NCBI GenBank assembly: GCA_013287145.1
Contig: JABDEI010000011.1
Location: forward strand, 1 to 33,880
Reading direction: 5' to 3'
DNA from: Chlamydiota bacterium
GTDB taxonomy: Bacteria; Chlamydiota; Chlamydiia; Chlamydiales; Parachlamydiaceae
Length of the DNA stretch: 33,880 nucleotides
Shown here piece after piece: positions 1 through 33,880 of the stretch. The notes beneath the pieces are model-generated. The model saw nothing but the letters and a program-made list of their open reading frames with translations, was not told the DNA's origin and made no database searches. Made by a program: the position numbers and the translations under genes. Numbering within the stretch: position 1 is the first letter of the stretch; each line of letters opens with the position of its first letter.

Positions 1-1
1 A

Positions 2-1375
2 CAAGCTGTTCTCAATCCTAATGCTATTAAAGACGTACGACGAATTCAGTTAAAGGAGGAGGCTGCCAAGCTTGAGAAAAAAGTTAATGAGAATAAAGAT
101 ACCGATGCCATGTTTTCGCTAGCTTTGATGTATCGTTTTGGCATAGGGGTAAAGCACAACGATCGCAAAAAAGCGGATCTTTTGTGGAATGCTTCTCAAC
201 AAGATCACTTCAAAGCTTTATGTATTCAAGCTGCTGAGAATGGACCTATTAATAAAGCCGCACTAAAGGTAGCCAAACCATTACTTATTCAATCAGCCGA
301 GAAAAAAGATCTCGAATCGATGGTAATTTTAGCAAAATTGAAATTCAAAGATAAACCCGCTGATCCTGAGGCTGTACAGCTCCTTGAAGAAGCAGCAAAA
401 CAAAATTGTTTAATAGCTATGATGTTCTTAGGTGAATTTTACCAAGACGTAGCAACACTTGATGCCAAAAAAGCATTTGAATGGTTGCAGAAGGCTGCTG
501 AATTGGGTGCAGATCAAGCAATAAGTGAAGTAGCACTCCTTTATTTGAAGAGCGATGAGAATGGTCAAAAAAATGTTGAAAAAGCAATTGATTGGTGTGA
601 AAAATTTACTCTGAGAGACAACGTTACAGCAATGGCAATGTTGGGATATATCTATTTGAAAGAAAAGAAAGATTTAAGCGAAGGGCTTGCCTGGAATAAA
701 AAAGCAGCTCAATTTGACGAAGAGATGATAATTGATTTCGGAAATCTTCTTAAAAATGGTGATAAAGAATTGAATGTCGCTAAAGATGAACAAAAAGCGA
801 TTGAATGGTATCAAAGCTTCGCAGACAAAAATGTTACAGTGATGAAGGCTTTGGCTGAGATATATTGTGAAAAAGGGGATTCTAAGGGTGTTGAATGGTT
901 TGAAAAAGCCGTTGAAGCTGGAGATCAAGACGCTGTAGCACGCATGCATTTTCTTTTCGAATTAAACGCGTCGAAGTTACACAGTCTAGACAATGCCCGC
1001 AAATGGCTCGAGAAATGGGCTGGAAAAAATGATCCTTTTGCTGTAGGCAAACTTGCTTGGGAATATCGCCGTGAAGGGCATAAAGAAGCTTTACCATGGC
1101 TTATTAAAGCTGCTGAATTAGGTGATATGGATTGTATGAAAGCTGTTGGTAAAGCTTATCTTAATGGAGATTTCCATTTAGGTGTTACTAAAGATGAGGG
1201 CAAAGGGATTGACTGGTGTAAATCTTTTGTGTCAAATGAGAAAGTCAAAAATTACGTCAGGAGATGCGCAGCACTAATACTTGCTGATTATTTTGGTAAT
1301 GGCAATAATGATTCTCAACAACAATATTGGAATGCTAAAGCCAAAGAATTTAGTGATGCAACACTAAATTTTTAA
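2..1375 (+). CDS. Sel1/TPR-like repeat protein, 5' end outside window
   Basis: The reading frame is open from base 2, so the gene begins upstream of the window; the ATG at 110 lies inside a repeat and is unlikely to be the start. The visible protein consists of about ten Sel1-type alpha-alpha repeats of roughly 36 residues. Typical units read A-x-x-x-L-x-x-x-Y-x-x-G followed by A-x-x-W-x-x-K-A-A, for example AMFSLALMYRFGIG and AFEWLQKAAELGADQA. No transmembrane segment or catalytic motif is visible in this part. Sel1-repeat proteins serve as protein-interaction scaffolds and are frequent in amoeba-associated bacteria, where some act at the host interface. A host-directed role here is only inference, because the N-terminus that would carry any secretion signal is missing. 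The CYTH gene follows within about 20 bases and could be co-transcribed. Confidence 0.85.
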   Translation, partial: QAVLNPNAIKDVRRIQLKEEAAKLEKKVNENKDTDAMFSLALMYRFGIGVKHNDRKKADLLWNASQQDHFKALCIQAAENGPINKAALKVAKPLLIQSAEKKDLESMVILAKLKFKDKPADPEAVQLLEEAAKQNCLIAMMFLGEFYQDVATLDAKKAFEWLQKAAELGADQAISEVALLYLKSDENGQKNVEKAIDWCEKFTLRDNVTAMAMLGYIYLKEKKDLSEGLAWNKKAAQFDEEMIIDFGNLLKNGDKELNVAKDEQKAIEWYQSFADKNVTVMKALAEIYCEKGDSKGVEWFEKAVEAGDQDAVARMHFLFELNASKLHSLDNARKWLEKWAGKNDPFAVGKLAWEYRREGHKEALPWLIKAAELGDMDCMKAVGKAYLNGDFHLGVTKDEGKGIDWCKSFVSNEKVKNYVRRCAALILADYFGNGNNDSQQQYWNAKAKEFSDATLNF

Positions 1376-1394
1376 ATTGCGCGAGGAGAGATTT

Positions 1395-2003
1395 GTGAGG
1401 TTGAATGAATTAGAAGTAAAAATTCAATTGAAATCCTCCGAGCATTTTAAACAAATTTTTGAAGATTGCCGTAGGCTTTATGGTGAGCCTACGTCGCACT
1501 TATTTCAACGGGACGAGTATTATGACACTGACGATGCTCAGCTAAAGAAGCATGATCTTGTAGTGCGCATACGATCGATCGGAGATAATCACACGATAGC
1601 GCTTAAAAGCCCGAGGTTGCTAACGTCAAATGGTCTCTCTCATAGAATCGAGCTCGAATTTTTGGCAGCCGAAGGAAAGCAAGTCTATGAGCAATTGAAT
1701 CGGCAGGGATTGAATATTTCCTATGCAGGTGAGAAGGAGCGCTGGACCTTTGTTTACGGTGACATTGAAATTGTATTGGACAAATTGCCCTTCCTTGGTT
1801 CATTTATTGAGGTAGAGGGACCGGATGAAGCGGCGATTCAGCAGGTTATAAAGAAGCTCAAACTTTCCATTGATTTGGCGATACGCAAAAACTATGGCGA
1901 ATTGATGGAGGAAAAATTTCAAGAACTTGGACTTAATGCTTCGGAGATACAAGCTACTTTTAGTGCTGAAGAGCGGTATAGAGCCATGCTTGCAAAGGCC
2001 TAA
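1395..2003 (+). CDS. CYTH-domain protein (triphosphate tunnel metalloenzyme family)
   Basis: The protein has about 203 residues and opens with the ExExK signature of the CYTH superfamily (ELEVK, a few residues from the N-terminus). The expected run of basic and acidic strand motifs follows: the VVRIRSIG segment, then ALKSPR, then RIELEF, then FVYGDIEIVLDKLPFLGSFIEVEG. The last resembles the EIDxxxxLGxFxEIE motif that closes the tunnel in thiamine triphosphatase and class IV adenylate cyclase members. The family hydrolyses or cyclises organic triphosphates or inorganic tripolyphosphate with divalent metal; the sequence alone does not tell which substrate is used. I prefer the GTG at 1395 because GAGGAG (1383-1388) lies six bases upstream. 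A TTG at 1377 would add six residues. The SIMPL gene follows after 15 bases, suggesting an operon. Confidence 0.82.
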   Translation: MRLNELEVKIQLKSSEHFKQIFEDCRRLYGEPTSHLFQRDEYYDTDDAQLKKHDLVVRIRSIGDNHTIALKSPRLLTSNGLSHRIELEFLAAEGKQVYEQLNRQGLNISYAGEKERWTFVYGDIEIVLDKLPFLGSFIEVEGPDEAAIQQVIKKLKLSIDLAIRKNYGELMEEKFQELGLNASEIQATFSAEERYRAMLAKA

Positions 2004-2018
2004 TCATTAGGAGAAAAG

Positions 2019-2738
2019 ATGACCAGTAAATATTTATGGTATTGTATTTCTATTCTGACAATAGCTAGCAACCTTTATGCTGAGACTGTCAAAGAATTTC
2101 CTAAGCTTACTTTAAGCGCACAAGCCACTTTACATAAGCCTGCCGATGAGCTGCAAATGACGATCGGTGTTGTAACCCTGGCACAAGATGCTGAAAAGGC
2201 ACTACTTGAAAATAGCACTAAGATGCAGGCTGTCATCAAAAGCATCGAAGCGCTTGGATTTACCAAAAGCGATTATCAAACCGGACGCTTTAATATCCAC
2301 CCTACATACAGCCCACCACCAAAAAATCCGCCGCCGGATTGGAGACCTAGTATCAATGGCTATGAGGTCAGCAACTCCATCGCAATTAAGACAGGGCAGC
2401 TTACACTTGCCGGAAAATTGATTGACACGGCTAACAAAGCAGGCGCCAACAGCATCGAAAACATTCACTTCACATTGCATGATCCACGCTCTTATTGGGA
2501 CGAAGCCATTAGGACTGCAACTGCCAACGCCATCAATGACGCAAAAACTCTGGCGTCGGCAGGTGGTGTAAAGTTGGTGCGCCTTCACTCAATTTCTCTT
2601 GAGCATGCCAATGTCATCACACCGCGTGGCAATAACGTCTATTTCGCTAAAGCTTCGTCAGAGTCTGCGCCTCCGATAGAAGCCGGCGATGTTGAAATCA
2701 CAGCCGGCGTTGCTTTAACTTATGAAATTGCTGATTGA
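2019..2738 (+). CDS. SIMPL-domain (DUF541) exported protein
   Basis: This protein has 239 residues with an N-terminal signal sequence (hydrophobic stretch ending near SNLYA, residues 16-20) and a single SIMPL/DUF541 domain filling the rest. Recognisable family features are the opening beta strand (LTLSAQATLHKPADELQMTIGV), the helix carrying AVIKSIEALGF followed by DYQTGRFNIHPTY, and the closing segment with A-x-x-NAINDAKTLASAGGVKL, the helix conserved in the family. Related proteins (E. coli YggE, Bp26 of Brucella) are periplasmic or envelope proteins tied to oxidative stress or forming channel-like oligomers, but the biochemical role is not settled. An AGGAG ribosome-binding site lies five bases before the ATG. 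The gene sits 15 bases after the CYTH gene and 48 before the membrane-protein gene, consistent with one transcription unit. Confidence 0.85.
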   Translation: MTSKYLWYCISILTIASNLYAETVKEFPKLTLSAQATLHKPADELQMTIGVVTLAQDAEKALLENSTKMQAVIKSIEALGFTKSDYQTGRFNIHPTYSPPPKNPPPDWRPSINGYEVSNSIAIKTGQLTLAGKLIDTANKAGANSIENIHFTLHDPRSYWDEAIRTATANAINDAKTLASAGGVKLVRLHSISLEHANVITPRGNNVYFAKASSESAPPIEAGDVEITAGVALTYEIAD

Positions 2739-2786
2739 GGAAATCTTTTCTGTGTCCGCGTGCGGTATAGATAAACAAGGTTAAAA

Positions 2787-4445
2787 ATGGGCGCGTTTGA
2801 CTATCTTGTCATAGTATTGACTCTTGTGCTCTTTAAACCCGTCAATAGCGCTATCTTGGGATACCCCTTAACTTTTTTGAAGCTATGGCGCGAATCATCA
2901 ATTTGCGAATCCTCGCCTCAACTTGAGTTTCAGTGGGATTTTACCACTTTAAAACGTTGGTTGACTCCTTTTGGAATTGTTTTGCTTAGCCTTTTTAGTC
3001 CGCAATTTTTAAGCTGGTCAGCTATCGATCCAGGCGGTTATCTGCGTCTTTTTTTTTTAGTAGCAGCCTTTGTTGTTAGCTGGAAAGCAATCACTCTTGA
3101 TGTCGATCTCGCTACTAATAAAGCTTTAATTATTGAAAGGATTTTGCTTTTTCTATCCCTAATCGGGATCTATTTTTATCCACCTTTTGCCTTGATGGTC
3201 TTGTTTATTGCCATTAACTGCTTTCGCGCTTGGACGCATCACCAACATCTGACGCTGCGCCTTCTTCAAATATTTTGCGCCTACCTGGCAGCATTCTTGT
3301 TGCTGAATATGATCTTTTCGTTACTTTCAATCACTTCTGCAAGGGTTACTTCCTCATCTCTCATCGTTTTATCGATGTTTGTGATCGTATCACACTATTT
3401 TGCCGCAGGGATTGGCAAAGCAAAACTCGGCGTGCATTGGTATTCATGGATCAAGGATAATAAGATCCACTACCTGGTCAGTTCCGCCTACCTTTGGGGC
3501 TGGATGCGGTTTTTACCTGAGAAGCGTGTATTATCTTTTCTTGGATTTTTAAAATACTTTGATCGTCCTATTCAAGCAGGCATATTTGTCATTGAATGCG
3601 GATCGATCCTTGCTTTATTCGATGTTCGGCTCTGTTTATTTATCTTAGCAGCTTTTGTGTTGTTGCATCTTTTCATTTTTCTTTTAGCGGGAATTCTCTT
3701 CTGGGAATCGATGTTTGTCGAATGCGTCTTTTTTGCAGCAATCTTTGCGTTGCCAGAACTGTATGTTCAGACAGTTTTTAATGTAACAAATGGCTCTTTA
3801 TTTGCTCTAGGGCAAATTCTTTTTAATATAAGCAGCGTTTTATGGAGGCCGACGGTACTAGCCTGGTGGGACACCCCTTTAGTTTGCCGCATTCATTGGA
3901 TTGTCATTGGAGTAAGCGGCAAGATCTATGGACTTTATAACAACTTTATGTCCCCGCAGGAGAGGCTCTTTGATAAAATCTATACTTATTCCCTTACAAA
4001 GGAAAAAATGATTACGGGCCATTTAGGAGAAGTATCTAAATTAAAATTACGGGATGCTATTGTAGCTTCACAGGGCAATCCTTTGATATTAGAACAGTTG
4101 ACTAGTTTCCATGGTCGATCGCGTCATGATCAGAAGCTGGAGGATTATCATGACACCAATTTGATTAGATTTTTTCAGAGCTTTAATGCAAAGAAAAGAA
4201 AGCAGGTATGCCCTGCATGGCTAAAAGCTCCCGGCGAGTTACTTTATTATTGGGGTCGTTTGGAGCCCTTTCGAGGACAAGAACCGGTGGCTTACATTCA
4301 AATTATTTTCCGTGAAGAATTCTATGATGGAGAGCATTTCCGCCTGATAAAGGAAAAACTCTTAAAGCAGCTTACGATCACGGAGCGCTGGAACAAATTT
4401 ACCACAGAGAGCACAGAGAGCTACAGGGAGAAGAAAGGTGAATGA
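2787..4445 (+). CDS. Polytopic membrane protein, HTTM / gamma-carboxylase-like
   Basis: This protein has 552 residues. Roughly the first 380 form about ten hydrophobic segments and the last 170 are soluble. The segment HYFAAGIGKAKLGVHWYSW and a later run with an acidic residue inside a helix (VIECGSILALF) followed by a helix with LLHLFIFLLAG resemble the HTTM domain found in vitamin K-dependent gamma-carboxylases and in bacterial relatives of unknown substrate. This is a family-level impression and the catalytic assignment is not supported. An ordinary multi-pass transporter-like protein remains possible. The last ~18 codons (from 4392) lie inside the left arm of a long inverted repeat, so the true ancestral C-terminus was probably different. 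The gene is convergent with the giant gene on the other strand. Confidence 0.5.
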   Translation: MGAFDYLVIVLTLVLFKPVNSAILGYPLTFLKLWRESSICESSPQLEFQWDFTTLKRWLTPFGIVLLSLFSPQFLSWSAIDPGGYLRLFFLVAAFVVSWKAITLDVDLATNKALIIERILLFLSLIGIYFYPPFALMVLFIAINCFRAWTHHQHLTLRLLQIFCAYLAAFLLLNMIFSLLSITSARVTSSSLIVLSMFVIVSHYFAAGIGKAKLGVHWYSWIKDNKIHYLVSSAYLWGWMRFLPEKRVLSFLGFLKYFDRPIQAGIFVIECGSILALFDVRLCLFILAAFVLLHLFIFLLAGILFWESMFVECVFFAAIFALPELYVQTVFNVTNGSLFALGQILFNISSVLWRPTVLAWWDTPLVCRIHWIVIGVSGKIYGLYNNFMSPQERLFDKIYTYSLTKEKMITGHLGEVSKLKLRDAIVASQGNPLILEQLTSFHGRSRHDQKLEDYHDTNLIRFFQSFNAKKRKQVCPAWLKAPGELLYYWGRLEPFRGQEPVAYIQIIFREEFYDGEHFRLIKEKLLKQLTITERWNKFTTESTESYREKKGE

Positions 4446-4526
4446 AAAACAAATTCGATTTTATTTATTTATTCATTCTTCCTTCTTCTCCCTGTAGCTC
4501 TCTGTGCTCTCTGTGGTAAATTTGTT
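4392..4526. repeat. 44-bp perfect inverted repeat with 47-nt loop between convergent genes
   Basis: The arms at 4392-4435 and 4483-4526 are exact reverse complements over 44 bases; one extra A in the left arm interrupts a short further extension. The arm carries an internally repetitive purine-rich core, CACAGAGAGCACAGAGAG. The left arm is translated as the C-terminus of the upstream membrane protein; the right arm ends 12 bases before the stop codon of the giant gene. A transcript from either side could form a very stable hairpin, so it could act as a bidirectional transcription or RNA-stability barrier. There is only TTTT after the right arm, so it is not a classical intrinsic terminator. 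The loop (4436-4482) is AT-rich and contains the stop codon of the upstream gene. Confidence 0.92.
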
Positions 4527-4538
4527 TTAATGAAAGGC

Positions 4539-7500
4539 TTAAGCACGCTGTGAATACTGGATGAGCAAGTTTTTTGCAGTTTTAAAGAAGTAGGAATTTT
4601 CTGCCACTTGCCCTTGAGTTGGATAGTAAGCCAACACGTTATTGCGTATGAAGTCGCAAAATTCATCCAAAGCTTGAGGTCCATTTTTCTGATAATAGTC
4701 TTGCAGCCATTCATCGATGATTTTCTTCTCCTGAGGATTGTAATGCTGCTGACCGGCTAAGACTTTGGCTTCGATGATATAGCGAAGGGGCTCTAAGTTA
4801 TTCTTCATTTTTTGTTTGAGATCGGGATTGTTGACGGCAGTAAATGTATCTGATCGCAAATCGTACAATCCCACTTGCACTTGCGAATTCTGTGCTCCTT
4901 TTTTCTTTTGCACTTCGATATCTTCGTTGATAAGCTTTTTTTCACCGTCTTGGTCTTCTTTGCTTAATAATCTGACTTCCCAGCTGTTATCTCGAGGGTC
5001 AAATTTCACTTTTACGAAGTGTACAGGCTGCTGCAAAGGGTGATCAAAAGCCTTCAAAGGTTTTGCGACCACAGGAGTTCCATCAGGATTTGTTTTTCTT
5101 TCAAGTTTGCTTTTTTGCATGTTAGAACCAGACACGGTTTTATATTCCTGAATGAATTGGTCGACGTACAAAGGAAACCAGTTATCAGTGAACTTTAAAT
5201 TTTTTGAAAAAGCAGGATGGATGATTTCGTGCGCTGAAGAGACAAAGGTTTTTGGAGTTTCGGCTACATCAAGGCGGAACATTGAATAGTGGAAATAAGG
5301 CTCCATAGATGTTTTTCCTGCAACGGCATCTTCAATTTCGTCTAAGTTGTCTGCCACATACGTCAGGCTAATTCCTTTTTTCTTCCATTCTTCTCTTATT
5401 TTTTCATCTGCTTTTACTAATCCATCAAATCCGGATAAACTAGGATATACGACATTAGGATGAGTTTTTGGCTCTTCGGCATATTGACGCACTGCGAGTT
5501 TCTGTTGAACTTGCTGTTCTGCTTCTGTTTGGATGCGCACCTGCGTCTTAGTAGCTGAAGATACTTCAGCACGCACTTCGTCGGCAAAGTAGGCTTTAAA
5601 GCGTTCCTTATTGGCATCGGCAGCAAAGTCGTATTCTTCTCTTGAAAGGATTTTACCCGCTTCAGAAAGGTCGTCAGGGTTTGCATTGCAAAGAGCAAGT
5701 AAATCATTGCGTAGCTGCTGCAATTGCACCAGCGGGTCTTCTTTTAAATCAGCGCGTTTAAACTCTTCGCTTGATTTATTGCCAATTTTAGTGACAAAAA
5801 ATTGACGATATTTATTCATCAGGCGCTCTTCTTCGTCAGGTGATGCTGAAAGCATTTTTGCCCGGACGACATCGCGGACGATATCTTCGAGTTCATCTTT
5901 GGCCTTGCGAAGATTATTTTCAGCTTCAGAGATGCCTTTTTCTTTGATGGCATTGATTAAAATGCTTTCGAAGGCTAATGCCTCTTTCTCTGTCTTGGGC
6001 AAGTGTTTTTCTTGCCAGACGGCGACGAGTATATAGGCAAGTTGACTTTCACCCAAACCCCTCAACCGCCATACCGATTGCAAGAGATAATCCAAATCCA
6101 TCTTTTCTGCTATGCTGAAGACCCCTTTTGCGTAGTAATGCTGTGGAACGTCGGCGCCGCGGGCATAGCGTTCAGGCAGCCAGGTGACTCTTTTTTCTCT
6201 AGGGATGTCGCTTTCTCTTAAAGACATCAATTTGCCGTCTATTGTCTTGATAACCGGTACGCCGCCTTCATCATAATAAACTTTTGCTTTATTTGTCTGT
6301 GGAAGCAGTTCAACGGCTTTCTCATCGGAGCAATTTTGCACAATGCCTCCGGCATCGCAAATGAGATCGAAGTCGACAAGATGATTAAATAAATGCTGGA
6401 TTCTTTCGGGAGTATTTGCTGCAGTAATTTTATCCATTTCGTCTTTAGGACTATATGGAATGACGATGCCGTTTGGGTTGCCCTCTTGGATTAAACGGCG
6501 GTTATTACGCAGAAGTAAAAACAGTGTCCTGGTATCAGTACCGGCATCGCGGGCTTGCTCGATAGTCTTTTTGTTGCATCGGTGGAAAATAAATTGGTTT
6601 AAGGTGCCTGAGAATCCGCCAAAAGCAGAAAACATGGAGACGAATTGTTGCGAATTTTGTTCGATGAGTTCCCCATAAAGAGTGGGTTTATTTAAGAGAT
6701 TTTCCCTTAGGAAACGGAACAGTTTTTGTTCATCTTGAGTTAGCTGTTGCGACAGTCGTTGGCAATCGGCAAGCATCGGAGAACCTGTATTTGTTTTCTT
6801 TAACTCTTGTAGCGATTGCCCAAAAATATTTGCAAAAGTTTGTGCAGCCGCTGTTTTTTCATAGGCGATTTTTTCCTTTTCTACTTGCTTAACGGCATTT
6901 TGATGCAGCAAAGTAATGATGCTTTGCAGTTTTTCTGCAGCTACGCCCTGATGCAAGTAATCTTGCAGAATGTAGCACAAGTTTTCCAGCCTGTGGCCGA
7001 ATTGCGATCCCTCCCTCGGGACATCTTTTTCTTCGGTTGGCGTTGTCGTTTCTTTATCTTTCTTGGAGCGGATATAATCTTTGGAGTAAGTTGCCGCTAA
7101 AGTCGTTTTGAGAATCTCTGAGAGCAATCCCCTTAAGGTTGAGATAGCTTCTTCTTTGGGACTTTCATCGACAAATTTTGCGATTGCAGGCAGTTCCTTT
7201 TCGCCTTTTTTGCTCATGAGATATTCAATAAAATCGGCTCGATTTGCTTTAATGAACTCCTTTTGTTTTTCATCTGTTGCCAAGAGTGCAAGCCCTTGGT
7301 CTGAAGAGACAAAATGCTCAGCTAAAGCGCGCCTTTCTACAGTTTGTTCCTCCTCCGTCATATTCCCTTGTTGGTTGTTGCGAAGACCAATCTTGGGCGA
7401 TTGCAACATCTTATTGTACACTTCTAAGGTAACTTCAAGTTCATCCTCATTATATTTTTGTGCAGGACCTGTTGGGAAAATTGTTTTTTCTTTGGGATCC

Positions 7501-10500
7501 ATGAGTTTATCGACTTCGTCAGCAGTAACGACACCTTTTTCTTTGAGCAGATTGCGCACTTTTTTAAGCTCAGAGAGAGCTTCATTGATTTCTTGTAGTT
7601 TAGTGCCGGCAGTCCATTTCTTTTGATTGATTAATTCAAGATAAGAAGCTTCAAAGCATTGGAAGCTTTCGCGAGTGGCTAGAATGTACTGTCTATTTTC
7701 GATAGCACTTAAAAAACGGGCATAGAGACCCTTAGTTCTTTGTAAAGTTTCTTTATGGGAATAGCGCTCCCACTCGAAAGGAAAACCCTCTTGATTAAGA
7801 AGTTTTTTACTTTGCTTTAAGAGCAGATTTTTCATTGCCCCGTAAAGCGCCTGTGTTGAGATTACGATGGATAAATGCTCTCCATCGGCACGCAAAAGAG
7901 CAATCAGGGGCAGAATAACAGTTGTCTTGCCAGCACCCATGATCAGCTGCTTAATGCAATTTGGATTCTGAATCATCTCATGGATCACCGACACTTGTTT
8001 TTGTCGAAAGAGAATATTGCCTTCATATTCCATGACGAGGAATTCAGGATGTTTCCATGGGTCGTAAACGCGTTGTGCTTTTAATGTTTCAACAAATAAA
8101 GGCAGCATTTCTTTGCGATAGTCATCGGAACTCTTCATTAAATTCAAGATACTATGCGTCCGTGAAATCTGCTGAAGGCCTGTTTCGGCGATTAAAGAAT
8201 TTGTGATGAGTGCATTGAGGCGTTCGAGGTCGGATGGCGTCAGGTTGGCATTAAAATTATTCAGATCATTCAATCTATGTTGAAGGAATAAGTGCCTTAG
8301 ATGCTGCTTAGAAACTGATTTGGCTCCCATGCCGATTTTCTGAAATTCTTTTTTTAGACCAGCTCCAGGTATGCTTTCAGATTTATTGAGAATTTCATCG
8401 ATAGCTTGATCCAACTTCTGCGCTTGCACAGAAAGATTTTCCTTTTTTAAATTGAGCATATTTTCGATGTTGCCCAATTCTTTTTTTGAGTCGCCTTTCC
8501 ATTGATAGGTTTTATAATCATAGGATTCTAAGAAGCTGTCATAGTCTTCCAAAAGATCTTTACAAATTTGCTTGGAGATATGGGTGTGATTAGGATTATG
8601 TTCTGCGACGTGCTCTAGGACGCCCTTGAGCTCAGCGCCGATTTTTTCGCGATTCTCTTTTGTGTCTGCATCTTCGGCTTTAAAAAACTGACCGATTTCA
8701 TCGGGTGAAAGAAGGGTGGTCACGCCTTTTAATGCTAGGTGGGGCTCCGGACGATTTGATTGGCTACTATGTTGAGATTCGATTTTGTGGCTAGCCAGGT
8801 CAGCATCGGTGGAGATGAGATGATGGTGGCAGCACTCGGGTTGCTGCTCTTTTAGGCTTTGAACAGCTTCGGCACACCTTTCCAGCAATTTTTGAATTTC
8901 TGCAGGAGAAGTGTCTTGTCCGCCTATTGCTGAGAGGTTTTGAAATTCTTTGGGCAATTCATCCGATTGCCTTACGTCGATTGCAGCTTCCAGATAATTT
9001 CGCAATGTTTCAATGTAGTCATCTTCCGGAAGAGATCTAAGCCAAGTGCGCAGTTCTGCAAAGCTCCCCTTTTTCTGAATCTGTTCTTTGCGAAATTGAT
9101 GGAAAGAAGACAGTTTTTGCGAGACCTCTTTAAGAGCCTGTTCTTGAGAAGTTAGTTTGCTTTTGCGCATGACCTCATGCACTTTGGCAGCAAGAGCATC
9201 GTCTTTGGGAGAAAGAGCTTTGATTTTGCGTTGTCGTAAGGTATCTATTGTTGGAGCAGATGCAGGCCATAACTGCTCTTTGCGGTTTTGCAAGACTTGA
9301 TAAAAAGGATTAGAAACTTGGTCTTTAAGCCCTGGGGTGGGATTTGCAACAAATTCAGGCGTAGTGCTAGCAACCGTGCGCCAGAGATTTTTTTCATCTT
9401 CAGGGGATAACAAGAGCGCCTCTGGAATATTGCCGATGTTGCCTTTGCCAACCTCTTTAAGATAGTTCTGATAATGTGCTTGGATGGGGGGCAGCGGTGT
9501 AGGTTTTTCCGGATTTTGATTTTCTTGAGCGACTTTTGCAAGATGCAGAAGAAAAGCGCTAAAGCGTACATCTGATAATGCAGTTTGAGAAGCTTCGCAA
9601 TAAGTAAAAAGCTTAGAAAGAGCCTCTTTTTCTTCTTCGGCGTAGCCATTTTTATTCACCGCAAGAGAAAGTTGTTCCATGGCTTTGTTGAATTGATTGG
9701 TGTGCAGATAAAGCTGTGCAAGATAAAAGTGAGGAGCTACGCCATGTTTATGATGAGAAGAAGAGTCTAAGCTAAGCTGTGTGCCGATTTGGTTGGCTTC
9801 AAAGACATAAAGCTCAGAAGGCGCCATTCTATCAAAAATGGGTGGTTTGTGGAGTAAATTGCTGTTGGGGATATTGCGCAGGCGATTCCAAACGGCTTTG
9901 AACAGGCGTCCAATGCTGTTGGGAATTGCTGTTTCCGGATCGATTGGAATGAGTGGACGCGAAGCTAAAAGGGCTTTTTTCTCGCCCAATTTGTTTTCGA
10001 CGATGATGGCATTGCGCAGGCTGCCAAGGGCAGGCAAGTGCTTAGCGGCACTTAAGTGATATCCTTCTAAACCCTCTTTTAAGCAATTCCACTGCTTGGT
10101 TTTTTCGTCGTAGTGAAATCTTAGATCGTGTTCAGGAAATTCCACTTGGCTTGGGACGCCATTTTTTCCCCAAATAAGTGTATTTTTGGAGTGAGCAAAT
10201 TCGCGGAAGACACCCCATTCTTTACTTCTATTGCTCCAGGAATTGATTAACTGCAAATTCTTGGATGAAGAATTTGAGCGCATATCGCGAAGAGATTCCA
10301 GATTTTGAGTTCCCTTTTTGGCTGAGAGTTGGCCCACAAAAGCAAGTTCACGGTTTTTGTCTAAGACGAGCATTTGAGTTCTATCTTTGGTGTTGATCCA
10401 CCAGCTTTTTTCAACCAAGCTCGAGGGAATGAACATCTCAAGTCTTTTTTTAAAAAGTCCTAGCAAGGTTCGGATGATCGTGAGAGGCCCTGGCTTTCCC

Positions 10501-13500
10501 CCCCTCATAGCGCTTTGGACGATATCGCCGAACGAACTTTCAAATTTTGTATGATCGCTGTGAGGGGTATATTGAAACCATGCCGTTTTTCCATCGACTG
10601 TTTCTTCCTTTTGTAATATCAATTCGCCTTGGCTAGGAGCAAGAGCGCGGTATTTTTTTCCTTCAGAGGTAAACTGGTAGCATAAAAATCCTTGGCTTTG
10701 CCCTTTTTCCGGCGGAATGAGTATGATTTCGGTCAAAGGAGAAAAGTTTGCAGGAAAACACTTGAGAAAGGTTGGATTGGTCTTGATACTGGCTGGAAGG
10801 TAAGCGGAAGCCTTGCCATTTTTAAAGACGATGCCTTTATCTATCTCCACTTGAAAATCGCCATTGGAGATTAAGGGAAATTCTCCCGACCACTCCTTGC
10901 TATTAAGATTGGTGTGAAAACACTCTGCTATTACCTCCGACAAAGTTTCGTTGCGAAAAGAGATGTCGGTTTGCAGTCTTGCACGCAGCATGGGCGTCCA
11001 TTTATCAAGGACTCGCCGTACTTGATGTTCGCGCAAGGGATGAAAGGCTTTAGTTTCGGGTTCGGAAATGGCGTGGATGAGCCGAGCTTTGAATAGATCG
11101 CCCTGCTGCTGGTCTGTCAGGTTTTGCCTGTATAGGGAAAGGCAAGCTAAGTATCCATAGATTTGTCGGCGTGTATCCAGACGGTCTTCTGGCGCTTTTT
11201 TTAAAAGCAAGCGCAGATCAGCTTCATAATCTTTACTGAGATTGGGTGCTTTAGAGTCCCAAAAAGCGACGTGGGATTTTATCTGAGCTGCGAGATAAGT
11301 CAAATTCGCTACGACTTCGAAGTTCTGTTCATTTTCAAATAAGGTGATGTTTCGATCAAAGAATTCTTGCAGGTAGGGAAGAAAGTCAGGGTTTTTGAGT
11401 TCCTCCTTCAAAGCTAAAGAAAGTGTGGAAGCGCTTTTGTAGTGCTCTGAATCTCCGAAGAGATCGCCCCAGTCCTTACTTTTAGAGCTTGCGCTAAAAA
11501 GAATGCGGCGCAAGTCTTCTTGATGCTGCGGCTCATGTAACAGATGTCGATTTTCCCAATAATATCCCAAGCAATCCTCGAGTTTGGTCAAACGCGTAGA
11601 ATCGACTAAAAGGCGATCACGCGAAGCCTCTTCGGTTAAGCCTTGAATGCGGGTAGGTTCATCGATTTGAACATTTCGAAGCTGCCCTCCTTTTTCCTCT
11701 ATACGCCACTCTTTTTTAGAACCTTTAAAATGAGCTGCTAGAATCGATTCTGAGCGAGATGTCCTAGGAAGGCCTTGCTCCAAGAGCTTATTCGGAATGG
11801 GCGTGAATTTAGAATAATTTGAGCCGCTGTGATAGGATACAATACTGCGCTCTGGGGTAGAGACCAATGAAAATTTGATGTGGTCATTAGCTCTAATCCT
11901 CAAGAGAGCTGGGTTTGTTTCGCGTTTAAAATAGGGGGATTGCCCATCCCATTGGAAGGTGGACATTTTCTCATTATTGTAAAGTGTTTGCTGAGTGGTT
12001 TTTATTGATTGTCCATACATCTCACTTCGCCAATCCATCAAAGACGCTGCAAGGGCATTGCAGAAGCGATAATGAATGAAAGGTTTGGCTAAGAGGTTTT
12101 TATCCCCTAAATCGGTGGCAATTTCAATTCTTTTTTTTCTTGCAGCAACTTCATTTTGAGATAATGGAACATGGTAAGAAGGTGGAGTGAGAGCTGCAAC
12201 TTCATTTGAAACAACGATTTCTTTTCCATTTTTTTCAAGATAAGCCCTTCTTTCTTGCATGTAGTCGCCAAAAGTTTTCTCGATCACACCATGATGATCA
12301 GGGGTACCCAAAGCTACCATGCGAAAATCGCAGCCGTTATCAAAAGAAAGCGCTCTTTTATTTTTGCATTTGTTTTGATAGCTAAAAATTTCATCACCTC
12401 TTTCTCTATCTTGAGGATGACTAAGATGGGTCCATGAAATTGTGTCTTGGGCAGAAAAGCGATAGTCGCAGTAAGTGGGATCTTCCAACCTTAACAAGCG
12501 GTCCAATACCACATAAAGAGAGTTAAAGCCCAAGGCAATTTCCGGGGGAAAAGGAGTCGCAAGCTTTTGCTTCACCACGCTTTCAAAGAGGTAGATTTGC
12601 ATTTTCCCCAAGAGCTCGCTGCAGGCATTGCGTTGATTGGAATCCACTTTTTGCCAGAAGTCATCTTGGGCATCGGGATCTTGTGGAATTTGCAGGTTAA
12701 GATAGACTTTATTTACGTGAAAAAGGAGCTTGGAGTAGTCTTTTTGTTCATAGAGTCCTTTAGCATGAGCTAGGCATTGATTAAGTGTTTCTGTTACGCT
12801 TGACGGATTTTTTAATCCATCAAGAGAAGGTGGCTCGCTCCAGGTTGTTTTAATAGAGGTGATATCTTGAATTGTTTGGGCTTGCAGGTTATCGGGAAGT
12901 GGATGCAATTTCAGCTGTTCAGATAGAGTGACTTGAGGAAAGGATATCGGCGATTTATTCCTTAAGTTCATTTGCCAGCGCTGATTGCGCTCATTGTCAA
13001 TTTCAGAAAGCCTTTGCTGCAGTCTTTGCATTACCGGAGCGATCTGTTTTACTTCATCGGGGCTTAGGATATTTTCTTCCAGCATCTTGCTGATAGTCCG
13101 TGAAACTTTTTCCATTCCGTCTTTCAAGAGAATGAAGTTGGTTTCATTGTCTTTTAAGTTAAATTTGACTTGATCGTAGAATCTAGAAAGAGCAGCTAAG
13201 CGCATGCGCAACTTTAAGCGTTTTAGTTCGGGGCCTGAATCGAAGACGCCTAAATACGCTAATAATGGCTTTGCCAAGGTATTGTTTTTGCGCAAAATAA
13301 TATAATCTTCAGAAAGAGCGGATGGGACCGAGCGTTTAGCGGCGATAGGCCCTTCAGCAAGGGATTTTTTCCATACATTGCTGGTTTTGACTTCATTTTG
13401 CTTAGTTTCGTCTTTGTTCGGCAAAAAATTTAATCTCTGGATATCGAATTGGGTCTTTAGCTCGTCGAGGGTGAGGTTTTCAAAGGTAACGGCGCGTTCT

Positions 13501-14495
13501 TTTTTGATGGCGCGGTCGGTGGTCAAACCTTTGCTTAAGATGTTTTCAGGATCTGTCTCTAGAATGTGGAGCTGATATGAGTCGGCATGGCGCGTGACGC
13601 GTATGAGCTGGTTGCTAAGCTCATCGGTAAAAAAGAGAGGTAGAAGCGCCTCACCGCCAGCTTTTAAAGATGTGATATTTTTCCAGGCTTGTGCAAGTTG
13701 ATCTTCGCCTCTTTTTTTGAGTTTTTGCATCTCATTTTCATATTTTTTTCGTTCTGCTACCGACCTTGGATTGCGGGCATCTTGCAGCCTTGCAAGCAGC
13801 TGTTTGATTTCTTTATAACGCGGAATAAGATCTTCCCAAGCTTTGCTAGATTTTTCACAAGACGCTAGCTTTGCGATAATCGGCTTGGTATCGACGCTAA
13901 ATCCTTTGCCTTCTTGAGCGACAACTTTGCGGACAGCTTTTATCCTCTCCGACTGCGGCATGTCATGAAGATCGGGAATTCCTTTGCTATAAGGGTGGTT
14001 CAGCAAAAGAGCAAAGAGCTTTTGTTCCTGCGCTTGTTTTTTTTCGCCAGGTCCAAAAAGAAGATGAGAGCACCAGGAAAAAAACTCGAGAAAGCGATCT
14101 AGGGGCGAGCGCGAAGCTACGCGTCGTAGCGATCTTCCTAAGGGAACGGAGGTGGGATCATTAAGTTTTACTTGGGGATGAAAGGCAAAGGCTGCCGGCT
14201 GATCAAATTTAACATCAAGAGTCTCAAGAAGTTTCGATCCGGCGAAAAGATGGATTTTATTGTCTTCGGTCACTTCCACTTTAGAGATGCTGCGCAGATT
14301 GACATCTTTTCCCTTTGTTTTGCAAAACTCTTCGAGAGCGGCATTGACTAATGCTTCAAAGCGGATTCTTTCTTGGGGAGGCAGAACTTTGATTTTGCCT
14401 TTTTTAACGAGTTGATCCGGTTTGGGATTGACTTCGATGCGCAGAGATTGCTCTCTTCCACTAGAATCTTGATAAGTGCCGATAAACCGAAGCAT
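4539..14495 (-). CDS. Giant DUF3638/DUF3645-type protein with degenerate helicase core
   Basis: A single open frame of 3318 codons. Residues 1 to ~2150 are largely unassigned; they include a TPR-like helical stretch (PHFYLAQLYLHTNQFNKAME, near residue 1600), charged helical segments and a His-rich patch (CCHHHL). Residues ~2160-2830 hold an SF2-like ATPase core. It has a motif I loop QLIMGAGKTT (M2186, K2190, T2191), a Walker B-like DEVD (D2326-D2329), a motif V-like R-G-A-D (R2779) and a motif VI-like QSVWRLRGLGESQ (Q2806, R2810, R2812). These match the layout I know from the very large DUF3638/DUF3645 proteins of fungi and other eukaryotes (MGEGKS loop, DE-x-D, RGTDL, Q-x-x-x-R-x-R-x-L-G). 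The C-terminal ~490 residues are mostly helical. No signal peptide or membrane segment is obvious. The ATG at 14495 has an AAGGA site five bases upstream. Function is unknown; an ATP-dependent nucleic-acid or protein remodelling role is inference. Confidence 0.85.
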   Translation of the reverse strand: MLRFIGTYQDSSGREQSLRIEVNPKPDQLVKKGKIKVLPPQERIRFEALVNAALEEFCKTKGKDVNLRSISKVEVTEDNKIHLFAGSKLLETLDVKFDQPAAFAFHPQVKLNDPTSVPLGRSLRRVASRSPLDRFLEFFSWCSHLLFGPGEKKQAQEQKLFALLLNHPYSKGIPDLHDMPQSERIKAVRKVVAQEGKGFSVDTKPIIAKLASCEKSSKAWEDLIPRYKEIKQLLARLQDARNPRSVAERKKYENEMQKLKKRGEDQLAQAWKNITSLKAGGEALLPLFFTDELSNQLIRVTRHADSYQLHILETDPENILSKGLTTDRAIKKERAVTFENLTLDELKTQFDIQRLNFLPNKDETKQNEVKTSNVWKKSLAEGPIAAKRSVPSALSEDYIILRKNNTLAKPLLAYLGVFDSGPELKRLKLRMRLAALSRFYDQVKFNLKDNETNFILLKDGMEKVSRTISKMLEENILSPDEVKQIAPVMQRLQQRLSEIDNERNQRWQMNLRNKSPISFPQVTLSEQLKLHPLPDNLQAQTIQDITSIKTTWSEPPSLDGLKNPSSVTETLNQCLAHAKGLYEQKDYSKLLFHVNKVYLNLQIPQDPDAQDDFWQKVDSNQRNACSELLGKMQIYLFESVVKQKLATPFPPEIALGFNSLYVVLDRLLRLEDPTYCDYRFSAQDTISWTHLSHPQDRERGDEIFSYQNKCKNKRALSFDNGCDFRMVALGTPDHHGVIEKTFGDYMQERRAYLEKNGKEIVVSNEVAALTPPSYHVPLSQNEVAARKKRIEIATDLGDKNLLAKPFIHYRFCNALAASLMDWRSEMYGQSIKTTQQTLYNNEKMSTFQWDGQSPYFKRETNPALLRIRANDHIKFSLVSTPERSIVSYHSGSNYSKFTPIPNKLLEQGLPRTSRSESILAAHFKGSKKEWRIEEKGGQLRNVQIDEPTRIQGLTEEASRDRLLVDSTRLTKLEDCLGYYWENRHLLHEPQHQEDLRRILFSASSKSKDWGDLFGDSEHYKSASTLSLALKEELKNPDFLPYLQEFFDRNITLFENEQNFEVVANLTYLAAQIKSHVAFWDSKAPNLSKDYEADLRLLLKKAPEDRLDTRRQIYGYLACLSLYRQNLTDQQQGDLFKARLIHAISEPETKAFHPLREHQVRRVLDKWTPMLRARLQTDISFRNETLSEVIAECFHTNLNSKEWSGEFPLISNGDFQVEIDKGIVFKNGKASAYLPASIKTNPTFLKCFPANFSPLTEIILIPPEKGQSQGFLCYQFTSEGKKYRALAPSQGELILQKEETVDGKTAWFQYTPHSDHTKFESSFGDIVQSAMRGGKPGPLTIIRTLLGLFKKRLEMFIPSSLVEKSWWINTKDRTQMLVLDKNRELAFVGQLSAKKGTQNLESLRDMRSNSSSKNLQLINSWSNRSKEWGVFREFAHSKNTLIWGKNGVPSQVEFPEHDLRFHYDEKTKQWNCLKEGLEGYHLSAAKHLPALGSLRNAIIVENKLGEKKALLASRPLIPIDPETAIPNSIGRLFKAVWNRLRNIPNSNLLHKPPIFDRMAPSELYVFEANQIGTQLSLDSSSHHKHGVAPHFYLAQLYLHTNQFNKAMEQLSLAVNKNGYAEEEKEALSKLFTYCEASQTALSDVRFSAFLLHLAKVAQENQNPEKPTPLPPIQAHYQNYLKEVGKGNIGNIPEALLLSPEDEKNLWRTVASTTPEFVANPTPGLKDQVSNPFYQVLQNRKEQLWPASAPTIDTLRQRKIKALSPKDDALAAKVHEVMRKSKLTSQEQALKEVSQKLSSFHQFRKEQIQKKGSFAELRTWLRSLPEDDYIETLRNYLEAAIDVRQSDELPKEFQNLSAIGGQDTSPAEIQKLLERCAEAVQSLKEQQPECCHHHLISTDADLASHKIESQHSSQSNRPEPHLALKGVTTLLSPDEIGQFFKAEDADTKENREKIGAELKGVLEHVAEHNPNHTHISKQICKDLLEDYDSFLESYDYKTYQWKGDSKKELGNIENMLNLKKENLSVQAQKLDQAIDEILNKSESIPGAGLKKEFQKIGMGAKSVSKQHLRHLFLQHRLNDLNNFNANLTPSDLERLNALITNSLIAETGLQQISRTHSILNLMKSSDDYRKEMLPLFVETLKAQRVYDPWKHPEFLVMEYEGNILFRQKQVSVIHEMIQNPNCIKQLIMGAGKTTVILPLIALLRADGEHLSIVISTQALYGAMKNLLLKQSKKLLNQEGFPFEWERYSHKETLQRTKGLYARFLSAIENRQYILATRESFQCFEASYLELINQKKWTAGTKLQEINEALSELKKVRNLLKEKGVVTADEVDKLMDPKEKTIFPTGPAQKYNEDELEVTLEVYNKMLQSPKIGLRNNQQGNMTEEEQTVERRALAEHFVSSDQGLALLATDEKQKEFIKANRADFIEYLMSKKGEKELPAIAKFVDESPKEEAISTLRGLLSEILKTTLAATYSKDYIRSKKDKETTTPTEEKDVPREGSQFGHRLENLCYILQDYLHQGVAAEKLQSIITLLHQNAVKQVEKEKIAYEKTAAAQTFANIFGQSLQELKKTNTGSPMLADCQRLSQQLTQDEQKLFRFLRENLLNKPTLYGELIEQNSQQFVSMFSAFGGFSGTLNQFIFHRCNKKTIEQARDAGTDTRTLFLLLRNNRRLIQEGNPNGIVIPYSPKDEMDKITAANTPERIQHLFNHLVDFDLICDAGGIVQNCSDEKAVELLPQTNKAKVYYDEGGVPVIKTIDGKLMSLRESDIPREKRVTWLPERYARGADVPQHYYAKGVFSIAEKMDLDYLLQSVWRLRGLGESQLAYILVAVWQEKHLPKTEKEALAFESILINAIKEKGISEAENNLRKAKDELEDIVRDVVRAKMLSASPDEEERLMNKYRQFFVTKIGNKSSEEFKRADLKEDPLVQLQQLRNDLLALCNANPDDLSEAGKILSREEYDFAADANKERFKAYFADEVRAEVSSATKTQVRIQTEAEQQVQQKLAVRQYAEEPKTHPNVVYPSLSGFDGLVKADEKIREEWKKKGISLTYVADNLDEIEDAVAGKTSMEPYFHYSMFRLDVAETPKTFVSSAHEIIHPAFSKNLKFTDNWFPLYVDQFIQEYKTVSGSNMQKSKLERKTNPDGTPVVAKPLKAFDHPLQQPVHFVKVKFDPRDNSWEVRLLSKEDQDGEKKLINEDIEVQKKKGAQNSQVQVGLYDLRSDTFTAVNNPDLKQKMKNNLEPLRYIIEAKVLAGQQHYNPQEKKIIDEWLQDYYQKNGPQALDEFCDFIRNNVLAYYPTQGQVAENSYFFKTAKNLLIQYSQRA

Positions 14496-14625
14496 AATAA
14501 TCCTTTATAACAACTTTTGCTAAAAATAATTATAACAATTTATTTAATTTCGATGTTATTTAGTTTTTTTATAGATTTTTACAGGGTTATCATAGCTTAT
14601 CGAGTGACATTTCGTAAATCGGAGC

Positions 14626-14654
14626 TTGCATAAAACGGATTTCCCCATTAACAT
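14626..14654 (+). promoter_or_regulatory. Possible promoter of tRNA-Ser
   Basis: TTGCAT (14626-14631) and TAACAT (14649-14654) are separated by 17 bases and lie about 25 bases before the tRNA. The -10 match is only four of six, so this is a tentative call. The rest of 14496-14678 is AT-rich and holds the 5' leader of the giant gene on the other strand; I see no other gene in it. Confidence 0.35.
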
Positions 14655-14678
14655 ACTCCTTTTATCTTTATGAATTAA

Positions 14679-14766
14679 GGAAAGATGGCTGAGTGGCCGA
14701 AAGCACGTCCCTGCTAAGGACGCATACCCCTAAAGGGTATCGAGGGTTCAAATCCCTCTCTTTCCG
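14679..14766 (+). tRNA. tRNA-Ser(GCU)
   Basis: An 88-nt cloverleaf. The acceptor stem GGAAAGA pairs with TCTTTCC. The D-arm carries TGGCTGAGTGG, as usual for class II tRNAs. The anticodon stem CGTCC/GGACG encloses the loop CTGCTAA, giving anticodon GCU (serine AGC/AGU codons). A long variable arm ATACCCCTAAAGGGTAT is typical of tRNA-Ser, and the T-arm is GAGGG-TTCAAAT-CCCTC. The discriminator is G. The 3' CCA is not encoded, so it must be added by a nucleotidyltransferase. Confidence 0.97.
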
Positions 14767-14771
14767 CATTA

Positions 14772-14808
14772 GGGCTTTGGGTGCTTGCATCCAAAGCCCC
14801 TTTTTTTT
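14772..14808 (+). terminator. Intrinsic terminator after tRNA-Ser
   Basis: The stem GGGCTTTGG (14772-14780) pairs perfectly with CCAAAGCCC (14791-14799) around a 10-base loop and is followed by eight Ts (14801-14808). It starts five bases after the tRNA. The T-run contains the first bases of the stop codon of the convergent permease gene. Confidence 0.92.
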
Positions 14809-15634
14809 AGCGTTTGAAGGGAAGAAAAGCGACGTAGACCAAGCCGGCAACGAGTGCGATGGTGGCGCCGGCTGGCCAATCGAGATGATAAGAAGTCAGC
14901 ATGCCGCCCAGACAAAAAAGGCAGCTTAAGGCCACGGCGATGGCCATCATAGATGATAAACTTTTAGTAAATAAGTTTGCGATAGCAGCGGGGATGGTAA
15001 GCATGGTCATGACTAAAATAATGCCCACGACTTGAATCAATAAGACAATTGATACTGCCGTCAACACTAGCAAAAGAAGATAGAGGGAATTCACGGGCAC
15101 ACCTTGCAGTTGAGCCTGTTCTTCGTCAAAGCAGATCGCTAAGAAGCGCTTATGCAAGCAAAATACCGTCACTAAGATAAAGAGATCTAGGCCAAAGAGC
15201 ACATACAGATCCACCGGCGTCACCCACAAAATATTGCCAATTAAAAAATTAGTCAATTCAACATTAAAGCCGGGCGTTTGTGAAATAAACAAAATGCCGA
15301 TGGCCATGCCGACAGACCATAAAGCTGCGATGACCGAATCTTCGCGCTGACGATAATGCAGATGAATCCAGCCGATGAATAAGGCTGAGATGATAGCAGC
15401 AGCTAAGGCTCCAAACAGCGGTGAGATCCATGTGACTCCTTTAGCGCGTTCGAGCCATAGGCAGAAGCCTATGCCGCTCAAAACAGAATGGGAGATGCTG
15501 CCGCTGATGAAGACGATGCGTTTGACCACGACATAAGATCCGATGATGCCGCTGACAACGGAAGCTGCCAACCCCGCTATTACCGCCGATAAGAGCAGAG
15601 GGTTTATGTAAAGAGCTTCAAAAAAAGAAATCAT
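14807..15634 (-). CDS. Metal ABC transporter permease (ZnuB/MntC/YtgD type)
   Basis: This inner-membrane permease has 275 residues and about eight to nine hydrophobic segments across its full length, the usual size for the ABC-3 permease family. The characteristic early segment GSYVVVKRIVFISGSISHSV contains the conserved R and the S/G-rich turn preceding SH. The segment QVVGIILVMTMLTIPAAIA is the family's coupling-helix region contacting the ATPase. It completes a three-gene importer with the preceding ATPase and binding protein. The ATG is three bases after the ATPase stop with no strong Shine-Dalgarno, so translation is probably coupled. In chlamydiae this family (Ytg) imports iron, zinc or manganese; the sequence does not fix the metal. 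A second permease gene, as in Chlamydiaceae ytgABCD, is not present here. Confidence 0.92.
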   Translation of the reverse strand: MISFFEALYINPLLLSAVIAGLAASVVSGIIGSYVVVKRIVFISGSISHSVLSGIGFCLWLERAKGVTWISPLFGALAAAIISALFIGWIHLHYRQREDSVIAALWSVGMAIGILFISQTPGFNVELTNFLIGNILWVTPVDLYVLFGLDLFILVTVFCLHKRFLAICFDEEQAQLQGVPVNSLYLLLLVLTAVSIVLLIQVVGIILVMTMLTIPAAIANLFTKSLSSMMAIAVALSCLFCLGGMLTSYHLDWPAGATIALVAGLVYVAFLPFKR

Positions 15635-15637
15635 AAT

Positions 15638-16390
15638 TTAGGGGAAATTGATTACGGGTAATTTGGTGTGTTTTGTTTGCTGCAGAGGAGTATGATATAA
15701 GCCCAAAGCAAAGTGTTCGCATACTTCACTAGGAAGAATCGAGATGACCGAGCCTTGCACGCAGATTAACCTTTGGACTTGATCCACGGCGGCAGCAAGA
15801 TCATGGGTCACCATGAGAATAGTCATCTTGCCGCGCAATTGGTTCAATAGTGCATAGATATCGGCTTCGGCTTGGGAGTCGACGCTGGCGGTAGGTTCAT
15901 CGAGCAGTAGCAGCTTTGGATTGGAAACTAAGGCCCTTGCAATGAGAGCTCGTTGTGCTTGACCCCCGGACAGCATGCCAAAGGCTTGATGTTGAAGATG
16001 AGCAATGCCGAGGCTTTCAAGGCTTTTTTGAGCGGCGCGTTTATCTTCTAAAGAATATTGGCCATGCCAAGGCAGGTGTGCCAATCTTCCTGAAAGAACA
16101 AGTTCTAAGACTGAGATAGGGAATTGGCGATCAAAACGCATCGATTGAGGAACATAAGCCACTCCCGCTTCCATTGAAGAAGCAGGATGCCCCAAAATCT
16201 CAATTTTACCGGACGCCGGCTTTAAGAAACCCATGATGATTTTAAGAAGCGTAGTTTTGCCGCCGCCATTGGGACCGATGATTCCGATAAATTCTCCGGA
16301 CGCAATCTGAAAAGTCACATCTTTTAAAACGGGAGTATTCTGATAAGAAAAAAAGACGTTTTCTAAGATTACCGCAGGTTTTTCCATCAT
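15638..16390 (-). CDS. Metal ABC transporter ATP-binding protein
   Basis: This ABC ATPase has 250 residues with every catalytic motif: Walker A GPNGGGKTT (about residues 39-47), Q-loop VPQSMRF, signature LSGGQ, Walker B LLLLDEP followed by the D-loop TASVD, and the switch histidine in MVTHD. The family is the Zn/Mn/Fe importer ATPase group (ZnuC, MntB, TroB). Two in-frame ATGs begin the gene (16390 and 16387); either could be used. It lies 40 bases after the binding-protein gene and three bases before the permease gene, all on the same strand, so the three are almost certainly one operon. The subunit energises import by dimerising on the cytoplasmic face of the permease. Confidence 0.94.
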   Translation of the reverse strand: MMEKPAVILENVFFSYQNTPVLKDVTFQIASGEFIGIIGPNGGGKTTLLKIIMGFLKPASGKIEILGHPASSMEAGVAYVPQSMRFDRQFPISVLELVLSGRLAHLPWHGQYSLEDKRAAQKSLESLGIAHLQHQAFGMLSGGQAQRALIARALVSNPKLLLLDEPTASVDSQAEADIYALLNQLRGKMTILMVTHDLAAAVDQVQRLICVQGSVISILPSEVCEHFALGLYHTPLQQTKHTKLPVINFP

Positions 16391-16430
16391 GAGTCCGGAT
16401 TGAAAATCACCAGTGTAAAGGGTTTATTTT

Positions 16431-17297
16431 TTAATTGCCATCGGCAAAACTTTTGGCGACGAGTCGCATGCTATTTAAGTAGTCTTCTGAATAGGGATCT
16501 AAGGAGACGACTTTAGCTCCGATTTTTTCAGCGATGAGTTTAGCGCCTTTGCTGCTATATTGAGGCTGAACGAAGACCGTTTGAATTTTGGCGTTGCGGG
16601 CGGTGTTTAAGATCCTGGTCAATTGTAGTGGGGTGGGATCTTTGCCTTCGAATTCGATAGAAAGCTGCGCAAATCCGTAATCTCGGCAAAGATAAGCATA
16701 GGCAGGATGAGAAACTAAAACTAGACGGTTTTGCAGAGGCTTTAGAGTCTGAGTTATTTCTTCGTCGAGTTTATCTAACTCTTCCAAAAAATTCTTTAGC
16801 GCAGCTTGATAGCGATCTTGATGCTGTGGATAGCGCGCTGTCAAAACAGTGGCGATATGCTCAGCTTGCTTTTTAGATTGGCGTGGGCTTAACCAAATGT
16901 GTAGATCTTGGCAATTGGGATTTGAGCAGTGATGGCAAGCATTGATGCCATCGGCGGAAATGAGTTCGACGTGGTCTCGCAGGTCGATGGCGGCGAAATT
17001 AGAGTTGTAACTCTGCAATGTTTTGACGGCACGCGCTTCGAAGGATTCGCCAATGGTAAACCAAAGATTGGCAGAGCTTGCTTTGAGCATTTGCTTAGGA
17101 GTAGGTTCAAAGGTGTGCGCACTGGCACCGGCGGGCACCATCAGATGGACATTGACCGTATCGCCTGCAATTTGTTCCACAAAATATTTATAGGGCGCGA
17201 CGCTTACTAAAATAGTGGGAACTTGATCTTTGGATTCCGCACCCGTTATGGAAAAGCTAATCAAGAGCAAGGCAAAGCAAAGAATGAATCTATACAT
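16431..17297 (-). CDS. Metal ABC transporter substrate-binding protein (ZnuA/TroA type)
   Basis: This cluster A-I periplasmic metal-binding protein has 288 residues and a signal peptide (hydrophobic to about residue 20). Metal-ligand motifs are visible in the expected order: GASAHTFEPTP (first His), DLHIWLSP (H133), LVSHPAYAY (third His) and SLDPY (acidic ligand near the C-terminus). The long His-rich loop of zinc-specific ZnuA is replaced by a short Cys/His cluster, C121-H-H-C-x4-C129, just before the second His ligand. The upstream segment NSNFAAIDL leads into it. Zinc, manganese and iron are all possible substrates; the Cys/His cluster makes zinc attractive but this is inference. The gene opens the importer operon. 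Confidence 0.92.
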   Translation of the reverse strand: MYRFILCFALLLISFSITGAESKDQVPTILVSVAPYKYFVEQIAGDTVNVHLMVPAGASAHTFEPTPKQMLKASSANLWFTIGESFEARAVKTLQSYNSNFAAIDLRDHVELISADGINACHHCSNPNCQDLHIWLSPRQSKKQAEHIATVLTARYPQHQDRYQAALKNFLEELDKLDEEITQTLKPLQNRLVLVSHPAYAYLCRDYGFAQLSIEFEGKDPTPLQLTRILNTARNAKIQTVFVQPQYSSKGAKLIAEKIGAKVVSLDPYSEDYLNSMRLVAKSFADGN

Positions 17298-17355
17298 AAT
17301 AGCTCTTTAATGAGTTTTTTTTGTCTCTTTAAGACGTAAGATGTTGTAACAGTGT

Positions 17356-17385
17356 ATAATATGTTCTAAATAGCAATTTTGGCAA
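17356..17385 (-). promoter_or_regulatory. Probable promoter of the metal importer operon
   Basis: On the minus strand, TTGCCA and TATTAT are 18 bases apart, 59 bases upstream of the binding-protein ATG. The layout is like the one proposed for metK (TTGCCT-18-TATTAT). No obvious Fur- or Zur-like palindrome was recognised. Confidence 0.45.
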
Positions 17386-17436
17386 GAACTAAGTGAAAGA
17401 GGTTTTTCGTTGTGCCTTTTCGAGGGTTTTTTGTTT

Positions 17437-17778
17437 TTACTGAATACCTAATACAAACTTTATAATTACATCGATTTCCTGCATTTCTTTAATTGAAAGA
17501 CTACCTATTTTCATTCCTAAACGCAACTTATCAATAGATCTCATTTGATCCAGCATGATTTTTCCTTCAACATCAGAATGATCTTTTATGGCATATTCAA
17601 ATGAATATACTTTTTTTAATTTTGATGTAATTGGTGCAACAATAATGCGCGTAGAATTTTCATTCAAAATATCATGCGAGCAAACTAAAGAAGGTCGTGT
17701 TTTTTGAATTTCTGTGGCTTTGGAAGGGTCAAAATCAACCCAAAAAATATCTCCTCTTCTAATAATCGTTTGTTTCAT
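17437..17778 (-). CDS. mazF: MazF/PemK-type toxin (endoribonuclease)
   Basis: This PemK/MazF-family toxin has 113 residues, the usual length. The opening RRGDIFWVDFDP carries the conserved R-G-D-I/V-x-x-V-x-F/L-D-P strand. RPSLVCSHDILN corresponds to the RP-x-x-V segment, and IIVAPITSK carries the conserved P-x-T/S catalytic region. KIMLDQMRSIDK is the V-x-x-DQ-x-R-x-x-D motif that contacts RNA and antitoxin. MazF enzymes cut single-stranded RNA at short sequences; the specificity cannot be read from the sequence. The start overlaps the end of the antitoxin gene by 20 bases, the usual antitoxin-first arrangement with translational coupling. Nothing indicates inactivation. Confidence 0.93.
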   Translation of the reverse strand: MKQTIIRRGDIFWVDFDPSKATEIQKTRPSLVCSHDILNENSTRIIVAPITSKLKKVYSFEYAIKDHSDVEGKIMLDQMRSIDKLRLGMKIGSLSIKEMQEIDVIIKFVLGIQ

Positions 17779-18001
17779 CTAGTCCTTCACCGATTAAATT
17801 ATCCCATAATTCAATTTCAGCGTTTCTTTCTCTATCTTGATTAGCCTCCCGAAATTCTCGGGCTAGCAGTTCTTTTTTGATTTCTAAACCTTTTTCTACC
17901 ATTTGAGTTACAAATTTACTGATATGCCTTCGCGATATGTAAAGATGTAAATCTTTAACAAGACTTTCAGGCAATGTCAAAGTGATCGGAATTTTTCGCA
18001 T
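17759..18001 (-). CDS. MazE-like antitoxin (ribbon-helix-helix)
   Basis: This antitoxin has 80 residues. The N-terminal ~40 residues (KIPITLTLPESLVKDLHLYI and the following helix) look like a ribbon-helix-helix DNA-binding fold: a short beta strand with alternating polar residues, then LPESLV and two helices. The C-terminal half is acidic (REANQDRERNAEIELWDNLI) and is the part expected to wrap the toxin. The order antitoxin-toxin with a 20-base overlap and a perfect palindrome in the promoter support autoregulation. The start ATG has GGAGGAG six bases upstream, the strongest ribosome-binding site in the neighbourhood. That fits the need to make more antitoxin than toxin. Confidence 0.88.
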   Translation of the reverse strand: MRKIPITLTLPESLVKDLHLYISRRHISKFVTQMVEKGLEIKKELLAREFREANQDRERNAEIELWDNLIGEGLDETNDY

Positions 18002-18023
18002 GATCTCCTCCTATGATAATTAT

Positions 18024-18052
18024 ATTGTACACGTTATACGTATAACGTGCAA
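18024..18052 (-). promoter_or_regulatory. Promoter of the mazEF-like pair with palindromic operator in the spacer
   Basis: On the minus strand, TTGCAC (18047-18052) and TACAAT (18024-18029) are spaced by exactly 17 bases. A perfect 20-bp palindrome, CACGTTATACGTATAACGTG (18030-18049), fills the spacer and overlaps the -35 box. A protein bound there would block RNA polymerase, so it is the likely binding site of the antitoxin or toxin-antitoxin complex. The palindrome is seen directly; its function is inferred. Confidence 0.75.
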
Positions 18053-18096
18053 GAATTTTTAGAGATTTTCGGCTAAGCTTTTGTCGCGTTTGAAAT

Positions 18097-18186
18097 ACCA
18101 CTGCAGAGGGCACAGACTCGACTTTGGCTTTTTTTACGGTAAAACGGTAAAAAAGCCAAAGTCGAGTCTGTGCCCTCTGCAGTGGT
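18097..18186. repeat. Perfect 38-bp inverted repeat with 14-nt loop
   Basis: The arms at 18097-18134 and 18149-18186 are identical in reverse complement without a mismatch; the loop is TACGGTAAAACGGT. The element lies between the antitoxin promoter and the 3' end of psd, downstream of psd. There is no run of Ts after either arm, so it is not a standard intrinsic terminator. The transcript would nevertheless fold into one of the most stable hairpins in the window. The arm beginning ACCACTGCAGAGGGCACAGA vaguely recalls the arm of the 4392-4526 repeat. Confidence 0.95.
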
Positions 18187-18212
18187 GAAATTGTTCTGGT
18201 TTACTTGCCTTT

Positions 18213-18238
18213 CTACCGGCTACTGGCTACCGACTACT
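18213..18238. repeat. Third copy of the GGCTACCGACTAC repeat, overlapping the psd stop
   Basis: This segment, including TACTGGCTACCGACTACT, is the same family as the terminal arms of the 19611-19944 element and has the orientation of its right arm. The psd stop codon (complement of 18234-18236) lies inside it. The repeat would read TAG again twelve bases further on, in other frames and in-frame. Confidence 0.8.
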
Positions 18239-19151
18239 TTGTTATTGCGGCTTTTCCCATGGATTGCCCAAAGAGGCATCTGATTTCCAAACCTTGCTCG
18301 GTGGCAGCAATGAGATCGGAGTCGAAGGTAATACAGTCTTTTTCAAATAAGAGGATGAGTGATGAGGCGCCGAAGGAGAAATAGCCTTTCTCAGCACCTT
18401 TTGGGTGAAAATGACCCGGTGTATAGGTTTCGTGGATGCTGCCAACACTGGTGGCTCCAATTTCAATAAATAATACTTTTCCAAAAGCCTCTGTTTGCAT
18501 CTCGCAAACGGTGCGTTTGTTTTCGGTGAAGATGTTAAGGTTTTTTTTCACAGCGATGGGGTTGACAGAATAAAGCCATCCATTGATTAAACGAGTAGGC
18601 CCGGGGACGCAATCACAAGGAAAGTGAAAACGGTGGTAGTCGATCGGACAGAGCCTAGCCATCACCATAGAGCCTTCAACATAGTGTGAAGCAAGATGAT
18701 GGTCTTCCAAGAGTTTAGCGATATCAAATTTTTGACCTTTTACAATAAAGCCATCAGCTTCCTTGATATTTTGATAAAAGTAATAACGTCCATCAGCTGG
18801 CATTATGGCGACATCTTTACCGGGTGCGATAGGGCGCGCTTCAGGCTTTAGTCTTCTTATAAAAAAATCGTTAAAAGAAGAAAACCGTTCCACAGGGAGC
18901 TGAAACTCTGATGCATCGACTTTAAATTTTTCGATAAAAGGTTGGATTTTCTTTTTGCTTAGAGGACTTTTTTGCCAAGAGCCGTATAGAGCAGAGAAAG
19001 GAGAAAACTTAACTAATGAATGCAAAAGAGAAGTACCTAGCAAGCGGCTGATGAGATCATGGCCATAAAGAAAGTGTAAAGCCTTGCCCCCGTAGACCTC
19101 TTCAACTTCCTTTTGCCCTGTAATACGATTGATATAATTAATTTGATCCAT
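18234..19151 (-). CDS. psd: Phosphatidylserine decarboxylase proenzyme
   Basis: This protein has 305 residues, the length of chlamydial and type II PSDs. It converts phosphatidylserine to phosphatidylethanolamine after self-cleavage generates a pyruvoyl cofactor. Visible family motifs are FNDFFIRRLKPEARPI near residues 85-100, MPADGRYYFY, the catalytic histidine region CPIDYHRFHFPCD, GATSVGSIHETY, and the C-terminal self-processing site. The usual LGST/GGST cleavage motif reads F-G-A-S-S here (G261-S264). That would still leave a serine for pyruvoyl formation but is a departure from the norm. The ATG lies two bases after the stop of the preceding small secreted-protein gene and lacks a good ribosome-binding site, so the two are probably translationally coupled. 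A repeat copy abuts the 3' end. Confidence 0.93.
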   Translation of the reverse strand: MDQINYINRITGQKEVEEVYGGKALHFLYGHDLISRLLGTSLLHSLVKFSPFSALYGSWQKSPLSKKKIQPFIEKFKVDASEFQLPVERFSSFNDFFIRRLKPEARPIAPGKDVAIMPADGRYYFYQNIKEADGFIVKGQKFDIAKLLEDHHLASHYVEGSMVMARLCPIDYHRFHFPCDCVPGPTRLINGWLYSVNPIAVKKNLNIFTENKRTVCEMQTEAFGKVLFIEIGATSVGSIHETYTPGHFHPKGAEKGYFSFGASSLILLFEKDCITFDSDLIAATEQGLEIRCLFGQSMGKAAITK

Positions 19152-19153
19152 AG

Positions 19154-19573
19154 TTAAGGCTTTGGAATCCCTCGCTTTGAAGCCACTTGTGATAGAAGGC
19201 TTAGCTCACTGATGAAGTCGGAGTCAAACAGATGAGTCAGGTGATTTTCTTTGATATTACCTAAGGTTTTGTAAGCAATTTTCACCATGCGATAAAGGGC
19301 TTCTTTGTCATCGGGGTTTTGCAGATAGAGATCTTGTATCTTTTGATATTCTTTGACCAGATGACGCAAATTTTTTTGATTTTCCAAATTTTGTTGTGTG
19401 ACGTCGATGAGGTTATCGAGCATGGCTATTTCATTGTTAATTAATGCCAAAGGATCTTTTATCTGAGGCGGCAAATCAGTGGTGCTTGGACGTAAAGAGT
19501 TGTCTGCATACAAAGAGATGCTAGAAAAAATGATGAGCAGCACAAAAACGACATTGATCAAACACTTGGTCAT
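19154..19573 (-). CDS. Small secreted helical protein of unknown function
   Basis: A 139-residue protein with an N-terminal signal sequence (hydrophobic residues ~5-20, cleavage near SLYA). The mature part is predominantly helical and polar, including IAMLDNLIDVTQQNLENQ and HLVKEYQKIQDLYLQNPD, the latter followed by a TPR-like helix KEALYRMVKIAYKTLG. I do not recognise a family. It is two bases upstream of psd on the same strand, so both are probably expressed together and the protein may act in the periplasm. A short AGGA motif precedes the ATG. Upstream lies the nested palindromic element at 19611-19944, which would separate this pair from metK. Confidence 0.7.
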   Translation of the reverse strand: MTKCLINVVFVLLIIFSSISLYADNSLRPSTTDLPPQIKDPLALINNEIAMLDNLIDVTQQNLENQKNLRHLVKEYQKIQDLYLQNPDDKEALYRMVKIAYKTLGNIKENHLTHLFDSDFISELSLLSQVASKRGIPKP

Positions 19574-19610
19574 AAGGAATCCTAATAAAAAAAATTGATA
19601 ATTAGCAGCC

Positions 19611-19944
19611 GGTAGCCAGTAGTCAGTAGTCGGTAGCCAGTAGGAAGTTAGAATCCGAAATGGCGTTGCATAAATCTATTCCCCATAGGGGAATGCGTGG
19701 GTAGCCTCGGGTTTCAACCCGAGGTGACTAGTATAAAAATCTTGCGTCTCATTAGAGCCGCAAGAATTGCTTGAGTAAAAAAATCATTTCCATTAATTTC
19801 TTGCGACCCTAACGGGGCGCAACTCTTTTTTACAACACACCTCGGGTTAAAACCCGAGGCTACCTACGCATTCCCCTATGCGGGAAATAGGTTATGCGAG
19901 ATTAATATTTCCTACTGGCTACCGACTACTGACTACCTGCTACC
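19611..19944. repeat. ~334-bp nested palindromic element
   Basis: The outer arms at 19611-19646 and 19909-19944 are inverted copies with two mismatches in 36 bases. Inside is a second pair of imperfect inverted segments (about 19664-19726 and 19838-19900). Each carries a short hairpin with CCTCGGGTTTCAACCCGAGG (19705-19724) or CCTCGGGTTAAAACCCGAGG (19840-19859), plus a CCCCATAGGGG-like stem. In the centre are two further small hairpins with CTTGCG...CGCAAG (19741-19764) and TTGCGACCCTAACGGGGCGCAA (19801-19822). There is no open reading frame of interest. The layout resembles a REP-derived or MITE-like non-autonomous element. It fills most of the 416-base gap between metK and the small secreted-protein gene. 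Confidence 0.85.
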
Positions 19945-19989
19945 CGCGAGCACTAATTCCTAAGATTATTTAATCTTTAACGTTTTTAA

Positions 19990-21174
19990 TCAAGAATTAA
20001 GCGTAAAAGACTCTTGTTTGATAGCTTCTAATAAAGCAGCCACACGGTCTATCCGTTCCCATGTAAATTCCTTCTCTAGTCTGCCGAAGTGACCTCCAAA
20101 AGCCGTTTTCTGGTAAATTGGCCTCTTAAGATCCAGCATCTCTATAATCCCCTTAGGCGATAGCTGGAAAACTAACGGAACAATGTGACTTAAGAGCTCT
20201 TCGCTGACAGTGGAAGTGCCAAAAGTATCGATTTTAATCGAGATTGGATAAGGCACTCCAATAGCATAAGAGACTTGGACCTCGCAGCGTTGGGCAAGCT
20301 TAGCAGCTACGATATTTTTTGCGACATAGCGAGCAGCATAGCATGCCGACCGATCAACTTTACTCGGATCTTTGCCGGAAAATGCACCCCCTCCATGCCT
20401 TCCCATGCCCCCATAGGTGTCAACGATGATTTTTCTTCCGGTCAAGCCGCAGTCGCCAGCGGGACCGCCCACAACGAAGCGTCCTGTTGGGTTAATGTAA
20501 AAAAGGGTATTTTCATCGATGAAGTGACGAGGAGAGATGCGCGCAATCAAAGTCTTCATATCATGCACAATTGTTTCATAAGGAACATCTTCGCTATGTT
20601 GCGTTGAGATCACAGCGGTATGCAGGCGCAAAGGGACGTGATTTTGATCATATTCGATCGTGACTTGGGCCTTGGCATCGGGACGCAAATAGGTAAGTTC
20701 TTTTTCTTCACGCAGGCGGCGCAGCTCACGCACGATGCGGTGAGCCAGCATAATCGGCATAGGCATAAGCTCAGGAGTTTCATTGCAGGCATATCCAAAC
20801 ATGAGTCCTTGATCACCAGCGCCTTGTTCTTTGAAAAGCCCTTCGCCTTCATTGACGCCTTGGGCTATATCGGACGACTGCCTATTTATGGAAGTCATAA
20901 TACCGCAAGAGCGGAAGTCAAAGCCGATAGAGGAGTCATCGTAGCCAATTTGTTCTATAGCGTGGCGCACGATCTCCTGATAGTTCAAGAGCGCTTTGGT
21001 CGTGATTTCCCCGGATAAGATGACTAAGCCTGTAGTCACAAGAGTTTCACATGCTACTTTGGAGTTGGGGTCTTGCTTTAGGCAGGCGTCCAAAATAGCG
21101 TCAGAAATTTGATCCGCGATTTTATCAGGATGTCCAATGGAAACAGATTCTGAAGTAAAAAGGAAATGGCCCAT
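19990..21174 (-). CDS. metK: S-adenosylmethionine synthetase
   Basis: This protein is full length at 394 residues. It makes S-adenosylmethionine from methionine and ATP in the cytoplasm. Family signatures are present: [20 protein letters not shown] at the N-terminus, the nucleotide-binding [12 protein letters not shown] loop, and the P-loop-like [17 protein letters not shown] segment. [20 protein letters not shown] precedes the last. No frameshift or lost motif is seen, so the enzyme should be active. As I recall, Chlamydiaceae lack metK and import the cofactor from the host, so its presence points to a less dependent relative. The start is the ATG at 21174, with GAGGAG five bases upstream. 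No SAM riboswitch is recognisable in the short leader. Confidence 0.97.
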
Positions 21175-21206
21175 ACAAACTCCTCAAAAATATTTACATT
21201 AGGGGC

Positions 21207-21236
21207 ATAATAAGGGAATATTTTTGAAAAAGGCAA
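21207..21236 (-). promoter_or_regulatory. Probable metK promoter
   Basis: On the minus strand, TTGCCT (21231-21236) and TATTAT (21207-21212) are 18 bases apart, about 33 bases upstream of the ATG, leaving a leader too short for a riboswitch. Confidence 0.5.
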
Positions 21237-21293
21237 TCCAAAAACTTTTTTTAGTATAGAATGAGTCGCGATCATCTTTCAGTAGGTAGCATT

Positions 21294-21791
21294 ATGAGAA
21301 TGGTTATCTTAGCAGCTATATTGTCGTTATGCTATAGCCAGGGTTTTTGCAGCGAAGTGATCAATTTGTCTTTTCAGCAATTTGATTCCACAACAACATC
21401 TGAAAATATCCCTTTAGCTCTAAAGCAAGCCCATCAGCATCATGTCTCCATCAGAGGTTTTTTGTATCAAGGTAGCAATGGCCAATGGATCTTAGCAGCA
21501 GAGCCTAATCTTAAAACATGCTGCATAGGATCCAAAGACAAAATCAGTAAACAAATTGCAGTAACTGGAAATGGATTAAAACCATCTTCTGGGGCAGTCT
21601 TAATCCAAGGTGAATTTTTAGTGGCCCCTTTGATGGATGCAACGGGTAGTCTTATGCAGTTGTATGTCTTAAAAAATGCTCAAAGACTCCAACCGAAAAC
21701 GCAATGGTCTCTATTTAATATGGTATTGGCAGGAATAGCCTTGTGCATCGCCTGGGGCGTCGTCTTATGGCATAAAAAAAAAGCGCATTAA
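21294..21791 (+). CDS. Small exported, C-terminally anchored protein of unknown function
   Basis: This protein has 165 residues if it starts at the ATG at 21294, which has AGGT six bases upstream; an in-frame ATG at 21261 would add eleven residues before the signal sequence. It has an N-terminal signal (VILAAILSLCYSQGFCS), a compact mature domain of about 110 residues, and a C-terminal membrane segment (NMVLAGIALCIAWGVVLW) followed by basic HKKKAH, so it is anchored facing the periplasm. The mature domain contains a Cys pair (KTCCIGSKD) and the segments VSIRGFLYQGSNGQWILAAE and VLIQGEFLVAPL, reminiscent of OB-like beta-barrel folds (nucleotide-unrelated). I do not recognise the family. It is divergent from metK. 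Confidence 0.65.
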   Translation: MRMVILAAILSLCYSQGFCSEVINLSFQQFDSTTTSENIPLALKQAHQHHVSIRGFLYQGSNGQWILAAEPNLKTCCIGSKDKISKQIAVTGNGLKPSSGAVLIQGEFLVAPLMDATGSLMQLYVLKNAQRLQPKTQWSLFNMVLAGIALCIAWGVVLWHKKKAH

Positions 21792-21812
21792 AAAAGAGCC
21801 AGACCTATGATA

Positions 21813-22041
21813 TTGTCTTTAGGCCCAAAGGCCAACGTATGTATAGCCTAGGCCGCAGCGAATGCGAAGGCCTAGGAGCGAAGGCCAAAAAGCAAAGCCC
21901 TAAGAAAGGTGAAAACCTAACAACCAAAGATTTTGTCTTTAGGCCCAAAGGGCCGACGTATGTATAGCCTAGGCCGCAGCGAATGCGAAGGCCTAGGAAG
22001 AAGATCAACGAGATATTGAGGCCTGAAAGGCCGACACAAAA
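21813..22041. repeat. Left REP-like array of the IS200-like element
   Basis: Two ~65-bp repeats (about 21813-21877 and 21931-21999) each contain GTCTTTAGGCCCAAAG, CGTATGTATAGCCTAGG and CGCAGCGAATGCGAAGGCC. They are followed by a short third unit AGGCCTGAAAGGCCGACAC at 22019-22041. All three share an AGGCC-N4-GGCC hairpin followed by (G/A)AC. The same units recur inverted on the other side of the transposase gene. Confidence 0.93.
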
Positions 22042-22054
22042 GAGGATTATACCT

Positions 22055-22507
22055 ATGCCACAATCTTTATCCAATGTGCTTATTCATTTTGTTTTTAGCA
22101 CAAAAGAACGCTATCCTTTCATTCAAAATGATGTTGAAGATAAACTTTATCAATACATTACAGGAATTTGTCATGCTTTAAAGTGTCCTCTCCATCAAAT
22201 TGGAGGAGTATCAGACCATGTTCACATTTTACTATCTCTTTCACGTAATATTGCAATAAGCGATCTTATCGGCGATATTAAAGCAGGATCATCGCAATGG
22301 ATAAAAAAACAGGGACAAAGTTATCGCAATTTTGCTTGGCAAAGCGGTTATGGAGGTTTTTCGATAGGAAAATCAGGTTTTGATAATGCCGTTCGATATA
22401 TTGCTAATCAGAAAAAGCATCACACAACAATACCGTTTCAAGAAGAGTACTTGGCATTATTACAAAAATATGGCGTAGAATATGATGAAAGATATTTGTG
22501 GGATTAA
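22055..22507 (+). CDS. IS200-like / REP-associated tyrosine (Y1) HUH transposase
   Basis: This protein has 150 residues, the normal length for a Y1 transposase TnpA. The HUH metal-binding motif is GVSDHVHILLSL (H55 and H57), and the single catalytic tyrosine is Y115 in AVRYIANQKKHH. Such enzymes cut and join single-stranded DNA at hairpins near the element ends and leave no target-site duplication. The gene is complete, with no frameshift and no tnpB partner. It is enclosed by a 23-bp inverted repeat with one mismatch (22019-22041 and 22513-22535) and then by larger REP-like hairpins in mirror-image order. This is closer to a RAYT with its REP/BIME sequences than to a simple insertion sequence. 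An AGAGG site precedes the ATG by nine bases. Confidence 0.93.
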   Translation: MPQSLSNVLIHFVFSTKERYPFIQNDVEDKLYQYITGICHALKCPLHQIGGVSDHVHILLSLSRNIAISDLIGDIKAGSSQWIKKQGQSYRNFAWQSGYGGFSIGKSGFDNAVRYIANQKKHHTTIPFQEEYLALLQKYGVEYDERYLWD

Positions 22508-22512
22508 GTTCA

Positions 22513-22732
22513 TTTTGTGTCGGCCCTTCAGGCCTTAGATGTTTTATCGTTTTTTCCTAGGCCTTCGCATTCGCTACGGCCTAGGCTATACATACGTCGG
22601 CCCCTTGGGCCTAAAGACAAAATTGTGGATGTTTCGGTTTTCAACTCTCTTTGAAATCAATCCTTAGGCCTTCGCATTCGCTACGGCCATAAGCTATACA
22701 TATGTCGGCCCCTTGGGCCTAAAGACAAAATC
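22513..22732. repeat. Right REP-like array, mirror image of the left one
   Basis: The short unit at 22513-22535 is the inverse of 22019-22041 with one mismatch. Two long units follow (about 22555-22623 and 22661-22732), each with GGCCTTCGCATTCGCTACGG, an AGGCTATA or AAGCTATA stretch and GTCGGCCCCTTGGGCCT (22596-22612 and 22704-22720). They are inverted copies of the two left units with scattered differences, some of them compensating within hairpin arms. The 36 bases from here to the NADAR stop codon hold nothing recognisable. Confidence 0.92.
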
Positions 22733-22768
22733 GTGGGAGACACCAAACTTGAAAATGCAGAAAGGGAT

Positions 22769-24157
22769 TTAGGGGTTTTTAAAAATCTGATAGCCGAGCG
22801 CGCCTGATCGATTGGCGTAATTGACAAACTCCTGCTTTTTTGCAGCATCGCTATTATCATCAACCGGAGGACAGGGTGTATTGTCTCTTATGGCCATAAG
22901 CATTTTGCCAAGGATATTTTTGCCTGTTCCATCATAATCATCTGACCAGTAATCATCTCTTTTTTTCTGATTATGTTCGAGCAAATAAGCGCCCTTGGTA
23001 TCATCTAGTAGTTGTCGCAATTCAGGGTTTTGCTGAAATTTCGCATTGAGAACTTCCCACATGACAGGATCGCGCGCTCCTGTTAGCCATCCTTGGGCAA
23101 AAACCTTTTTGTATTTGTTATCTAAGTCCCTGCGCAATTTAAATGCCGCTTCGCCATCACAAGTAAAAAACTTTTTCAGATCAGGATCGTTTAGCATATC
23201 TTTTCGATTATTTTGCTGGGCCGCCAAGTTAAACTTTCGCCATTGAAAGGCAGCTTCGGAACAGCGGAAACTTTGTCCAAAAACGTTAATGCCTTGAAGA
23301 CAAAGAGCAAAATTTCCTAAGAATTCAGTGGGACCTACTTGATAAAAACAGACAACTTTGTCGCCCTTGGCATTGATCGGTTTTTGGGCAATAGCCTGAA
23401 CTTGGCTTCTGAGTGGATTAACAGTTTGAGATGCGGGTTGTGAACTCGATGAGGTAGGCATCAAGGGCAGAAGATGTTTCTTGATATGATTATCAGCTTT
23501 ATCTTGTCCCCAACCACCCGGTTGATTAATCTTACTATTGATCAAAGCTTCAAGGCTATGCCGTGGATTATCTGTTTTCATGGCTGCGTCAAAGAGTTGC
23601 AACAAAACATCTTTTTGACTTAAATGTCCTCCTTGAGCGGGATTCATGTACGCACCCATTTTAAGGTCTATCTCTTTGGAAAAATTGTCGCGCAAAAGAA
23701 AAAGGTCTGTTTTCTTTTTGACTTCCGAACCGATTACCTGAGCAAGGTCTGTAGCAATTTGTTGAATAAAAATAGATCTTTCCAGTCTTTTGATGTCGAT
23801 TTTTTTTGTGGATATGCCGAAGAAATCGCCAATGGCAAGAAAGACTTTTCCTAGGCCCAAGAAAGACTTTTTAAAAGTTTGGCGTTTGCTCTCGATGATC
23901 GTATTAATCGCTTCCATATCGTTGATGAAATCACTTTTTTCGGTTTGCGGAGGAACTACGATTTGATCTTCTTTCAGTGCTTGATTAAATTTTCTTGTGA
24001 TGGTGGAAAGATGGGTATGGGAGCCTTTTTGTCCGGCGGTAATCAAATGATCTTGATTGAGAGAGAGGTAGCGTTTGCCTTCGAAGGTCTTGCTGCCCCA
24101 ATGTTTATCGAGAGGAACAGCATGCAGAGGTTTAAAATCAACATTAATACGCGTCAT
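22769..24157 (-). CDS. NADAR-domain protein with ~270-residue N-terminal extension
   Basis: This protein has 462 residues from the ATG at 24157, which has GAGG a few bases upstream; a TTG at 24169 would add four residues. The C-terminal part (about residues 271-425) is a NADAR (YbiA-like) domain. It has FYQVGPTEFLGNF, RCSEAAFQWRKF with the conserved acidic residue E301, the helix VMWEVLNAKFQQNPELRQLL, and the closing DDYWSDDYDGTGKNILGK and MLMAIRD. NADAR proteins are N-glycosidases acting on ADP-ribosyl or riboflavin-intermediate substrates; some reverse guanine ADP-ribosylation. The N-terminal ~270 residues are helical and charged with one hydrophobic patch (SFLGLGKVFLAIGDFFGI) and match no family I recognise. 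Stand-alone NADAR proteins are ~160-180 residues, so the extension is unusual. The gene lies 63 bases after murI, same strand, next to the transposase element. Confidence 0.88.
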   Translation of the reverse strand: MTRINVDFKPLHAVPLDKHWGSKTFEGKRYLSLNQDHLITAGQKGSHTHLSTITRKFNQALKEDQIVVPPQTEKSDFINDMEAINTIIESKRQTFKKSFLGLGKVFLAIGDFFGISTKKIDIKRLERSIFIQQIATDLAQVIGSEVKKKTDLFLLRDNFSKEIDLKMGAYMNPAQGGHLSQKDVLLQLFDAAMKTDNPRHSLEALINSKINQPGGWGQDKADNHIKKHLLPLMPTSSSSQPASQTVNPLRSQVQAIAQKPINAKGDKVVCFYQVGPTEFLGNFALCLQGINVFGQSFRCSEAAFQWRKFNLAAQQNNRKDMLNDPDLKKFFTCDGEAAFKLRRDLDNKYKKVFAQGWLTGARDPVMWEVLNAKFQQNPELRQLLDDTKGAYLLEHNQKKRDDYWSDDYDGTGKNILGKMLMAIRDNTPCPPVDDNSDAAKKQEFVNYANRSGALGYQIFKNP

Positions 24158-24220
24158 AAAAAACCTCAAATAAAAACTTTTATCTTTATAATAGCATAGT
24201 TGAAATTATGCTCCCAATAA

Positions 24221-25054
24221 TTAATTATTTCCTAAATCTACTACTTCTACATGCGGGATAGCAGCATTGATAATTTCTTGTCCCATGCTGCGAAATTTGC
24301 GAGGGTCATCCGAGACAAAATATTGATGGGAGGGAGGATGCTTGAGGTTCGTCTGCAAACTATGTTGCATGAGAAGCTCTTTGACTTTGTCAGCACAGGT
24401 TGTCGCTGAATCAACAATAACGACTCCATCACCGGCTTCTCCCTGAATAAGCTTTGCAAGCAAAGGATAGTGGGTGCAGCCGAGCAGGATTGTATCGACA
24501 TCCATAGCACGAAGGGGTTTTAAATATTCTTGCACAATCAATTGCGCTGCAGGGTGATTTAAGAAGCGCTCTTCCACGAGCGGAACAAATAAAGGACAAG
24601 CAATAGAAAGAACCTGTGCGCCGGGCAGCCTGCGCTTGATAGCTCTCTCATATTCCCCTGTTTTAATCGTCCCCTTAGTGCCTAAAACAGCGATGCGCCC
24701 ATTTTTTGTGACTTGAACAGCTCTTTCGGCCCCCGGTTCGATAACGCCGATTACAGGAATATCATAGAGGTTTTTGAGTTTATCCCAGGCAAAAGCGCAC
24801 GAAGTATTGCAGGCGACGACTAATGCCTTAATATCTTTCTGCATAAGGAAAGCAGCATTTTCAATGGAATAGCGAATGATGCTTTCTGCGCTTTTTTCAC
24901 CATAGGGAAGACGGGCTGTGTCGCCAAAATAAATAAGCGGTTCATGCGGCAGGGCATGCATGATCTGTCGCATCACCGTGAGGCCGCCGACACCCGAGTC
25001 AAAAAGGCCTATAGGTCGCTTTGATAAATCGTTCGTCCTGTTTTCGTTTATCAT
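24221..25054 (-). CDS. murI: Glutamate racemase
   Basis: This enzyme has 277 residues and interconverts L- and D-glutamate, supplying D-glutamate for the peptidoglycan stem peptide. The two catalytic cysteines are in VACNTS (C82) and LLGCTHYPLL (C193). The substrate-binding start IGLFDSGVGGLTVM and the YFGDTARLPYGEKS segment are intact. It lies 27 bases after the LysM-protein gene, extending the Tol-Pal cluster into cell-wall synthesis. No Shine-Dalgarno precedes the ATG; instead a five-codon mini-ORF (25068-25051) ends in TGA overlapping the ATG, so translation may depend on coupling. As I recall, Chlamydiaceae lack murI and use DapF instead, so a complete murI is informative about the lineage. 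Confidence 0.96.
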   Translation of the reverse strand: MINENRTNDLSKRPIGLFDSGVGGLTVMRQIMHALPHEPLIYFGDTARLPYGEKSAESIIRYSIENAAFLMQKDIKALVVACNTSCAFAWDKLKNLYDIPVIGVIEPGAERAVQVTKNGRIAVLGTKGTIKTGEYERAIKRRLPGAQVLSIACPLFVPLVEERFLNHPAAQLIVQEYLKPLRAMDVDTILLGCTHYPLLAKLIQGEAGDGVVIVDSATTCADKVKELLMQHSLQTNLKHPPSHQYFVSDDPRKFRSMGQEIINAAIPHVEVVDLGNN

Positions 25055-25074
25055 TTAGCATTTATCATTTAGCG
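25047..25074 (-). promoter_or_regulatory. 14-bp tandem duplication creating a mini-ORF at the murI start
   Basis: Two tandem copies of TTTATCATTTAGC(A/G) on the plus strand give, on the coding strand, ATG-ATA-AAT-GCT-AAA-TGA (25068 down to 25051). Its stop overlaps the murI ATG (25054) as ATGA. No other ribosome-binding site is visible. Confidence 0.6.
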
Positions 25075-25081
25075 TTTTCTA

Positions 25082-25792
25082 CTAGGGAATTTGAAGTTTT
25101 TGACCTACAATGATGCGGTCGTTAGCAAGACCATTGAGATCTTTGATCGCTTTGACTGTAGTTTGATGCATCCTGGCAATTTTTTCTAAACTGTCGCCGT
25201 TTTTCACGCGATAGAGTTTGGAGCTGTCTGAAAAGCTAGTTTTATCATTGGGATTAACAGCTAAGGGCATTTGCATAGCATCGACTAAAGAACGCAAAGC
25301 AGCCTGCATATTATCCAAGCTTTGATTTTGCGCTTCGATGATTTTTTCCAAATCTGCAAGCTTTTGCTTGTATTGGGCTAAAGCAGCCGTGGTATCATTG
25401 GCATGCGATTTCAATTGGCGCAAGTCCGCAACAAGTCCTTTTGTTGTGGCATCTAAAGTAACGATTTTTTCTTCTGTGCTCTGTGAATTACCCTTAAGCA
25501 GGTCTTTATGCGCTTGACTGGAATCGGTGATCTGCTGACGCAACGAATCCATGGTCAGCTCCTGATTATTGAGCTTCTCTTCAAATGTTCGGATTTCATG
25601 TTCATGATTGCTGACTTCATGCCGAATATCATCGACGCTATCGCGCATCTCCCGCAGCATCGTCGCAGCATCTTCTTCTGCTGCATAGCGTCTGGGAGCT
25701 GCAAAAACAGCTTGTGACGCCAGGATGCCCGCTGCAAAAAGCAGCAGGGGCATTCTGGCTAATAAACTTGAAAACAATTTGCGATAACTCAT
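25082..25792 (-). CDS. Periplasmic coiled-coil protein with C-terminal LysM domain
   Basis: This protein has 236 residues: a signal sequence (about residues 1-31, ending SQAVFA), a long helical coiled-coil region (residues ~40-165, for example HEHEIRTFEEKLNNQELTMD) and a C-terminal LysM domain (residues ~193-236, YRVKNGDSLEKIARMH through IIVGQKLQIP) that should bind peptidoglycan glycans. It follows pal by ten bases, the place occupied by cpoB/ybgF in proteobacterial tol-pal clusters. It has the coiled-coil N-terminal half of that protein but LysM instead of TPRs. The likely role is to tie the Tol-Pal system to peptidoglycan at division. This is inference from context and domain layout. It is not CpoB itself. 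Confidence 0.85.
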   Translation of the reverse strand: MSYRKLFSSLLARMPLLLFAAGILASQAVFAAPRRYAAEEDAATMLREMRDSVDDIRHEVSNHEHEIRTFEEKLNNQELTMDSLRQQITDSSQAHKDLLKGNSQSTEEKIVTLDATTKGLVADLRQLKSHANDTTAALAQYKQKLADLEKIIEAQNQSLDNMQAALRSLVDAMQMPLAVNPNDKTSFSDSSKLYRVKNGDSLEKIARMHQTTVKAIKDLNGLANDRIIVGQKLQIP

Positions 25793-25802
25793 AGCAATAC
25801 GA

Positions 25803-26528
25803 TTAACGCTGATAAACTTTAAACTCTACCCGGCGGTTTTGCGACCAGGCTTCTTCGTGGTGCTCAAGAACAAGAGGACGTTCTTTTCCATAAGAGATCG
25901 TAAAGATATTATCAGGATTTACACCTTCGCTGATGAGCATATTGCGGATACCGTTGCTGCGGCGAGCTCCTAGAGCTAAATTATAAGCCTCAGGACCTCT
26001 TTCATCGGCATGTCCTTCTGCGAAGATATACATATTAGGATGTTGTTTGAGGTACTCAGCCACATTGCGGGCGATGTCCAGATTTCGCTGACCTTTGACT
26101 AGATTGCTGTTGTATTCGAAGTAGATGTTTTGAAAAATATTAGCCAAGCCGGGAATAGTGCTAGGATCTCTGAAAGCCTGTATTCCTGGGATGGAGCTGC
26201 CCGGATCGCCGGGAGTTTCTCTTGGTGGAGGAGCTACGGACTCTAGCATCGCAAGTTCATTGGGATTTGATTGATCCTGCATTGGAATAAAATCGCTTTC
26301 CGGTGCAGCAGCATAATCATCGGCAAGGGGGGAATAAAAAGCATCGCGATTTGCGACTGCGCGTGAATCGCCGTGTTTTCCACCAAGGGTGCGAAAACCG
26401 CGATTTACATGGCGTCCTGCTGATTTAGTATCGTCCCAGACTTCGTTGCGGTTGCGGTTGCAACTTGACAATGCAACAAAGGAAACAACAAACAGACTCG
26501 CTGTCAGAAAAAATGTTGCGAATTTCAT
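25803..26528 (-). CDS. pal: Peptidoglycan-associated lipoprotein
   Basis: This lipoprotein has 241 residues. The signal peptide ends in a lipobox, ALSSC, with the lipidated cysteine at C23. A proline- and acid-rich linker follows to about residue 120, and then an OmpA-like peptidoglycan-binding domain: NIYFEYNSN, a helix with LKQHPNMYIFAEGHADERG carrying the DAP-contacting D-E-R region, ALGARRSNGIRNMLISEGV, and the closing SQNRRVEFKV. It anchors the outer membrane to peptidoglycan and cycles with TolB. The linker is longer than that of E. coli Pal (total 173 residues). It is separated from tolB by 577 bases containing a 300-bp palindrome, whereas all other tol genes here are within 20 bases of each other, so pal probably has its own promoter. 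No convincing promoter was found. Confidence 0.95.
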   Translation of the reverse strand: MKFATFFLTASLFVVSFVALSSCNRNRNEVWDDTKSAGRHVNRGFRTLGGKHGDSRAVANRDAFYSPLADDYAAAPESDFIPMQDQSNPNELAMLESVAPPPRETPGDPGSSIPGIQAFRDPSTIPGLANIFQNIYFEYNSNLVKGQRNLDIARNVAEYLKQHPNMYIFAEGHADERGPEAYNLALGARRSNGIRNMLISEGVNPDNIFTISYGKERPLVLEHHEEAWSQNRRVEFKVYQR

Positions 26529-27105
26529 AAAAACCTCTAAATAGGCTAAGATTTTATTTTTGAATGATAGCTTTTACTAAGAAAGTGGATAGTAGCATAA
26601 TTGGACAATTGATGAAAGATACAAGTGATCGAATCGAAACATAATTATCTTAAGTTCTTATTGCTAAGAGCATCTACAAAAAAAGAATTCAGAAAAAAAG
26701 TAACATATTGAGCATGATCCCAAGATCCTCACTTCTTCACTTCGGCGTGGGGCATAAATGTCCATGAGTTCAGTCGCCCTTCGCATCCGCTCCGGGCTCT
26801 CCCACTATGTTACCCTGTCCCACAGTTCCTTCGCTAATCGCTCAGTCACTATGGGCTGTAATCGGGCCGCCCTAGAAGGGCTCTAAGGCATAATTGACGA
26901 TTTTTTGTCCTAAGTCCGGAGTGAAAACGTAGGACGACCCGACCATAGCCCATAGTGACTGAGCGATTAGCGAAGGAACTGTGGGACACGCAAACAAAGG
27001 GTTAGAGCCCGGAGAGGAGCGAAGGGCGACTGAATGCATGGACGTTTATACAACTCCCATCATCCTTCTGTTTTTCCTCCCTCACCTTCCTCTTTCATCC
27101 TTCTT
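26529..27105. other. 577-base gap between tolB and pal
   Basis: It holds the 300-bp palindromic element (26752-27051). On the pal side is about 220 bases of AT-rich DNA (26529-26751) that should contain the pal promoter and leader. On the other side is a pyrimidine-rich stretch directly after the tolB stop (CTCCCTCACCTTCCTC on the plus strand). No open reading frame in it looks coding: those present run through the palindrome arms and have no family resemblance or ribosome-binding site. Confidence 0.7.
26752..27051. repeat. 300-bp near-complete palindromic element
   Basis: The outer arms (about 26752-26800 and 27004-27051) pair imperfectly, sharing TCAGTCGCCCTTCGC and CTCCGGGCTCT. The inner arms (26816-26857 and 26947-26988) are exact reverse complements over 42 bases. 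The 89-base loop contains further small stems: GCCCTAGAAGGGC, and GTCCTA pairing with TAGGAC. There is no transposase gene and no obvious target duplication. The element sits within the Tol-Pal cluster between tolB and pal. Confidence 0.9.
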
Positions 27106-28479
27106 TTACGTCCGTGGTTCCCAATTAGGAAAATGCTTTTCACCGACACCAGAGCTGATTTTTGTCGCTTCCGGTTGATTGAGGTTGATGAGAAAGAGGT
27201 CGCTAGCATCGGCATCGGTAGAGTTGAAAATCAAATGAAGGCTGTTGGGTGCCCAGGTAGGGTTTTCTTTATTGCCGGCACCTTGCGTTACCTGCCTCTC
27301 AGCGTTAGAAGCAAAGTCATAAATCCAAATTTGCCTGACGCCCTTAGTTAGCGAGCAATAGGCAATTTTTGTACCATCGGGCGACCATTCGGGAGCAGAA
27401 CTTTCTTTATTGTGTTTGGTGATGAGTTTTGCAGAAACAGTCTTTGGGGGAGTGCCAGGAGAAGGAACATCCATCACATAGATGCGTGGAGAGCCATCTT
27501 TATTAGAAACGAAGGCGATTTTTTTGCCATCGGGACTAAAGGTTGGAGTTGCTTGGGTAGCTTGATGAGTGGCAAAAATTTGTTGGGGCTTGCCGACAGC
27601 GCCGGCTTCAACGCTGAAGGGCTGCAGAAAAAGATCGGGATTGCCGGTGATATCGCAAATCAAAGCCACTTTATCGCGCTGACGCGAGATAGCCGGCATC
27701 AGTTGGTTGCCGCGCAAGAGGGAGAAGCGCTGAGGTTTGCCGTCTTTTAGTGAAGCCATATAAATTTTTGGCTGGCCGGTTTGGTATGAGACATAAAAGA
27801 AACTGCCGGGAGAGCTGCCAACTTTTGGAGGAAGATAAACAGGAGTCACGCAATAGCCATCATTGCGCGTCAATTGACGAGCGTTGCCGCCGTCGTAGTC
27901 TGATTCCCAAACTTCTGAAGTCCATTGTCGGCTATTTGTCCCCTCTTGTTTTTTCCATGTGAACAAAATATGGGTTGAAGCGATGCCGTCGGTACCAAAG
28001 AGGACTTTATGGATCATATCTGCAACTTGATGGATTTGACGTCTATCTTTACTTAAAGTACCTGTTAGAGAAAGGCCACCCACATTTTTTATTGAGCCGC
28101 TATTGACCGAAAGCATCTGGACAGAAAGGGTCTTATTTTTTACGCGCGCTTTGATCACATAGAAAACGTTTAGGTTTTTCCAAGCTTGCGCATTGGGTGA
28201 TTGTTCAAAGGATTCTTTGGCAGCCTGAGCATCGCGATCTGTTGTATGTGGAACAGGATAAGTCATGGCATTATGGCTGAGATCAAAGAGCAGGACGCTT
28301 TCAAGTTTGTTCAAATATTCAGCATCAAAGCCAGAATTATCATTATAGAATTTGGCAAGATAGAGCGGCAGGAGTTGGCTTTCGGTAGCCAAACGCACGA
28401 CGATAGGATCACTTTCCTCTGCAAAGAGAGTTAGAGGCAGGATTAAAAGAGTCATGAGAAAAAAGCGCACAATAGACAT
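27106..28479 (-). CDS. tolB: Tol-Pal system beta-propeller protein TolB
   Basis: This periplasmic protein has 457 residues. The signal sequence is about residues 1-20, ending LTLFA. An N-terminal alpha/beta domain follows, then a six-bladed propeller whose blades show the S/A-P-D-G-x-K/R-I-A signature: TPTFSPDGKKIAFVSN, APEWSPDGTKIAYCS and NPTWAPNSLHLIFNS. TolB connects TolA with Pal and peptidoglycan during outer-membrane constriction. It is about 25 residues longer than the E. coli protein. It follows the TolA-like gene by 18 bases, but unlike in most genomes it is not immediately followed by pal. Chlamydiaceae carry a tolB in the same relative position, in my recollection. Confidence 0.95.
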   Translation of the reverse strand: MSIVRFFLMTLLILPLTLFAEESDPIVVRLATESQLLPLYLAKFYNDNSGFDAEYLNKLESVLLFDLSHNAMTYPVPHTTDRDAQAAKESFEQSPNAQAWKNLNVFYVIKARVKNKTLSVQMLSVNSGSIKNVGGLSLTGTLSKDRRQIHQVADMIHKVLFGTDGIASTHILFTWKKQEGTNSRQWTSEVWESDYDGGNARQLTRNDGYCVTPVYLPPKVGSSPGSFFYVSYQTGQPKIYMASLKDGKPQRFSLLRGNQLMPAISRQRDKVALICDITGNPDLFLQPFSVEAGAVGKPQQIFATHQATQATPTFSPDGKKIAFVSNKDGSPRIYVMDVPSPGTPPKTVSAKLITKHNKESSAPEWSPDGTKIAYCSLTKGVRQIWIYDFASNAERQVTQGAGNKENPTWAPNSLHLIFNSTDADASDLFLINLNQPEATKISSGVGEKHFPNWEPRT

Positions 28480-28497
28480 AATAATAACCTTATATGA

Positions 28498-29520
28498 TTA
28501 GAGATCGTTGCTTAGAGTAATCACAAACGTATACTGCATCAGCTCGCTAAAGTTATCTCCAAAAGAAGGATAGCGCAGCGTCGGGAGCGTTTTTTCAATG
28601 TAAGAGCGGTTAGCTCCGCTTTCGGCATTGACGACAGACACCTTAACAAATTGGCCCGAACGGTCTAAAGTCAGTTTAACTTTAACGGCGCCATATTCAG
28701 GCAGACGCAGCATCAGTTTTAGCCGGCTTGCCAATTCATCGCAATAGCCTGCATCCCCTTTTGTTAAATTCTTCAATTCAAGGCTTGGCAAAGCATCGAT
28801 GTGCAGCGATTCGACCGGACCTGGAATCATAGGCCCTGCGGCAAACACTTTACCTGCTTGGATTGAGGTAACTTTATCGCGGCTTTGTGAAATTTTTGCA
28901 ATATTTTCCTGGGCTTTGCTTAGCAGCTGGCGCTGCTTTGCTTTAGCAGCTTCGATTTGAGGATCTTTTTTCGGATTAGGATTCTCATCAACTTTTTTCT
29001 TGGGAGCTTTTTCTGCCTGGGCTACGGGCTTGGCCTCGGTTTTCTTTATCTCTTTCTTTTGAGGGACCTCTTTCTTTGCTATCGGTTTTTGTTCCTTTTT
29101 TGGCGCAGGTGCGGCAGCTTTTTTCTGCACTTCTTTTTTAGGCTCCGGCTTCGATTTTTTTTCGATCTTTTTTTCGGGTGCAGCTTCTGCAACCGGTGTT
29201 TTAGACATTGGCAAAGGCTGATCAACGGGCTTTTCTTGGGGCTTTTCTTGCATTTTCACAGGCTCCGGTTCCACCGCAGAAATAGATTGAAGAGGTTCAT
29301 TTAAAACTACTTCTTTGCGCGGACTAGACTTAGTTAGAGAGGGCTGCAAAGCCACGGTCTGGACCACGATTTTTTTCTCGATCGGCTTAACAACTACTTG
29401 TGAAGAGGGAGCCATCACGGCCCAGAACATGAAAAGAGCATGTGCACCGACAACAAAAGGCAGAATAATCCTCATAGAAGGATCATGATACCAACTGACA
29501 AACAAAAGCTGATTTTGCAT
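28498..29520 (-). CDS. TolA/TonB-like energy-transducing protein
   Basis: This protein has 340 residues with the TolA/TonB layout. A short cytoplasmic N-terminus leads to one transmembrane helix (about residues 17-39, containing FVVGAHALFMFWAVM). A very long Lys/Pro/Glu/Ala-rich stalk spans about residues 55-200, with runs such as KKEQKPIAKKEVPQKKE. A globular C-terminal domain begins at about residue 235 (YCDELASRLKLMLRLPEYGAVKVKLTLDRSG) and ends near TLPTLRYPSFGDNFSELM, the TonB_C-like fold. The stalk would span the periplasm and the tip would contact TolB/Pal. The gene is eight bases after tolR and 18 before tolB. Between tolR and tolB, TolA is the natural assignment; sequence alone would not exclude TonB. 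Confidence 0.85.
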   Translation of the reverse strand: MQNQLLFVSWYHDPSMRIILPFVVGAHALFMFWAVMAPSSQVVVKPIEKKIVVQTVALQPSLTKSSPRKEVVLNEPLQSISAVEPEPVKMQEKPQEKPVDQPLPMSKTPVAEAAPEKKIEKKSKPEPKKEVQKKAAAPAPKKEQKPIAKKEVPQKKEIKKTEAKPVAQAEKAPKKKVDENPNPKKDPQIEAAKAKQRQLLSKAQENIAKISQSRDKVTSIQAGKVFAAGPMIPGPVESLHIDALPSLELKNLTKGDAGYCDELASRLKLMLRLPEYGAVKVKLTLDRSGQFVKVSVVNAESGANRSYIEKTLPTLRYPSFGDNFSELMQYTFVITLSNDL

Positions 29521-29528
29521 TTGGCGCT

Positions 29529-29957
29529 TTAAGTGGGTTTGAGAATCACATCCATTTGTTGAAAACCGGCTGCCTCAGCAGCGTTCTTTATCGACTGATA
29601 GGTGCCGAAATGGGCACGTCGGTCGTGGAAAACCTGCGGCTTTGCTTTAGGATAGCGTTTTTTGGCCTCCTTTAAGCGCTCGGTTAATTGAGCTAAGGCA
29701 ATGCGCTGGTTATTTAGTGTGATGAGATTGTCTTTGCTCACGTGGATGCTGATGGGACTATTTTCTTGAACATTAAGCGGAGCCTCCAGCGGATCAATGG
29801 CTGCATCGGCAAGTTCAACGCGGTCGAGTTCAAGAAGAGGAGCTACCACAATGAACATAATCAAAATGACAAAGACGACATCGATCAAAGGAGTGAGATT
29901 GATCGTGGGCTCTTCGATGGCGCCATTATGCGCCGATCTAAAAAAACGTCTGCTCAT
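29529..29957 (-). CDS. TolR/ExbD-type proton channel subunit
   Basis: This inner-membrane protein has 142 residues, normal for ExbD/TolR. It has a short cytoplasmic start, one transmembrane helix containing the essential proton-relay aspartate (INLTPLIDVVFVILIMFIV, D26), and a periplasmic domain ending near FQQMDVILKPT, as in ExbD. With the upstream TolQ homologue it forms the proton-motive-force motor that drives TolA. Its ATG overlaps the tolQ stop by four bases (ATGA), so the two are translationally coupled. The position before TolA and TolB favours naming it TolR. Confidence 0.93.
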   Translation of the reverse strand: MSRRFFRSAHNGAIEEPTINLTPLIDVVFVILIMFIVVAPLLELDRVELADAAIDPLEAPLNVQENSPISIHVSKDNLITLNNQRIALAQLTERLKEAKKRYPKAKPQVFHDRRAHFGTYQSIKNAAEAAGFQQMDVILKPT

Positions 29958-30700
29958 CGGACATCCACTTTGCGGTATTGCATTTCTACTGAAGCTAAGA
30001 TTTCGTTGGCAAAGCCTTCCATTTCCGTTTCAAAATCGCGGATGGCATTCTTTAAATAATTGTATCCTATCAGGGCGGGAATAGCATCGATAAGACCTAG
30101 CACTGTGGTAGCTAAAGCCAATGACAAGCCTCCTAGGACCATTTGATGGGTGCTTCCGGAGCTTTGCGCCTGGAGTTCAGAAAATGTCGTTAAAATCCCC
30201 CAGACAGTTCCTAAAAGACCTAAAAAAGGAGCTAAGCTTGTGATGGTAGATAAAATGAAAAGATTTTTCTCTAAATTTTTGGTTTGAGAGGCCACCGTCG
30301 TCATCAGATGGGCTTCAACAAAATCAACATCGGAAGGAGACAAATAGGAAATGTGGTTGCTATCGCCATTTTGTTGTCCAAAGCGGCGGTTCTTATTTAA
30401 AATGTCGATGGTATGCTTTTTTAAAACTAAATAAAGGGTCAAGAAAGGATTAGGTGTTTTGCGCAAGCCGGATGGATCGCATTCCAGGTTCAATGGGCTA
30501 TTCTTGTGATGTTGAAATGTTTGAAAAAATTGAGCCGATTTCTTGCGCGCCTGAAAAGTCAGCCAGACTTTGTGAATTAAAATCACCCATGTCGCAATCG
30601 AAAGAATGACTAATCCAATGAAGATTAATTTCCCTAGGAGATCGGAGTGAATATAAGCATCGAAAAAAGGGTTGGCTGCTAAAAAATTCTTTACAATCAT
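29954..30700 (-). CDS. TolQ/ExbB-type proton channel subunit
   Basis: This inner-membrane protein has 248 residues and three membrane segments. The first is near residues 20-42; the second and third are in the C-terminal half. Conserved family features are FLGLLGTVWGILTTF in the second helix and LGGLSLALATTVLGLIDAIPAL in the third. A cytoplasmic loop of about 100 residues lies between helices one and two. It opens the Tol-Pal cluster, and an AAGGA site lies seven bases before the ATG. The gene is divergent from dsbD with 161 bases between the two starts, where promoters for both must lie. I saw AT-rich -10-like boxes (TATAAA) but no convincing promoter pair. Confidence 0.94.
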   Translation of the reverse strand: MIVKNFLAANPFFDAYIHSDLLGKLIFIGLVILSIATWVILIHKVWLTFQARKKSAQFFQTFQHHKNSPLNLECDPSGLRKTPNPFLTLYLVLKKHTIDILNKNRRFGQQNGDSNHISYLSPSDVDFVEAHLMTTVASQTKNLEKNLFILSTITSLAPFLGLLGTVWGILTTFSELQAQSSGSTHQMVLGGLSLALATTVLGLIDAIPALIGYNYLKNAIRDFETEMEGFANEILASVEMQYRKVDVR

Positions 30701-30861
30701 TTAGGAATCCTTTATAATTAAAGACCTTTTATATTAAAACTTTAATACAACCAAAGGCAAAAGATAATTATGCAATTGAAAGGGGGCTTTATCACTGTTT
30801 GTAAAGATTCACGCCTCGGCGAGATGCATAATCGATCGTCTAGGTATTTGTCAAGCAAAGG

Positions 30862-33132
30862 ATGGAAAAGCTCATGATTAGTCAATTGCGCAGCTGTCTT
30901 TGTCTCTTTTTTTTAATATTTTCTTTATCGTTATCTTTTGCTGAAGAGCAATCTTATGCGATTGAAAATGAAGCAGATAAAATCGCATCAGCGCCCGTAA
31001 AGACTGAAAACCTGGCCCAAATCGAACTTCTCTCAGAAGAGCAAACCGTCCAACCAGGACATCCTTTCTGGGTTGCTATCCACTTTAAAATACAAGATCA
31101 CTGGCACGCTTATTGGAAAAATGCCGGCTATAGCGGCATGCCTCCTTCGATCGAATGGAATCTTCCTGATGGTTTTCAAGTCAGCGAGCTTAATTGGCCT
31201 TACCCTGATCGCTTTAACTTAAACTCTGTAATCGGCTATGGCTATGGCAAGGATTTCATCCTGCTTGCAAAGATCACACCGCCTAATGCTATGACTGCAA
31301 ATTCTGTTGAACTTGCCCTAAAAAGTCGATGGGTCCTTTGCTCCGACTCCACTTGTGTGCCGGGCGCATCTCAAGCTAAATTGACCTTGCCGGTCCTGGC
31401 GCAGACACCCAAAATAGAGCCGCTAACTAAAGAATCCTTTGCGCAGGCTAGGGCATTGCTCCCCCAAAAACACCCCACCGCAAGAGTAGAAAGAAAAAAC
31501 GGACTGCTGGAATTAAGCTTTGAGCTACCCGATTTAGAAAAACCCCTCACGGCGTATTTTTGCCCGGAAGAGAGCAATCTCATCGACGAAGCTTCCGAAG
31601 CTGTTCTCTCCTCAAAAGAGGGGCAAAAAGGACACTATACCTTAGCTTTGCGCGATGACACCTCCGCAGAGCCTGCTTCAGCCCTTAAAGGAGTCATCGT
31701 CCTTTCCTTCGATGAAGCCACAAACCTTCCTTTAATAGCCTTAGAAGTTGATGCTCCTATCGCTTTGCCGCCGCAACAAGAAATTGGCATGGTGCCGCAA
31801 TCGCGCGATTTGCCTAAATCTCAAATAAATTCCGGTTCTGGCGCTGATGAAAGTCCAGATGGGCTTGCCATCGTGCTGTTTTTTGCCTTTATCGGCGGTT
31901 TTTTACTCAATTTAATGCCCTGTGTCCTGCCGGTAGTTTCGTTAAAAATCCTAAGTTTTGTCAAGATGGCGGGCCAAAAACGCTCTCTTACGCTAAAGCA
32001 TGGCCTCTCATTTTCTTTAGGCGTCTTGATCTCTTTTTGGGTCATGGCCGCAATGTTAATTGTCTTGCAAGCCTATGGTCGTTCGGCAGGTTGGGGCTTC
32101 CAGCTTCAAGAACCTTTGTTTGTCGCGATATTAGCAGCGGTTCTGTTAGTCCTTGCTTTAAGCCTTTTCGGCGTCCTGGAAATTGGAGCTGGCCTAGCTT
32201 CTCTGGCTGGACGTGCACAAGGACCCTCCGGAAGCTTGGTAGGCTCCTTTGGCAGCGGCGTCTTAGCCACAGCCGTAGCGACGCCATGCACAGGACCCTT
32301 TTTGGGGTCTGCAATAGGCTTTGCGATGGCATCACCGGCTTTTGTCTCGATGCTCATTTTTACCTCTTTGGCTCTTGGCATGATCTTTCCTTACCTGCTT
32401 CTTTCGGCCTATCCTTCTTTGCTGCGCTTCTTGCCAAAGCCAGGCGCTTGGATGATTACCTTCAAGGAGCTCATGGGCTTTTTTATGTTGGCAACGGTGT
32501 TGTGGCTGCTGTGGGTATTTGCAGCGCAAACTAATAGCTTAGCCGTCGTCATCTTGCTGGGAAGCTTCTTTTTCTTTGCCTTAGGATGCTGGATCTACGG
32601 CCGCTGGGCAACGCCGATTAGGTCAAAAACTTCGCGCTACATAGGCACTCTTTTAACCTTAGCCTGTTTTGTCTTAGGAGGTTACATTCTGTGGAACACC
32701 CAAGCAGAAGCTGTGCTGGCCTATGAAGACAGCACCTCGCTTGTGGCTATGAATGACACTAAAAAGCATGGGGTTTGGGAAGAGTTTTCGCCTGAAAGAG
32801 TAGCAGAGCTTCAGCAGCAGGGCATCCCCGTCTTAGTCGACTTTACAGCCAAATGGTGCTTGATCTGCCAAGCCAATCACTTAGTGCTTTCAACAGATTC
32901 TGTCAGCCAAAAGATCACCGAAAAAGGCGTCGTGCGGATGAAAGCCGATTGGACCAGAAGCGATCCGGTGATCACGGAGGAGCTGCGCAAATTCGGTCGC
33001 AATGGCGTGCCTCTTTATCTTCTTTATGGAACTAACGCTGATGAAGCTCCTCAAATACTTCCGCAAGTATTAACACCTGATATTGTAATGGAAGCTCTAG
33101 AAAAGATTGAACATATTCCGCAGATGGGATAG
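30862..33132 (+). CDS. dsbD: DsbD-type transmembrane thiol:disulfide reductase
   Basis: This protein has 756 residues: a signal sequence (ending near SLSFA), an N-terminal periplasmic domain, an eight-helix membrane domain and a C-terminal thioredoxin domain. Electron-relay cysteines are all visible. In the N-terminal domain they are C160 and C165 (LCSDSTCVPG). In the membrane domain they are C354 in NLMPCVLPVVS and C476 in ATPCTGPFLG. In the C-terminal domain they are C666-L-I-C669 in DFTAKWCLICQ. The protein passes electrons from cytoplasmic thioredoxin to periplasmic disulfides. The large N-terminal domain is closer to the ScsB-like class than to E. coli DsbD. The ATG at 30874 is an alternative start that would shorten the cytoplasmic end by four residues; AAGGA lies almost too close to 30862. 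The tatD gene follows after six bases. Confidence 0.94.
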   Translation: MEKLMISQLRSCLCLFFLIFSLSLSFAEEQSYAIENEADKIASAPVKTENLAQIELLSEEQTVQPGHPFWVAIHFKIQDHWHAYWKNAGYSGMPPSIEWNLPDGFQVSELNWPYPDRFNLNSVIGYGYGKDFILLAKITPPNAMTANSVELALKSRWVLCSDSTCVPGASQAKLTLPVLAQTPKIEPLTKESFAQARALLPQKHPTARVERKNGLLELSFELPDLEKPLTAYFCPEESNLIDEASEAVLSSKEGQKGHYTLALRDDTSAEPASALKGVIVLSFDEATNLPLIALEVDAPIALPPQQEIGMVPQSRDLPKSQINSGSGADESPDGLAIVLFFAFIGGFLLNLMPCVLPVVSLKILSFVKMAGQKRSLTLKHGLSFSLGVLISFWVMAAMLIVLQAYGRSAGWGFQLQEPLFVAILAAVLLVLALSLFGVLEIGAGLASLAGRAQGPSGSLVGSFGSGVLATAVATPCTGPFLGSAIGFAMASPAFVSMLIFTSLALGMIFPYLLLSAYPSLLRFLPKPGAWMITFKELMGFFMLATVLWLLWVFAAQTNSLAVVILLGSFFFFALGCWIYGRWATPIRSKTSRYIGTLLTLACFVLGGYILWNTQAEAVLAYEDSTSLVAMNDTKKHGVWEEFSPERVAELQQQGIPVLVDFTAKWCLICQANHLVLSTDSVSQKITEKGVVRMKADWTRSDPVITEELRKFGRNGVPLYLLYGTNADEAPQILPQVLTPDIVMEALEKIEHIPQMG

Positions 33133-33138
33133 CCACCT

Positions 33139-33880
33139 ATGCCGCTTGCCTTTGCTGACTCGCATGCTCATCTCACAAGCGATGAGCTCTATCCTCAAAT
33201 CGATGCTTTAGTAGAGAGAGCTTCGCAAGCTAATGTCAATGCAATCATCAATATCTGCACCGATAGCGTGACCTTAGAGAGAGGATTGCAGCTTCAAGGG
33301 CGCTACCCCTGGATCTATCAAGCCGCAGCCACAACGCCTCACGACGTGGAAAAAGAGGGGGAATCGCAATTTCCCTTGATTGCCGACCAAGCTAAGGAAG
33401 GACGCTTAGTAGCCATTGGTGAAACCGGTCTGGACTACCATTACGCACATTCTAAGCCAGAAATCCAAAAGGAGTTCTTACGGCGCTATCTGCATTTGGC
33501 TTTAGAATGCCGTCTTCCCGTGATTATTCATTGCCGCGACGCCTTTACTGATTTTTTTGAAATTTTAGATGCCGAATACAAAGTCAATGGCAAGCATGCA
33601 GCTGGTGTTTTGCATTGTTTTACAGGCACGCAAGCTGAAGCTGAACAAGTGCTTTCACGCGGCTGGTATCTTTCCTTTAGTGGTATCGTCACTTTCAAAA
33701 AAAGCCTTGAATTGCAAGAAGTTGCCAGAAAAACGCCCTTATCGCAGCTTTTGATAGAAACCGATGCTCCCTATCTTGCCCCCCAAAGCAAAAGAGGCAA
33801 ACTCAATGAGTCTGCCTATCTTCCTGAAATAGCCCATATGATTGCGCAGCTGCAACATAAGACCCTCGAAGAAGTAGCTG
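33139..33880 (+). CDS. tatD: TatD-family metal-dependent deoxyribonuclease, 3' end outside window
   Basis: About 247 residues of a protein that normally has ~260 are visible; the frame is open to the window end. TIM-barrel metal-hydrolase motifs are present in order: FADSHAHL (H9 and H11, metal site), AIGETGLDYHY (glutamate ligand), VIIHCRDAF (histidine), VLHCFTGT (histidine) and LLIETDAPYLAP (aspartate). TatD/YcfH enzymes remove nucleotides from DNA 3' ends and may act on other phosphoesters. The ATG lies six bases after the dsbD stop with no clear Shine-Dalgarno, suggesting read-through translation from dsbD. A tatD-like gene next to dsbD in this position matches what I recall from Chlamydiaceae. 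Confidence 0.95.
   Translation, partial: MPLAFADSHAHLTSDELYPQIDALVERASQANVNAIINICTDSVTLERGLQLQGRYPWIYQAAATTPHDVEKEGESQFPLIADQAKEGRLVAIGETGLDYHYAHSKPEIQKEFLRRYLHLALECRLPVIIHCRDAFTDFFEILDAEYKVNGKHAAGVLHCFTGTQAEAEQVLSRGWYLSFSGIVTFKKSLELQEVARKTPLSQLLIETDAPYLAPQSKRGKLNESAYLPEIAHMIAQLQHKTLEEVA

What the first reader, a model, noticed from the sequence alone, without database searches (positions are those of the whole stretch)
4539..14495. 3318-residue bacterial protein resembling giant eukaryotic DUF3638/DUF3645 proteins
A 10-kb uninterrupted gene carries a degenerate SF2 core (GAGKTT at 2187-2192, DEVD at 2326-2329, RGAD at 2779-2782, Q-x-x-x-R-x-R-x-L-G at 2806-2815) in the order and with the local context I know from very large fungal and protist DUF3638/DUF3645 proteins. 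The intervals between motifs (about 140, 450 and 30 residues) suggest inserted helical domains rather than a canonical helicase. The first 2150 residues match nothing I recognise. The family is uncharacterised and a bacterial-eukaryotic sharing raises transfer between an intracellular bacterium and its host. A system-level role (nucleic-acid remodelling, anti-host or anti-phage defence) is possible but not shown.
Basis: partly seen in the sequence, partly recalled or inferred. Interest (0 to 1): 0.78.

Follow-up and report, generated by a model that had tools for sequence, protein, structure and literature searches.

The report
Giant chlamydial DUF3638 ATPase, effector-like
This 3,318-residue gene belongs to a large, undescribed family of giant ATP-driven motor proteins found in amoeba-type chlamydiae and shared with fungi, protists and giant viruses; most relatives also carry a cysteine-protease-like domain of the kind Legionella injects into host cells, but this copy has lost that active site and kept the motor.

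Summary
In detail: an intact, purifying-selected 3,318-aa ORF (minus strand, 4539-14495) in a Parachlamydiaceae-type Chlamydiota MAG. It is a true DUF3638 protein (Pfam E=1e-25). DUF3645 scores in relatives at columns that align to window residues 2481-2505; DUF6606 is absent. It is not an isolated transfer: six DUF3638 loci lie in this genome, 95 of 234 chlamydial genomes pass the cut-off (up to at least 11 copies), none in Chlamydia itself, with a few Oligoflexia-type relatives. The SF2 motor is not degenerate: its catalytic motifs are (nearly) invariant across 78 relatives. A confident model (pLDDT 90) matches Klosneuvirus-group DUF3638 proteins best and, among solved structures, SecA (top eight hits), although sequence profiles do not favour SecA over other SF2 families. 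New here: most relatives, and many stand-alone chlamydial proteins, carry an N-terminal His-Asn-Gln-Cys domain whose motifs match the cysteine-protease-like domain of the Legionella effectors AnkH/LegA15; the window's 14-member clade has lost that site. Best reading: a soluble ATP-driven translocase, probably host-directed; substrate and secretion unproven. Direction of bacterium-eukaryote transfer could not be tested. Anti-phage defence is unsupported.

The parts
4539..14495 (-). whole gene, 3318 aa plus stop
14501..14506 (-). AAAGGA ribosome-binding site
   Evidence: sequence
13071..13763 (-). about aa 245-475: position of the AnkH/LegA15-like cysteine-protease-like domain; remnant only, His, Asn, Gln and Cys all lost in this copy (boundaries approximate)
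9789..10901 (-). aa 1199-1569: beta-rich domain (AlphaFold model); no significant PDB match
8316..9767 (-). aa 1577-2060: helical solenoid-like region
5796..8318 (-). aa 2060-2900: SF2 motor (two RecA lobes plus insert), fold nearest to Klosneuvirus-group DUF3638 and, in PDB, SecA
7449..8069 (-). aa 2143-2349: Pfam DUF3638
   Evidence: E=1.1e-25
7920..7943 (-). motif I / Walker A, IMGAGKTT (aa 2185-2192)
7509..7520 (-). motif II, DEVD (aa 2326-2329)
6981..7055 (-). aa 2481-2505: DUF3645-equivalent columns (below threshold in this copy)
6597..6617 (-). motif III-like GFSGTLN (aa 2627-2633)
6150..6161 (-). motif V, RGAD (aa 2779-2782)
6051..6080 (-). motif VI with arginine finger, QSVWRLRGLG (aa 2806-2815)
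4542..5543 (-). aa 2985-3318: conserved C-terminal domain (near-invariant G3248, W3263), unknown function

Best explanation
A giant, soluble, single-gene ATP-driven translocase of the DUF3638/DUF3645 family, one of several paralogs in an amoeba-type chlamydia. The C-terminal SF2 motor binds and hydrolyses ATP (residues intact, activity inferred) and moves a polymer through or past a scaffold built of a beta-rich domain and a helical solenoid. The SecA-like domain layout (large insert between motifs II and III, long helix after motif VI) makes a polypeptide the likelier polymer, but nucleic acid is not excluded. In most relatives the motor is joined to an N-terminal AnkH/LegA15-type cysteine-protease-like domain; in this clade that domain has lost its active site, so this copy would work as motor and scaffold only. 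The most likely place of action is the protist host cell, after type III secretion (inferred from lineage distribution, copy expansion and the effector-type domain; secretion is not shown).
For: DUF3638 E=1e-25; DUF3645 in relatives at the same columns; SF2 motifs invariant or nearly so; model pLDDT 89.8, pTM 0.89; top eight PDB matches all SecA, E 2.4e-6 to 2.8e-4; Klosneuvirus-group DUF3638 E to 8e-26, TM 0.60; 95 of 234 Chlamydiota genomes over cut-off, up to at least 11 copies, weak Chlamydia matches are Mfd; H-N-Q-C tetrad intact in 47 of 74 relatives with the domain, among the most conserved columns in 31 rows not used to find it, and H, N, Q, C each kept in 14-15 of 15 stand-alone proteins; Q-to-C spacing always 5, as in LegA15 Q356-C361 with proposed triad H268-N290-C361 (PMC9757750); published AnkH homolog patterns rGHa, D/NRg, GNCSWANV (PMC6712400) resemble GHA, N.G and GTCSW here; the domain also occurs with LRR or Ank repeats; no conserved neighbour gene; purifying selection; a DUF3638 family is among the expanded microsporidian gene families (PMC5423893).
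Against: Sequence-profile comparison gives SecA only 2% probability, below DEAD-box (88%) and SNF2 (77%); TM-scores to SecA are low (0.33/0.40 at best). No secretion signal could be tested. Profile comparison of the N-terminal domain with chlamydial C48 proteases is negative, with no PDB or Pfam hit. LegA15 itself has been reported as a GTPase, not a protease (PMC9757750). Non-chlamydial carriers (Oligoflexia-type MAGs) have unknown hosts.
Confidence: 0.45

Rival explanations
1. Nucleic-acid translocase or helicase acting inside the bacterium (DNA/RNA remodelling or defence).
For: SF2 motifs; profile-level similarity to DEAD-box and SNF2 families over motifs I-II; weaker fold hits to DinG, MDA5 and RIG-I.
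Against: No PADLOC hit; no conserved partner genes; absent from Chlamydia, concentrated in environmental, protist-associated lineages; relatives fused to an effector-type domain.
Confidence: 0.25
2. Ubiquitin-pathway effector: a ubiquitin or ubiquitin-like protease family whose motor unfolds or extracts modified host proteins; viral homologs are named 'ubiquitinyl hydrolase 1'.
For: Viral names; AnkH-type domains resemble clan CE, which holds Ulp1-like proteases; Parachlamydiaceae have expanded ubiquitination-related families (PMC4209131).
Against: The viral name is probably automatic annotation; no C48 profile support and no Pfam protease hit; this copy lacks the active site, so it could not be the protease itself.
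Confidence: 0.2
3. Recent transfer from a eukaryotic host, without a settled role in the bacterium.
For: DUF3638 is described as widely distributed among eukaryotic proteins (PMC12615304) and occurs in giant viruses.
Against: Phylum-wide spread, deep divergence among paralogs (about 20-25% identity), own paralogs scattered over the tree, composition like the host genome, purifying selection.
Confidence: 0.05

Closest known systems
DUF3638/DUF3645 proteins of fungi, protists and Klosneuvirus-group giant viruses (Hokovirus, Fadolivirus, Hyperionvirus, Harvfovirus)
   Same: DUF3638 profile, DUF3645 in relatives after it, fold of the motor (TM 0.60 to viral members), giant size
   Different: DUF6606 absent; identity to viral members about 12-16% over the fold alignment; whether they carry the N-terminal cysteine domain was not tested
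SecA preprotein translocase
   Same: SF2 core, large insert between motifs II and III, long helix after motif VI, top eight PDB fold hits
   Different: No sequence-profile support (2%), low TM; not a SecA; the genome has its own true SecA (G000:C123)
AnkH/LegA15 (AnkD) cysteine-protease-like domain of Legionella effectors
   Same: in relatives: order His-Asn-Gln-Cys, Q-to-C spacing 5, GHA and G(T/N)CSW motifs; one stand-alone protein scores E=8e-4 to the AnkD model over the His-Asn segment
   Different: the window copy has lost all four residues; no direct sequence comparison was made; catalytic activity of the Legionella proteins is itself disputed

Membership tests
DUF3638 (PF12340) | profile score above the Pfam gathering cut-off (31 bits) | tested here: met
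   90.7 bits, E=1.1e-25, positions 3-201 of 225
DUF3645 (PF12359) | profile score above cut-off in the same protein | tested here: not met
   no hit in this copy; met in relatives and aligned to window aa 2481-2505
DUF6606 (PF20255) | N-terminal DUF6606 domain | tested here: not met
   none in 234 Chlamydiota genomes above cut-off
SF2 helicase/translocase | motifs I, II, III, V, VI in order with two RecA-like lobes | tested here: met
SecA | SecA sequence profile | tested here: not met
   hhalign probability 2% against 34 chlamydial SecA sequences; no Pfam SecA hit
SecA | overall domain layout (insert after motif II, helical part after motif VI) | tested here: inconclusive
   top eight Foldseek PDB hits are SecA but TM only 0.25-0.33 by query length
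AnkH/LegA15-type cysteine-protease-like domain | His, Asn/Asp, Cys (and Gln) active-site residues | tested here: not met
   window copy and its clade have lost them; 47 of 74 relatives with the domain keep all four
AnkH/LegA15-type cysteine-protease-like domain | clan CE-like fold | not tested
   structure-prediction quota used on other regions; profile test against chlamydial C48 negative
Anti-phage defence system | similarity to a known defence protein or conserved defence neighbourhood | tested here: not met
Type III secreted effector | secretion in an assay | not testable with these tools

The most novel reading that the evidence does not exclude
The family is a single-chain machine that couples a SecA-like polypeptide motor to an AnkH-type cysteine hydrolase, delivered into protist hosts and related to proteins of giant viruses, fungi and microsporidia; the window's clade is a hydrolase-dead branch kept for its motor.
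Probability: 0.17. Interest if true: 0.92.

Novelty: new variant of a known kind. Interest (0 to 1): 0.7.

Why it matters
DUF3638 is an uncharacterised domain of giant eukaryotic and giant-viral proteins: only four papers of a 5.39-million-paper library mention it, and the two read here give it no function. Showing that it is an intact SF2 motor, that amoeba-type chlamydiae carry up to at least 11 copies of about 10 kb each, and that most are joined to an effector-type cysteine domain gives a testable mechanism for the family and links chlamydiae, giant viruses and microsporidia, all intracellular, through one protein family.

Tried and rejected
Whole-protein scan of genome contigs with P0001 alone found nothing (too divergent). 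Plasmid searches negative. Viral-contig scans negative; the viral relatives are known only from the structure library. OTU reading of the G-x-C-x-W motif rejected because the conserved His precedes the Cys (from knowledge of the OTU family, not tested). C48 profile comparison negative. Weak DUF3638 hits in Chlamydia are Mfd. tRNA-linked integration rejected: a tRNA-Ser lies beside this gene, but 37 of 40 other loci searched hold no tRNA or tmRNA. Conserved operon partner rejected. SecA by sequence rejected.

Full report
Observation. The ORF is on the minus strand, 4539-14495, 3318 aa, with a ribosome-binding site, host-like composition and no signal peptide or transmembrane segment. Against its sister paralog (contig C30, 61% identity) it shows purifying selection, strongest in the motor (73-74% identity against 47-67% in the blocks before it).

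What it is. Pfam gives DUF3638 at E=1.1e-25 and nothing else above cut-off. The genome is a Chlamydiota MAG (2.17 Mb, 57% complete) in the group that holds Parachlamydiaceae MAGs (the family name is inferred by matching group codes with record titles). Six DUF3638 loci lie in it. In the phylum 111 of 234 genomes match, 95 above the cut-off, up to at least 11 copies; the weak matches in Chlamydia are Mfd. A genome-contig scan adds a few non-chlamydial MAGs labelled Oligoflexia, Myxococcales, Deltaproteobacteria and Zetaproteobacteria. A FastTree of 93 motor domains puts ten non-chlamydial rows (some from the same genomes) in one supported group nested among chlamydial ones, scatters this genome's own paralogs over distant clades, and places the window protein in a 14-row clade (unrooted, long branches, so tentative). 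DUF3645 is found in 11 genomes above cut-off, and the three cases mapped lie in DUF3638 proteins and align to window aa 2481-2505. DUF6606 is absent.

The motor. 78 relatives keep motifs I, II, III, V and VI with invariant or nearly invariant catalytic residues. The AlphaFold model of aa 2060-3010 is confident (pLDDT 89.8, pTM 0.89). In the viral library the best matches are DUF3638 proteins of Klosneuvirus-group giant viruses; in the PDB the best eight are SecA. The likeness to SecA is one of layout only: profile-profile comparison with chlamydial SF2 families gives DEAD-box 88%, SNF2 77%, PriA 47%, SecA 2%. The residues before the motor form a beta-rich domain and a helical solenoid-like region of moderate confidence, without significant structural matches.

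The N-terminal domain. Aligning the first 900 residues of relatives revealed a conserved GGW..GHA..YE ... YN.G.G...H ... D.Y ... Q..G.C.W signature. To avoid circularity, 31 rows not used to find it were scored: N, G, Y, G, G, C and two His are among the top columns at 0.74-0.84 identity against a median of 0.16; Q is at 0.61. The tetrad H-N-Q-C is intact in 47 of 74 relatives with the domain, including non-chlamydial ones. The domain also occurs in stand-alone proteins of 350-660 aa, in which N and C are kept in 15 of 15 and H and Q in 14 of 15. Q-to-C spacing is always 5 and H-to-N about 20. The published Legionella effector LegA15 has a proposed triad H268-N290-C361 with conserved Q356 (PMC9757750), and AnkH homologs conserve rGHa, D/NRg and GNCSWANV in a clan CE-like fold (PMC6712400). 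One stand-alone protein scores E=8e-4 to the NCBIfam AnkD/LegA15 model over the His-Asn segment (far below that model's cut-off). The resemblance is strong by motif but rests on published motifs, not on a direct alignment. In the window's 14-row clade none keeps the tetrad while the motor motifs stay intact, which fits one ancestral loss (clade members are not independent).

How it probably works. Shown: family membership, intact motor motifs, predicted two-lobe fold, presence of the cysteine domain in relatives and its loss here. Inferred: ATP hydrolysis, translocation, a polypeptide rather than nucleic-acid substrate, delivery to the host. The inference to a host-directed role rests on distribution (environmental chlamydiae, not Chlamydia), copy expansion, the effector-type domain and its occurrence with LRR or ankyrin repeats, and on the parallel that a DUF3638 family is among the expanded gene families of microsporidia that were selected for signal peptides or transmembrane segments (PMC5423893).

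Limits. No eukaryotic sequences are held, so transfer direction is untested. Copy numbers are lower bounds in fragmented MAGs.

Noticed in passing
L037 (G000:C63) 7060-13302: Another DUF3638 family gene of this genome looks broken: the part carrying the N-terminal and middle domains ends at 12546 and the motor continues in a separate open frame at 12832, near the contig end.
   Followed up: partly
L323-L336: Stand-alone proteins (350-660 aa) with the H-N-Q-C domain in many chlamydial genomes, once as a tandem pair (L324) and once joined to leucine-rich repeats (L335).
   Followed up: yes
L058, L110: Tandem pairs of neighbouring giant DUF3638 genes.
   Followed up: partly
window 2787-4445 (+): 552-aa ORF beside the giant gene, no Pfam hit and no match to the family models.
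   Followed up: partly
window 17437-17778 (-): PemK/MazF-type toxin gene.
   Followed up: no
window 22769-24169 (-): 466-aa protein with a C-terminal NADAR domain; its first ~290 residues have no Pfam hit.
   Followed up: no
window 21983-22507 (+): IS200-type Y1 transposase.
   Followed up: no
window 25082-33132: LysM, OmpA/Pal, TolB-like propeller and DsbD genes in the order known (from memory) for the Tol-Pal region of Chlamydia.
   Followed up: no
L125, L139, L150, L152: MAG titled Verrucomicrobia SZAS-7 shares contigs with a genome placed in the window's order (G040), so the record title is probably wrong.
   Followed up: partly
L289 (G000:C42): A C48-type (Ulp1-like) protease of 524 aa in the same genome, E=1e-23.
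   Followed up: no
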